Of a stretch of 47,258 nt of DNA, positions 1-47,258 are shown in pieces (positions within the stretch are counted from its first letter, which is position 1; each line of letters opens with the position of its first letter). The notes under the pieces are model-generated. The model saw only the letters and a program-made list of their open reading frames with translations. It did not search any database and was not told the DNA's origin. The stretch is from positions 1 through 47,258 of the forward strand of contig JAFGWA010000023.1 in NCBI GenBank assembly GCA_016937715.1. Reading direction: 5' to 3'. Source of the stretch: Candidatus Goldiibacteriota bacterium. Its GTDB lineage: Bacteria > Oederibacteriota > PGYV01. Made by a program: the position numbers and the translations under genes.

Positions 1-382
1 CCTTATCAGACTTTATTGTATCCCCGCCCGCAAGCACTATACCATAATTTTCCGCGTAAGCCAGTATTCCCCGCATTATAAGGCCGGCATAATTACCGGA
101 ATCTTTTTTTGGCACCCCTATATTCACAAACATGTATTCCGGGATTCCCCCCATAGCGCATATATCAGAAATATTTATAGCCGCGGCTTTTGCGCCAATC
201 TGCATGGGGGTAAAGTATTTCCTTTTAAAGTGGGTGTTTTCGTAAAAAGAATCGGTGGTAATCAGCAAATTTCTGCCGTTTTCTTTTATTACGGCGCAGT
301 CATCGCCGATGCCTTTTATCAGGGACTTATCTTTAACCGTTATCCGGGATTTTATTTCGGAAATAAATTTAAATTCCCTCAT
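1..382 (-). CDS. thiL: thiamine-monophosphate kinase ThiL (partial, N-terminal part)
   Basis: The gene begins with ATG at 382 and runs off the left edge, leaving about 127 N-terminal residues. ThiL phosphorylates thiamine monophosphate to thiamine diphosphate in the cytoplasm, the last step of cofactor synthesis. Visible family motifs are GIGDDCAVI (residues 24-32), a TTDSF metal-site strand, the stretch QIGAKAAAINISDICAMGG and a GGDT motif near the cut end, all in the order expected for the AIR-synthase/ThiL fold. It follows the stop codon of the TPR gene by 5 bp, so it is probably the last visible member of the acpS-nnr transcription unit. The ribosome binding site is weak, so the exact start is slightly uncertain. 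The C-terminal ATP-binding half is outside the window. Confidence 0.9.
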   Translation of the reverse strand, partial: MREFKFISEIKSRITVKDKSLIKGIGDDCAVIKENGRNLLITTDSFYENTHFKRKYFTPMQIGAKAAAINISDICAMGGIPEYMFVNIGVPKKDSGNYAGLIMRGILAYAENYGIVLAGGDTIKSDK

Positions 383-387
383 AAATA

Positions 388-1203
388 TCAGTTCTTTACG
401 CGTTCATTCAGGACGGTCTGCCTCATTTTAGCGTATTCGGTCACTATTTCAGGGTATTCTTTCACAACCCTTGTATATATTTCCAGCGCGCGCTTGTCAT
501 CTCCGTCACTTTCATATATCTTGCCTATGCTTGTAAGCGCTTCGGCGCTTAAAAAACCCTGTTTATATTTTTCCACTATTTTATTGTAATAATACATAGC
601 CTTGCCATTATCGCCGTTATTCCGGTAAGCGTCCGCAATTCCAAACACAGCTTCCGCGGACCAGTCCGTGTCAGGGTACTGCTTTGTTATTTCCGTGTAT
701 GTCTTTAAGGCGTCATTTGTGTTAAGAATACTGTTATAACACTCCCCAAGTTCCAGCATAAGCCAGGCATACATATCGCCTTTTTCAGAGGCATATTCTT
801 CTATTAGTTCTTTATACCCTTCAATTGCTGGAATAAACTGCTGGCTGTCCTTATACGCCTTGGCAATTCCAAGTTTTGCCTGCCTGACATGATCTTTATA
901 ATTTTCATCATTTTCCCAGCGGTTCACGATATAACTGTAATTCTTTATTACCTCCGGATATTTCTTATAAATAGCATTTTTTTCGGCGGATTCCAGCGCC
1001 CTGTCTATAAGTTTTTCATCATTTCCCCAAGCGGTAAAACGGTCAACGGCCATTAATACCCCCGTCAGGATTACCGACGAAATAAGTATAAGCGCAATTA
1101 AACTTGCATTGCTTTTTTTAGCCGGAATCTGCTGTTCTTTGACAGATGATTTTACCGTGCTTTTTTTCTTTGCTGTTTTCTTTTTTTTATTTACGGAAGG
1201 CAT
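388..1203 (-). CDS. membrane-anchored TPR protein
   Basis: 271 residues. A very basic, lysine-rich N-terminus (residues 1-30) precedes one hydrophobic segment (about 34-52), giving a signal-anchor topology with the rest likely outside the cytoplasm. Residues about 75-260 form helix pairs typical of tetratricopeptide repeats, such as AIEGYKELIEEY, ALKTYTEITKQYPDT, AMYYYNKIVEKYK and ALEIYTRVVKEYP. TPRs are protein-protein interaction scaffolds. The spacing resembles YfgM/BamD-like envelope proteins, but nothing identifies a specific partner. It lies 34 bp after a lipoprotein gene and 5 bp before thiL on the same strand, so co-transcription is likely. No enzymatic motif is seen. Confidence 0.75.
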   Translation of the reverse strand: MPSVNKKKKTAKKKSTVKSSVKEQQIPAKKSNASLIALILISSVILTGVLMAVDRFTAWGNDEKLIDRALESAEKNAIYKKYPEVIKNYSYIVNRWENDENYKDHVRQAKLGIAKAYKDSQQFIPAIEGYKELIEEYASEKGDMYAWLMLELGECYNSILNTNDALKTYTEITKQYPDTDWSAEAVFGIADAYRNNGDNGKAMYYYNKIVEKYKQGFLSAEALTSIGKIYESDGDDKRALEIYTRVVKEYPEIVTEYAKMRQTVLNERVKN

Positions 1204-1237
1204 TTCAATTTCCCCTTTTTTTACGGCCGCACTTTTC

Positions 1238-1609
1238 TCAGTAAGTGGTTACCTTTTTTTCTGCTTTATAAATTTGGCCGTCTTTTGCCACCGCTTCCAC
1301 CCAGGCTGTATATTCGCCTTTTGGAATTGCTATTCCCATAGGTATCATGGCTTTAAACGCCCATATTTTTTTAACGCTGTCAAACTTTAACGGAACTTTA
1401 AAAGCACCCGGCACTTCAACACTGCCGGAAACTTTTTCTATTATATCGGTGGTTTTTACTTCAATTGAAACAATGGTGCCTGAGGCAAGCCCTTTATCAG
1501 GCATTATTTTGAAATCAAGTATCTGATTTGTGCCTTTAGGAATGCCTGCGCAGCCTGCCGCAAATAAAACCGATGTTAAAAGTAATATAAGAGAGCTTTT
1601 AAACTTCAA
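1238..1609 (-). CDS. small predicted lipoprotein
   Basis: 123 residues. The N-terminus is a classic lipoprotein signal: a charged MKFK start, a hydrophobic run and a lipobox LFAAGC with the acylated cysteine at residue 20. The rest is short and beta-rich (for example GTIVSIEVKTTDIIEKVSG and GEYTAWVEAVAKDGQIY), compatible with a single Ig-like or beta-sandwich domain. I do not recognise a family. Its start overlaps the end of the upstream membrane-protein gene by 11 bp, which suggests translational coupling and perhaps a joint role at the envelope. Lnt, which would complete its acylation, is encoded elsewhere in this window. Confidence 0.7.
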   Translation of the reverse strand: MKFKSSLILLLTSVLFAAGCAGIPKGTNQILDFKIMPDKGLASGTIVSIEVKTTDIIEKVSGSVEVPGAFKVPLKFDSVKKIWAFKAMIPMGIAIPKGEYTAWVEAVAKDGQIYKAEKKVTTY

Positions 1610-2063
1610 CTTCCTCTCCCGGTTTTAATTCCTGCGTAAATTTAAGGCGTGCGCCTATGTTGTCAGACGCGCCCTGTGTGTTGCTGATAAGTTCAAGTCC
1701 GATATACGAAGGCACAAAAAACAATATGACAATAAGCATGGTAAGTTTAATCGTAGAAAACAGGCCGTCATAGGTATATAAACCATAACGGTTATTAACC
1801 CAGATAAGCGCCAGCGCGGCTATAACATACAGAAAAGAGAAAATTAAAACAACCCTTTTGGCGTTACGCGCTCTGAACGCGTTTATGTCAAGATCCAGCT
1901 GCAGGTCGTCAAGCTCCTGCTTCTGTTCCACCGTTAAAGGCTGGTTTATAAGTTCGTCTATCTTTTTAGATATGCCCAGATTCGCGGAAAAAATGGAAAT
2001 TATCCAGCCCCACATAAGGATAAAAAGAAAAGAGATAAGAATAAGCAGTATTGGGACAACCAT
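1599..2063 (-). CDS. hypothetical three-TM membrane protein
   Basis: 154 residues. There are three hydrophobic segments at about 3-26, 70-92 and 107-127. A charged, glutamine/leucine-rich helical stretch (about 35-65) lies between the first two. The protein ends with a hydrophilic tail rich in Glu and Lys. I see no catalytic motif and recognise no family. It lies 13 bp after nnr and overlaps the following lipoprotein gene by 11 bp. With the next two genes it makes a small set of envelope proteins inserted between nnr and thiL. Confidence 0.65.
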   Translation of the reverse strand: MVVPILLILISFLFILMWGWIISIFSANLGISKKIDELINQPLTVEQKQELDDLQLDLDINAFRARNAKRVVLIFSFLYVIAALALIWVNNRYGLYTYDGLFSTIKLTMLIVILFFVPSYIGLELISNTQGASDNIGARLKFTQELKPGEEVEV

Positions 2064-2076
2064 GTAAGCCTCCTGT

Positions 2077-3621
2077 TTATTTAAGCTTCATAATAGCTTT
2101 TGGAATATTTAAAGCAATGTCTCCTGCTGTTATGCCTTCTTCACTTGTTTCTGAAAGTAATAAGTCCCCGGCAAGCCCGTGAATATAACTTCCAAGTATT
2201 CCCGCCTGAACCGACTGCATTCCGTGAGCCATTAAAGCCGCGATAAGTCCGGTTAAAACGTCACCGCTTCCGGGTGTTGCCATTCCGGAATTGCCGGTTG
2301 TATTCACGTACATATTTCCCTGAGGATCGGCAAGCATTGACCTGCCGTCTTTTAAAAGAACATTAATTCCAAAAGACGCGGTAAAATCCTTTAAAACCTT
2401 TATTTTTCCCTTTATTACTTCGGATATTTCGATACCACACAACCTTGCCATTTCTCCAATATGTGGTGTCATAATAACATCTTTGGTATTATTTTTCAAG
2501 CAGTTTTTGTCTGCTGCAACAGCGTTTATGCCGTCGGCATCTATCACAAGCGGTTTTTTTAACTCTGATACCAGTTCCCTTACAAGTTTCTGCGTTTCCG
2601 GGTCCCTTCCTATACCCGGCCCTATTATTACGACTTTCGCGGCAGCGCACAGTTTTAATATATTTTCTTTATTAGAATATGCCAGCATCCCTTTTGAAGT
2701 TTCTTTCAGGCTTGTTACAATCATTTCATCGCAGCCCGGTTTTACAACACCGTGAAGCGATTCCGGAATACCCACGTTTACTATCCCCGCACCGCTTCTT
2801 AAAGCGGCTTTTGCGGCAAGCACAACAGCGCCGCTTAAACCGGGCGAACCGCCAAGTATAAATATGGGGCCAAAACTGCCTTTATTGGCATTTGGCTGTC
2901 TGTACGGCATAAGCGGGCCAATCAACTCCGCTGTTACAAGGACATCAGGCCTTGGCTGTAATAATAATTCCGGCGGAAAATTAATGTCCGCCACCACAAG
3001 TTTGCCTGTATTTGCGTGCCCCGGGAAAACTGCCATACCTGTTTTTGGAAGGCCAAAAGTAACGGTTAAATCCGCGTAAACCGCCACGCCATTAATATTG
3101 CCTGTGTCCGCGTCAACACCTGACGGTATATCAACAGAAACAGTCCTTTTATTAAGGGTGTTAATGTAAACAATAAGCTGCGCCATGAATCCGTCAACAT
3201 CCCTGCTTAATCCCGTGCCTATAAGAGCGTCCACCAGGATATCGCTTAATGTTATCATCCGGTTATGCCGGTTAATATCTTCCAGCGATTCAAGTTTTAC
3301 AACCGCTATTCCATACTTTTTCACCAATTCCATATTTTGCTTTGATTCAGGGGACATCTTACTTTCATCACCCGTAAGAAAAACCGCCACCACAGCGCCT
3401 TCACTTAACAAATGACGCGCGATTACAAAGCCGTCGCCGCCGTTATTTCCGGCGCCGCAGAAGACTGCAATATTACGGTAGGCAAGCGCCCCATATTCAT
3501 TTGTCATTGCGGTGACAGTATTCGCGCCCGCGTTTTCCATTAATATGGATGCGGGAACGCCGAATTTTTCTGTTGCAACAGAGTCAATTGCTTTCATTGA
3601 AGCGGAATCAACAAGGTACAT
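2077..3621 (-). CDS. nnr: bifunctional NAD(P)H-hydrate epimerase / ADP-dependent dehydratase
   Basis: Repairs hydrated NADH and NADPH. The N-terminal YjeF_N domain interconverts epimers and the C-terminal ribokinase-like domain dehydrates them using ADP. Seen in the sequence: AGNNGGDGFVIARH (about 57-70) and VDIPSGVDADTG in the epimerase half. The dehydratase half has GSPGLSGAVVLAAKAALRSG, IGPGIG, DADGIN, MTPHIGEMARL and NTTGNSGMATPGSGDVLTG, with the catalytic Asp near 454 of 514. Length is normal for the fused enzyme. I chose the ATG at 3621, seven codons inside the longest frame, because a strong GGAGGG lies 7 bases upstream and overlaps the end of acpS. The acpS stop is 2 bp away, so the two genes are probably coupled. 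Confidence 0.95.
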   Translation of the reverse strand: MYLVDSASMKAIDSVATEKFGVPASILMENAGANTVTAMTNEYGALAYRNIAVFCGAGNNGGDGFVIARHLLSEGAVVAVFLTGDESKMSPESKQNMELVKKYGIAVVKLESLEDINRHNRMITLSDILVDALIGTGLSRDVDGFMAQLIVYINTLNKRTVSVDIPSGVDADTGNINGVAVYADLTVTFGLPKTGMAVFPGHANTGKLVVADINFPPELLLQPRPDVLVTAELIGPLMPYRQPNANKGSFGPIFILGGSPGLSGAVVLAAKAALRSGAGIVNVGIPESLHGVVKPGCDEMIVTSLKETSKGMLAYSNKENILKLCAAAKVVIIGPGIGRDPETQKLVRELVSELKKPLVIDADGINAVAADKNCLKNNTKDVIMTPHIGEMARLCGIEISEVIKGKIKVLKDFTASFGINVLLKDGRSMLADPQGNMYVNTTGNSGMATPGSGDVLTGLIAALMAHGMQSVQAGILGSYIHGLAGDLLLSETSEEGITAGDIALNIPKAIMKLK

Positions 3622-3623
3622 TT

Positions 3624-3992
3624 TTAACCCTCCAGTATGCAAACCGCTGCCGCGGCCGTATCCGTATGCGAAATTGTAATTAGTATACTCTTTGCTTTTT
3701 TCATAGCCATTATCTTTTTAATTTCCGGAGTTATCTGAATTTCCGGCTTTCCGTTTTTGTTGTTTGATGTGCTGATAGAATTTAAAGCAATTCCCTTTAC
3801 ATCCGATACCGCTTTAATAAACGCCTCTTTAACCGCAAACCTGCCGGCAAAGTGCAGCATAGAATTTTTCTTACCGGAGCAGTAATCAATTTCAAACTGA
3901 TTAAACACGCGTAAAAGAAACCGCTTATTACGCCTTACGGCCGTTTTTAATTTTTTGACATCTGTAATGTCTATCCCTATTCCCCGTATCAT
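3624..3992 (-). CDS. acpS: holo-[acyl-carrier-protein] synthase
   Basis: Transfers 4'-phosphopantetheine from coenzyme A to a serine of acyl carrier protein, activating fatty-acid synthesis. The 122 residues match the short AcpS type. Seen: GIGIDITDVK at the N-terminus with the Mg-binding Asp8, FAGRFAVKEAFIKA with Glu56, and a C-terminal ISHTDTAAAAVCILEG strand. It is the first gene of a minus-strand run leading through nnr towards thiL. The acpS-nnr neighbourhood is common in many bacteria, which supports both calls. A possible promoter lies just upstream. Confidence 0.95.
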   Translation of the reverse strand: MIRGIGIDITDVKKLKTAVRRNKRFLLRVFNQFEIDYCSGKKNSMLHFAGRFAVKEAFIKAVSDVKGIALNSISTSNNKNGKPEIQITPEIKKIMAMKKAKSILITISHTDTAAAAVCILEG

Positions 3993-4027
3993 AATGAATA
4001 TTTATCCTTTGAGATATATTTTAAAGT

Positions 4028-4033
4028 ATTATA
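4028..4033 (-). promoter_or_regulatory. possible -10 box of the acpS operon
   Basis: On the minus strand a perfect TATAAT lies 36 bp before the acpS ATG. No clear -35 hexamer is seen at 16-18 bp, so this is a weak prediction. It fits the position expected for the first gene after a gap of more than 500 bp. Confidence 0.4.
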
Positions 4034-4174
4034 CAACAAATTTCACCCGGCAATATACACAATTCTTTCGTTTGTTATTCAAAGCAGCGGTGAAATAATT
4101 CACATCCCATATCCAAAATAAAACTGTAGCTAAGAAGTTCGGCAGCTCAGCGGCTTGAAGAATTGGTTTTGTCA

Positions 4175-4359
4175 TGGTAGACGCGGGTCTTTAGCCCGCG
4201 GTTGAAGCGAGCGTGCGAGCGTAAATCCCTGCAATGAAACAAGTTTACGACCGAAAGAAGCAGGGACATTTTTTCTATAAACAACGCGCCTTAAAAAACG
4301 CAGTTCTCAGAACAAAACCCCAAATCAAAACCGCGCGGGCTGAAGACCCGCGTCTACCA
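4175..4359. repeat. 185-bp MITE-like element with inverted type A ends
   Basis: The gap between acpS and the sigma-factor gene (3993-4561) holds no gene but contains this element. Its left end (4175-4201) begins TGGTAGACGCGGGTCTTTAG and its right end (4331-4359) is an inverted, slightly diverged copy ending CCCGCGTCTACCA. Inside are one type C unit (4204-4270) and a degraded inverted type B unit (about 4279-4300). The terminal inverted repeats without a coding region resemble a miniature transposable element. No obvious target-site duplication flanks it, so the mode of movement is unknown. Confidence 0.6.
4204..4270 (+). repeat. type C repeat, copy 1
   Basis: A 67-bp unit starting GAAGCGAGCGTGCGAGCG. 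It contains a potential hairpin with arms TCCCTGC (4226-4232) and GCAGGGA (4260-4266). The second copy at 46611-46677 keeps the hairpin through a paired T:A to C:G change. Both copies directly follow another repeat type (A here, B there), so the units look modular. Confidence 0.65.
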
Positions 4360-4412
4360 ATACATAAACCATAATCCCATAGACAACGCAACTGTCGCAC
4401 CAAAATCAAATG

Positions 4413-4438
4413 CGAGACGCAACATGCTGCGCCTCTAC
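4413..4438. repeat. type D palindrome, imperfect copy
   Basis: GAGACGCAACATGCTGCG followed by CCTC forms an imperfect inverted repeat. It is related to the perfect GAGACGCAATA palindrome at 39845-39866. It sits between the MITE-like element and the ECF promoter. Confidence 0.5.
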
Positions 4439-4501
4439 GATTAAAGGTAAAGATGCGTTTGTTTTCTGTTATAATTTAATAAATTTACCGCTTTCTTTTA
4501 T

Positions 4502-4530
4502 GGAACCGGATTTATGATACAAACGTCTAA
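4502..4530 (+). promoter_or_regulatory. ECF-type sigma promoter of the sigma/anti-sigma operon
   Basis: A -35 element GGAACC (4502-4507) is followed by exactly 16 bp and then CGTCTAA (4524-4530). This matches the general GGAAC-N16-TCTAA pattern of group 4 (ECF) sigma promoters. It lies 32 bp before the sigma-factor start. The natural reading is that the encoded sigma factor activates its own operon. The match is visible directly; autoregulation is inferred. Confidence 0.7.
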
Positions 4531-4561
4531 ATTTTGAAGCTTTAAAGGAGCCCATAAATAA

Positions 4562-5035
4562 ATGGACAGCCGGCTGGATAAAATATACAAGCAACACGGA
4601 AAGTACGTTTACAACGTGGCGCTGGGCATGCTTAGAAACCGCGATGACGCCCAGGATGTCACGCAGAACGTATTTATCAAACTGCACAACAGCCTGGACT
4701 CTTTCCGCGGTGATTCGGATATTAAAACCTATCTGTACCGCATGGCGATAAACAGCAGTATTGACTATATAAGGCGGCAGTCCACTCACAGGGACAAACT
4801 GGAAAAGATGGAACCGGAAACAACGGTATCAATGCCCGACAACCTTTCCTTCTATTCCCTTATAGATAAACTTGACGATGACCACAAAGCTGTCCTGCTT
4901 TTATCCGAAATAGGCGGCTTTAAATATGAGGAAATTGCCGAAATCCTGCAGACCAAGACCGGAACTGTAAAATCAAGAGCAAGCAGGGCCATTGTAAAAC
5001 TGCGGGAAATACTGGCTAAGGAGGTAATAAGATGA
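4562..5035 (+). CDS. ECF (group 4) RNA polymerase sigma factor
   Basis: 157 residues. Directs RNA polymerase to a small regulon in response to an envelope or external signal. Region 2 spans about 10-78 (AQDVTQNVFIKLHNSLDSFR, then IKTYLYRMAINSSIDYIRR). Region 4 spans about 103-153 (DDHKAVLLLSEIGGFKYEEI, then TKTGTVKSRASRAIVKLRE), which is a helix-turn-helix for -35 recognition. No sigma 1.1 or region 3 is present, as expected for ECF factors. An AAAGGAG lies 11 bases before the ATG. The stop overlaps the anti-sigma start by 4 bp. An ECF promoter immediately upstream suggests autoregulation. The exact ECF group and signal cannot be read from the sequence. Confidence 0.93.
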   Translation: MDSRLDKIYKQHGKYVYNVALGMLRNRDDAQDVTQNVFIKLHNSLDSFRGDSDIKTYLYRMAINSSIDYIRRQSTHRDKLEKMEPETTVSMPDNLSFYSLIDKLDDDHKAVLLLSEIGGFKYEEIAEILQTKTGTVKSRASRAIVKLREILAKEVIR

Positions 5036-5460
5036 AATGTAAAGACGTAACAGAAAAACTTTACGATATGAAAAAAGGGGCGCTTCCGCCGACAGAAATG
5101 CTTGAAATATCCACACACTTAAAACACTGCCCTTCGTGCATGGCACAAAACAATGCCATTAACGAAATCAGGACAATATTCAGGAACACTCTTGAACCCG
5201 TGCCTGACGCGGTGTACCGTAATATAAAAGCATCTACATCTCAAAAGAGAGGCTTTTCTATTCCCTTTTTAAAACCTGTTCCCATAACAGCTTTTGCACT
5301 CTCACTTTTACTGCTGTTTTCACTATTAAAACTTACAAGCGCCCCTAAAAACCAGGAAGACGAACTTGCCGCATTCATTTATGATTCCTATGCGCAATCA
5401 AACGAGACATACGATAATGAAATACCGTCAAATATAGAGTATGTGACTTATGCATACTAA
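5032..5460 (+). CDS. membrane anti-sigma factor with zinc-finger domain
   Basis: 142 residues. The N-terminal domain carries the ZAS signature HX3CX2C as H29, C33 and C36 (HLKHCPSC). This is typical of anti-sigma factors that hold an ECF sigma factor in the cytoplasm. One transmembrane segment lies at about 83-100, followed by a short periplasmic tail (about 100-142) with no recognised domain. It overlaps the sigma gene by 4 bp, the usual coupling of cognate pairs. Release of the sigma factor by proteolysis or by thiol/zinc chemistry is known in the family; which applies here is not visible. Confidence 0.88.
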   Translation: MKCKDVTEKLYDMKKGALPPTEMLEISTHLKHCPSCMAQNNAINEIRTIFRNTLEPVPDAVYRNIKASTSQKRGFSIPFLKPVPITAFALSLLLLFSLLKLTSAPKNQEDELAAFIYDSYAQSNETYDNEIPSNIEYVTYAY

Positions 5461-5485
5461 ACAATATTTAAGGAGGTTTATTTAC

Positions 5486-5980
5486 ATGAAAAAGTTTTCT
5501 TTATTAATGGTTTTAATTGCGGTTTTAACAGCTGTGCCTTTATTTGCTTCAGGAAACACCCCTCACAGGGACAAACCCGGAAACGGTCCCGGCGTTGTAG
5601 GCGCTGACGGTATTTTTGACCTTTACGAAGAACTTGACCTTACACAGGACCAGCTTCTTAAGATAAAACAGCTGCGCAGCGAATCCCGCGAAAAAACCCT
5701 GAATTTAAGGCATGAAATCCATATGACTTTCATGGAACAAAAAGAAGAAATTGAAAAAGACGCCCCTGACACAAAGAAACTTGACGCCACTTGCGATAAA
5801 ATATCCGAAAGCCAGAAAGCCCTGATGAAACTGCGTTTAAATGACATGCTGGAAGTTAAAAAAATTCTTACCCCCGAACAGAATAAAAAGCTGATTCTTC
5901 TGATGGAAACAAAAAAAGACGCTTTTAAAAAGAAGGGTTTCTTTGGGAAACACGAAGATAAAAAAACCGGCTTAAAATAA
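5486..5980 (+). CDS. Spy/CpxP-like periplasmic LTXXQ protein
   Basis: 164 residues from the ATG at 5486. This start is preferred over an earlier in-frame ATG because AGGAGG (5471-5476) lies 9 bases before it and a clean signal peptide follows (MKKFSLLMVLIAVLTAVPLF, cleavage near ASG). The mature part is helical and charged, with two LTXXQ motifs, LTQDQ (52-56) and LTPEQ (128-132). These are the hallmark of the Spy/CpxP/CnrX-type periplasmic chaperone or sensor fold. In related operons such proteins act as chaperones or as the sensing partner of the anti-sigma factor. It is the last gene of the ECF operon and is followed by a strong terminator. Confidence 0.82.
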   Translation: MKKFSLLMVLIAVLTAVPLFASGNTPHRDKPGNGPGVVGADGIFDLYEELDLTQDQLLKIKQLRSESREKTLNLRHEIHMTFMEQKEEIEKDAPDTKKLDATCDKISESQKALMKLRLNDMLEVKKILTPEQNKKLILLMETKKDAFKKKGFFGKHEDKKTGLK

Positions 5981-5985
5981 ATACC

Positions 5986-6023
5986 AATAAAAAGCACGCC
6001 CTGCAAAGGGCGTGCTTTTTATT
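5986..6023. terminator. bidirectional hairpin terminator
   Basis: A perfect 16-bp stem (5986-6001 with 6008-6023; core AAAAAGCACGCCC) with a 6-base loop TGCAAA. It is followed by T-rich sequence on the plus strand and preceded by A-rich sequence, so it can terminate the ECF operon and, in the other direction, the surE operon. The surE stop codon lies within the right arm. Confidence 0.85.
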
Positions 6024-6792
6024 TTATAAAATTCTTTTCTAATTGTTTCAGGGAATTTCTGTCTGTCAGGTCAAAATGCAGCGGAGTAACAGTTATATAA
6101 CCGTCATCCACCCAGTCAATATCCGAAGCGGGCCCTTTTACCTTTACCCTTTCAACAACATGCCAGAAATATACTGTTTTGCCTTTATGCTTTTTTTCAA
6201 GGTACTTTTCTCTGAATTCGTCATTAGCTTTATGCGTGACTTTAACGCCTTTAATCATAACCGCTGACGCCGGCACATTTATATTTAACAGTGAATATTT
6301 TTTTATTTTGACCTTTCCTGACAGGACTTTTTTCACAACATCCGCCGTGACAACAGCCGCCCTTTTAAAGTCTGCATCTTTTTCATAATCATTGATGGAT
6401 GCCGCGACAGACGGAATACCCAAAAGCGCCGCTTCTGTGGCAGCGCCTACAGTTCCGGAATAGATAATGAATTTCCCGTAATTCGGGCCGTGGTTAATAC
6501 CCGACACCACCATATCCGGAGCTTTTTTCAGCAGATTAAATATAGCCAGTTTAACACAGTCAGCCGGCGTACCGGCAACACTGTATCCCGCGGATTTTCC
6601 GAATTTTACCTTTTTAACCTTTAAATGTTTGTGAATCGTAACCGAATGCGATGCCCCGCTTTTCTCGCTTTCAGGGGCAATTACAAACACATCGGCAAAT
6701 TTTATAAATTCATCATATAAAGCTTTTATCCCGGCGGCTTTTATCCCGTCATCATTGGAAATCACTATCAGCGGTTTATTTGCAGCTCTCAC
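6019..6792 (-). CDS. surE: 5'/3'-nucleotidase SurE
   Basis: 257 residues. A metal-dependent phosphatase acting on nucleoside monophosphates and related substrates in the cytoplasm. The metal site is visible: N13-D14-D15 in ISNDDGI, SGASHS (45-50), GTPADCVK (74-81) and N100 in SGINHGPNYG, followed by the conserved YSGTVGAATEAALLG. Its start overlaps the end of the HAD phosphatase gene by 4 bp, so the two are translationally coupled. The stop codon sits inside the terminator stem, an unusually tight end. Confidence 0.95.
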   Translation of the reverse strand: MRAANKPLIVISNDDGIKAAGIKALYDEFIKFADVFVIAPESEKSGASHSVTIHKHLKVKKVKFGKSAGYSVAGTPADCVKLAIFNLLKKAPDMVVSGINHGPNYGKFIIYSGTVGAATEAALLGIPSVAASINDYEKDADFKRAAVVTADVVKKVLSGKVKIKKYSLLNINVPASAVMIKGVKVTHKANDEFREKYLEKKHKGKTVYFWHVVERVKVKGPASDIDWVDDGYITVTPLHFDLTDRNSLKQLEKNFIK

Positions 6793-7517
6793 TTTAGCCT
6801 CTGCATGTAGTATTTTAAACCTTCCAGTACACCTGCCGCGTAATCAGTTCCCGCCATATAAAAATCCCTGTTCTGAGTGCTTAACCTAAGCCCGTGCCGG
6901 GCATTGCCCACAACTATGCCGTGATAAAAAGATTCAAATAAATCTGTGTCGTTTTCACTGTCACCGGCCACAACAGAACTGTCATATGACATAGCTAATT
7001 TTTTAATAAGAAACTCCGCTGCTTTTCCCTTATCGCAGTTCTCGGGTATTATATCCAGATACTTTTCGTGGCTGATTATAATTTTCGCCTTTATCCCCTG
7101 TTCTTTAAAAAGCTTCCGGAACCTGCACCTTATCTGCTCAGCGGCTGAAGGGTCTATAAAATAAGACACTTTTAATTTTTCCGACTTGCCCTGGGTCATT
7201 AGACCTTCCACTTTCTTTGCCGCTTCTTCCACTTTATTTTTATCCCAAGAAGCTGAAATAATACTTTCCCACTGAACATCCGGCAGAAAAGCTCCGCTTT
7301 CAACCGTGTAAATTTCCGAACCGGTGCTTAAAATGGCCGCATCCGGCATTATAAGGCCTTCGGTAAAAATTCCCCTGTTCATTTCCGTTACATCCCTTCC
7401 TGTTGCATAAATAAGATGAAAAGAATCCCTGTGTTCCGTAATATACTCATTCAACTCATTTAACGCAGCCGGGTCTCCCAGCAGGGTTCCGTCAACGTCA
7501 CTTATAAGTGTTATCAT
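6789..7517 (-). CDS. HAD-superfamily phosphatase (Cof/sucrose-phosphatase-like)
   Basis: 242 residues. HAD motif I is SDVDGT (nucleophile D7, acid D9), motif II is YATGRD (38-41 region), motif III Lys is near K163 (NCDKGKAAEFL), and motif IV is AGDSENDTDLF (D186, D190). The cap domain between motifs II and III is of the C2 type found in Cof-like, sucrose-6-phosphate and mannosyl-3-phosphoglycerate phosphatases. The substrate cannot be read from the sequence; a sugar phosphate is the family expectation. It overlaps both lnt (4 bp) and surE (4 bp), so the three genes form a tight operon. Confidence 0.85.
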   Translation of the reverse strand: MITLISDVDGTLLGDPAALNELNEYITEHRDSFHLIYATGRDVTEMNRGIFTEGLIMPDAAILSTGSEIYTVESGAFLPDVQWESIISASWDKNKVEEAAKKVEGLMTQGKSEKLKVSYFIDPSAAEQIRCRFRKLFKEQGIKAKIIISHEKYLDIIPENCDKGKAAEFLIKKLAMSYDSSVVAGDSENDTDLFESFYHGIVVGNARHGLRLSTQNRDFYMAGTDYAAGVLEGLKYYMQRLK

Positions 7518-9037
7518 TTTTTCCTCTGAAGAAAAGCGGCAAAGCCTAAAAGTATAAGCATTAAAAACGGAAACCAGTCTCCATATTTTGTGTATGGCGT
7601 CTTTTTTTGATTTTCATCAATGTAAATCCTGCCGCAAAGCATGGCCTTTTCAAAAAGCCCGGAACTTATGACTATATCCCCCCTGTTGGATACTATACCG
7701 GAAATACCCGATGCCACACAACGTACAAGGTATCTGTCATTTTCCACAGCCCTTAAAAGCGTATTTGTAAAAATCTGCGCTGACGCGGCTGACCTTGCAT
7801 ACCAGGTTTCATAAGAAAGGTGCGCGAAAAAATCCACCCCTTTATATGCAAACCGCCTGCTTATTTCGGGAAATAACCCGTCATAGCACACAAGCGGAGC
7901 TGTTTTATAAGCGCCTGCCGGCACAGGTTCTATTTTTTCCCCTTTTTCAAAACCAATATACCCATACCGCCTTACCACCTTTTTAACAAACTTAAATGTG
8001 GATGCAAACGGTACATATTCGCCGAACGGGACAAGGTGGAATTTGGAATAACTACCTGTTATTTTCGCGTCACCTGACAGCGCGAAAATACTGTTATAAT
8101 ATTTCATCTCCCCGTCTTTATAAACCGAATAATCCGAACCAATAAGATGCACCGCCGGTTTTTGTGTCCAGCCCGTTATTTCCGCGGACGCTAAAGCATC
8201 TGCCGCGAACATACCCGGAAAACCCGTTTCCGGCCATACAAAAATATCCGGTTCGCACTTCTCAGCTTCTTTAACCATCTGCTGCATTGTCCCTAAAACC
8301 TTTATCCTGTAATTAACATCCCAGTTAACATCCTGGTCTATATTCGCCTGCAGTATAACCGCGTTATAGGGCTTTCCGGTACTTTTAATGTCTTTAAATA
8401 AAAACGGCGATATAACAGCGCATATAAAAACCGAACTAAAAACCGCAAGCGCGGTGATATTCTGTTTCTCTTTTATATTCAGCTGTTTAAGAAGCAATAA
8501 AGCGGCCGCGGTGTTCACAAAATAAATAATATAATTTAAACCATGAACCCCCGTTATTTTTAATATCTGCAGTGATTCCGGAAACATAAACTGGCTTTGC
8601 GCCGGAGTTAAAAGAGGAAAACCTGAAAAGAGCCACTCCCTTATATATTCCCCAAACGTTAATAACGCCGGAAGGGATAGAAGCACCTGTGTCCCAAAAC
8701 GCTTTTTTAATATGACAGATAAAGCTGCCGGAACGGCAATCCACAAAGGCAGATAAGCTGACAATGCAAACCACGAAACATAAGCGAAAGCACCCATAGG
8801 ATAAACATTTTTTAACCAATATAACCCTATCGCATAAAACACAAATCCCGAGAAATAAGAAAACCAAAAAGCGTGCTTTGTATTATCTTCTTTAAATATT
8901 ACATAAAAAACAGGAATAAACGCGCACCATATTAAAAAAAACGAAGGTACAAAAAGGCCCTGATATATTATATTCGGGAAAGAAAACGCAAGAATTAAAG
9001 ACGATAATAAGGCCAATAAAATAAAGTGTATTTTCAT
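7514..9037 (-). CDS. lnt: apolipoprotein N-acyltransferase
   Basis: 507 residues. Adds the third acyl chain to the N-terminal cysteine of lipoproteins in the inner membrane. About six hydrophobic segments cover residues 5-215. The periplasmic nitrilase-fold domain follows (about 225-480) with its catalytic triad visible: E270 in VWPETGFPG, K332 in SYSKFHLVPFGEYVP and C384 in APLVCYDGLFPE. A last hydrophobic helix is at about 488-503. It is the first gene of a three-gene operon with a sigma-70-type promoter just upstream. The predicted lipoprotein at 1238-1609 would be one substrate. Confidence 0.95.
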   Translation of the reverse strand: MKIHFILLALLSSLILAFSFPNIIYQGLFVPSFFLIWCAFIPVFYVIFKEDNTKHAFWFSYFSGFVFYAIGLYWLKNVYPMGAFAYVSWFALSAYLPLWIAVPAALSVILKKRFGTQVLLSLPALLTFGEYIREWLFSGFPLLTPAQSQFMFPESLQILKITGVHGLNYIIYFVNTAAALLLLKQLNIKEKQNITALAVFSSVFICAVISPFLFKDIKSTGKPYNAVILQANIDQDVNWDVNYRIKVLGTMQQMVKEAEKCEPDIFVWPETGFPGMFAADALASAEITGWTQKPAVHLIGSDYSVYKDGEMKYYNSIFALSGDAKITGSYSKFHLVPFGEYVPFASTFKFVKKVVRRYGYIGFEKGEKIEPVPAGAYKTAPLVCYDGLFPEISRRFAYKGVDFFAHLSYETWYARSAASAQIFTNTLLRAVENDRYLVRCVASGISGIVSNRGDIVISSGLFEKAMLCGRIYIDENQKKTPYTKYGDWFPFLMLILLGFAAFLQRKK

Positions 9038-9072
9038 AACATTACCTTTCGGGTTATATTTTAAAACGTTTA

Positions 9073-9101
9073 ATGATATACCAGCGCATTGCGTTTGTCA
9101 A
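9073..9101 (-). promoter_or_regulatory. sigma-70-type promoter of the lnt operon
   Basis: On the minus strand TTGACA (9096-9101) is followed after exactly 17 bp by TATCAT (9073-9078). This is a near-consensus housekeeping promoter, with transcription expected to begin about 28 bp before the lnt ATG. Confidence 0.75.
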
Positions 9102-9114
9102 CGGCGGCAAATAA

Positions 9115-9144
9115 AAAAGCCCGGGCCTTTACGCCCGGGCTTTT
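9115..9144 (-). terminator. rho-independent terminator after flgK
   Basis: A 12-bp stem (9115-9126 with 9133-9144, core GCCCGGGC) with loop CTTTAC. On the minus strand the hairpin is followed by TTTTTTATTT. It ends the flagellar transcription unit 13 bp after the flgK stop and insulates it from the lnt promoter. Confidence 0.9.
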
Positions 9145-9157
9145 GTTAATTATTTAT

Positions 9158-11260
9158 TTACTGAATATCAGAGGAAGGAGTACCCATCCTGTTTATCAGC
9201 ATGTTTAACATCTGATCTATTACCGCCATCAGCCTGACCGACGCGTCATAAGAACGCTGGTAAAGTTTGGCTTTCGCAATCTCCGCGTTTTCATCCACCG
9301 CGGTAACTTCAGACTGCATGCCCTTAAGAGAATTGGTTGTAGTTTCATACTGTGATTCTACATTAAGCGCGCTGTTAAGGGCTCCTTTTAATTTACCCAT
9401 GGTGGATTCAAAATGATCCTGGAACCTTACCGCGCCTATAAGGTTCATTGTCTTTGTGAAATTTCCTTCCTGGTCATAAATCATAAACGGAGGAACCCTG
9501 TTAGCATCAGTGCCGCTGTTTATACCGGATGAGAAATATATTTTCTGTTCATTTGCCCTGAAAGTGGAAAGTACAAAATTCGGTTTCGCGGCATTTGAAT
9601 CAATAAAACCAATATTCATAGTTGTAAGGTTAATAATCTGTGATTCATTCCAGTCTATTTCATAGTTTTGCCCTTCAAAATTAACTACTACCGTACCTGA
9701 AGATGATGGTTCCGTTGAAAACTTGCTCTGCTGAAGCGCCCACGAAGAAGCTCCAACCACCTTGTTCCCGGTGGCTGACGCAAAATAATTCACCGGTGCC
9801 GCGCTTACCTGCTCCTGAAACATCTTTATCTTGTTAAGTAAAACCGGAGGAACAACAGGGTTTCCCGAAGCATCTGTCTCTTCTATATTAAAATACTGGC
9901 TTCCTGTCATAAAAAAGGAATTATTAGTGTCGTCAAAAACAGCCATAAAGTCTTCCACGTTGATATTTATCTTCTGTATAAGGTCGCGCACAGTATCTGT
10001 AGCCGCAAAATCAATTTCAATACTGTTTATTATCAGTTTGCCCGTGCTGCCAAGCGTGGAATCCGATGTGATTCCCGCAAGCATGTTTGAAGTCACCCAG
10101 TTACTCATTAATTTATTATCCAGATTCGCGATTATTTGTGCCAGATCCCCTTCCTGATACTTTGTATCGTTAATCATGGTTCCGCCCTGCAGTTCTTCGC
10201 TTACACCAAAATCAGCTGCCCTTGTGCCGGTGAAAAATTCCCTGTCGTTCTGCGTAAGGGTGCCTGCCACATCTGTCACACCCGTCCTGTGAATCTTGTT
10301 AACCACTGTAATCATACTGCTGGCAAGAATATCAAGATCGGTAATATAACCCTGAATAACCACGTCCCTTGCCTCTATCAGTCCGGCCAGTTTGCCCGAG
10401 TCTATATTTTTTGTAATGTTTACCGGCGACGCTCCGGAATCTATAATACCTATATCTTCCAGTTTTGGATCTTTAGTACCTGCCATCGTGGCAAGCCTGT
10501 TATATTCCGCTCCGTTTACCAGTATCCTTCCGCCTATAGTAATAACAGAAGCTCCGTCAGATCTCTGCGCCACATAAACATTCATGATTTTAGAAAGGTT
10601 CTGTATTGCCTGTTCCCTTTTATCAAGGATATCATTGGGTATCTGCCCTGTTGACTGCGCTTTAATGATTGACTGATTAAAGGATGCAATCTGTTTAATA
10701 TAATCATTTGCTTCCTGAACATTTAATCTTAATGCCGAATTTAAATCCATCTGAAGGCTCATTAAAGAAGAAGACCTTGACCTTACCAGGCTTGCAAGCC
10801 CCTTGGCAGCCGAGTAAATCTGATTTTTTGCGCTCTCAATATCCCTGTCAGCAGCCGGTTTGGTAAATTCAACAGCAAGATTTTCCCAGCCTTTCCAGAA
10901 AGCTTCAAGCTGAACCGATATGCCTGACGTTGTTACACCGCTTACTTCCGGAAACATTGCGGCAAGTGTCTGATATGTATCTGACAAAATTTCCGCTTCC
11001 CCAAGATTGCCAAGTTCCGTCCTTATCTGAGTATCAAGATAAAGGTTTCTTATTCTCTGAATATAAGAGACTTCCGAACCTGTTCCCAGCTGCCCCGCGC
11101 CGTTGGGATTATTAAGCGGCTGTGTCGCGGATATATTGGCCGCCTGCCTGGAATAACCGTCAGTATTCATATTGGCAATATTGTGCGATGCCGTATTTAT
11201 GGCGGTTGTACTTGCCCTCATTGATTTTAACGCAGCTTCCAGCCCTATTAATATGCTCAT
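9158..11260 (-). CDS. flgK: flagellar hook-associated protein 1
   Basis: 700 residues. FlgK forms the junction between hook and filament outside the cell. The N-terminal rod/hook signature is clear: GLEAALKSMRASTTAINTAS then HNIANMNTDGYSRQ (about residues 27-40). The C-terminal axial helix (about 655-690) reads AKLYQRSYDASVRLMAVIDQ and ends in LNMLINR. The central region (about 200-620) is variable and exposed. It is somewhat longer than enterobacterial FlgK, which is not unusual. It is the last gene after flgM and flgN, with 11 bp spacing from flgN, its likely export chaperone, and is followed by a terminator. Confidence 0.93.
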   Translation of the reverse strand: MSILIGLEAALKSMRASTTAINTASHNIANMNTDGYSRQAANISATQPLNNPNGAGQLGTGSEVSYIQRIRNLYLDTQIRTELGNLGEAEILSDTYQTLAAMFPEVSGVTTSGISVQLEAFWKGWENLAVEFTKPAADRDIESAKNQIYSAAKGLASLVRSRSSSLMSLQMDLNSALRLNVQEANDYIKQIASFNQSIIKAQSTGQIPNDILDKREQAIQNLSKIMNVYVAQRSDGASVITIGGRILVNGAEYNRLATMAGTKDPKLEDIGIIDSGASPVNITKNIDSGKLAGLIEARDVVIQGYITDLDILASSMITVVNKIHRTGVTDVAGTLTQNDREFFTGTRAADFGVSEELQGGTMINDTKYQEGDLAQIIANLDNKLMSNWVTSNMLAGITSDSTLGSTGKLIINSIEIDFAATDTVRDLIQKININVEDFMAVFDDTNNSFFMTGSQYFNIEETDASGNPVVPPVLLNKIKMFQEQVSAAPVNYFASATGNKVVGASSWALQQSKFSTEPSSSGTVVVNFEGQNYEIDWNESQIINLTTMNIGFIDSNAAKPNFVLSTFRANEQKIYFSSGINSGTDANRVPPFMIYDQEGNFTKTMNLIGAVRFQDHFESTMGKLKGALNSALNVESQYETTTNSLKGMQSEVTAVDENAEIAKAKLYQRSYDASVRLMAVIDQMLNMLINRMGTPSSDIQ

Positions 11261-11271
11261 CTTAAACCCTC

Positions 11272-11787
11272 CTATATTTTTGTGTCAAATTTTGATTTTT
11301 GCTGCTCTGCTTTTTTTTCGTTAATTATTCCGCTGTCCGTATATGTTGTAGCTGTTTTATTATTCATTTTTTCTTTAAGTTTGGCCGTGAAATCCATAAC
11401 GCCAAGGTATTCTTTTATAAGGTGCGCGTTGCCTGCGTTTAAACCGTCAACTTCACGCACGACAGCCATAAGGTTTTCCACCGCTTCGCCGGCTTTTTTT
11501 AAACTTTCCCCGGCTTTTTCAATTACATCCTGCAGCTTCACAGGTTCTTCTTTTTTAAAACCCGCCTGCAGCGCCAGTTCCTTAAAAAGCTCCATCTTTT
11601 CCTCTTCAAGATTTTTTATGGATATAATCATATCTTCCTGTTTTTTTATAAGGGATTCAAGGTTCTTAACCTTTCTTTCAGAAAGTAATTTATTTTCTTC
11701 CGCTACAACAGGTTTTAATTTCAGATAAAGTGCTTTTTGCGCCTCTACGCATTTAATAAACTTTCCCGCGGTCTCCGTATTTATCAT
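11272..11787 (-). CDS. flgN: flagellar export chaperone FlgN-like
   Basis: 171 residues, almost entirely helical with heptad-like leucine spacing, as in FlgN chaperones that deliver FlgK and FlgL to the flagellar export gate. Primary-sequence identity is low in this family. The call rests on the coiled-coil character (for example LIKKQEDMIISIKNLEEEKM and LMAVVREVDGLNA), the length, and the position between flgM and flgK, the classical order. Spacing is 11 bp on both sides. Confidence 0.8.
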   Translation of the reverse strand: MINTETAGKFIKCVEAQKALYLKLKPVVAEENKLLSERKVKNLESLIKKQEDMIISIKNLEEEKMELFKELALQAGFKKEEPVKLQDVIEKAGESLKKAGEAVENLMAVVREVDGLNAGNAHLIKEYLGVMDFTAKLKEKMNNKTATTYTDSGIINEKKAEQQKSKFDTKI

Positions 11788-11798
11788 AAAATATACGC

Positions 11799-12089
11799 CT
11801 AATCTTCCATAAGAAGTTTGGCCGCAAGGACATGCGCCGGTACTTTTCCGGTTTCAGCCACTTTGTTATCAATTGCTTTTTCAACCAAATCAACCCTTAT
11901 TTCATCCATTTTATTGATTTCCATCAGTGCTTTACCTATTAACTTTGCCTGCTTTGATATTTCAACTTTATCCAAAACACCGCCGGTAGCCGCGGCGTCC
12001 TGCTTTATTACCTGCTGGTTTCTTCCGGAAATATCCTTAATGCCCTGCGAAATAAGCGGATTTATGTTCCCAATGTTGTTGTCTGCCAT
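11799..12089 (-). CDS. flgM: anti-sigma-28 factor FlgM
   Basis: 96 residues. FlgM binds and inhibits sigma-28 until the hook is complete, when it is exported. The C-terminal half has the family pattern: KVEISKQAKLI (about 45-57), then DEIRVDLVEKAIDNKVAETG and VPAHVLAAKLLMED. The N-terminal half is disordered-looking, as in other FlgM proteins. An AAAGGAGG ribosome site precedes the start, and a near-consensus sigma-28 promoter lies about 38 bp upstream. FlgM would therefore control its own transcription and that of flgN and flgK. Confidence 0.87.
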   Translation of the reverse strand: MADNNIGNINPLISQGIKDISGRNQQVIKQDAAATGGVLDKVEISKQAKLIGKALMEINKMDEIRVDLVEKAIDNKVAETGKVPAHVLAAKLLMED

Positions 12090-12126
12090 TTTAATTACCT
12101 CCTTTATTATTCTTTCTTATAGTAAT

Positions 12127-12153
12127 ATATCGGATAAAAAGAAAAAAACTTTA
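12127..12153 (-). promoter_or_regulatory. sigma-28 (FliA) promoter of flgM-flgN-flgK
   Basis: On the minus strand TAAAGTTT (12146-12153) is followed by exactly 11 bp and TCCGATAT (12127-12134). The sigma-28 consensus is TAAAGTTT-N11-GCCGATAA, so the -35 half is perfect and the -10 half differs at two positions. It lies in the 104-bp gap between flgJ and flgM, the largest gap in the flagellar cluster. Confidence 0.8.
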
Positions 12154-12193
12154 GTTTTTTTTGGGAGAAATGAAAAGAAATGGATAAAACGTG

Positions 12194-12556
12194 CTATTTC
12201 TGCGTATTTCCGTCCATTTTAGACAGCTGGTTATACAATATTGTCGCAAGGCCTATACCGCCGGCTTTTGCCATTTCCTTTGCCATATTATCGTAATGCA
12301 TGTCGTAGAATATATCTTTAGCCGTGCTGTTACCAAAAAGCGGGTCATCAGGCACGGTTTTTCTCATCTGTTTAAGCATATAACCCAGAAAAATTGATTC
12401 AAATTCAACAGCAGTTTTCTTCACTCTGTCCGCAGAATTTGCCCCGCCTGTGTTTTCCGCTTTTTGCGCCTGCATTTCAGCATTCTTAAGCTGATTTGTT
12501 AGCCCAAGCATCTCTGTGCGCGCGGATATTTCCGCGCCGCCAAGAAAATTTGACAC
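12194..12556 (-). CDS. flgJ: rod-binding protein FlgJ (N-terminal domain only)
   Basis: 120 residues. Corresponds to the rod-capping part of FlgJ, with the motifs KTAVEFESIFLGYMLKQMRK (about 47-66), DPLFG and YDNMAKEMAKAGGIGLA. The C-terminal muramidase domain of enterobacterial FlgJ is absent, as in many other phyla. Peptidoglycan would then be opened for the rod by a separate enzyme not seen here. It follows flgI by 13 bp. Confidence 0.88.
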   Translation of the reverse strand: MSNFLGGAEISARTEMLGLTNQLKNAEMQAQKAENTGGANSADRVKKTAVEFESIFLGYMLKQMRKTVPDDPLFGNSTAKDIFYDMHYDNMAKEMAKAGGIGLATILYNQLSKMDGNTQK

Positions 12557-12569
12557 TTAAATCACTTCC

Positions 12570-13697
12570 TTATAGGATTTCAAGCGTGCCGTGAAGCGCA
12601 TTGGCAGCTTTTATCGCCTGTAATATGCTTATAATATCTTTAGGTGAAGCGCCAAGAGTATTTAAAGCATTTACCAAATCCAGTACATCCACTCCCTGCG
12701 GAAGCGATATTAACTGATTGCCCGCGCCTTCAACCTTAATGTTGGAATTTTCATATTCCATTGCAGAAGCACCCGGCAGATACTGCGCAGGCTGAGATAT
12801 CTGTTTAACCACATTAATATTTACATTAAATACGCCGTGAGCAACAGCGCATGTATCAATAGCCACATCCGCGCCCATTACAACGGTTCCTGTCCTTTCG
12901 TTTATTACAACTTTATCAGAACGTTCTTCAATTTCCACGTAAAGGCCTTCAACCGCGGCCGCAAATTCAACGGGATTATTCTGAAAATCAAAAGGCACAT
13001 GGACTTTTATCGTACCGGCATCCACCGCGTTTGCCACGGTTGTGCCTGTCTCTGTCGCCCAGAACTGTGAATTAAGAATATCCGTCACCCTTGAAGCGGT
13101 GGTGAAATCCGGAATTGTTAACAGAAGATACATATCATTTTTATCATCCATAAAAGTAACCGGAACTTCCTTTTCTACAGAACCGCCGTTTGGAACCCTT
13201 CCCACAGTCTGCTTGCTTGCATGTATTCCCGGATTTACGTTCATTCCGCCGATACCGGTTGAAACCGGGCCCTGTCCTGTAACATAAATTTTTTCATCCG
13301 CGCCTTTCATGACTGTCTGTAAAAGAACTCCGCCTTCAAGGCTTTTGGCGTCTCCCATTGACGATACTACAACGTCAATCTTATCCCCTTTTTTTGCAAA
13401 TGGAGGAAGCTGCGCGGTAACCATAACCGCGGCCACGTTTCTTATTTTTATCTGTTCAGACGGATCATTTATGCCGAAGCGTTTTAACATATTTGTCACA
13501 GCCTGATTTGTAAACACGGTAGTCTGCCTGTCGCCTGTGCCTTTAAGGCCGACTACAAGGCCGAAACCTGTAAGCTGGTTGTCGCGCACGCCTTTAAACC
13601 TTGCTATGTTTCTTACCCTTAATTCAACAGCCAGAAGCGAAGTTGCAATCAGGGCAAAAAGTAATATCATTAATACCGGTTTTAAAAGTTTCTTCAT
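12570..13697 (-). CDS. flgI: flagellar P-ring protein
   Basis: 375 residues. FlgI builds the periplasmic ring around the flagellar rod and is a marker of diderm flagella. Seen: a signal peptide (MKKLLKPVLMILLFALIATS), then IARFKGVRDNQLTGFGLVVG, LKGTGDR, NVAAVMVTAQLPPFAKKGD and IDVVVSSMGDAKSLEGGVLL, and near the C-terminus a segment like LVNALNTLGASPKDIISILQ. Length is normal. It lies between flgH and flgJ in the common order. Confidence 0.96.
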   Translation of the reverse strand: MKKLLKPVLMILLFALIATSLLAVELRVRNIARFKGVRDNQLTGFGLVVGLKGTGDRQTTVFTNQAVTNMLKRFGINDPSEQIKIRNVAAVMVTAQLPPFAKKGDKIDVVVSSMGDAKSLEGGVLLQTVMKGADEKIYVTGQGPVSTGIGGMNVNPGIHASKQTVGRVPNGGSVEKEVPVTFMDDKNDMYLLLTIPDFTTASRVTDILNSQFWATETGTTVANAVDAGTIKVHVPFDFQNNPVEFAAAVEGLYVEIEERSDKVVINERTGTVVMGADVAIDTCAVAHGVFNVNINVVKQISQPAQYLPGASAMEYENSNIKVEGAGNQLISLPQGVDVLDLVNALNTLGASPKDIISILQAIKAANALHGTLEIL

Positions 13698-13752
13698 CCG
13701 TTTATCACCTCGTTATAATTACCCGCGCTTTAATACGGGTTGTAAATTCCGG

Positions 13753-14370
13753 TTAAAACAGCCCTATCCAGTCAAAAAATCTGGTAAGTATTCCGGGCGA
13801 TGTCTTTTCGCCTATTGGGCCGTTGCCTTCATACTCTATCATGGCATCAGCCACATTTGTTGAGTATATGGTATTGTTTGAAGCTATGTCTTCGGGCCTT
13901 ATTACGCCTTTTATTATAAGGTTCTGCTTATCGTCGTTTATCTGAATCACTTTTGTGCCTTTTATGTAAAGGTTTCCGTTTGAAAGCACTTTTTCCACCC
14001 TTGCGGAAATACTTGCAAGCAGCGAACCGCTGCGCTGTGTCTTACCGCCGCCATCCTGATACTCTTCAGCACCCATGCCCCACGAAGGCACATTGGGGAA
14101 AGAAGTGGATACGCCGTTTGCCCAGTTGCTCATTCCCATTCCCGCTTCAAGCCCGGCTTTTTTATTTGTTTTAAGAGAGGCTGACTGCACAGCCTGGGTG
14201 CTTTCAACCACAAGCACAGTGACAATATCGCCCACCCTGTACGCTTTATGGTCCGTGTACATCGAGCCCAGATCATCTGTATTTGCAGCAATTTCATCCG
14301 CGGATATTATACCCGCGGAAATAATAACAAAAGCGGCTGTTATTAAGAAAATTAAAAACTTTTTTGCCAT
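13753..14370 (-). CDS. flgH: flagellar L-ring protein FlgH, without a lipobox
   Basis: 205 residues from the ATG at 14370. It is preferred over the ATG nine codons upstream because AAGGAG lies 7-8 bases before it and a normal signal peptide follows (MAKKFLIFLITAAFVIISAG). FlgH forms the outer-membrane ring of the basal body. Family features include YTDHKAYRVGDIVTVLVVES (about 38-57), ISARVEKVLSNGNLYIKGTK and IRPEDIASNNTIYSTNVADA. Typical FlgH is a lipoprotein, but no cysteine follows this signal sequence. The ring would have to be anchored without an acyl group. Confidence 0.92.
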   Translation of the reverse strand: MAKKFLIFLITAAFVIISAGIISADEIAANTDDLGSMYTDHKAYRVGDIVTVLVVESTQAVQSASLKTNKKAGLEAGMGMSNWANGVSTSFPNVPSWGMGAEEYQDGGGKTQRSGSLLASISARVEKVLSNGNLYIKGTKVIQINDDKQNLIIKGVIRPEDIASNNTIYSTNVADAMIEYEGNGPIGEKTSPGILTRFFDWIGLF

Positions 14371-14398
14371 GCCGTTTCTCCTTATGTAATTTTTCATT

Positions 14399-15349
14399 TT
14401 ATTTTTCTATTATTACCCTTCCGTCAGGACTTACTTTTCCGTCTAAGGTCTTTCCGGTCTGAAGCTTAACCTTTACCAGTTCGCCCTCTTTGCCGTCTTT
14501 ATTGGGAATACCTGTTGTTTCAACTGATAATGAACCTATCTTAACTATAACGCTTACCGGTTCCCCCCTTTTAAAAAGCGGAAGCCGGTCAAACATATTT
14601 TGCAGCAGAATAGTGCCAGCGGGAATTCCGCGTTTTGTATAAAGCCCTTCTGCCTGCGAAAGGTCTGTTAAAACCTCTCCGGAAATATCCGTAATATCTT
14701 TTTTTATTTCTTTTACCATGTCCTCTGACAGTATAGAACCCCGCGGCATATCAGTTGCCGCCATAAGGCAGCCGGTTGTCACCTTTACTATAAGCGATAC
14801 CGGTTCTATCTTTTCAAACCTGCCGTTTACATACACTTCCACGGGAACTATCACGTTCCCCTTAAAACTTACTGAATTACCCTCTTTTACCTTTAAAAGA
14901 ACTTCGCCTTTAATAAGGTTTATATCACGCCTTGCGTTTTTCGTTATAATTTCAGCGTCTTCTTTTTTCCACGGCATATTTTCCGTTACATACTTAACGG
15001 CGGCTTCCGTTATTTTGTCGTAATCTATCTTCGCGCTTCTGGTTACAACATATACTTTTTCCGCCCCGAAAAAATCCGCGTCAGGGTAATATTTTTTTAT
15101 AATATTTTCAAGCCTTTCTCTGGTAACGCTTACCCGGTGTCCCGGAATTGCCGACATCTTAACGTAAAGACCTTCTATTTTCTGCTTTGCCGCACCATCA
15201 TCCGACATTACCACTGCCACATCTTTTACATATATCTTTTCGGCTGATATTTCCACCGAACCGCTCTTTAAGTTTACCGATACCGCGCCGATAAGAAGGT
15301 TCGGGATTAGAAAAACCGCCGTCAAAAAGACAAAAATAAACCTTTTCAT
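14399..15349 (-). CDS. flgA: flagellar P-ring assembly chaperone FlgA
   Basis: 316 residues. A periplasmic chaperone for FlgI polymerisation. Signal peptide MKRFIFVFLTAVFLIPNLLI. The C-terminal SAF domain (about 200-316) is recognisable by MAATDMPRGSILSEDMVKEI, GLYTKRGIPAGTILLQNMFD and the closing VKLQTGKTLDGKV and DGRVIIE. It is longer than enterobacterial FlgA because of an extra beta-rich N-terminal domain. It lies between flgG and flgH, a common order outside the enterobacteria. Confidence 0.9.
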   Translation of the reverse strand: MKRFIFVFLTAVFLIPNLLIGAVSVNLKSGSVEISAEKIYVKDVAVVMSDDGAAKQKIEGLYVKMSAIPGHRVSVTRERLENIIKKYYPDADFFGAEKVYVVTRSAKIDYDKITEAAVKYVTENMPWKKEDAEIITKNARRDINLIKGEVLLKVKEGNSVSFKGNVIVPVEVYVNGRFEKIEPVSLIVKVTTGCLMAATDMPRGSILSEDMVKEIKKDITDISGEVLTDLSQAEGLYTKRGIPAGTILLQNMFDRLPLFKRGEPVSVIVKIGSLSVETTGIPNKDGKEGELVKVKLQTGKTLDGKVSPDGRVIIEK

Positions 15350-15367
15350 ATCAACAGCCCCGGCTTA

Positions 15368-16156
15368 TTACCTCTTAAGGTCATTTGCAAGTTTAAGCAT
15401 TTCATCCGAAGACGTTATTGCCTTGGCATTTATTTCATAAGCCCTCTGTGACGCAATAAGATTTATCATTTCTTCCACCACTTTTACATTGGAAGATTCA
15501 AGCATTCCCTGTCCTATTGTTCCGTAACCGTCAAAACCGGCTGTGCCTTCCACCGGTTCGCCTGTCGCTTCGGTTTCGCGGTAAAGGTTTTTACCTATGC
15601 TTTCAAGGCCGGCCGGATTGGCAAACCTTGTAAGCCTTAAAGTACCCACCATTTCAAGCTCGTTATTGCCGGAAACGCCCACCATTATTTCACCGTTTTC
15701 CCTGATTACAATCTGTGTGGCTTCCGAAGGAATAGTCACCTGCGGTTCAATGAAATAACCGTCAGAAGTTACAAGGTTTCCGGAACCGTCCATCTTTAAA
15801 GAACCGTCCCTGGTATATGCCATTTCACCGTTGGGAAGCTGTACCTGAAAAAATCCATCTCCCTGAATCACAACATCAAATGTATTATTGGTCTGAACAA
15901 TTTCACCCTGCGCAAAAGACTTGGTTGTTGCCGCAAGCCTTGTTCCGTGCCCTATTTCTATCGGGGTAGGATACTGTGCGCCCATATTATTAGTTACTCC
16001 GGCAGGCCTTATCGTCTGATATAAAAGGTCCTGAAATTCAGCCCTTGATTTCTTAAACGCCGTGGTATTGACGTTTGAAAGGTTGTTTGAAATTACATCT
16101 ATGTTTGTCTGCTGTGCAGCCATTCCTGTTGCCGCCGTCCAAAGTGATCTTAACAT
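15368..16156 (-). CDS. flgG: flagellar distal rod protein FlgG
   Basis: 262 residues. Forms the distal rod. Clear signatures: MLRSLWTAATGMAAQQTNID at the N-terminus, VISNNLSNVNTTAFKKSRAE (about 21-40), FQDLLYQTIRPAG, GDGFFQVQLPNG, YTRDGSLKMDGSG, GQGMLESSNVKVVEEMINLI, and the C-terminal QRAYEINAKAITSSDEMLK. Length is the family norm. Gaps of 39 bp to flgF and 18 bp to flgA support one operon. Confidence 0.96.
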   Translation of the reverse strand: MLRSLWTAATGMAAQQTNIDVISNNLSNVNTTAFKKSRAEFQDLLYQTIRPAGVTNNMGAQYPTPIEIGHGTRLAATTKSFAQGEIVQTNNTFDVVIQGDGFFQVQLPNGEMAYTRDGSLKMDGSGNLVTSDGYFIEPQVTIPSEATQIVIRENGEIMVGVSGNNELEMVGTLRLTRFANPAGLESIGKNLYRETEATGEPVEGTAGFDGYGTIGQGMLESSNVKVVEEMINLIASQRAYEINAKAITSSDEMLKLANDLKR

Positions 16157-16195
16157 ATTAAAACCTCCTGCAGTTTAGCCCTGTAGGGCTTTTAA

Positions 16196-16996
16196 TTAAA
16201 TTGATGTCCTTCCAACTTCATTTACCGCTTTATCCAGCGTCTGATCCTGCGCTGTTATTGCTTTCTGCGAAGCTTCGTAAGCCCTGAACGCTGTAATCAT
16301 TTCAACCATTTCGCGCACGGGATTCACGTTGCTTGATTCCACAAAACCCTGCAGCACTGTTGTTTCTTCCACATCAATATCTTCCGCAAGCAGCTGCCCG
16401 TCAAGGATATAAAAAAGATTATCGCCTTCTTTTCTAAGCGGAGTGGTATTATCAAAAAGCGCCACCCTGAAAGTATCCATTTCCGCGTTATCCACAAATA
16501 TCCTGCCGCCTTCATCCACGTGCACTTCAGATCCGTTTATTATAATCTCGCCTGACTGTCCAAGCACCGCATGCCCGTTCTTTGTGACAAGCCTGCCTTC
16601 TGAATCAAGAGAAAAACTTCCGTCCCTTGTGTACCTGATGCCGTTGGGGGTATTTACCACAAACATACCTTCACCCTTAATCGCAAAATCAAGTTTATTA
16701 TCCGTATTATTAAAAGATCCTTCTTCGGTTATGGACGGCTTAATTCCGTCCACGCGAAGCTGAACGCCTTTTCCTACCGTCCCTATGGGAACCATTAAAT
16801 CCCTTAAACCGGCACCCGGTATAACGGCTTTTTCATCCTGAACCCTGTGCAGAAAAACTTCAGGAAAAGTAATATAAAGCGCCCTGTCTTTTTTATATCC
16901 GTTAGTATTGACGTTTGCAAGATTGTTAGAGATTACATCCTGCTGTTCTGTCTGGGCAATAAGCCCCGATGCTGCCGTGTATAATCCGCTTATCAT
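16196..16996 (-). CDS. flgF: flagellar rod protein FlgF-like
   Basis: 266 residues. A paralogue of FlgG with the same axial signatures: MISGLYTAASGLIAQTEQQD, NNLANVNTNGYKKDRALY, IKGEGMFVVNTPNG, YTRDGSFSLDSEGRLVT, FVESSNVNPVREMVEMITAF and RAYEASQKAITAQDQTL. It is the first flagellar gene of the cluster, immediately before flgG, so FlgF (proximal rod) is the best label. It starts only 13 bp after the preceding PorV-like gene. The basal-body genes may therefore be transcribed from the outer-membrane protein operon. Confidence 0.85.
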   Translation of the reverse strand: MISGLYTAASGLIAQTEQQDVISNNLANVNTNGYKKDRALYITFPEVFLHRVQDEKAVIPGAGLRDLMVPIGTVGKGVQLRVDGIKPSITEEGSFNNTDNKLDFAIKGEGMFVVNTPNGIRYTRDGSFSLDSEGRLVTKNGHAVLGQSGEIIINGSEVHVDEGGRIFVDNAEMDTFRVALFDNTTPLRKEGDNLFYILDGQLLAEDIDVEETTVLQGFVESSNVNPVREMVEMITAFRAYEASQKAITAQDQTLDKAVNEVGRTSI

Positions 16997-17009
16997 TATA
17001 TTACCTCCG

Positions 17010-18656
17010 TTACCTCTGGCCTGCGGCCGCGTTCTCTGACATGCTTCCTTCAGGTTTTGCCACGTCCGCCCATTCCTTGCTGAACTTGGATTCTATCGGC
17101 GGAACATCATTTGTGACCGATGTTATTACAAAGAAGTATTTTTTGCCCACTTCAAGCCCTTTTACGACAAAGTGAGTGTCATTTACAGGAGACGGGTTAA
17201 CCTTTACATAACCCTTACCTGACGTTTCTGTAATATAAATATTGTAACCTGCCATATTCGCAGGCGGCTTTCTTCCCCATTTAACATCAACAGCGCCGTT
17301 CTTTCTTACTTCTCTGGTCTGTGCTACAGGGAACATTTCCGGCGTTCCCGGAACCACAGGCGCCGGTACTGCTGAAGCTTCATTACTATAAGCGCTTTCA
17401 ACCGACGGATATGTGTTATTAATTGATGCCACTACAAAGTAGTACCTTGTGCCGTTCTTTAAGCCGTCAATTGTCACGTAATTTTCTTTTATTCTTTTCG
17501 CCACAGGTATATACCTTGCACCCGGTGATTTGCTCATATAAATGGCGTAGCCCGTAACATTGGGTTCTTCATTTGGCTCCCATGTCAGATTTATGGCGCC
17601 GTTTGCCGGATATGAATTAAGATTTTTAGGAGGCCTTACCACGCTTACAGCGGTAAGTTTTTCCCTTTCCGCGCCGAACCTTAAAATAACAGAAAATCTG
17701 TGAGAATCTCCAAGATGTTCCGCGTGTCCTATATACGCATAGTCAACTTCCCAAATATCTTCCCTGTAAGTTACGCCGCCGGTAAGCCTGCCCTGCATTG
17801 TGGCAAAACCCGTGTATCCGCCGCGCAGTCCAAGGTGCCTTTTAAAGAACCAGCCTTCAACACCCACATGTAACCTGTACGGATCCGGTTTAAGCGCTGT
17901 AATAGTATTTCCACTGATATCATAAATTGGTTCCTGAAGCGGTATTCCGCTTATGTTAAGGTCATTAAAGAAATCAAGATCAGCTGTCATTAAAAGGTTG
18001 TCGTCTATGTAATAAGCGCTGGCAAGTTTAAAAATAGTGGGTATTTTCTCTTCTGTGGTCCCGCCCTGCCAATGCAATGTGGTCTCTATGTCCTGTATAA
18101 AAAGGCCAAGGTTGATTTTTTTGCCAAACTGAGGAAGAGGTAATTGATACAGAACGCCAAGATCAAGCCCAAGCCCGTTGGCTATTCCCTGAAGCGTGGT
18201 GCCTGATGATGTTGTGTATGATGCTGTGGAATTGTAATTTAAATACTTTACGTTTACGCCCACCGAAAAAGTCCTTTCAAGGTTAAGCGCGGACGCAAAA
18301 CTGCCTATTACAGTAAATTCTTTTGTATTGTTTTTATCGTTATGTATAAGGGAAAGCACGGACAGCTGCCAGGCAGTGTCCTGAAAGAAAGGCGAACCAA
18401 ACGAAAGAAAAGTGTAATATTCTTTTCCGTTTAACAGCGGCCCAAGAAAAAGGTTAACTTCCGCCCTTTCAAGCTGCGTCAAACCCGCCGTGTTCCAGTA
18501 TACGGCGCTTCCGTCATCGGCAACCGCGCCGAAAGCATGGCCCATTCCAAGCGCCCTGCCGCCAACACCAAGCACACCGCCTTTATCAAAAGCTCCGGCA
18601 AACGCAAACTGCGCCAGTGCCAGTAAAAGTATAACCGCTGTTATTATTTTTTTCAT
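17010..18656 (-). CDS. PorV-like outer-membrane protein with two FN3 domains
   Basis: 548 residues. A signal peptide (cleavage after AFA, about residue 20) is followed by a PorV/UPF0164-type beta-barrel (about 21-325). Its hallmark start is GGRALGMGHAFGAVADDGSA followed by VYWNTAGLTQL. Two fibronectin type III domains follow, at about 338-430 (PPKNLNSY, INLTWEPNEEPNVTGYAIYM, YYFVVASIN) and about 440-540 (VDVKWGRKPPANMAGYNIYI, KKYFFVITSV). PorV-like barrels in T9SS bacteria receive cargo from the SprA pore. Fused FN3 domains could reach into the periplasm or the exterior. It lies 13 bp after another PorV-like gene and 13 bp before flgF. The barrel call is good; the cellular role is inference. 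Confidence 0.75.
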   Translation of the reverse strand: MKKIITAVILLLALAQFAFAGAFDKGGVLGVGGRALGMGHAFGAVADDGSAVYWNTAGLTQLERAEVNLFLGPLLNGKEYYTFLSFGSPFFQDTAWQLSVLSLIHNDKNNTKEFTVIGSFASALNLERTFSVGVNVKYLNYNSTASYTTSSGTTLQGIANGLGLDLGVLYQLPLPQFGKKINLGLFIQDIETTLHWQGGTTEEKIPTIFKLASAYYIDDNLLMTADLDFFNDLNISGIPLQEPIYDISGNTITALKPDPYRLHVGVEGWFFKRHLGLRGGYTGFATMQGRLTGGVTYREDIWEVDYAYIGHAEHLGDSHRFSVILRFGAEREKLTAVSVVRPPKNLNSYPANGAINLTWEPNEEPNVTGYAIYMSKSPGARYIPVAKRIKENYVTIDGLKNGTRYYFVVASINNTYPSVESAYSNEASAVPAPVVPGTPEMFPVAQTREVRKNGAVDVKWGRKPPANMAGYNIYITETSGKGYVKVNPSPVNDTHFVVKGLEVGKKYFFVITSVTNDVPPIESKFSKEWADVAKPEGSMSENAAAGQR

Positions 18657-18669
18657 GTTCCCCTCTCTT

Positions 18670-20811
18670 TTAATAATTAGGATTTATTATTTCGCCGTTC
18701 AGCGTAATATTCGCGCCGCGAAGCATCTGTTCCGCGGAAATATATCCTCTTGAATAGTTCTGCGCCTGTGCAATAGGCACATTAACAGCCATTGTATTAT
18801 TGCCGCCATACAAGGCATTAATACCTATATTGCTGATGGACCCGCCCATGCTTTCAGCAATGCTTCTTGCCATCATCGCCACTTCTTTCATGACGTACTG
18901 CGGTATTGTGTTGGCTGTCGCGTATTCCATCATAAACTGTTTGTTGCCGTCAGCATCGGTTGCTATGTAAGCTGACCTGATTGCGGATGAATCCACATTC
19001 GGGAAACCCGCCACATTAACATTGCCTGCCGCCGCGCTTGGCGTTGCGCCCTGATAATTTTCAAAACCCGGGAACGCCGTTAAAGGCAACGGTTCCGGTA
19101 TTGTGCCCGCGGGAGGAGGAGGAACCGGTGTCGGTTTTCCTTTTATTGCCTTCCACTCTTCCACGCCCGCTTTCGCGTTTGCCATCTGCGCGTTGTCTTC
19201 AGCAAGGTCCCTGTCGCCTATCTGCTTTAACAGCGCTTTTAATTTATTAAGGGCTTCTTTATTTACAGCTTCAAGCACCGGAGTGAACAGTTTTACAGTC
19301 TGCACCGGAGTGGAAGCCGTGCTTCCAAGTTTGTCTGTAGCTTCAAATATAAAAGTGTATTCCCCGTCAGACAGGGGCTGATATTTGTTATCTGTTCCAT
19401 TCCATATAATCTGCGAAGGCGGAGCTCCTATATCAACATACGATTTAACAAGGTTATTGTTTTTATCAAGTATGTTAAGAGCCCATCTGTCTATTCCCGC
19501 TTTTGAATCTGCGTTAAGTTTAAATATTACCGTTTCGCCGTTTTTTGGCGCGAACGAAATAGGTTCTACCGCTGCAAAAACATCCGGCGTGGGAAGTTTT
19601 CTTACCACTTTACCCCATTCCCAATGCAGCGAAATCCAGTGCGAATCGCCTTCATTTTCAGCGTCCTGTCCAAGCGGTACGCCGAATACATAAGCATAAT
19701 CAATTCCAAAAATATACTTTGCCGACAAGCCCAGTGACGCCCTCCACGTTCCGGGATACATGACATCCACAAGCCCGCCCCTTACCGCAAAATGTCCGTC
19801 TATGAACCACTGCTCCGCGCCGAAATTAAACCTGTATCTTTCCTGCTCTAAAACACCCGGGTCATTAACCGAATTAAAATCAACGGAAAAACTTGTAACC
19901 TCTTTTTCTATAAGCTGCGTTGTGCGCATTGAAAGCCCGATGGTTGAAGTAAAAAACAGATTTTTTTCTATTCCGGTCTTGTATCTTTTCATCTGGCCCG
20001 AAACATCCCTTAACATTATTGAAATATTAAGGTCTTTTAAGAACTCAATAAGGCGCAGCTTATAAAGGAAACCGACATCCAGCCCCCATGCCCACGCGTC
20101 AAATTCATCCGTAAGAACTTTCTTGGCATCGGCATCAGTAAACATATATTTAACATTAACGCCAAAGTTAAAACTTTTATCAGAAGTTAAAGGCGTGGCA
20201 TAAGTTAAAAGCACGCTGTTTGTCTGAAAAGGAAGGTTAATGTACTGCCTGTATTTATCCCCTAAAAATTCCTGCCACGAAGGGTCCAAGCCGCCCATTC
20301 CCGCGCCGCCAAACCAGTTATAAATACCCGAAGGGATAATAAGATTTTCAGTAAAGAAAAGCGAAGCAGGAGGAGGAGCACCCGCATTACCTATAGGTTT
20401 TGGTATGCTTACCTTTTCGGGATACCTTCCGATTGGATGGTACAGTTTTTCATATGAAAGCCCGAAATACTGACCGCCAAGCGCCATTGTGAAAGACGCA
20501 AATCCTGTATAAGGAACGCCGCCGTAATAACTTCCGCCTGTCCAGAAAATTTCATTATGGTCCATCTGCGCAAGGCCTGCCGGATTGTAATAGATGGTGG
20601 ACGCGTCATCAGCAATTGCCGAAAAAGCTTCTCCCATACCTATTGCCCTTGCACCCGTACCAAATGGGTTATATTTATCAAAAAATGGTTCTTTAACTTT
20701 TTCCCATGTAATCTGCAGTGTGTCGGTAAAATCGTCCGCTGACACAAACGGAACCACCGCAAATAAAATAATAACCGCAAAAATGGACAGAATTACACTT
20801 TTTATGCGCAC
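18670..20811 (-). CDS. PorV-like outer-membrane protein with FlgD-like Ig domain
   Basis: 713 residues with a GTG start, supported by GGAGG about 7 bases upstream. A signal peptide (about 1-25) is followed by a PorV/UPF0164 barrel (about 45-400), recognisable by FGTGARAIGMGEAFSAIADD and STIYYNPAGLAQ. A FlgD/FlgE-type Ig domain follows at about 410-515 (ETVIFKLN, WALNILDKNNN, IIWNGTDNKYQPLSDGEYTF). Then come a helical stretch, a proline-rich linker (TPVPPPPAG, about 568) and an unrecognised C-terminal domain (about 605-713). It is the first gene of the operon that continues through a second PorV-like gene into the flagellar genes. A type IX-like or surface-anchoring role is inferred from the barrel family. 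Confidence 0.72.
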   Translation of the reverse strand: MRIKSVILSIFAVIILFAVVPFVSADDFTDTLQITWEKVKEPFFDKYNPFGTGARAIGMGEAFSAIADDASTIYYNPAGLAQMDHNEIFWTGGSYYGGVPYTGFASFTMALGGQYFGLSYEKLYHPIGRYPEKVSIPKPIGNAGAPPPASLFFTENLIIPSGIYNWFGGAGMGGLDPSWQEFLGDKYRQYINLPFQTNSVLLTYATPLTSDKSFNFGVNVKYMFTDADAKKVLTDEFDAWAWGLDVGFLYKLRLIEFLKDLNISIMLRDVSGQMKRYKTGIEKNLFFTSTIGLSMRTTQLIEKEVTSFSVDFNSVNDPGVLEQERYRFNFGAEQWFIDGHFAVRGGLVDVMYPGTWRASLGLSAKYIFGIDYAYVFGVPLGQDAENEGDSHWISLHWEWGKVVRKLPTPDVFAAVEPISFAPKNGETVIFKLNADSKAGIDRWALNILDKNNNLVKSYVDIGAPPSQIIWNGTDNKYQPLSDGEYTFIFEATDKLGSTASTPVQTVKLFTPVLEAVNKEALNKLKALLKQIGDRDLAEDNAQMANAKAGVEEWKAIKGKPTPVPPPPAGTIPEPLPLTAFPGFENYQGATPSAAAGNVNVAGFPNVDSSAIRSAYIATDADGNKQFMMEYATANTIPQYVMKEVAMMARSIAESMGGSISNIGINALYGGNNTMAVNVPIAQAQNYSRGYISAEQMLRGANITLNGEIINPNY

Positions 20812-20889
20812 AATTGTCCTCCGCTATTCCAAATATGTATCCCGAAAATAAATATACGGGCAAAAAAACAGCATAAATATTTAAATTGA

Positions 20890-20903
20890 CGCGCACATGC
20901 GCG
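20890..20903. promoter_or_regulatory. small GC-rich palindrome in the leader of the PorV-like operon
   Basis: CGCGCA and TGCGCG separated by two bases form a perfect inverted repeat in an otherwise AT-rich leader. It lies between the predicted promoter and the GTG start at 20811. It could be an operator or a leader hairpin. No cognate regulator is identifiable. Confidence 0.35.
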
Positions 20904-20955
20904 CCATTCTAAAATCACTTTCCGCAATACAAAAAATACAGTGTCTGATAAAACA

Positions 20956-20984
20956 ATTTAACATAATAGCCCTTTGACTGTCAA
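20956..20984 (-). promoter_or_regulatory. sigma-70-like promoter of the PorV-like/flagellar run
   Basis: On the minus strand TTGACA (20979-20984) is followed after 17 bp by TTAAAT (20956-20961), which matches four of six -10 positions. It lies in the 240-bp gap after the DUF4416 gene. The leader to the GTG at 20811 would be about 140 bases. Confidence 0.5.
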
Positions 20985-21051
20985 ACAAAAAAAACACCTT
21001 TGCTTAAAATCACCTTAAAACAATGGATTTTCGGCTGTTTTCGGTGCGTTT

Positions 21052-21603
21052 TTAACACTTCTTTTCTCCGCTTTTATATGCCTGTTCAGTTAAAATACCC
21101 CTTATTTTATTAAACACTGCTATAATTTCCGCCTGTGTATAGTCAGGATACGTCCATGGCCAGGGCTCGTAAGACTTTATATTGGTGTTAAATCTAAGCG
21201 TGGATTCTCCATATATTCCCTGCGACATATAAACCCTATGGCTGAAGTTTTTTGCCGATGCCAGAACAAGTTTTGCCTGGCACAAAAAGCCGGGATCAAT
21301 ATTTATGATTCTTCCGCCCTTTTCATTAAGATATTTTTTTTCTATTTCAATTGTAAGTACTTTTGCCGGCGCAAGCGCATCCGGCATAACCGGATTTTCA
21401 AATGATACAAATCTGCGTTTTAATCCGCTTCCCATTTCATCGCCATAATATGACGTATTTGTAAACGGCGCTTCCGGCGTTTCAAAATCAATCTGCCCGT
21501 ATGTGTTTTTCAGTTCAGTCAGCGCGCCTGTATAGGCTTCATCATTCAGGTAAATTAACGAACAGATAAGTTTTCCCGGACGCGGCTGCCTTATACCTGC
21601 CAT
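21052..21603 (-). CDS. DUF4416 family protein
   Basis: 183 residues. The pattern matches the uncharacterised DUF4416 family: TNTSYYGDEMGSGLKRRFVS (about 49-68), INIDPGFLCQAKLVLASAKN, FSHRVYMSQGIYGESTLRF and PWPWTYPDYTQAEI. No biochemical function is established for the family, so none is given. It follows the MFS transporter by 3 bp and closes a long minus-strand run; no convincing hairpin terminator is seen after it. Confidence 0.75.
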   Translation of the reverse strand: MAGIRQPRPGKLICSLIYLNDEAYTGALTELKNTYGQIDFETPEAPFTNTSYYGDEMGSGLKRRFVSFENPVMPDALAPAKVLTIEIEKKYLNEKGGRIINIDPGFLCQAKLVLASAKNFSHRVYMSQGIYGESTLRFNTNIKSYEPWPWTYPDYTQAEIIAVFNKIRGILTEQAYKSGEKKC

Positions 21604-21606
21604 AAA

Positions 21607-22857
21607 CTAACTCTTCCGGCTTTTATTAAATAACAAATTAACCATTCCGTATATCACAAGGCATAATACCGCCGCCAGTGCTATCGCGCTTTCTTCCATG
21701 AACCTTACAAGAAGCCCTGCCAGAGCGGAAGCTATTAAAGGGCCGGTATTACGGAACAGATAATACGCCGAAAATACCCTGCCGCGCATATCCGCAGGGG
21801 AATCTTTCTGCACCACGGTTTCCGCGATAGAAAGCAGAATAACACCCGCCATCCCCGCAAAAAGAGCGCAGACAAGCAGAAAATAAAAATTTCTAAAAAA
21901 ATATACACCGGATAAAACAAGCCCCACAGCCGGAAATACAATCCTTATCAGATTAATTTCACCAAATCTTTTTATAAGTTTTTCAAGGAACACCACCCCT
22001 GCCACAAGCCCCAGCCCAAGCGCGGCCTGAATAAAACCAAGGGCTTTTATATCTTCCATCTTTAAACCCGTGGATGCCATTATTTCCTTTAAAAAACCGC
22101 CGGTAAGCGAGATGTAGAATACAATGGCGCAAATCATAAGTACAAATACCCTTCTGGTAACAAATTTTATACGTTCTCCTGAAAACATAAAAACAAAACC
22201 TTCCTTTAAATCCGCGATGGCATGCCCCCAGGATTCAAAATGCCCCTTTTCTTCATGTTTCTCCGCGGAATTAATAAGAAGTATAAGCAGAAGCGCCGGA
22301 ATATATAACGCGGCGCTTGCCAGAAGTATCACCTTATAGCCGAACTGCGCTATAAGTATTCCCGCTGCCGCGTAGGTAAAAATCTGCGTGATTACCATCA
22401 GCGTGGCAGAAAGCGAATTGGCTTTTACAAGGGCATTTTCATCCCCCACCACATCCGGAATAAAAGCGGATTTTGCCGGCACAAAAAACTGAGTTGAAAA
22501 AGATTTCATGAACACAAAGAAATACAGAAACGCCGCAGGCCATGCGTTTTGCGAATAACCGGCCATATACATATAAATAAAAAATATGAAAATTCCTTTT
22601 GAAGCGGTTGCAGACGCAAGAAGGTTTTTTCTTTTAAACCGGTCAATCAGCACGCCGCTGAAAGGCCCAACCAGCAGTATTGGGACGCCGATCCAGAAAA
22701 GAATAATAGTCATGTTTGCCGTGGACGCGTGCGCCGAGCCGGATGACTGCATGGCCCATGCTATAAGCGCCATAAGCGTAAGGCTGTCTCCTATCTGCTC
22801 CACCGTCTGCACGGCCATCAGCAGCATAAAATTTAAATTTGAAAATATTTTTTTCAT
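21607..22857 (-). CDS. MFS transporter
   Basis: 416 residues with about 12 hydrophobic segments. The loop between TM2 and TM3 contains GPFSGVLIDRFKRKN, the MFS motif A variant (G-x-L-x-D-R-x-x-R/K) of the enterobactin-exporter/MdtH-like branch. The second half repeats the fold (FAGMAGVILLSIAETVVQKD, PADMRGRVFSAYYLFRNTGP). The segment DMRGRVFSAYYLFRN is typical of the MFS_3 group, whose members export siderophores, macrolides or unknown compounds. AAGGA lies 6-7 bases before the ATG. The substrate cannot be read from the sequence. It lies between miaA and the DUF4416 gene. Confidence 0.83.
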   Translation of the reverse strand: MKKIFSNLNFMLLMAVQTVEQIGDSLTLMALIAWAMQSSGSAHASTANMTIILFWIGVPILLVGPFSGVLIDRFKRKNLLASATASKGIFIFFIYMYMAGYSQNAWPAAFLYFFVFMKSFSTQFFVPAKSAFIPDVVGDENALVKANSLSATLMVITQIFTYAAAGILIAQFGYKVILLASAALYIPALLLILLINSAEKHEEKGHFESWGHAIADLKEGFVFMFSGERIKFVTRRVFVLMICAIVFYISLTGGFLKEIMASTGLKMEDIKALGFIQAALGLGLVAGVVFLEKLIKRFGEINLIRIVFPAVGLVLSGVYFFRNFYFLLVCALFAGMAGVILLSIAETVVQKDSPADMRGRVFSAYYLFRNTGPLIASALAGLLVRFMEESAIALAAVLCLVIYGMVNLLFNKSRKS

Positions 22858-22914
22858 TTTTTCCTTCCGGTTTCAATAAGATGCCTGACTGCATTTAAGA
22901 AAAATATTAACACA

Positions 22915-23835
22915 TCAGCTTTGGCTTTTCCACGCTTTAATTACCTCTTGCGAAGCTTTCTTTGCGTCCCCGTCCGTTGCGTCTATACGATACGCACCCG
23001 CATAACGCTTAAACCATGTAAGCTGCCTTTTGGCATAATTACGCGTGGCCTGTTTTATCATCATAATTACATCCTCTTTTTTTCTTGCCCCCAAAATATA
23101 CATAGCAGCTTCCTTATAACCTATCGCCTGCATAGGCACGGAATCCGGTGCTATTCCTTTTTTTAACAGGCCTTCCACCTCTTCAAACAAACCTGCTTTT
23201 ATCATATCGTCCACACGCTTATCAATACGGCTGTAAAGCACATCTTTTTGCGCGCTGATTACAAATATCATATATTCATCTTTGTATGCCGTCTGCGCGG
23301 TTTCTTTTTTTATCTCTGAGACTTTTTGGCCTGTTGCTTCAATTATTTCAAGCGCCCTTATCAGCCTTCGGGGATTTTTTCTGTCAATCACAGATGCTTC
23401 CTGCGGATCTTTTGCTTTCAGCATTTCATAAAGATACTCCGCTCCCTTTTCTTTTTCAAGGCACCGTATGCTTTCTTTTATATTGATATCAACTTCCCCT
23501 GACACAGCAAGTCCCTTAATTATGCTGTCTATATATAAACCCGTACCGCCGCATATAATAGGAAGGCGGTTTCTTTTTTTTATTTCTTCCAGCAGCGCTT
23601 CACCGTCTTTTTTAAACATAGCCGCGGAATATGCTTTGTTTGGGCTGACAATACCGATAAGATGGTGAGGAATGCCTTTCTGAGCTTCAATTGGAATTTT
23701 ATTTGTGCCTATATCCATGCCCCTGTATACCTGCATGGAATCGGAAGATATTATTTCACCGTTTAAAGACGCGGCTGTTTCCACCGCAATGGCGGACTTA
23801 CCTGACGCCGTAGGCCCGCAGATTACCATAAACAT
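22915..23835 (-). CDS. miaA: tRNA dimethylallyltransferase
   Basis: 306 residues. Adds a dimethylallyl group to A37 of tRNAs reading UNN codons. Seen: P-loop GPTASGKS (7-14), SSDSMQVYRGMDIGTNK, HHLIGIVSP, PIICGGTGLYIDSIIKGL, DRKNPRRLIRALEI, and a C-terminal MKQATRNYAKRQLTWFKRY. All are standard MiaA motifs and the length is normal. AAGGAG lies about 8 bases before the ATG. It follows mutL by 61 bp, and the mutL-miaA pair is widespread in bacteria. Confidence 0.97.
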   Translation of the reverse strand: MFMVICGPTASGKSAIAVETAASLNGEIISSDSMQVYRGMDIGTNKIPIEAQKGIPHHLIGIVSPNKAYSAAMFKKDGEALLEEIKKRNRLPIICGGTGLYIDSIIKGLAVSGEVDINIKESIRCLEKEKGAEYLYEMLKAKDPQEASVIDRKNPRRLIRALEIIEATGQKVSEIKKETAQTAYKDEYMIFVISAQKDVLYSRIDKRVDDMIKAGLFEEVEGLLKKGIAPDSVPMQAIGYKEAAMYILGARKKEDVIMMIKQATRNYAKRQLTWFKRYAGAYRIDATDGDAKKASQEVIKAWKSQS

Positions 23836-23896
23836 TTTGCTTTCTCCTTATTATTCAGACAGGGACAATTTTATCAGATTTTACTTGATGTTATAC

Positions 23897-25648
23897 TTAC
23901 AGTTTTCTCTTGAACATTTTTTCAATCTCTTCAAAACCTATTTTAACAATAGGCGGCCTTCCGTGAGGGCATGAAAACGGCGCGTCTATTTCAAAATACC
24001 GGCTTAACAGCGCTTCTATTTCATTCTGATTAAGCGCGTCGCCTGCTTTATACGCCGCCCTGCACGCCATAGTTGCGGCCGCGTCTTTCATGGCCTCATC
24101 CGCGCTTGCCGTCCCCTTTTCTTTTAAAGCGTCAACAACCGCCTTTACGATATTGCCTATGGCTTTATTCTTAATGATTACCGGGTGAGCCCTTATGCCA
24201 AAAGCGTTGCCGCCAAACGGCTCCAATTCTATTCCCATTTTTGTAAAAACTTCCATATTATTTTCCACGGTAATTTTTTCCGCCGGGGTCATTTCCACCA
24301 CTTCCGGTATCAGCATTTCCTGGATTCTGACTTTCCCTGAATTTATCTCTTTCATTATTTCCTCAAAAAGCACTTTTTCATGCGCCGCGTGCTGGTCAAT
24401 TATCACAAGGTTTCCCTGTTCTTCACCCACTATATAAGTCAGATTGACCTGCCCTAAAAACCTGAAATTAAAATACTGCCTGCGCTGCGGCTGCGACTGA
24501 AAAGATATATCTTCCCTTGGCCCCGAAACAAGCGGTGACGAAAACAGCTGTTGAGGTTCATTTGAAAAAAAACTGTTTACCGCTTCACCCACCGCGGCTT
24601 TATACCCGTCCGTCTGGGGATTTGAATCAAAAACATCCGCATAAGCGCTTCTTGTTAAATTCGCGGCAGCCAGAGTGTTTTCCACGGCTTTTTTTATAAG
24701 TACGTAAATATCATGTTCGTTTCTGAATTTCACTTCCGCTTTTGTCGGATGCACGTTAACATCCACAAAAGACGGGTTTATGTCTATGAATATGAAAGTC
24801 ACCGGATAATTGCCTTTCATAAGAAGGGTGCCGTAACCTTCGTAAACGGCGTATGACAGCGCCCTGCTGGAAATAACGCGGCCATTAACAAACATAAACT
24901 GGCCGGACCGGTTATTTTTTGTGACAGACGGCGCGCATATAAAACCAGTAATTTTTATATTATCCGTGTACTCGCCGATTTCCATTAAGGCTCCGTGCGT
25001 TTCATTTCCAAAAACCGCGCGCACTTTTTCCATAAACCCGGCCGCGGGCGGAAAAACAACCGTTTCCCTGCCGTCAATATAAAGTTTTATGGAAACGCCT
25101 TCTTTTGATAGCCCCTGAGACATAACCGTATCAATTATCTGCGCTTCTTCCGTATATTTGGATTTCAGGAATTTAAGGCGCGCCGGCGTATTATAAAAAA
25201 GGTCCCTGACCCTTATTATAGTGCCGGGGTTTGCCGCTGCCTTTTCATTTTTCTGAATTTTTCCGTTTTCAAAAAGTATCCTTGTGGCAGCTTCATCTTT
25301 CGGCGTTCTGGTTATCATTTCCATACGCGAAACAGAGGCAATTGAAGCCAGCGCTTCGCCCCTAAACCCCAGAGTCTGAATTGAATCCAGGTCTTTTATT
25401 GCCGTTATCTTTGAAGTGGCGTGCCGTAAAAAAGAATTAACGGCGTCTGTTTCATCCATTCCGCAGCCGTCATCTTTTATCTCTATCAGTTTTTTACCGG
25501 CGTCTTCAATATTTATTGTAATATTTTTTGCTCCCGCGTCAATTGCATTTTCAAGAAGTTCCTTCACGCACGACGCGGGCCTTACAACCACTTCGCCTGC
25601 CGCTATCTGGTTTGCCACATTGGCGGGCAGCACCTGTATTCTTCCCAT
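23897..25648 (-). CDS. mutL: DNA mismatch repair protein MutL (endonuclease type)
   Basis: 583 residues. The GHKL ATPase domain is N-terminal: ELLENAIDAGA (E30, N34), DDGCGM (59-64), TLGFRGEALASIASVSR (92-108), and NVHPTKAEVKF (298-308). The C-terminal domain has the latent endonuclease motif DQHAAHEKVLFE (418-429), plus ACR (528-530) and CPHGRP (560-565). This is therefore the nicking type of MutL used in methyl-independent mismatch repair, unlike the E. coli protein. It lies directly upstream of miaA on the same strand. mutS is not in the window. Confidence 0.96.
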   Translation of the reverse strand: MGRIQVLPANVANQIAAGEVVVRPASCVKELLENAIDAGAKNITINIEDAGKKLIEIKDDGCGMDETDAVNSFLRHATSKITAIKDLDSIQTLGFRGEALASIASVSRMEMITRTPKDEAATRILFENGKIQKNEKAAANPGTIIRVRDLFYNTPARLKFLKSKYTEEAQIIDTVMSQGLSKEGVSIKLYIDGRETVVFPPAAGFMEKVRAVFGNETHGALMEIGEYTDNIKITGFICAPSVTKNNRSGQFMFVNGRVISSRALSYAVYEGYGTLLMKGNYPVTFIFIDINPSFVDVNVHPTKAEVKFRNEHDIYVLIKKAVENTLAAANLTRSAYADVFDSNPQTDGYKAAVGEAVNSFFSNEPQQLFSSPLVSGPREDISFQSQPQRRQYFNFRFLGQVNLTYIVGEEQGNLVIIDQHAAHEKVLFEEIMKEINSGKVRIQEMLIPEVVEMTPAEKITVENNMEVFTKMGIELEPFGGNAFGIRAHPVIIKNKAIGNIVKAVVDALKEKGTASADEAMKDAAATMACRAAYKAGDALNQNEIEALLSRYFEIDAPFSCPHGRPPIVKIGFEEIEKMFKRKL

Positions 25649-25675
25649 TAAGTAAACCCCTGCGTTTTTATTGTC

Positions 25676-28600
25676 TTACTTTACAACAGCCGCCTTTTCT
25701 ATAACCCTTACGCCTTCCATTTCAAGCACAATAAGATAAGCCCCTGATGATACTTTTTTCCCGGACTGATTTGTGCCGTCCCAGAAAATATCTCCGCTTT
25801 CAAAAGGCAGATTATTAGTTATGCCCTGCTCTGATTCGCTTTCAACAAGCGTGCGCACGTGCACCCCGCTTAATGTTGTGATATAAAATTTAAGTTTGCC
25901 GCTCTTTACAAGCAGGTATTTTAATCTTAGTTTTTCCCCTTTGCTTAAATCCACAAGGTTGGAAAAAACCCTTATTTTATTTTTCGGAAGCGGCAGTTCC
26001 ACTTTAACCGGTGTATAAGTGGCGTCTGTATTCCCGCCTGAATCCACCACGCGTATCATATACAGATAATTATTATCCCATTCGGTTGCCGCATCAGTAT
26101 ATTCCAAAACAGAAGCGGAAGTTACGCTTAAATGAACGTAAGTATAACCGTTGTCTTTACTTCTGAAAACACTGTATCCCGCAACCTGATAAGTGCCGTC
26201 AGACGCCGGATTCCACCATAAACTTACGTCTTTTTTATTTTCAATTTCAAATTTTACCGAAGCGTCCGCGGGAAGCCCTGCCGCAAGGTACGGCGTGACA
26301 TAAACCGGATTGGACTTTGGCCCTTCACCGGAATCATTTACCGCGGCCACAGCATAAATATAAGTGATATTATTCTCCACATTACTGTCCACATACTCTT
26401 TCACGTCAAAACCAAGGTTGTACGCAATAGGCGGCCCAAATTCCGCAGCTGTCACAGTTGTTTTTCTGTACACGCTGTAAGAATCCGGATTTACCGCTGA
26501 CCAGACAAGCCTTACCTGCCTGTTGGAAGCCACCCCTTTTAAAACCGCGGGCGGCGCCATGACTCCGTCTAACACTATCTGCACGCCGGTGGTGGATGTA
26601 TCTTCATTCCCCATGTCATCCGTAACCTTTATCTTATAGTAATAAGTTCCGGCGGTATTTATCTGCGCGTCAATGTAACTTGTCCCCGTATATTCCGACG
26701 CAAGAGCGTTAAACGCGCTTTGGCTGTAAGAAAGCGATGAAGTGCTTCTGTATATGTTGTATTTCACGGTTGTTTTATACGTGTAATCATTTACCGGCGG
26801 ATCCCATTTAAGGTATACCCTGTCATACAGGCTTGTAAGGGTAAGGTTTAAAGCCGGCCCCGGCCTGATAAACGGCGCGGCTGAAACTTCAGAGGATTTT
26901 GCCGTTTCAGAAACACCGTAACCGCTGACTTTATAATAGTAAACAGTAAGCGTGGCGGCGGCGCTGTCGGTATACGCGGTTATTGTGACAGATGACGCAT
27001 AAGGCGCGGTATCATAATATCCCTGCACAGTGCTTCTGTAAATTTTATACGCCGTTATTTCCTGTGACTGTACGGCTGACCATGAAAGAATTATTCTGCC
27101 GTCTCCCGCTTCTGCCGAAGCGGTAAGATTTTCAGGGGCGGTAAAATAACCCGGCTGCGGAGTAACGGTAACATGCGCGGAATAAGCGCTTTCCCCGTAT
27201 ATATTTTCTGATGAAACACGGTAATAATATGTACTGCCGTTTACAAGGCCTGCGTCATCAAACTGCGCGCCGGTAACGGAAGTCAGGTAATTAAAAACAG
27301 CGCTGTCAGTACTTTTATAAATCTTAAACGAAGTTATGCCGTATGAAGCGCCGGGGTCATCCCACGAAAGTTTTACAAAATTACTGTAAGCTGTTGCCGT
27401 AAGATTTTCCGGCTGCGGCGCGTAAGTCACCGCCATCGCCGAAACAATATCAGAGAATGATTCAAACGCGGTCTGTGTTAAAGCGGACACCCTGTAAAAA
27501 TAAGGCGTACCTGTCACTGCGGCCGCGTCTATAGCGCCGGCAGTCCCCGTGCTTATATATGGCGAAGTATAATTAAACGTATCCGCCGAAGTGGCCCTGT
27601 AAATATTATACGCCTGAATATTTTCTTCCGCGTTATTTTCGGTCCAATTCAAGAATACTTCTCCGGGCAACGAGCCTGCCATCGCGGTAACACCTGCCGG
27701 TGACGCGGGCATAACCGTCTGCGTCACCGCGGATGAGCCTTCCCCTGTACCAAAAGAATTTATTGCCTGAATATAATATGAATATGTATTTCCTAAAATC
27801 ACATCCGTATCTTCGTATGAAGCGGCTGTGGGTGTGGCTTTTACGGCAACAATTACTGAATTTCTTATTACCTGATATGCCGTTATATCTTCATCCGCCG
27901 GATTTGCCTGCCAGGAAATATTTATCCGCGCCGCATTTGCCGCCGTGACTGTAAGCCCGGCAGGCGCCGCCGGCACTCCCGGATTATAGGCGGAAAACCA
28001 GTATGCAGGAGAAGAATTTCCCTGCGTGTCAATGGTCCGTATTGCGTAATAATATAACTGCCCCGCAACAGGCAGTGTTTCGCTGTAAGAAGTGTACGTA
28101 ACAGACGCCGGAGAAAAGCTTTCATCCCCGTAAGAAGTTGACCTGAATATTTTATAACTGCCTGTTTCATACGTGCCCTGCAGCCCTGATGATGACCATT
28201 CAGCGTTAAGTTCCCCCGCCGACACCGAAACATCCGCGCCGCTTACAGGAAAAGGCGGAATAAAAGGTTTTGCAGAGACAGAACACGCGAAGGCGCCTTC
28301 CACGGAATTTTTTACGGATGCAGCCGTGTACCAGTAAAGGGCGCCGTTAGCAAGGTTTTCGTCGGTATATTGAGTTTCACCTGTGGTATTAATCAGCTTA
28401 AAACCGAATCCCGTGCTTCTGTAAATATTATATTCTTCAACGGCGCTGTCAGAAGACGGCTGCCATGAAATCATATTTTTAGAGTTATAAGGCACTGCCT
28501 GCAGGTTTTCAGGCGAAGCCGGCAATGTGCTTTTGGCCGCTGAAGCAGAGCCTGTCACGCCCGTAAAATCCACAGACTTAACAGTGTAATAATAAGCAAG

Positions 28601-28846
28601 GGTGGTATCAGCAGACGCGTCGTAATAATTATTGGCAGAAGCCGTTGCGGTAAGGTCATACGGTCCGGCACTGACAACAGACCTGTTAACCACGTACGAA
28701 ACCGCCGTTGACGTGTCAGACGGAGCGTCCCAGACAAGTTTTATGCCGCCGCAATTATACACTGACAGCCCGGTTACCGCGTAAGGCGCGGCCACGGCAT
28801 AAACGGCCGCAAAAACTAACAGCGCTGTTAATAATATTTTTCTCAT
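25676..28846 (-). CDS. secreted multi-FN3 protein with FlgD/T9SS-like C-terminal domain
   Basis: 1056 residues. A signal peptide (about 1-19) is followed by about ten fibronectin type III-like repeats covering roughly 20-965. Each has a start like PENLTATAYSNFVKLSWDDP and a later strand like YKIYRST or YNIYRAT. The last 85 residues form a different beta domain: RVFSN, KLRLKYLLVKSGKLKFYITT, GVHVRTLVE, GDIFWDGTNQSGKKVSSGAY and VIEKAAVVK. This is the pattern of FlgD-like Ig or type A T9SS sorting domains. It starts 31 bp after the SprA-like gene. Taken together it looks like a surface or secreted adhesin-type cargo of that pore. Cargo status is inference; an FN3-only surface protein exported otherwise is the alternative. 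Confidence 0.75.
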   Translation of the reverse strand: MRKILLTALLVFAAVYAVAAPYAVTGLSVYNCGGIKLVWDAPSDTSTAVSYVVNRSVVSAGPYDLTATASANNYYDASADTTLAYYYTVKSVDFTGVTGSASAAKSTLPASPENLQAVPYNSKNMISWQPSSDSAVEEYNIYRSTGFGFKLINTTGETQYTDENLANGALYWYTAASVKNSVEGAFACSVSAKPFIPPFPVSGADVSVSAGELNAEWSSSGLQGTYETGSYKIFRSTSYGDESFSPASVTYTSYSETLPVAGQLYYYAIRTIDTQGNSSPAYWFSAYNPGVPAAPAGLTVTAANAARINISWQANPADEDITAYQVIRNSVIVAVKATPTAASYEDTDVILGNTYSYYIQAINSFGTGEGSSAVTQTVMPASPAGVTAMAGSLPGEVFLNWTENNAEENIQAYNIYRATSADTFNYTSPYISTGTAGAIDAAAVTGTPYFYRVSALTQTAFESFSDIVSAMAVTYAPQPENLTATAYSNFVKLSWDDPGASYGITSFKIYKSTDSAVFNYLTSVTGAQFDDAGLVNGSTYYYRVSSENIYGESAYSAHVTVTPQPGYFTAPENLTASAEAGDGRIILSWSAVQSQEITAYKIYRSTVQGYYDTAPYASSVTITAYTDSAAATLTVYYYKVSGYGVSETAKSSEVSAAPFIRPGPALNLTLTSLYDRVYLKWDPPVNDYTYKTTVKYNIYRSTSSLSYSQSAFNALASEYTGTSYIDAQINTAGTYYYKIKVTDDMGNEDTSTTGVQIVLDGVMAPPAVLKGVASNRQVRLVWSAVNPDSYSVYRKTTVTAAEFGPPIAYNLGFDVKEYVDSNVENNITYIYAVAAVNDSGEGPKSNPVYVTPYLAAGLPADASVKFEIENKKDVSLWWNPASDGTYQVAGYSVFRSKDNGYTYVHLSVTSASVLEYTDAATEWDNNYLYMIRVVDSGGNTDATYTPVKVELPLPKNKIRVFSNLVDLSKGEKLRLKYLLVKSGKLKFYITTLSGVHVRTLVESESEQGITNNLPFESGDIFWDGTNQSGKKVSSGAYLIVLEMEGVRVIEKAAVVK

Positions 28847-28877
28847 ATAATATTTTCCATCCCTTTTAAGATATTTG

Positions 28878-31800
28878 CTAGAACTCCGCTATAAATTCAA
28901 GCGTGCCGCCGAAAGATTTAAAACTGTCCCTTGCCTGCCCCTGCGAATCATCTTTCTGCCTGTAGCGCAGGTTTACATTGGTGCGTATATTGCTGAAGAT
29001 GTTGTAAGAAAAACCCAGATCTGCCGTCAGTTCCTTTATGTCTTTCTTGCTTAAATTATTATCGCCCCTGCCGTCTCCCTGCATAACCGAATACGCCAGC
29101 ACGCTCCTTAAATTTATACTGTTATCAAGTTTTATTATTTTATTGCCCAGAAGAGGTATCCAGCCCGGTATTGTGAACGGCTGTGTTATATTAAGCGCGT
29201 AATTAAGGCTTAATTCCGGCCTGAGCGTCCACAGATAATTATCAATATACTTTTCCCTTGAATCAGACCTGCTGTAAGTCAGCCTTAAAGAACCATTTAT
29301 CGGGTTACTGCCTTCTGTTTTATACGGCAGGTTGAAACTGGCATCGTGGGCTATGGTGCCCCTTATAAGTTCTTTTCTGTCAAGCGGGTTATACGTATTT
29401 GTTACGGTGTAATTATAAGACCCGGATACAGTCTGGTCCTTTACTAAAAATTCCAGCCCCGGCAGCGTCACTTTGTCAAAGTAAATTTCACGCGCCGACA
29501 GCCTTAAAGAATCGTTTATCCCCGTTAAAGTCCTGGTCTGTGAATCGCGCCTTATGCTGTAATTTGCGCCTGCGGCTATCCTTAGCCTTTCAAAGAATTT
29601 TATTTCCGCCAGGTCAAGGGTGTAATCCCGCGACATGGCGCCGCCATAAGACAGCGCTTCAAGCCTTTCCACGGATTTTTCATCATAAAAATATTCCCAT
29701 ATAAAAACGTACCATTTCTTCTCAAACGGAAGCTCGTCAAACGCCTTAAATGAACCGGGGTAATAATTATTGTCATACCGCCTGTTAGTATCAGATACTG
29801 ACGCGGAAATGTTTGTGATATCCGGAAGCACCGGTATTATTCTGCTTAAAGCCACGCGCGCGCGCGCCGCAAGCGAAGCGTTTGTATAAAGCAGGTTAGA
29901 CGTGTATTCATACCGGTATCCGGAAGAATAATCAACCGACGGGGACACTATCCCTATTTCCTGCGCGCTTATATTTATCTTCGGCGTTATTTCCCGCTTT
30001 GTAACAAGGTATTTATCGGTATAATTCTTATCGCCTATTGAATCATAGTAATAATTGAACCGGCTTAACAGGTTTCCTTTTTCTTCGCTGAGTTTATAAT
30101 TATATGACGGGTTAATGGAAATTTTATCCGCCGTAAAACTGCCTTTGTAGTCATGGTCCTGTTCCCTTTTTAAATTCCACTGGTCATAATAAGTGGCCTG
30201 GGTGTTAAGCGTCACGCCAAAATAATCCGCGTAGTCGGTCTTTGTGTTTGTAACAAGCATGCTGCTTTCCAGAGTATTAGTGCCAAGCGGTATGGTAAAC
30301 AGGTCTCCCACTTTAATCTCTGTGGGAATCATATAGCGCGCGTAAGGCCTTACCGTGAACACTTCACTTAAATTATTCTGGTATTCATACAGCTGGAAAT
30401 AATTAAACTTCATATTCCTTAAAGTAACAGCGCTTGAAAGCGTAAGTCCGGGCACCGACATCAGCGATATATCATTCCTGAAACTGTCCACCACGGTGTC
30501 AGGCGTTGAAAAACTGTTGGTGTACGTGGGGTCATTCCTGTACCGGTCTTCGGTGTATCTTTCAGTCTTCGCGATTTCCGCCGATACCGGCACCTCTTTT
30601 ATCTGTGTGTAGTCAAACCTTACCCTGTTGTCCCTTGAATGCTGAAGATATTTTGCCCTGTCCATATCAAGGATTGTGTTGAATCCGGAATCAAGTTCCT
30701 CGTATGTGTGCGTCAGGTTTCCAAAACCCGCCATATTAAGCGCTGAATTGGTATACCTTGCCATACCCACTTTTGATATCGGGTCTATAAGCCTTATATT
30801 ATTAACGTATATGACATCATCCGTTACGGTGTTATTCGGATTTATGAAACCCAAAGTAATGTACTGCACTTTTCTTAAATTCGGAGAACCCACGGCGCCG
30901 CTGCGTTTTTTGTCGGAACCGTCCAGTTCAATTTCCGCGGTATGCCAGCCCCCGTCAGCCGGCACAGAATCCAGCTGAAGGTTGTACTGGTAATAATTTG
31001 TTTCATCCACGCCCGGCGGCGGCGCAGCGGTACCAAGGCGCACAAACATAACCCTTCCCGCGCCCGCATCCCCGCTTTTTCTGGAAAATAAAAGGTCCAT
31101 CTTAATTTTTTTATACTGCTGGTAATCATACCCCGTGGACTCGCTTAAAAATTTTGTGGTGTAATAAATCGGCTGCCCGTCGGAAGGCCTCTGGTCATAA
31201 GCGGAAAGTTTGTAGGAAATTTTCAGCGCCTCTTCCGATTTTTTATCTTCATCCTTCTGGTATTCAAAATAATCCACGTTAGGCGTATATGATTCATCCG
31301 TATTCTGATTTACCGTTTCCACGTTCATCTTTGAAGTGTTCGGGGAATTTATAATATTCCCCACCATGTCTGTAGCGCCGGTTAAGGTCTTTAACCTCCA
31401 TGAATTTCCCAGAAAGTTAATTGATTCAATTTTTATATGCCCCGCGCTTGGCGACGCCCCCGCGCCTTTTATGCTTACCCTTACGTGTTTGATAATGGAG
31501 AAAAACGCGGTACTGCTTGGATTGCGCTGGTCAGAATTAAGGCCGAACGACTGCGAAAACTGGGAAAGGGGTATCTTTACCAGATGCCAGCCCTTCTGAG
31601 ACAGGGTAAGCTGCGGATGGTAATAATTGGGCCCGTCCGAACTGAATTCATAATACGACTCTGAAGTATCCATCTGCCCGTCATTGTCCATATCTTCAGT
31701 GTCAAGGACGTCATTGCCCGCGCCCCAATAGTCCGTATTTTCCGGATAAATACCCCTGCCTATTCCTATATCATAAACGGCTTTTAATTTGCCGTTATTT

Positions 31801-34800
31801 TCCGCGTCTTCGCTGTCACGCCTTATCCCGGACGTGGAATTCAGCTCAAATGTATTATTGCCGTTGCTGTCTTCGCTTATTATACCCACGTCCACTTTAA
31901 GTTTTACCGGATTGTCAGTATCCACATAAACCCACATTTCCATGTAATTTAAGTTATTAAGGTTTTCACCGAACGCTGATACCACATACCTGTACGCGTC
32001 CCATTTATCCTGCGTAAGCCCGCTGTAATTTAAACGCAGCATTACCTGTGCCGAAGAACCCAGCGTGCCTTCGGTTACTATCTGATGCCCGTTTTCAGTG
32101 ACATTTTCCTTTCCTGTAAGCACCCTGTTTTCAGGAACCACTCCCGCCGGTATGCTTGCCGGAAACCATGAATACCTGTTAGTGGAAAGCGATAACACAT
32201 TATCCGCGCCTTCCATATTATCAATCATGGCGGCGCCTTTTTCCTTTGTCCTGGCGTTTTCAAAAAGGTTCGGGTTAAAATCGCTGTACGCCACTTCACC
32301 CTGAAAGCTGAAATCAACCGGTAAATCCGCGCCGTCCACAAAAGGCACGCCGTTTATCACTTCGTTAATCTGTTTCTTATCAAGCGTAAGTTTTATGTCG
32401 CCGTCAAGCATGTACATACTTGCAGGCGTTGAAAGCCTTGTGTCCGTTGAACGCGCGTCAGGGACTGTTGTCCCCGCGCTGGAAAATTTCCACAGCCACG
32501 TACTGCCCAGATTTAAATTATCAAAAAGCTTGTAATCTATCCTCGCGCCCACAACCGTGCTCTGAAAACTCTGAAAAAATGGAAAATATTCATACGCGAT
32601 TTTTATCCTGGAACTTGGCTGGACAAGATTTTTATCTATAAAAATTATTTCACCGGTTTCATAAAAAATATTATAATCTTTATCCTTTAACAGGTCGCGC
32701 CCGTCAATCTGAACCCTTTCACTTCCGTACACCACGGGTGAATTATCAAGCCTGTAAGACGATACCCTGTAATTATATTTAAGGTAAATTTCATAAAGGG
32801 ATTTATTCGCGGTTATACTGTAGGCGTCTTCCGTTAAATTGGATGGCCTTATATTATTGCCCGGGTCTGCCGGCGTTGAATAGTTGGAAGCAAACGGGAA
32901 AAACGCCTTGAATTTTAAAAGCCCCATATCCGTGTCAATTTCATAATACCTTGAAGAGTCATTGTTGTTGGGCTGCGGAATACTGATACTTTCCTGCGAC
33001 TTATTTCTTATCTCTATATAAAAGTAACCGTCATTGGCGGGGTTTTCTATCTGCGTCTCGCCAAGGTAATAATAGTTAAGCACTTTATGCGATAAATCGC
33101 CCGTTGTGTTCTGCCGCCCGTCCTGTATAAGGTGGGCGCTGTCGGACGTATAACCCGTGCTTGCGGATGTAAGCCCGGTTTCATTAAAATTAAAACTGCC
33201 GTCCGAAGAATACCCGACCTTTTGCCCGTCGCTTGTTTCAAAAGCCACGGCAATGGTGCTTGTATCCGGTATGCCGATATTAAATTTAACAACGCCGTTC
33301 TTGTAGTCTATAACATAATCAGAGCCTATCTGAAGGGGCCTGAAATGAAAAGTCCTGTTGGGAATGGAATAAATAACTTCGGCGGGAATGTCATTGCTGG
33401 CTATCCCGTCGTCATAATAGATTAAAACAGAACCCGGCTTTATGGAAACCGGCGCGGCAGGCACCGGCAGCCCGGCGTTGGGTGCAAGCGCGCTTACGTG
33501 CAGGGGGTCTTTTGACAGGTAATAATAGATATTTTTCTGATACTGGTTGTCAAGTATCGTGTAACCTTCTTTTCCGTTTACTTCTTTCTGCCTTAAATTT
33601 CCGGTAAATTCCTGCACGGCAGAAATGCCTTTTGCCTGCGCGCCAAAAGCGGTTACAGAAAACTTATCACCAAGCATAGCCCTTCCTTTTATTCCAAAAA
33701 GCGTCTGCGAATAACTTGCGTAACGCGTGGGCGGCAATGATAATGTTATATCTCCGAAAGACGCTTCCTGAATCGTCTCTTCTTTTTCGCCCTGATATTG
33801 AATTGAAATTTTTGTGTATTCGCTTGTGGGGTTCTGGTCGTCATAATCCACGTCCACAATAATCTTTTTGCCTATGTTGCCGTTTAACCTTACCCTGAAT
33901 GCCTGGGTAAAATCAAAACCTTTCTTATCCCCCGTAACAATGGCATCATCCGGCGTCACGCCTGTAAAACCCACCTTGACTGACTTCATACCGCGGATTT
34001 CAAGTTTGGATTCCGGCGGCAGCCCGTACTGGGAAATATCAGCGGAAAGAATTCCTGTCTGCGGCACGCTTACCCATTCTATTTTTGCCGATACGGGCAC
34101 GCTTGCAGCCCCGGTATTTCCGTACGCGTCAACAGGCACTATCTTGTAAAAATATTCCACGCCCGGCACGGGCGGGTCGCGGCTTAAAATCATATTATCA
34201 TAATAAAAAGACCTGCCCATGTCATCTTTATACGGTTTTACCATGCCCAGGTTAATCGGCTGTTCCGGAAAAGCGGAAGCGTTATTACTTCTGAAAATAT
34301 TATACCCCTGTATCCCGGCAGCACCTGTTGCCAATGGTTCAAGCCAGGACAGCCTTATGCTTTCCTGCGAAACTGCTTTTACCGTAACATCTGCGGGCCC
34401 GCCCAAACGTGAATATGGTATCGCGGAAACAGGAAGAGACATGGCCATATCGCCCTTTAAATCAACCGTCTGCACCCTGTAAAAATATTCTGTCCCTTCG
34501 GACAATCCCGTATCTTCATATACAGTTTCTTTAAGTATTTCAGGGTTAATCCGCGCGCCCTGTTCTTCCCTGTTAAAAGAACGGAAAATATTGTAACCCG
34601 AAAGGCCAAAAGGGCCGGTGGAATCCGGTTCCACCCATTTTAAAGTAACGGAAGAAAAACCGGCCAAAGCTTCAATTTCACGGGGCGCTTCAAGTACGCC
34701 TATCGGCTTTGCGGTTGCCACGTTTGAATCGCCGATATTGGACCCGTTGTATACCGCGCCGACTTTATAGTAATATGTGACATTACTTTGCGGCGGAATT

Positions 34801-35117
34801 ACGCTTGAATCAGCCGAGTCAATGTAAATAAGCTCTCTTACAGGTTCTTTTGTGATTGTGATATAGTCTTCATCCGGCCCTGACGCGCGGTAAACTTCAT
34901 ACGCCACGCCTTCCGCCGTATCCGCGTCCCATGACAGCATGACCCTTAACCCGTCAGTCTTTGCCCTTAAATTAAAAGGTGAACGGTTAACGGCCGTAAC
35001 GCCGGTTAGGTTTTTTTCTTCGGCAATAGAAGGTTCCGGCGCGGAAAATAAAACGCCGCTTAATGCCGCAAAAAAAAGCATCACGGTTAATGAAATATTA
35101 ATCGCGCGCTTAACCAC
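28878..35117 (-). CDS. SprA-like giant outer-membrane protein with N-terminal FN3 domains
   Basis: 2079 residues. A signal peptide (about 1-26) and three FN3 domains (about 45-138, 143-236, 240-345) precede a very long beta-rich region. Motifs resembling SprA/Sov, the 36-strand pore of type IX secretion, are FGDITLSLPPTRYASYSQTL (454-473) and LFGIKGRAMLGDKFSVTAFG (473-492). Further ones are YVIDYKNGVVKFN (601-613), GSERVQIDGRD (798-808), DYNIFYETGEIIFIDKNLV (814-832) and AMIDNMEGADN (963-973). The chain ends with an aromatic residue (EFIAEF), usual for barrels. The N-terminal FN3 triplet is not typical of SprA. It lies upstream of a likely cargo gene. SprA homology is judged by eye, without a profile search. 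Confidence 0.68.
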   Translation of the reverse strand: MVKRAINISLTVMLFFAALSGVLFSAPEPSIAEEKNLTGVTAVNRSPFNLRAKTDGLRVMLSWDADTAEGVAYEVYRASGPDEDYITITKEPVRELIYIDSADSSVIPPQSNVTYYYKVGAVYNGSNIGDSNVATAKPIGVLEAPREIEALAGFSSVTLKWVEPDSTGPFGLSGYNIFRSFNREEQGARINPEILKETVYEDTGLSEGTEYFYRVQTVDLKGDMAMSLPVSAIPYSRLGGPADVTVKAVSQESIRLSWLEPLATGAAGIQGYNIFRSNNASAFPEQPINLGMVKPYKDDMGRSFYYDNMILSRDPPVPGVEYFYKIVPVDAYGNTGAASVPVSAKIEWVSVPQTGILSADISQYGLPPESKLEIRGMKSVKVGFTGVTPDDAIVTGDKKGFDFTQAFRVRLNGNIGKKIIVDVDYDDQNPTSEYTKISIQYQGEKEETIQEASFGDITLSLPPTRYASYSQTLFGIKGRAMLGDKFSVTAFGAQAKGISAVQEFTGNLRQKEVNGKEGYTILDNQYQKNIYYYLSKDPLHVSALAPNAGLPVPAAPVSIKPGSVLIYYDDGIASNDIPAEVIYSIPNRTFHFRPLQIGSDYVIDYKNGVVKFNIGIPDTSTIAVAFETSDGQKVGYSSDGSFNFNETGLTSASTGYTSDSAHLIQDGRQNTTGDLSHKVLNYYYLGETQIENPANDGYFYIEIRNKSQESISIPQPNNNDSSRYYEIDTDMGLLKFKAFFPFASNYSTPADPGNNIRPSNLTEDAYSITANKSLYEIYLKYNYRVSSYRLDNSPVVYGSERVQIDGRDLLKDKDYNIFYETGEIIFIDKNLVQPSSRIKIAYEYFPFFQSFQSTVVGARIDYKLFDNLNLGSTWLWKFSSAGTTVPDARSTDTRLSTPASMYMLDGDIKLTLDKKQINEVINGVPFVDGADLPVDFSFQGEVAYSDFNPNLFENARTKEKGAAMIDNMEGADNVLSLSTNRYSWFPASIPAGVVPENRVLTGKENVTENGHQIVTEGTLGSSAQVMLRLNYSGLTQDKWDAYRYVVSAFGENLNNLNYMEMWVYVDTDNPVKLKVDVGIISEDSNGNNTFELNSTSGIRRDSEDAENNGKLKAVYDIGIGRGIYPENTDYWGAGNDVLDTEDMDNDGQMDTSESYYEFSSDGPNYYHPQLTLSQKGWHLVKIPLSQFSQSFGLNSDQRNPSSTAFFSIIKHVRVSIKGAGASPSAGHIKIESINFLGNSWRLKTLTGATDMVGNIINSPNTSKMNVETVNQNTDESYTPNVDYFEYQKDEDKKSEEALKISYKLSAYDQRPSDGQPIYYTTKFLSESTGYDYQQYKKIKMDLLFSRKSGDAGAGRVMFVRLGTAAPPPGVDETNYYQYNLQLDSVPADGGWHTAEIELDGSDKKRSGAVGSPNLRKVQYITLGFINPNNTVTDDVIYVNNIRLIDPISKVGMARYTNSALNMAGFGNLTHTYEELDSGFNTILDMDRAKYLQHSRDNRVRFDYTQIKEVPVSAEIAKTERYTEDRYRNDPTYTNSFSTPDTVVDSFRNDISLMSVPGLTLSSAVTLRNMKFNYFQLYEYQNNLSEVFTVRPYARYMIPTEIKVGDLFTIPLGTNTLESSMLVTNTKTDYADYFGVTLNTQATYYDQWNLKREQDHDYKGSFTADKISINPSYNYKLSEEKGNLLSRFNYYYDSIGDKNYTDKYLVTKREITPKINISAQEIGIVSPSVDYSSGYRYEYTSNLLYTNASLAARARVALSRIIPVLPDITNISASVSDTNRRYDNNYYPGSFKAFDELPFEKKWYVFIWEYFYDEKSVERLEALSYGGAMSRDYTLDLAEIKFFERLRIAAGANYSIRRDSQTRTLTGINDSLRLSAREIYFDKVTLPGLEFLVKDQTVSGSYNYTVTNTYNPLDRKELIRGTIAHDASFNLPYKTEGSNPINGSLRLTYSRSDSREKYIDNYLWTLRPELSLNYALNITQPFTIPGWIPLLGNKIIKLDNSINLRSVLAYSVMQGDGRGDNNLSKKDIKELTADLGFSYNIFSNIRTNVNLRYRQKDDSQGQARDSFKSFGGTLEFIAEF

Positions 35118-35174
35118 GGCCTGCCGCCCTTTTATATGAAGACTGTAATAACGTTTTTAAAAACATCACACCCT

Positions 35175-35834
35175 CTATTTTGTTATGCTTATAATATCCA
35201 TCGTTTCATTTTTATACCTGTCAGCCGTCTTTATCACACCCTGCCCTTCGGCGTACCACACGCTTTTATCAGTCGCCCTGCCGCCTTTATAATCCACCCT
35301 TACCGCTTCCATCTCCCCGGCTGTTGTTAAAATTGTCTCCGGTTCGTTTACCGTCCCCATAATCGGGCCTGCCGCGGTATCAGCCGCTTTAAACTTTACG
35401 CCTTTTTTTACCTTTGGCGGAAGCATTATCATGCCGTAAGGTTTTTTATCTCCAAAGTTTTCAGAAGTGTAAGCCTTAACAACTCCGGTTTTGCCGTATG
35501 AATAGTATTCCTGCACGGTATAATTATTTCCCGTGTCTGTCCTGTTTAATATCGCCAGAGTCTCGCCGTTTATGACTTCTTTTTTGTCAAGAAACTCCCA
35601 GCGCTCCGGGCTTTTGCCGGAAATATTAAAAAGCGACAAGCCTGTATTTTCCACAGGAAAATACAGCTGCGCGTTTGGTTTCATCATTGTGACAACAATA
35701 AAAGCAATTACACCAAGCACAACCGCTGCTGCCGCGGCGTATACAACATTCATATTAACGCCGCTTTTTTTCTTTCCGGTTTTTCCCGCCTGTTCCCTTT
35801 GTTCCAGCATCTTGTCTATATCAATTTCAGCCAT
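35175..35834 (-). CDS. hypothetical single-pass membrane protein
   Basis: 219 residues. A short, charged, lysine-rich N-terminal cytoplasmic segment (about 1-28) contains IDKMLEQREQAGKTGKKKSG. One transmembrane helix follows (about 31-50) and then an extracytoplasmic beta-rich domain (about 55-219) with phrases such as YTVQEYYSYGKTGVVKAYTS and VWYAEGQGVIKTADRYKNET. The last resembles the repeating strands of DUF3108 or TapB-type beta proteins, but I cannot assign a family. It is 14 bp after the glycosyltransferase gene and 57 bp before the SprA-like gene, so it may be an accessory to envelope or surface assembly. Confidence 0.65.
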   Translation of the reverse strand: MAEIDIDKMLEQREQAGKTGKKKSGVNMNVVYAAAAAVVLGVIAFIVVTMMKPNAQLYFPVENTGLSLFNISGKSPERWEFLDKKEVINGETLAILNRTDTGNNYTVQEYYSYGKTGVVKAYTSENFGDKKPYGMIMLPPKVKKGVKFKAADTAAGPIMGTVNEPETILTTAGEMEAVRVDYKGGRATDKSVWYAEGQGVIKTADRYKNETMDIISITK

Positions 35835-35848
35835 GCCATCCTCCTTAA

Positions 35849-36916
35849 TTAAACGCGGCTTTTCAATGCCGCAGTATTTTTTACCGCTTCAAAAACATCC
35901 GCCGCGCTTATCTTTTTCATGCATTCAATATCCCTGTCAGGGCACTGCGTCTTATCGCACGGCGCGCAGCTAAGCGCGCTTGCCACAGCGGGATAATAAG
36001 GGTTATCGCGCGGATTCCACGAAATACTGTTTGTGGGCCCGAATACCGTAACCGCCGGCGTCTTCATAGCCACCGCAATATGTTTGGGCGCGCCGTCATT
36101 TGTAACCAGCACATCCATCTGACCTATAAGCGCCGCAAGTTCCTTAAGCGATGTCTGCGGCGCTATTATTATACCCTGTTTTACCGGGCAATTCTTCAAT
36201 ACTTTTTCGGCCATGTGCTGTTCACCTGGGCCCCAAAGCACAATTACAGAACTTTTCTTTATGCCGTTTAAAATAAGCCCTGCCAATTCGCCAAACTTCT
36301 CTTCAGGCCAGCGTTTTGTGGGCCATGTGCCTGACGGGTTAATGCCTATAACCGGGCCGCCGGACTTAACGGTATTTATAAACTGCGCCGCCTTTGCCTT
36401 TTCCGCTTCCGGAATTATAAAATCAAGTTCTTCACCGTCTTCGGGAATACCTATTGCCGTCAATAACTGCGTGTGGTAATGAACATTGTACATCGGGTCC
36501 TGCGCCGGTTTTACTTTAATATTATACAGATACTTTCTTATCCTGAAAGTAAACCCGGCCCTGTAACGCGCGCCGCTTAAAAAAGCCATAAGCGCGGAGC
36601 GCAGGTTGCCAAACAGGTCAAAAACAAGGTCGTATTTATTCCCCGCAAGCGCCGTGTAAAATTTAAAATCATTAAAAGCTTTGACAATAAAATTCGCGCT
36701 TTTATACCTGTTTTTATCAAACACTGTCACATTTGAAAGGTACGGATTCCCTTCAAGTATTTTTGCCGGAAAAGGCGCGGCCACGTAATCTATCACCGCG
36801 TCAGGCAGCGCTTTTTTAAGCGCGCGTATAAAAGGCGTGGTTAAAAGCACATCGCCTATTGCGCCGGGGCGTATTATTAACACCCTTTTTATTTTAGACA
36901 ACTCAACTTTAACCAC
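35849..36916 (-). CDS. glycosyltransferase family 9 (heptosyltransferase-like)
   Basis: 355 residues, two Rossmann-like halves of a GT-B enzyme. The N-terminal motif IIRPGAIGDVLLTTPFIRAL (about 14-33) is the GT9 acceptor-side signature. The C-terminal half has GINPSGTWPTKRWPEEKFGE and LVTNDGAPKHIAVAMKTPAV followed by TVFGPT, matching the nucleotide-sugar binding site of WaaC/WaaF-type enzymes. A cysteine cluster follows (SCAPCDKTQCPDRDIECMKK), common in GT9 members. The usual NDSG reads NDGA here, a mild variation. The adjacent O-antigen ligase-like gene (8 bp) suggests a role in LPS core or another envelope polysaccharide. Heptose as donor sugar is inference. Confidence 0.88.
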   Translation of the reverse strand: MVKVELSKIKRVLIIRPGAIGDVLLTTPFIRALKKALPDAVIDYVAAPFPAKILEGNPYLSNVTVFDKNRYKSANFIVKAFNDFKFYTALAGNKYDLVFDLFGNLRSALMAFLSGARYRAGFTFRIRKYLYNIKVKPAQDPMYNVHYHTQLLTAIGIPEDGEELDFIIPEAEKAKAAQFINTVKSGGPVIGINPSGTWPTKRWPEEKFGELAGLILNGIKKSSVIVLWGPGEQHMAEKVLKNCPVKQGIIIAPQTSLKELAALIGQMDVLVTNDGAPKHIAVAMKTPAVTVFGPTNSISWNPRDNPYYPAVASALSCAPCDKTQCPDRDIECMKKISAADVFEAVKNTAALKSRV

Positions 36917-36924
36917 GTTGCTCC

Positions 36925-38115
36925 TTATTGGCCATGAATTCTTGGCCGTAAAGAAATTCCCGTAAGAAACCAGAACATTAAAGCAACCTGAGAAGAAAAC
37001 AGGTTATATTCAAATAATCCGTTTATCAAAAATACAACAGTCACCGCGGCAAAAGCAATAAGCGCGTGTTTGTCATAGCCTGTGGATTTAATCGCGCCGC
37101 GTATCTGCGTTATTAACAGCGATACAAAAAGCCATATTAAAGCCGCCAGCCCCACAAGCCCGTCAATTACCGCCACCTGAATCGCGGTATTATGAAGGTG
37201 CCCCTGCTGACGCTCCCGCGCTTCCGGATGAATATACTGTGAATATATTTTACCCACGTTGGCGGTGCCTATGCCAAGCCACGGGTTATCTTTTATCATT
37301 TTAATTCCGCTTTCCCACATATAAGCGCGCTCAATATTAGAAGTCCCTTTATTCGTATTAAACGAACTCATTGCCCTTTTACCCACCGCCGTGTCTTTAA
37401 GGGCAAAACCCGCAGCCGCCATAACTACAAGAAAAATCACAAAGTATTTTTTCCCTGCCATAAAAAAAACAATTGCCAATCCGCACAAAGCTGCCAGCCA
37501 TGAGCCCCTGGTAAATGTAAAAACCAGCCCAAGCCCCGCGAAAAAAGAACCAAACGAGTACAAAATAACATTCATCCTTTTGACGCTTAGCGACTTTAAT
37601 TCAGCCGCCATAAATCCCGCAAGCACCACGCACGCCATTGCAAGCATACCGCCCGCGTGCATGTGGTTGCCGGAAAAAGAGACAGCCCGAAAATCCGCTT
37701 CGTGCATTATTAACCTGTGATAAATGCCCGTGGCAAAAGCGTACCCGCCTACAAATATCGCCCCTGCCGCAAAAAACCGCATAAGCATCTCTTTATTAAT
37801 GGAGCCGCGGGAGATATAAGCCGCAAGAAAAACCGCGCCCATTATATAAGCCTTTTTGAAGTCTTTTATGCTGTTCAAAGGGTCAATTCCAAATGCCGCG
37901 GCAGTAAAGTGAATGAATATGAAAGCGAAAAAAGGGATAAGGATGAATTTGCTTATATTAAAAGCGGTTTCATCCTTCTGCTTTACAAGCAGGACAATCC
38001 ACAAAACCAGCGACAGGATATAGAATATCTCCGCCATTGTGATGGACACAGCAGATGCCGCCGCATACCCGCACAAAGCCCAGAAAGCGCCTGTTTTAAG
38101 GTCAAATTTAACCAT
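36925..38115 (-). CDS. O-antigen ligase / Wzy-like polysaccharide membrane protein
   Basis: 396 residues with about 11-12 hydrophobic segments. The Wzy_C/WaaL-type signature is visible around the large periplasmic loop: TFTRGSWLAALCGLA (about 200-215), NPWLGIGTANVGKIYSQYIH, and EARERQQGHLHNTAIQVAVI, followed by DGLVGLAALIWL. WaaL joins O-antigen to lipid A-core in the periplasm; Wzy polymerases and some other ligases share the fold. AAAGGAG lies about 7 bases before the ATG. It is the first gene of the long minus-strand run (38115 down to 21052). The neighbouring GT9 enzyme favours a role in LPS or surface glycan. Confidence 0.83.
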   Translation of the reverse strand: MVKFDLKTGAFWALCGYAAASAVSITMAEIFYILSLVLWIVLLVKQKDETAFNISKFILIPFFAFIFIHFTAAAFGIDPLNSIKDFKKAYIMGAVFLAAYISRGSINKEMLMRFFAAGAIFVGGYAFATGIYHRLIMHEADFRAVSFSGNHMHAGGMLAMACVVLAGFMAAELKSLSVKRMNVILYSFGSFFAGLGLVFTFTRGSWLAALCGLAIVFFMAGKKYFVIFLVVMAAAGFALKDTAVGKRAMSSFNTNKGTSNIERAYMWESGIKMIKDNPWLGIGTANVGKIYSQYIHPEARERQQGHLHNTAIQVAVIDGLVGLAALIWLFVSLLITQIRGAIKSTGYDKHALIAFAAVTVVFLINGLFEYNLFSSQVALMFWFLTGISLRPRIHGQ

Positions 38116-38184
38116 TTCCAGCTCCTTTATATATAATAATATAATATTATAAACTAATATGGAAGTTATGGCAAACAGATAAAA

Positions 38185-38280
38185 TGGAGGCTTTGATGCT
38201 TGGAGGCTTTGATGCTTGGAGGCTTTGATGCTTGGAAGATCGGAAAATCGGTGTGGTAGACGCGGGTCTTCAGCCCGCGG
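38185..38280 (+). repeat. left arm of island-flanking inverted repeat module
   Basis: Three perfect 16-bp units TGGAGGCTTTGATGCT (38185-38200, 38201-38216, 38217-38232) are followed by a spacer and a 39-bp sequence ending in a type A palindrome. The last 39 bp (38242-38280) are exactly inverted at 39901-39939. The GATGCTTGGA core of the tandem units also appears, inverted, in the right arm. The 326-bp gap between the O-antigen ligase-like gene and the three-TM gene holds only this arm and further repeats. Confidence 0.8.
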
Positions 38281-38309
38281 TAGTTGACCTTGTTCTTGTC
38301 TTTTCGCCC

Positions 38310-38393
38310 TGGTAGCCGCGTCCTTTTAGGGCGCGTTGTTTTGAGTTTGAATTGAATTTTCGTATTGTCAGACGCAGGTCTTTAAGCCCGCGG
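38310..38393 (+). repeat. type B repeat followed by a degenerate type A repeat
   Basis: Type B (38310-38340) starts TGGTAGCCGCGTCCTTTTAG and forms a 7-bp stem CGCGTCC/GGGCGCG (one T-G pair) with loop TTTTA, followed by TTGTTTT. A degenerate type A (38366-38393) follows after an A/T-rich linker. The same B-linker-A order recurs at 46900-46984. The hairpin plus T-run resembles a terminator in the plus orientation. Confidence 0.7.
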
Positions 38394-38441
38394 TATTTGA
38401 TTTTATTTAAGTATTACCCTTCTATTTCCCCGTTTATAGAT

Positions 38442-38831
38442 TCAATTATTAAATATACCGCCATATGTTATATTGCCAATATTAAACACTTCACAAACCA
38501 CAACCAGAACCATTAACAAAACAAAAACCCCGGCAAAAAAAAGTATTTGTTGAGTTAACAGGATATCGCCTTTATCATTCTTTTTTCTAATAATTCTCAG
38601 TATTATCGGCAAAATCATCCAAACCCAGCTAAGCGAGTAAAAAAACAGAAAGAATACCACTTTATAGAACCTTGTATTTTCATCACTTAAATCAAGAACC
38701 AACAAATAAGACAGTAAATTAATAATAATCCCAATAAAACCTAACGGAGTTAAAGCAGAAGTCCAAAATTTTGTGCTATTTTTATCTTCTTCTTCATTCA
38801 AGTCTTTAATCTTCTTTAGTATTCCACCCAT
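38442..38831 (-). CDS. hypothetical three-TM membrane protein of the HEPN/MNT island
   Basis: 129 residues from the ATG at 38831. This start is chosen over one 13 codons upstream because GGGGAG lies 7 bases before it. A charged cytoplasmic N-terminus (KKIKDLNEEEDKNSTK) precedes three hydrophobic segments, about 26-48 (LGFIGIIINLLSYLLVL), 56-80 (VVFFLFFYSLSWVWMILPII) and 92-116 (ILFFAGVFVLLMVLVVVCEV). No family is recognised. It is downstream of the HEPN gene on the same strand (73 bp), inside the inverted-repeat-bounded island. A link to the HEPN/MNT pair is suggested only by position. Confidence 0.6.
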   Translation of the reverse strand: MGGILKKIKDLNEEEDKNSTKFWTSALTPLGFIGIIINLLSYLLVLDLSDENTRFYKVVFFLFFYSLSWVWMILPIILRIIRKKNDKGDILLTQQILFFAGVFVLLMVLVVVCEVFNIGNITYGGIFNN

Positions 38832-38904
38832 AAACACTCCCCGCCAATTCTCAAACACCGGCAAATACAACCTTTAACTTACACCCGTCAGCATAGCTAT
38901 ATTA

Positions 38905-39288
38905 TTATCTTCTATACCCCATGTTTTTTCTTATTATTTTTCTGCAAATCCCCGATATTTCCAGAGCCTGTTCCGCATCTTTCTTTTCGGCGTCTTCAAA
39001 AGGATACCTTGCAGCCACTGCATAAGCGGTAAGAGAAACAAACCGATTTTTATAAACTAAAATGTCAGGAACAAATTCCGCTACCGATTCAACAAGCATT
39101 CTTATATCATGAGTTTTGGGTATGTCCCTTCCCTTTTCCTGCAACACGCCTTTAAGATATTTTTCGCATGATTGCTGCGCGTGGAAACACACCGAATTGT
39201 AAAAATGCTCGCGTGATTTAAAAGCATATAGAGCAAGATTAAGGTCTTCTTCCGCTTTCTTTACCCATGCTTTTGTCTCCGGTTTCAA
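38905..39288 (-). CDS. HEPN-domain protein of a HEPN/MNT pair
   Basis: 127 residues, all-helical HEPN fold of the PF05168-like type: WVKKAEEDLNLALYAF (8-23), FHAQQSCEKYLKGVL (35-49), THDIRMLV (59-66) and ARYPFEDAEKKDAEQAL (93-109). In HEPN/MNT pairs the HEPN protein is often an RNase toxin silenced by the nucleotidyltransferase partner. The canonical C-terminal RX4-6H RNase motif is not obvious: the conserved R94-Y-P is not followed by a histidine. An R54-x5-H60 exists but sits in the loop between helices. It overlaps the MNT gene by 4 bp, the standard arrangement. Nuclease toxicity is therefore uncertain. Confidence 0.85.
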   Translation of the reverse strand: MKPETKAWVKKAEEDLNLALYAFKSREHFYNSVCFHAQQSCEKYLKGVLQEKGRDIPKTHDIRMLVESVAEFVPDILVYKNRFVSLTAYAVAARYPFEDAEKKDAEQALEISGICRKIIRKNMGYRR

Positions 39289-39605
39289 AGCTTAATACCC
39301 TGTGACATGGCTTTTTTTGTCAGCATATCTTCAGGATATTTTTTCAGATATTTTTTGTTTCTTACAACAATATCAACCGGGAATTCCGCCGGAAAAGACC
39401 CGCTTAACGAAGTATAAATATCAGCGGCCTGTTTTATGGTCCTTTCTTCCGATTCCGAAACTACCATAAGGTCTATATCGCTGTCAGGGCCGGGATTTCC
39501 ATAAGCATATGACCCAAAAAGAATAACATCTTTAGCGCCGTGTTCTTTTTTTATAAATTCAGCCATCTTTTTAACTGTTTTCATGATATTTTTTTTACCG
39601 GACAT
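39285..39605 (-). CDS. MNT-type nucleotidyltransferase (probable antitoxin)
   Basis: 106 residues, minimal pol-beta-superfamily nucleotidyltransferase. The signature FGSYAYGNPGPDSDIDLMVV (30-49) supplies the GS motif and the metal-binding Asp pair D43 and D45; a third acidic residue is D78 in FPVDIVV. In characterised HEPN/MNT modules the MNT protein transfers AMP to a tyrosine of the HEPN toxin. It is the upstream gene and overlaps HEPN by 4 bp. The active site is intact, so enzymatic activity is plausible. The substrate is inferred from the family. Confidence 0.88.
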   Translation of the reverse strand: MSGKKNIMKTVKKMAEFIKKEHGAKDVILFGSYAYGNPGPDSDIDLMVVSESEERTIKQAADIYTSLSGSFPAEFPVDIVVRNKKYLKKYPEDMLTKKAMSQGIKL

Positions 39606-39900
39606 AAACCACCAATTATTATAAATTTGTCTTAAACCGTTTTTTACTATGGTTCAACAATTCTTATCTTAAAATAATTTTACCCGATTAACACATATGC
39701 TTCAAGACAAAAAAAACCGAGACCCCAAACTGCCGCGCCTTGCCTCCTCCGCCATAGCAGCTTATTTGCTGCGGCGGCCGGGAAAAGGATGCGGCTACCA
39801 CACATTTAATTCAAGAAATAACACCCACCCATTAAATTAAAAACGAGACGCAATATATTGCGTCTCTACAATAGAAAACAAACAGAAGACACATCAAAAG
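39606..39900. other. intergenic region with type D palindrome and a large hairpin
   Basis: No gene is seen. A GC-rich imperfect hairpin lies at about 39749-39777 (CCGCC..GCAGC TTATTT GCTGC GGCGG), and a perfect type D palindrome at 39845-39866. The rest is AT-rich. It belongs to the repeat-dense right side of the HEPN/MNT island. Confidence 0.55.
39845..39866. repeat. type D palindrome, perfect copy
   Basis: A 22-bp perfect inverted repeat whose left half is GAGACGCAATA. A related imperfect copy lies at 4413-4438, in both cases close to a type A repeat. Confidence 0.75.
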
Positions 39901-39977
39901 CCGCGGGCTGAAGACCCGCGTCTACCACACCGATTTTCCAAGCATCCAAGCATCCAAGCATCTAAGCATCCAAGCAT
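39901..39977 (-). repeat. right arm of island-flanking inverted repeat module
   Basis: An exact inverted copy (39901-39939) of the 39 bp at 38242-38280 is followed by five 8-bp units CCAAGCAT (39938-39977, the fourth with a C to T change). The tandem units end 5 bp from the stop codon of the LacI-family gene. The array differs from the left arm in unit length (8 against 16 bp) but shares the core. Confidence 0.8.
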
Positions 39978-39982
39978 CTGCC

Positions 39983-41005
39983 CTACCTCTGCTTTACCGA
40001 GCCGCCCATGATAAACTCTGTCGGGACGACTGTCTTTTCCTTTACTGTCCTTTTCTTATTCATTATATCCAGCAGTATATTTACCGCTTTTTTTCCCATT
40101 TCTTCTTTTGGCACATTAACCGTGGCAATGGACGGGATAAAGTGGCGGGCAAGTTCTATATTGTCAAAACCCACCACAGAGATATCGTCCGGCACTTTTA
40201 ACCCTGCGTCTTTAAGCATATTTATCGCCAGTATCGCGTTTATGTCGTTGCACATGAAAAGCGCGTCCGGCCTGTCATTACCTTCAATTACCTTTTTCAT
40301 CCACGCGTAAGGATCATCCGCCTCTTCCTGATTTTCCCGGCAGAACACTATCATGTTATCATCCACCGGCAGGCCGTTGGCAATAAGAGCCCTTTTATAA
40401 CCGTCGCGCCTTAAAAGAAAACTGTACCTTCCGTTTCGCGACATATAGGCAATTTTTTTATGCCCAAGTTTTATCAGCTGTTCCACGGCGTTAAACGCGC
40501 CGCCTTCGTTATCGGCGACTATGCAGTCAGCTTTATCCGTGTCATATGAATTATCTATCATAACCACGGGAATTCCCCTGTCTATTATCATTTCCGCGTA
40601 GTCAGCCGGCATATGCCCAAGAAGTATAAGCCCGTCAACGCTTTTTTCCTTTATTATCTTAGGCAGTTCCATCGCTTCAATCTGCTCTTTTTTAACCACG
40701 TTGGTAACAAGGTTAAAATCCGTTTCCACCAGTATTTCTTCGATACCTTCAAGTATTTTTGAATAAAACGGATTTGTAATTACAGGCGCGCGGTAAAACC
40801 TGCCCGATACCACGCCTATGTTTTCTGTTTTTCTCATGGCAAGGGCGCGCGCAAAACGCGAAGGTTCATAGTTTAATTCTTTGGCTATTATCTTTACCGC
40901 TTCCTTTGTTTTATCCCCCACGTCTTTTCGGTCGTTTAACGCCTTGGAAGCGGTGGAAATGGAAACCCCGGCTTTTTTGGCAACGTCATATATCGTTATT
41001 TTCAT
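39983..41005 (-). CDS. LacI-family transcriptional regulator
   Basis: 340 residues. The DNA-binding helix-turn-helix and hinge are typical: TIYDVAKKAGVSISTASKAL (3-22), NDRKDVGDKT, LNYEPSRFARALA with the hinge helix, then the periplasmic-binding-protein-like sensor fold (about 60-340). It includes DGLILLGH, GIPVVMIDNS, LGHKKIAYMSRN, DALFMCNDINAI and DISVVGFDNIELARHFIPSI, closing with NVPKEEMGKKAVNILL. Members usually respond to sugars or nucleosides. It starts 11 bp after a TPR gene, so it appears to be the last gene of the PorV-OmpA/TPR operon. No catabolic genes adjoin it, so the ligand and targets are unknown. Confidence 0.93.
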   Translation of the reverse strand: MKITIYDVAKKAGVSISTASKALNDRKDVGDKTKEAVKIIAKELNYEPSRFARALAMRKTENIGVVSGRFYRAPVITNPFYSKILEGIEEILVETDFNLVTNVVKKEQIEAMELPKIIKEKSVDGLILLGHMPADYAEMIIDRGIPVVMIDNSYDTDKADCIVADNEGGAFNAVEQLIKLGHKKIAYMSRNGRYSFLLRRDGYKRALIANGLPVDDNMIVFCRENQEEADDPYAWMKKVIEGNDRPDALFMCNDINAILAINMLKDAGLKVPDDISVVGFDNIELARHFIPSIATVNVPKEEMGKKAVNILLDIMNKKRTVKEKTVVPTEFIMGGSVKQR

Positions 41006-41016
41006 CCCCGCCCCTT

Positions 41017-42891
41017 TTATCTGCTTAACTTTTTTATGGCAGCAAGTTTCTCTCTGGCCCTTGCGATATTTTTCTTTGCTTCAGCGTGACCCGGGTCCAT
41101 TGCAATGACTTTGCCCCATACCGCTATTGCCGCTTCAATCTCGCCGTTTACGTATTTATCAACGCCTTCGTAATAAAGCGATTTTAAAGCTTTGGCGTCC
41201 ACAGACGCTTTACTTTGAGTTCCTGTAAGTTTTTCTATCCCGCTGTTTGCCTCTTCGTTATTGGGATCTATCGCAAGCACTTTCTGGTAATACGACTTGG
41301 CTTTTTCCGGCGAGGATTTATTCTGCCTGGCAAGGCTTAGATATTTATCCTTATCCGCTTCTATTTTCTGATTTACCTTTGTTATTCCGTCACGGGCCGA
41401 TGAATTTCCGGAATCATATTTAAGCACATCATTAAACTTCTGCAGTGCTTTTCTGTAGTCTTGTTTTACTTTTTTATCGCTGCCGCTGAAAAACTTTTCC
41501 GCCTGTATCAAAAGCGCCTTTATCTTTGCGTCGCGGGAAGCCCTTGCGGCGCGTATTTTTTCATCCACCGCCTTCGCCTTTGCGCCGGTAAGCAGTTTCT
41601 TTAACTCGTAATATTCATCCACCGCTTCCGTGTATTTTTCCTGGTTAAGATAAAGCTTTGCCTGCTTTTCCTTTGCGGAAATAAGCTCGCTTATATTTTT
41701 TTCAACTTTTGCCATTCCGTCTTTCGCTTCCCCGTTATCCGGATTTACCTGAAGTACATAATACCAGGCGTTATATGCCCCTCCCACATCGCCCGCTTCA
41801 AAAGCTTTTTTGCCTTTTTCAAGGTAATCGGGAACCTGCTTTGAAATACTTTCGTTTACAGAAGACAGGTATTTCTGTGCTTCGCTGTCGCCCGGTTTTA
41901 CCTTAAGCGCAAGGGTAAACTGCTCTTTTGCCTTTAAGAATTCTTCTTCCGTCAGGTATGTGGTGCCGCTGCTAAGGTAATAGTCATATCCGGTGGTCTT
42001 TACCTGCGCTAAAAGAGAGAAGGTGGAAGAGTCTCCCGGATTAAGTTTCTTGGCGGTTTCCAGCTCTTCAATGGCTTCTTTATACATATTCCTGTAATAG
42101 TATGCCATCCCCAGGTTGTAATGCGCGTCGGAAAAGTTCGGGTTAATATTAATTGCCTTTTTATACGCGGTTATCATCTTATCGTACTCTTTTTTCTTAA
42201 AGTAATTAAGGCCAAGTAGATACTGAGCGTTAAAGTTTTCCGGATTTGCCTTTACAACCTCTTTAAGATTTTCTATAGCCTTGTCCGCGTTTTCCCTTTT
42301 ATGATATATAAGCCCCAGAAGCTCCCTGCATTCCAGATGCTTGGGTTTTATATCAATACACTTTTCAAAGTTGATAAGAGCGTCTCCAAAGATATTCTTT
42401 TTATAATACGACTGCCCAAGCCTGAAATACGCCTCTGACATTTCATCGTATTTTTTTTCTATGCTTTTGGTAAAAGCTTCTATTGCTTTGTCCAGATTTT
42501 CCTTGCGCAGATAAGCAAGCCCCGCATAAAAATAGTTTGCCCCGTCCGCGGGATTTAACTGCGATGCCTTGTCAAAGTATTTTATGGCTTCATCATCGTT
42601 ATTCTTAAAATTATAATAAATTATCCCCGCGATCTGCGCCGCGGAAAAATCCACCTTTTCATGCGAAGCTTTGTCGTCTTTATTTATTTCCAGCACCTTT
42701 TTCATCGTATCAAGCGCTTCGTCGTGCCTGTTTTCATTGTAATAAGCCAGCCCAAGGTTAAAGCGTTTTACAACATTATTGCCGTCAAGCTCCACGGCTT
42801 TTTTGTATTCTTCCACGGACGCAAATACCGCGGATGAAAGAAAAACCGCCAATACCGCGGTTAGCAGCCGTTTAATAAAAGTTTTTTTCAT
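41017..42891 (-). CDS. secreted TPR-repeat protein
   Basis: 624 residues. A signal peptide (about 1-24, ending SSAVFA) precedes at least ten TPR-like helix pairs through most of the chain. Examples are VVKRFNLGLAYYNENRHDEA, ADGANYFYAGLAYLRKENLD, AYFRLGQSYYKKNIFGDALI, NAQYLLGLNYFKKKEYDKMI and FSDAHYNLGMAYYYRNMYKE. The second half (about 340-620) has looser TPR units with long charged helices. It is 12 bp after the TPR/propeller gene and shares an operon with the PorV-OmpA fusion, so a periplasmic scaffold for that envelope complex is a reasonable guess. No catalytic motif is present. Confidence 0.78.
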   Translation of the reverse strand: MKKTFIKRLLTAVLAVFLSSAVFASVEEYKKAVELDGNNVVKRFNLGLAYYNENRHDEALDTMKKVLEINKDDKASHEKVDFSAAQIAGIIYYNFKNNDDEAIKYFDKASQLNPADGANYFYAGLAYLRKENLDKAIEAFTKSIEKKYDEMSEAYFRLGQSYYKKNIFGDALINFEKCIDIKPKHLECRELLGLIYHKRENADKAIENLKEVVKANPENFNAQYLLGLNYFKKKEYDKMITAYKKAININPNFSDAHYNLGMAYYYRNMYKEAIEELETAKKLNPGDSSTFSLLAQVKTTGYDYYLSSGTTYLTEEEFLKAKEQFTLALKVKPGDSEAQKYLSSVNESISKQVPDYLEKGKKAFEAGDVGGAYNAWYYVLQVNPDNGEAKDGMAKVEKNISELISAKEKQAKLYLNQEKYTEAVDEYYELKKLLTGAKAKAVDEKIRAARASRDAKIKALLIQAEKFFSGSDKKVKQDYRKALQKFNDVLKYDSGNSSARDGITKVNQKIEADKDKYLSLARQNKSSPEKAKSYYQKVLAIDPNNEEANSGIEKLTGTQSKASVDAKALKSLYYEGVDKYVNGEIEAAIAVWGKVIAMDPGHAEAKKNIARAREKLAAIKKLSR

Positions 42892-42903
42892 GTTATTACC
42901 TCC

Positions 42904-43962
42904 CTATTTAGCACCTATTAAAAGGCGCTTTCTTTCAAGTTCTATTAAATTAAAATCACGTTGTCCGTCCTGCAGAAAAATTAGCTTTTCGCCGTACTGG
43001 CTCCATGCCGCCATTAAGACCTTTTTTAACTTAATCTTTCCCAGAAACGAAATATTATTTCCCGTGTTTTCCATAATCCACGGGTTGCCGTTATATATAA
43101 AAACTATCTTTCCGCCTTTCGGAGAAAACAAAAGCATGGGTTCCACGTTTTTCCCGGAAAAGAGCTTTTTAACCTTATTCTTTTTGACGTCATAAACCAT
43201 AATTTTTCTTACCTTTTTTGTAAGAATTGTGTAGCCGATATACCTGCCGTCCCACGACCACTGCGGCGCCTGCCCGCCGGCGGATTGCTTTATTGCCTTT
43301 ATTTTTCTTCCCGCGGCATCATAAATAACAAGATTTTTTTGCTTTTTTCCGCCGTCTTTTTTTACCATAAATTTTCTGTCCGCCGAATACACCCCGTCAA
43401 GTATGTAGTTTCTTACGGGAAAGACTTCTTTTTCAAGACGCGGTACAATCGAAGCCCTGCCGGCGGTTATCTGGTGCGCGTCAAGAGCAAGAATTTTTGC
43501 ACCCTGCTGTTCATCGCTTTTTAAAATTGTAAGGGTCTTGTCAATGGCGGTAAGCACAGGCGTTATTCCAAAACGTTTTTTATATTTGTCCCTTATCGCG
43601 TCCGCTTTGGCATTATCGGGGTAGACTTCCACATAAATATGTATAAGTTTTTCATATGCCTTATCCAGGTGTTTATAATTTTTAAACTTACCCGCCAGGG
43701 CATTAAATACCCTTTCCGATTCTTCATATCTTTCGGTGCGGTACAGCAGGTTTCCAAGGCGGTACATAGCGTCTGCCGCGTAAGTGAATTTGGGATAATC
43801 TTCAATGACCCTGTAAAACAGGTCAATAGCCGCGGCAGAATCGCCAATAGCCGCCTGTGCGTTTGCCCTGTTGTATAAAGCTTCCGGGCTTTCAGCGGAG
43901 TAAATAACAGATGCAAATAAAAGCCCAATTACCGCGGCGGCAAAAAACTTTCTTAATTTCAT
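42904..43962 (-). CDS. TPR plus PD40/TolB-like beta-propeller protein
   Basis: 352 residues. A signal peptide (about 1-22) is followed by TPR units (about 25-135): ALYNRANAQAAIGDSAAAID, FTYAADAMYRLGNLLYRTER and YKHLDKAYEKLIHIY. A TolB/PD40-type propeller segment follows at about 160-345: GRASIVPRLE, WSWDGRYIGYTILTKKVRKI, MLLFSPKGGKIVFIYNGNPW and AAWSQYGEKLIFLQDGQRDF. TPR plus PD40 is the front half of PorE, the peptidoglycan-anchoring T9SS protein. The OmpA half is supplied by the preceding gene, with which it shares one base in a TAATG overlap. The PorE link is inference from domain order and coupling. Confidence 0.72.
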   Translation of the reverse strand: MKLRKFFAAAVIGLLFASVIYSAESPEALYNRANAQAAIGDSAAAIDLFYRVIEDYPKFTYAADAMYRLGNLLYRTERYEESERVFNALAGKFKNYKHLDKAYEKLIHIYVEVYPDNAKADAIRDKYKKRFGITPVLTAIDKTLTILKSDEQQGAKILALDAHQITAGRASIVPRLEKEVFPVRNYILDGVYSADRKFMVKKDGGKKQKNLVIYDAAGRKIKAIKQSAGGQAPQWSWDGRYIGYTILTKKVRKIMVYDVKKNKVKKLFSGKNVEPMLLFSPKGGKIVFIYNGNPWIMENTGNNISFLGKIKLKKVLMAAWSQYGEKLIFLQDGQRDFNLIELERKRLLIGAK

Positions 43963-46004
43963 TATTTTTCACCCATAATAATTATTTCCACCCTTCTGTT
44001 TGTCCTTCTTTCCTGTTCGTTGCGGTTTTTATTTAAAGGCACTTTGGCGCCATAGCCCACCGTGGTGATTGAAAGCGGCGACATTTTATATTTTTCCACA
44101 AAATACCGCAGGACAGTTTTCGCCCTTTCCTGGGACAGATATAAATTCTGCGCGGCATCGCCTTCTTCGCTGGAATGCCCCTGTATGTAAACCTGCACAT
44201 TTTTCTGCCCTTCAATTTCTGCCGCCAGTTCATTAAGCCTTGACGCCATTTCCGGCATTATGACAAAAGAGTTCTGGTCAAAATATATCTTCTTGCCAAG
44301 TTTAAGTTTTTTGCTCTTTGCCGTGATAATAAACGGGTCGCGTATAACCTGCTTGTCTTTTATAACCGCTTTTTTGCCGTTAACGCCGTTGACATTAAGC
44401 ACGTATCTGCACCCTTTAAGGTCGTCCACATATTTACCCGCGGAATCAAGGCCGTCCCACACAAGGTATGAAGGCAGTGTTTCCCCGCCGGAAAATTCCT
44501 TTAACAGCGTATTCTTTGAATCAAATATCTGAAAGTTCCAGTCCTTTATCTTCTTTATTTCCCTGTTAACCATAACAAAAGGCACTGTTTTGCGTTCATC
44601 ACTGTCACTGGACACAAGCAGTGTTATGGGCGCCACAAGCATTTCATGGTTTTTAAGCGGGACAAACGGTTTGTCCGCCGGAACTTCAAATTCATATTTT
44701 TTGGGCTGAATAATCTGCCCCACCGTTTTTATAATCTGCCCGGTGTAATCTTTGGCTTTGAAATCAAATATATAATTGGTATTTGCGCCCGCTATTTTGC
44801 CCACGTTGTCCGTGCCGTCCCAGCTTAAATCCTTTGGCACTTCGCCCATGCCGGAAAAAGACTTTACAATTTTGCCGTCAGACGTTTTGATATCAAGGCT
44901 CCATTCCTTTACTTTTTCTTCAGGGACATTTGGCTTAAAGGAAACTGATTTTATTTTCCCGTTTTCCACGTTCACCTTTGGCACTTCAATTGCTTTGGGG
45001 ACAAATTCCGCGTTTTTTTCCGCCAGCTGCTGTTCATACATTGACGCGCCAAATTTAATACTTGCGGATATCCTGTGCACCGCGCCAAGGTCGCCCATTG
45101 GCGTAAACGCGTAATCAAGCCCAAAATCGCCCACGTGAATCCCCAACCCGCCGGTTAATGACGTAAGTTTTGTCACGTCAGAAAAAGACATTTTGCCAAG
45201 ATCATAAGCGTTGCTGTATTTTGCGCCAAGCCGCAGCGCCACCGCGCGGAATAAGAAATATTCAATCCCGGCGCCGGCAAAAATATTATCCGCGCCCGCG
45301 GTTTTGGAAAAATCTATCGCGGCGCTGAAAACATCAAACGCGCCTTCGTAAACCCTGAAACCCAGCCCCGCGCCGAATTCCACAGGAAACATGTCATTCG
45401 TACCTGATAAAAACCCCAGGTTCTTTACGGTTAATGCCGCATAAATATTATTTTCTAATAGGCTTAAAGAAATCCCCGTGTCAAAAGAAACTCCCATGCT
45501 GACATCGCCCATAAAATCCTCGTAAATCCCCCTTGACTGCACGCCAAAACTGAAAGTGTCTCCAAAACTTTTTCCAAAACCGGCCGTTAAAACCGCGTTT
45601 TTCAGAGAAACAGAAGGCGACGTACCGCCGGTAGAATCATAAGAACCGTAATCAATATAAAGAAGGCTTACACCAAAACCGGAGCCTTTTTCAAACGGCA
45701 CGCCAAAAGCAATGTGCTGCATATTGATATTATTAAACCAGAAAATACCGGTAGGAGTTATTTCCGCCTTGTCCATAAGCGCAAGATTAGCAGGATTAAA
45801 AATAAGGGCATTTGTGCCGTCGGGTAAAGCGGTGCCTGCCTCTCCCATTCCCGCCTGAACAGCTTCGGGTTTTATCTTAAGGAATTCAGCAGTACTTGTG
45901 CCAAAACTGCCGGCATTAAGGGAGGTAAAAGGCGCAATAAATATAAATAAAAAAATTATTAATATGCTTATCTTAGAATTTATACGGCCTGTTACTTCCG
46001 CCAC
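43962..46004 (-). CDS. PorV-like barrel fused to FlgD-like Ig and OmpA C-terminal domains
   Basis: 680 residues with a GTG start. A signal peptide (about 10-31) is followed by a PorV/UPF0164-type barrel (about 33-325): EAVQAGMGEAGTALPDGTNA, LIFNPANLALMDKAEI, and later LRLGAKYSNAYDLG and GLGIHVGDFGLDYAF. Two FlgD-like Ig segments follow at about 340-440 (EWSLDIKTSDGKIVKSFSGM, LSWDGTDNVGKI) and 470-560 (DWNFQIFDSKNTLL, YLVWDGLDSAGKY). The C-terminal OmpA-like domain (about 585-680) has YIQGHSSEEGDAAQN, LSQERAKTVLRYF and TNRRVEIIIMG. It would anchor the barrel to peptidoglycan. It is the first gene of its operon, with a good promoter 39 bp or more upstream. Confidence 0.78.
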   Translation of the reverse strand: MAEVTGRINSKISILIIFLFIFIAPFTSLNAGSFGTSTAEFLKIKPEAVQAGMGEAGTALPDGTNALIFNPANLALMDKAEITPTGIFWFNNINMQHIAFGVPFEKGSGFGVSLLYIDYGSYDSTGGTSPSVSLKNAVLTAGFGKSFGDTFSFGVQSRGIYEDFMGDVSMGVSFDTGISLSLLENNIYAALTVKNLGFLSGTNDMFPVEFGAGLGFRVYEGAFDVFSAAIDFSKTAGADNIFAGAGIEYFLFRAVALRLGAKYSNAYDLGKMSFSDVTKLTSLTGGLGIHVGDFGLDYAFTPMGDLGAVHRISASIKFGASMYEQQLAEKNAEFVPKAIEVPKVNVENGKIKSVSFKPNVPEEKVKEWSLDIKTSDGKIVKSFSGMGEVPKDLSWDGTDNVGKIAGANTNYIFDFKAKDYTGQIIKTVGQIIQPKKYEFEVPADKPFVPLKNHEMLVAPITLLVSSDSDERKTVPFVMVNREIKKIKDWNFQIFDSKNTLLKEFSGGETLPSYLVWDGLDSAGKYVDDLKGCRYVLNVNGVNGKKAVIKDKQVIRDPFIITAKSKKLKLGKKIYFDQNSFVIMPEMASRLNELAAEIEGQKNVQVYIQGHSSEEGDAAQNLYLSQERAKTVLRYFVEKYKMSPLSITTVGYGAKVPLNKNRNEQERRTNRRVEIIIMGEK

Positions 46005-46042
46005 CGCACGCCCCTTTTAAACTCATATTTTATATATATATA

Positions 46043-46070
46043 ATTTTATCATTATAATTGAAATAGTCAA
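46043..46070 (-). promoter_or_regulatory. sigma-70-like promoter of the PorV-OmpA operon
   Basis: On the minus strand TTGACT (46065-46070) is followed after 16 bp by TAAAAT (46043-46048), in a very AT-rich stretch. It lies 39 bp before the GTG at 46004. It would drive the four-gene run ending with the LacI-family gene. Confidence 0.55.
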
Positions 46071-46160
46071 TAACATTTATTTTGTTAAGTTTTAAGCGAA
46101 AAAAGAACGAAAATGAATTATGTTACTGTATTTTATACCGAAAACTTTCGTATATTCCCA

Positions 46161-46189
46161 TTGCCCGAAGGCTGTATTTTTGATAATAT
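46161..46189 (+). promoter_or_regulatory. possible promoter of the zinc-ribbon gene
   Basis: TTGCCC (46161-46166), 17 bp, then TAATAT (46184-46189); each box matches four of six consensus positions. It lies 44 bp before the small ORF. Weak but well placed in the divergent intergenic region. Confidence 0.4.
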
Positions 46190-46232
46190 ATGGTAATTAA
46201 ATGATTAATCAATCCCCGGGAGGTAATAATAT

Positions 46233-46397
46233 ATGGATGATAACCGCGCCAAAGACAGAAGAAAAAAACAGGAAATAGTTCCCCAGGACAAACGCAAAGG
46301 CCCGCGCCGCCTTACCTGCGACTGCGGCGGAAAGATTGAAGTTAAGGTAGAAGGAAAAGATTCGTTTGTCTGCGCAAGATGCGGGAAAAAACATTAG
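46233..46397 (+). CDS. small zinc-ribbon-like protein (54 residues)
   Basis: 54 residues, ATG at 46233, with GGGAGG (46218-46223) about nine bases upstream and stop TAG at 46395-46397. The N-terminal half is highly basic (RAKDRRKKQ, DKRKGPRR). The C-terminal half carries CDC (29-31) and CARC (47-50) in LTCDCGG and VCARCGKK, the CxC/CxxC spacing of a small zinc ribbon. No family is identified. It is transcribed away from the PorV-OmpA operon and stands alone. Basic tail plus zinc ribbon suggests nucleic-acid or ribosome binding, which is inference. Confidence 0.7.
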   Translation: MDDNRAKDRRKKQEIVPQDKRKGPRRLTCDCGGKIEVKVEGKDSFVCARCGKKH

Positions 46398-46406
46398 GTA
46401 TGAACA

Positions 46407-46492
46407 TAGCACTTTAGCATATTAAGCAATTAAGCTATAGCGTAAAATCTAGCACCTTAACGTATTAAGCAATTAACCTATAACGTGAAATC
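46407..46492 (+). repeat. two tandem 43-bp direct repeats
   Basis: Units 46407-46449 and 46450-46492 both begin TAGCAC and share ATTAAGCAATTAA; they differ at 6 of 43 positions. A third unit starts (TAGCATCG) and fades. It lies 9 bp after the zinc-ribbon stop. It is A/T-rich and non-coding. Confidence 0.75.
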
Positions 46493-46580
46493 TAGCATCG
46501 TTTCCGTTTCGCTTCTGCTTAACTGCCTATAGCTTAAACACTATCCTTTCGACCTTCCGTTCCTCTGTTTTTTCTCGTCC

Positions 46581-46610
46581 TGGTAGCCGCGTCCTTTAGG
46601 GCGCGTTGTT
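46581..46610 (+). repeat. type B repeat
   Basis: Starts TGGTAGCCGCGTCC and forms the GC-rich stem-loop described for type B, with one T fewer in the loop. It is joined directly to a type C unit. The roughly 770-bp stretch 46398-47172 has no convincing gene and is mostly such repeats. Confidence 0.7.
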
Positions 46611-46677
46611 GAAGCGAGCACGCGAGCGGAAATCCCCGCAATGCAGCGAGTTCACGAGCAAAAGCAGCGGGGATATT
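46611..46677 (+). repeat. type C repeat, copy 2
   Basis: 67 bp, aligned end to end with 4204-4270. Hairpin arms are TCCCCGC (46633-46639) and GCGGGGA (46667-46673). Compared with copy 1, one stem pair has changed from T:A to C:G on both sides, so base pairing is preserved. Confidence 0.7.
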
Positions 46678-46734
46678 CCATAGATACCTTAGAAGACGTA
46701 ATATATCATACCTCTTTGGGTAAATTTCATTGTT

Positions 46735-46761
46735 TGGTAGACGCGGGTCTTTAGCCCGCGG
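46735..46761 (+). repeat. type A repeat
   Basis: Begins TGGTAGACGCGGGTCTTTAG and ends CCCGCGG, with the CGCGGG/CCCGCG stem. It is identical to the left end of the element at 4175. Confidence 0.75.
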
Positions 46762-46820
46762 TAGTTGATTCTTTCCCGTCCCTCCAACCCTCTGTGCATC
46801 CGACCTCTGTTCTTTATCCC

Positions 46821-46851
46821 TGGTAGCCGCGTCCTTTTAGGGCGCGTTGTT
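46821..46851 (+). repeat. type B repeat
   Basis: Same unit as 38310-38340, followed by an A/T-rich linker. It is preceded by CTTTATCCC, a flank that is repeated before the next type B copy. Confidence 0.75.
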
Positions 46852-46899
46852 TTAACTTTGTCTTGAATTTGTCTTTCTCGTCCCTCTGTTCTTTATCCC

Positions 46900-46984
46900 T
46901 GGTAGCCGCGTCCTTTTAGGGCGCGTTGTTTTGATTTTGATTTGAATTTCTCATCTTTGGTAGACGCGGGTCTTCAGCCCGCGG
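46900..46984 (+). repeat. type B plus linker plus type A module
   Basis: Type B at 46900-46930, a linker (TTGATTTTGATTTGAATTT), then type A at 46958-46984. The same order, with a similar linker, is present at 38310-38393, so the pair moves or duplicates as a unit. Confidence 0.75.
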
Positions 46985-47099
46985 ATGTTGTTCTCTCCTT
47001 GGTAGTTGCGCATTTTAAAATCACGAATCAGGCTCCTACCCCTTTTTTCTTTCCCTTACATCCTTCATAATCAAAAAAATCCAGTAAAACATAAATATA

Positions 47100-47172
47100 T
47101 TATTGATTTGAAACTTCCCAGTAATGCCACTGTTTATCTTCAAAAGAGTATTCTAATCCTTTGCTCACATTA
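47100..47172 (-). pseudogene. possible 3' remnant of a gene cut by the IS256-family end
   Basis: Reading leftward, an open frame from the insertion-sequence end gives SKGLEYSFEDKQWHYWEVSN, one further Gln, and a TAA at 47100-47102. Its aromatic and charged composition looks protein-like rather than random. The frame is only about 24 codons long outside the element. It may be the C-terminus of a disrupted gene, or chance. Confidence 0.3.
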
Positions 47173-47258
47173 GAGTCTGTCATAAAATTTGTGTAAACGG
47201 CCATAATCTGAAGTACACTTAAGTGTACTGAGTATAATAAGGAGGATGGATTATGGCA
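47173..47258 (+). mobile_element. left end of an IS256-family (mutator-type) insertion sequence
   Basis: The terminal sequence GAGTCTGTCATAAAATTTGT continuing to GTAAAC (47173-47198) resembles IS256-family terminal inverted repeats. Then come an 18-bp perfect palindrome (47212-47229), AAGGAGG (47239-47245) and, 7 bases later, an ATG at 47253 that starts a reading frame (Met-Ala) cut by the window edge. The transposase itself is not visible, so family identity rests on the terminus. Confidence 0.65.
47212..47229. promoter_or_regulatory. perfect palindrome before the transposase start
   Basis: AGTACACTTAAGTGTACT is a perfect 18-bp inverted repeat between the element end and the ribosome site. 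It may act as an operator or as a leader structure limiting expression from outside transcripts. Confidence 0.5.

Follow-up and report, generated by a model that had tools for sequence, protein, structure and literature searches.

The window, a stretch of 47,258 nucleotides, encodes a giant protein that, judged from sequence profiles and predicted structure, is a genuine if divergent SprA belonging to a variant of the type IX secretion system. In type IX secretion, SprA is the pore, or translocon, in the outer membrane. The reading we favour, with a probability of about 0.8, is that the divergent SprA acts as the outer-membrane translocon in a type IX-like system together with PorV-family carriers and cargo proteins bearing a type IX C-terminal domain (CTD); there are no experimental data for the organism.

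The gene is a single, unbroken open reading frame with exactly the limits given in Table 1. A preliminary description made from the sequence alone had proposed a signal peptide, a triplet of FN3 domains, motifs recalling SprA/Sov and an aromatic C-terminus, and each of these features is borne out. A clear signal sequence opens the protein, Pfam detects fn3 (4.4e-11) and an iterated FN3 profile separates three domains, which are followed by about 1700 residues of SprA-type sequence. The motifs GSERVQIDGRD, DYNIFYETGEIIF and AMIDNMEGADN are all present and can be aligned to F. johnsoniae SprA, with GSVVVTAAGRVLVEGIDYSVDYQLGRVQIL and the D-x-F/M-EG motif. The last residue, F2079, is invariant in 33 of 33 homologues, and the number of FN3 copies in SprA homologues of the phylum is three, one or none depending on the lineage.

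Table 1. Features of the sprA region and of the PorV-family genes in the window.
Feature	Coordinates	Strand	Basis
sprA-family gene, 2079 aa, GTG start	28878..35117	(-)	TIGR04189 match, SprA profile and fold matches
Signal peptide, approximately residues 1-26	35040..35117	(-)	sequence MVKRAINISLTVMLFFAALSGVLFSA, judged by eye
FN3 domain 1, residues 46-140	34698..34982	(-)	Pfam fn3 and iterated FN3 profile
FN3 domain 2, residues 144-236	34410..34688	(-)	Pfam fn3 and iterated FN3 profile
FN3 domain 3, residues 240-345	34083..34400	(-)	iterated FN3 profile
SprA core, residues 366-2079; alignment to F. johnsoniae SprA is co-linear and begins near residue ~143 of the latter	28881..34022	(-)	profile and fold matches
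Barrel region at the C-terminus, residues 1434-2079, with 26 strands of at least 10 residues predicted and an invariant final Phe	28881..30818	(-)	AlphaFold2
Gene immediately downstream of sprA, candidate cargo with a signal peptide, ~10 FN3 domains and a type IX-like C-terminal domain whose last residues are KAAVVK	25676..28846	(-)	homologues near sprA
219-aa protein, one apparent transmembrane segment, no function assigned	35175..35834	(-)	position upstream of sprA conserved within the Goldbacteria order (family F5, 9 loci)
PorV/PorQ-family barrel with FlgD_ig, 713 aa, candidate carrier or surface protein	18670..20811	(-)	NF033709 73.5 bits, below cut-off 90
548-aa PorV-family barrel carrying an FN3 at its C-terminus	17010..18656	(-)	NF033709 92.8 bits, cut-off 90; fn3
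PorV-family barrel with FlgD_ig and OmpA peptidoglycan-binding domain, 680 aa	43962..46004	(-)	NF033709 101.9 bits; OmpA 3.1e-20

The preliminary description took the protein for a SprA-type pore, to be checked by SprA profile searches and by structure prediction, and the profile searches support this. The protein narrowly passes TIGR04189, the NCBIfam SprA equivalog, with 202.7 bits against a cut-off of 200 (E 6.6e-60), an excess of only 2.7 bits, in four co-linear stretches (profile positions 96-259, 521-790, 1080-1331 and 1386-1472); in a genome scan this cut-off is reached by only 3 of 45 genomes. A profile of 33 homologues searched against the PDB matches F. johnsoniae SprA (6h3i/6h3j) in three ordered, co-linear stretches with an E-value of 3e-54, and among the PDB matches listed for this family profile all those to proteins other than SprA are confined to the FN3 region. 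An alignment profile is needed for this match, as single-sequence phmmer against the PDB returns only FN3 proteins such as titin; tblastn against phage sequences likewise finds only FN3-region matches, in tail proteins. The N-terminal model, Pfam SprA_N (PF14349), matches nothing in the protein or in the genome, a result of limited weight because the genome search had no positive control that gave a signal. Nor does the sequence profile match the C-terminal third of the protein, so that the SprA call there rests on the predicted fold.

The chain was folded by AlphaFold2 as two overlapping halves of 1200 residues, both of which are far closer to SprA structures than to anything else. In Foldseek comparisons with four SprA structures the best E-values of the two halves are 3.5e-52 and 2.2e-39 (probability 1.00), and the next-best matches after SprA reach 5e-6 and 1e-6. 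The TMq values to SprA are 0.46 and 0.49 for the half-chains, with a large rmsd. The last ~650 residues are predicted to contain 26 long strands of at least 10 residues (AlphaFold2 mean pLDDT 80.7), although half-chains do not show whether these belong to a single closed barrel of about 36 strands with a lateral opening and an extracellular cap. Barrels of the LptD, SusC and TonB-dependent receptor types do occur far down the fold-search list, the one point in favour of a very large outer-membrane barrel of some other kind, without relationship to SprA. In each half, however, SprA structures lead by some 30 orders of magnitude or more, and the sequence matches also point to SprA; the reading as an unrelated barrel has next to no credibility and is effectively refuted by the PDB profile search and the Foldseek comparison of both halves. 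TIGR04189, the PDB profile search and the predicted fold all support the SprA-type identity first proposed, and the SprA relationship is established in sequence and in fold.

The protein is co-linear with F. johnsoniae SprA/Sov (6h3i, 6h3j, 8gl6, 8gl8; PMC10994853) over approximately residues 143-1578 of the latter, and the two systems also have in common the fold found by Foldseek, the D-x-[MF]-EG motif, and genomes that encode both PorV-family partners and CTD cargo. F. johnsoniae SprA is longer, 2403 aa as against a core of about 1700 residues here, and differs in the SprA_N region, which PF14349 does not match in our protein, and in the C-terminal third, which here has diverged past sequence detection. 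The FN3 triplet replaces the N-terminal extension of F. johnsoniae SprA, which projects into the periplasm and organises a periplasmic dish (PMC10994853). As the FN3 domains sit in the equivalent place, it is plausible by analogy that they act as a periplasmic extension, as had been suggested in the preliminary description; the inference is that they probably form a vestibule or an arm for docking in the periplasm, one that is particular to certain lineages.

The genome contains at least 21 type IX cargo-tail domains above the TIGR04183 cut-off and 36 FlgD_ig stretches, and example CTD proteins also match PF18962/CHU_C. PorV-family partners for SprA are present both in the window and in the genome, which has approximately 24 carriers of this family and 27 PorV-family stretches, 14 of them over the NF033709 cut-off; the cut-off of the PorV equivalog NF033710 is not reached by any protein scanned. 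Many CTD proteins and PorV-family genes thus occur in one genome, many as adjacent pairs: ten PorV genes have a CTD or FlgD_ig gene as immediate neighbour on the same strand, where about 0.68 would be expected by chance. From this gene neighbourhood it is inferred that each carrier works for the cargo encoded beside it, an arrangement resembling the SprB/SprF type B pairs except that the carriers are of the PorV family. In the type B CTD and PorP/SprF shuttle system of F. johnsoniae (sprB-sprF) the cargo gene is likewise followed by the gene of its own carrier barrel (PMC12618676); here, in contrast, the tails fit the type A-like TIGR04183/FlgD_ig models and the carriers are of the PorV/PorQ family, whereas F. 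johnsoniae has one shared PorV for type A tails (PMC12618676).

A CTD protein is also encoded beside sprA. A homologue of this FN3-rich protein follows sprA at 17 of 35 loci, and the C-terminal domain is found in all 15 of the complete ones, so the gene directly downstream of sprA is likely to encode cargo. The 219-aa protein encoded upstream has no significant Pfam or NCBIfam match. LPS genes adjoin sprA, namely lpxC/lpxA/lpxI and lptF/G-like genes in relatives and a heptosyltransferase and an O-antigen ligase here. This proximity, along with the failure to detect the canonical motor, would suit a SprA-fold barrel that has been recruited to a different task, for instance assembling a polymer or FN3-rich proteins at the cell surface, and not CTD-dependent secretion. 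We hold such recruitment to be improbable given the abundant CTD cargo and PorV-family carriers of the genome, which are paired together, and the CTD protein encoded next to sprA.

Under the favoured translocon reading, CTD-bearing exported proteins would pass from the periplasm into the SprA barrel, where they would be bound by a carrier of the PorV family sitting at the barrel's lateral opening, and cargo and carrier may then exit sideways to the cell surface. That SprA, carriers and CTD proteins cooperate in this way is inferred by analogy with F. johnsoniae.

In a further difference from the F. johnsoniae system, GldL/M/N and PorU are undetected here, GldL and GldM being the proton-driven motor of type IX secretion. 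GldL is not detected in this genome and gives only weak matches in 2 of 45 genomes, and GldM (GldM_1st) is found in none of the 45, high-quality ones included, both searches lacking a Bacteroidota positive control; GldN is likewise found in 0 of 45, with no positive control giving a signal. No gldK-L-M-N-like operon lies beside sprA in 34 neighbourhoods. The PorU C25 sortase is absent from this genome, C25 being found in 4 of 45. Abundant matches to the 'PorU' model NF033707 were rejected as sortases, as nearly all cover only PorU's own CTD and count as cargo. The canonical machine is therefore not shown, and the system may be powered differently. It remains quite possible, without being our expectation, that a complete conventional type IX system is present whose GldK/L/M/N and PorU are too divergent for the HMMs used, a reading that rivals only the different-motor idea and is compatible with the SprA identity. 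SprA itself barely passes its cut-off, and the weak GldL matches, the few C25 peptidases and the uncontrolled GldN search leave room for it, whereas the lack of GldM_1st and GldN even in high-quality genomes and of any such operon near sprA speaks against it.

A conserved cluster elsewhere in the genome combines CTD cargo, PorV, a large TPR protein, ExbB, ExbD and TonB. The motor is unresolved, and the ExbB-ExbD-TonB module encoded there with CTD, PorV and large TPR proteins is the best candidate for it in this lineage, though a tentative one and less likely than not to be the motor. The 1025-aa TPR protein scores 124.6 bits with NF052312 (SprE/PorW), against a cut-off of 250, and a generic YbgF-type TPR model scores higher. 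In gene content the cluster resembles that of the AglRQS-Glt core complex known from Myxococcus and Fibrobacter (PMC3169522), each having a large TPR protein, a single TolQ/ExbB-like gene, one or two TolR/ExbD-like genes and a TonB-domain protein. The cluster here includes a CTD protein and a PorV-family barrel in addition, and neither an FHA domain nor an analogue of GltE/GltC was seen in it. The idea of a replacement motor is weakened by the best ExbB matches sampled in three families (f16, f8 and f7), which lie outside the CTD-PorV-TPR cluster, those of f16 adjoining a TonB-dependent receptor; nor is the cluster found in every lineage with SprA. A type IX system with a swapped motor, consisting of an FN3-armed SprA, one PorV-family carrier per cargo and a TolQR/ExbBD-TonB proton motor whose genes cluster with those of a SprE-like TPR protein, a carrier and a cargo protein, and dispensing with GldLM, the GldN ring and PorU, is speculative and on present evidence unlikely.

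The host had been described as flagellated and apparently outside the Bacteroidota, and both points hold: FlgK, FlgN, FlgI, FlgH, FlgA and two FlgF/G-type rod genes are encoded at 9158-16996, and its relatives are Goldiibacteriota/FCPU426/Firestonebacteria records. It belongs to a candidate phylum whose members are not known to have been cultured. SprA or a SprA fragment is present in 43 of 45 genomes of this phylum (40 by profile, 3 by fragments) and is thus near-universal in it. Seeming absences in G040, G018 and G021 were dismissed, as fragments consistent with assembly breaks are present, and the short copies in G017 and G033 are also fragments consistent with such breaks; G012 and G026 (84% and 65% complete) are still negative for the SprA core. 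The contig scan gave relatives in this phylum only, but it used a single phylum-specific pattern and is uninformative on wider distribution.

Descriptions of type IX secretion usually confine it to the Bacteroidota (PMC7463736, PMC4793230) or, in other accounts, to the FCB superphylum (PMC11205867; sorting domain PMC4737851). Type IX CTDs outside the Bacteroidota are known from the orphan TIGR04183 cargo of Poribacteria (PMC3909097) and the T9SS signals of Fibrobacter (PMC6851124); in Poribacteria no structural genes were found (PMC3909097), whereas here the pore itself is identified. A near-universal SprA in Goldbacteria, Firestonebacteria and FCPU426, accompanied by cargo and carriers and without detectable GldLM or sortase, widens the range of type IX secretion. 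The make-up of the smallest working type IX machine and the ability of proton motors of other kinds to drive SprA become testable questions, and there is a pointer to where the missing pore may be sought in lineages such as the Poribacteria, whose CTD cargo was described in the absence of secretion genes (PMC3909097).

The product of the sprA gene carries an N-terminal signal sequence followed by three FN3 domains, which are the only domains named in a Pfam scan, and a beta-rich stretch of about 1700 residues. This is the architecture given in the preliminary description, and it is contained in one intact reading frame of 2079 residues. TIGR04189, the NCBIfam SprA equivalog model, matches the protein significantly (E 6.6e-60), with a score of 202.7 bits that lies barely above the curated cut-off of 200 bits. 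Four co-linear stretches make up the match, reaching profile position 1472 of 2319, and the last third of the protein is left unmatched by TIGR04189, having diverged beyond the sequence model. A profile of 33 homologues retrieves F. johnsoniae SprA structures from the PDB at 3e-54 with identical segment order, the core aligning from about residue 143 of F. johnsoniae SprA, while the remaining PDB matches are confined to the FN3 region. AlphaFold2 models of residues 350-1549 (pLDDT 75) and 880-2079 (pLDDT 81) both have the four SprA structures as their top four PDB matches, at E 3.5e-52 to 1.3e-38 (next match 5e-6) and 2.2e-39 to 2.5e-32 (next match 1e-6), respectively. The last ~650 residues are predicted to contain 26 long strands, and the C-terminal residue is Phe in all 33 aligned proteins. 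TM-scores are about 0.5 or less with large rmsd, as expected for half-chains without partners, and neither barrel closure nor a lateral gate is shown. Judged by sequence profiles and predicted fold, the protein is classed as a divergent SprA, and its earlier interpretation as a SprA-type translocon is supported.

Features of the sprA contig and of related loci in the same genome
Feature	Location	Strand	Remarks
sprA-family gene	28878-35117	-	intact, 2079 aa, GTG start
FN3 domains of SprA	residues 46-140, 144-236, 240-345		Pfam and iterated FN3 profile
Likely cargo gene	25676-28846		about ten FN3 domains and CTD; directly downstream of sprA
Flagellar genes	9158-16996		FlgK, FlgN, FlgI, FlgH, FlgA, two FlgF/G-type
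HEPN and MNT gene pair	38905-39605		HEPN domain protein, MNT-type nucleotidyltransferase
Large TPR protein gene	41017-42891	-	same strand as sprA
TPR/TolB-like gene	42904-43962	-	beta-propeller protein; same strand as sprA
PorV+FlgD_ig+OmpA fusion	43962-46004	-	same strand as sprA
ECF sigma/anti-sigma-like pair	L161:7895-9401 (contig 5)		PorV-family gene nearby
ECF sigma/anti-sigma-like pair	L176:2054-3774 (contig 46)		PorV-family gene nearby
Candidate motor cluster	L171:941-8771 (contig 33)		PorV-FlgD_ig, 1025-aa TPR, ExbB/TolQ, ExbD/TolR, TonB-domain, FlgD_ig proteins

The gene lies on contig 23 of a 2.59-Mb genome. TIGR04189 matches occur in 40 of the 45 genomes of the Goldbacteria/FCPU426/Firestonebacteria phylum, with SprA fragments in three more. 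Identity to the protein falls with kinship (95% within the genus, 41-45% within the order and 25-31% beyond, in the 33-protein alignment), as expected for vertical descent. That the host is flagellated, as previously inferred, is confirmed by its flagellar genes, which agree with published Goldbacteria genomes; the paper on these genomes gives Firestonebacteria and Elusimicrobia as the nearest neighbours and remarks that flagellar genes are missing from these sibling clades (PMC7031533). The FN3 triplet is kept in 15 of the 33 SprA proteins, from the Goldbacteria order and several FCPU426 families; nine have a single FN3, and nine, all shorter and from Firestonebacteria families, have none and carry an unrelated N-terminal stretch. 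By analogy, a periplasmic docking role may reasonably be proposed for the FN3 domains, because in F. johnsoniae the SkpA/SprE periplasmic dish is joined to the core by the extended SprA N-terminus (PMC10994853); this pore does not universally need such a role. A divergent pair of lptF/lptG-like permease genes adjoins sprA in relatives from FCPU426 and Firestonebacteria (loci L032-L038, L042, L045, L046, L051, L052 and others), and in FCPU426 family f16 lpxC-fabZ, lpxA and lpxI are also nearby. The HEPN and MNT pair is typical of a HEPN/MNT toxin-antitoxin module.

The genome encodes at least 21 type IX CTDs (TIGR04183 matches over cut-off), 36 FlgD_ig stretches and 27 PorV-family stretches, of which 14 pass the cut-off, spread over about 24 genes; three PorV-family genes lie on the sprA contig. 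In the loci read, ten PorV-family genes directly adjoin a same-strand CTD or FlgD_ig gene, against 0.68 expected from a rough random-placement model (2400 genes, 24 PorV, 45 CTD/FlgD_ig genes). The CTD gene usually precedes PorV, and the two are often 10-30 bases apart; among the cargo encoded beside carriers are a subtilase and an FG-GAP protein bearing a Por_Secre_tail. The pairing of a cargo gene with an adjacent carrier gene is reminiscent of F. johnsoniae, where type B cargo has a cognate PorP/SprF shuttle (PMC12618676), but the carriers here are PorV-family proteins. Of 35 loci, 17 have a homologue of the likely cargo next to sprA, and the CTD is present in every one of the 15 complete copies of this FN3 protein. 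The anti-sigma-like proteins of the two ECF sigma factor loci end in a FlgD_ig/CTD-like domain, that of L161 also having a zf-HC2 domain followed by a hydrophobic segment; such pairs are possible sensors of secretion state. The run of PorV+FlgD_ig+OmpA, TPR/TolB-like and large TPR genes looks like a peptidoglycan-anchored envelope complex.

Searches of the 45 genomes for the canonical motor and sortase gave two weak GldL matches, none for the first domain of GldM, none for GldN (no control responded) and four genomes with Peptidase C25, the PorU catalytic domain; neither GldL nor C25 was matched in the host genome. Because these searches found neither motor nor sortase, the system is called type IX-like rather than canonical type IX. 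Divergence of these components cannot be excluded, since the models are built mainly on Bacteroidota and no usable positive control was available. A candidate for the energiser of the SprA system, or alternatively for a Glt-like complex, is the cluster on contig 33, which is also found in relatives (L181, L182, L184-L194). Throughout the Goldbacteria order, in families f10 and f11 and in part of f9, its PorV, TPR and ExbB genes follow one another in this order, with two ExbD genes in some members and a CTD gene upstream in all ten genomes with a long enough contig. In a near relative (G039) the cluster shares its contig and strand with sprA, about 25 kb away, and a CTD protein gene precedes it. 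The module is reminiscent of the AglRQS-Glt core (PMC3169522), and its 1025-residue TPR protein scores only 124.6 bits against the SprE/PorW model (cut-off 250), with generic TPR models scoring higher. The case for an SprA motor is weakened because the best ExbB matches sampled in families f16, f8 and f7 lie outside such a cluster, although most members there hold SprA. A motor differing from that of canonical type IX systems remains possible, and it is this prospect, together with the carrier-cargo pairs, all outside the sprA gene itself, that forms the more interesting result.
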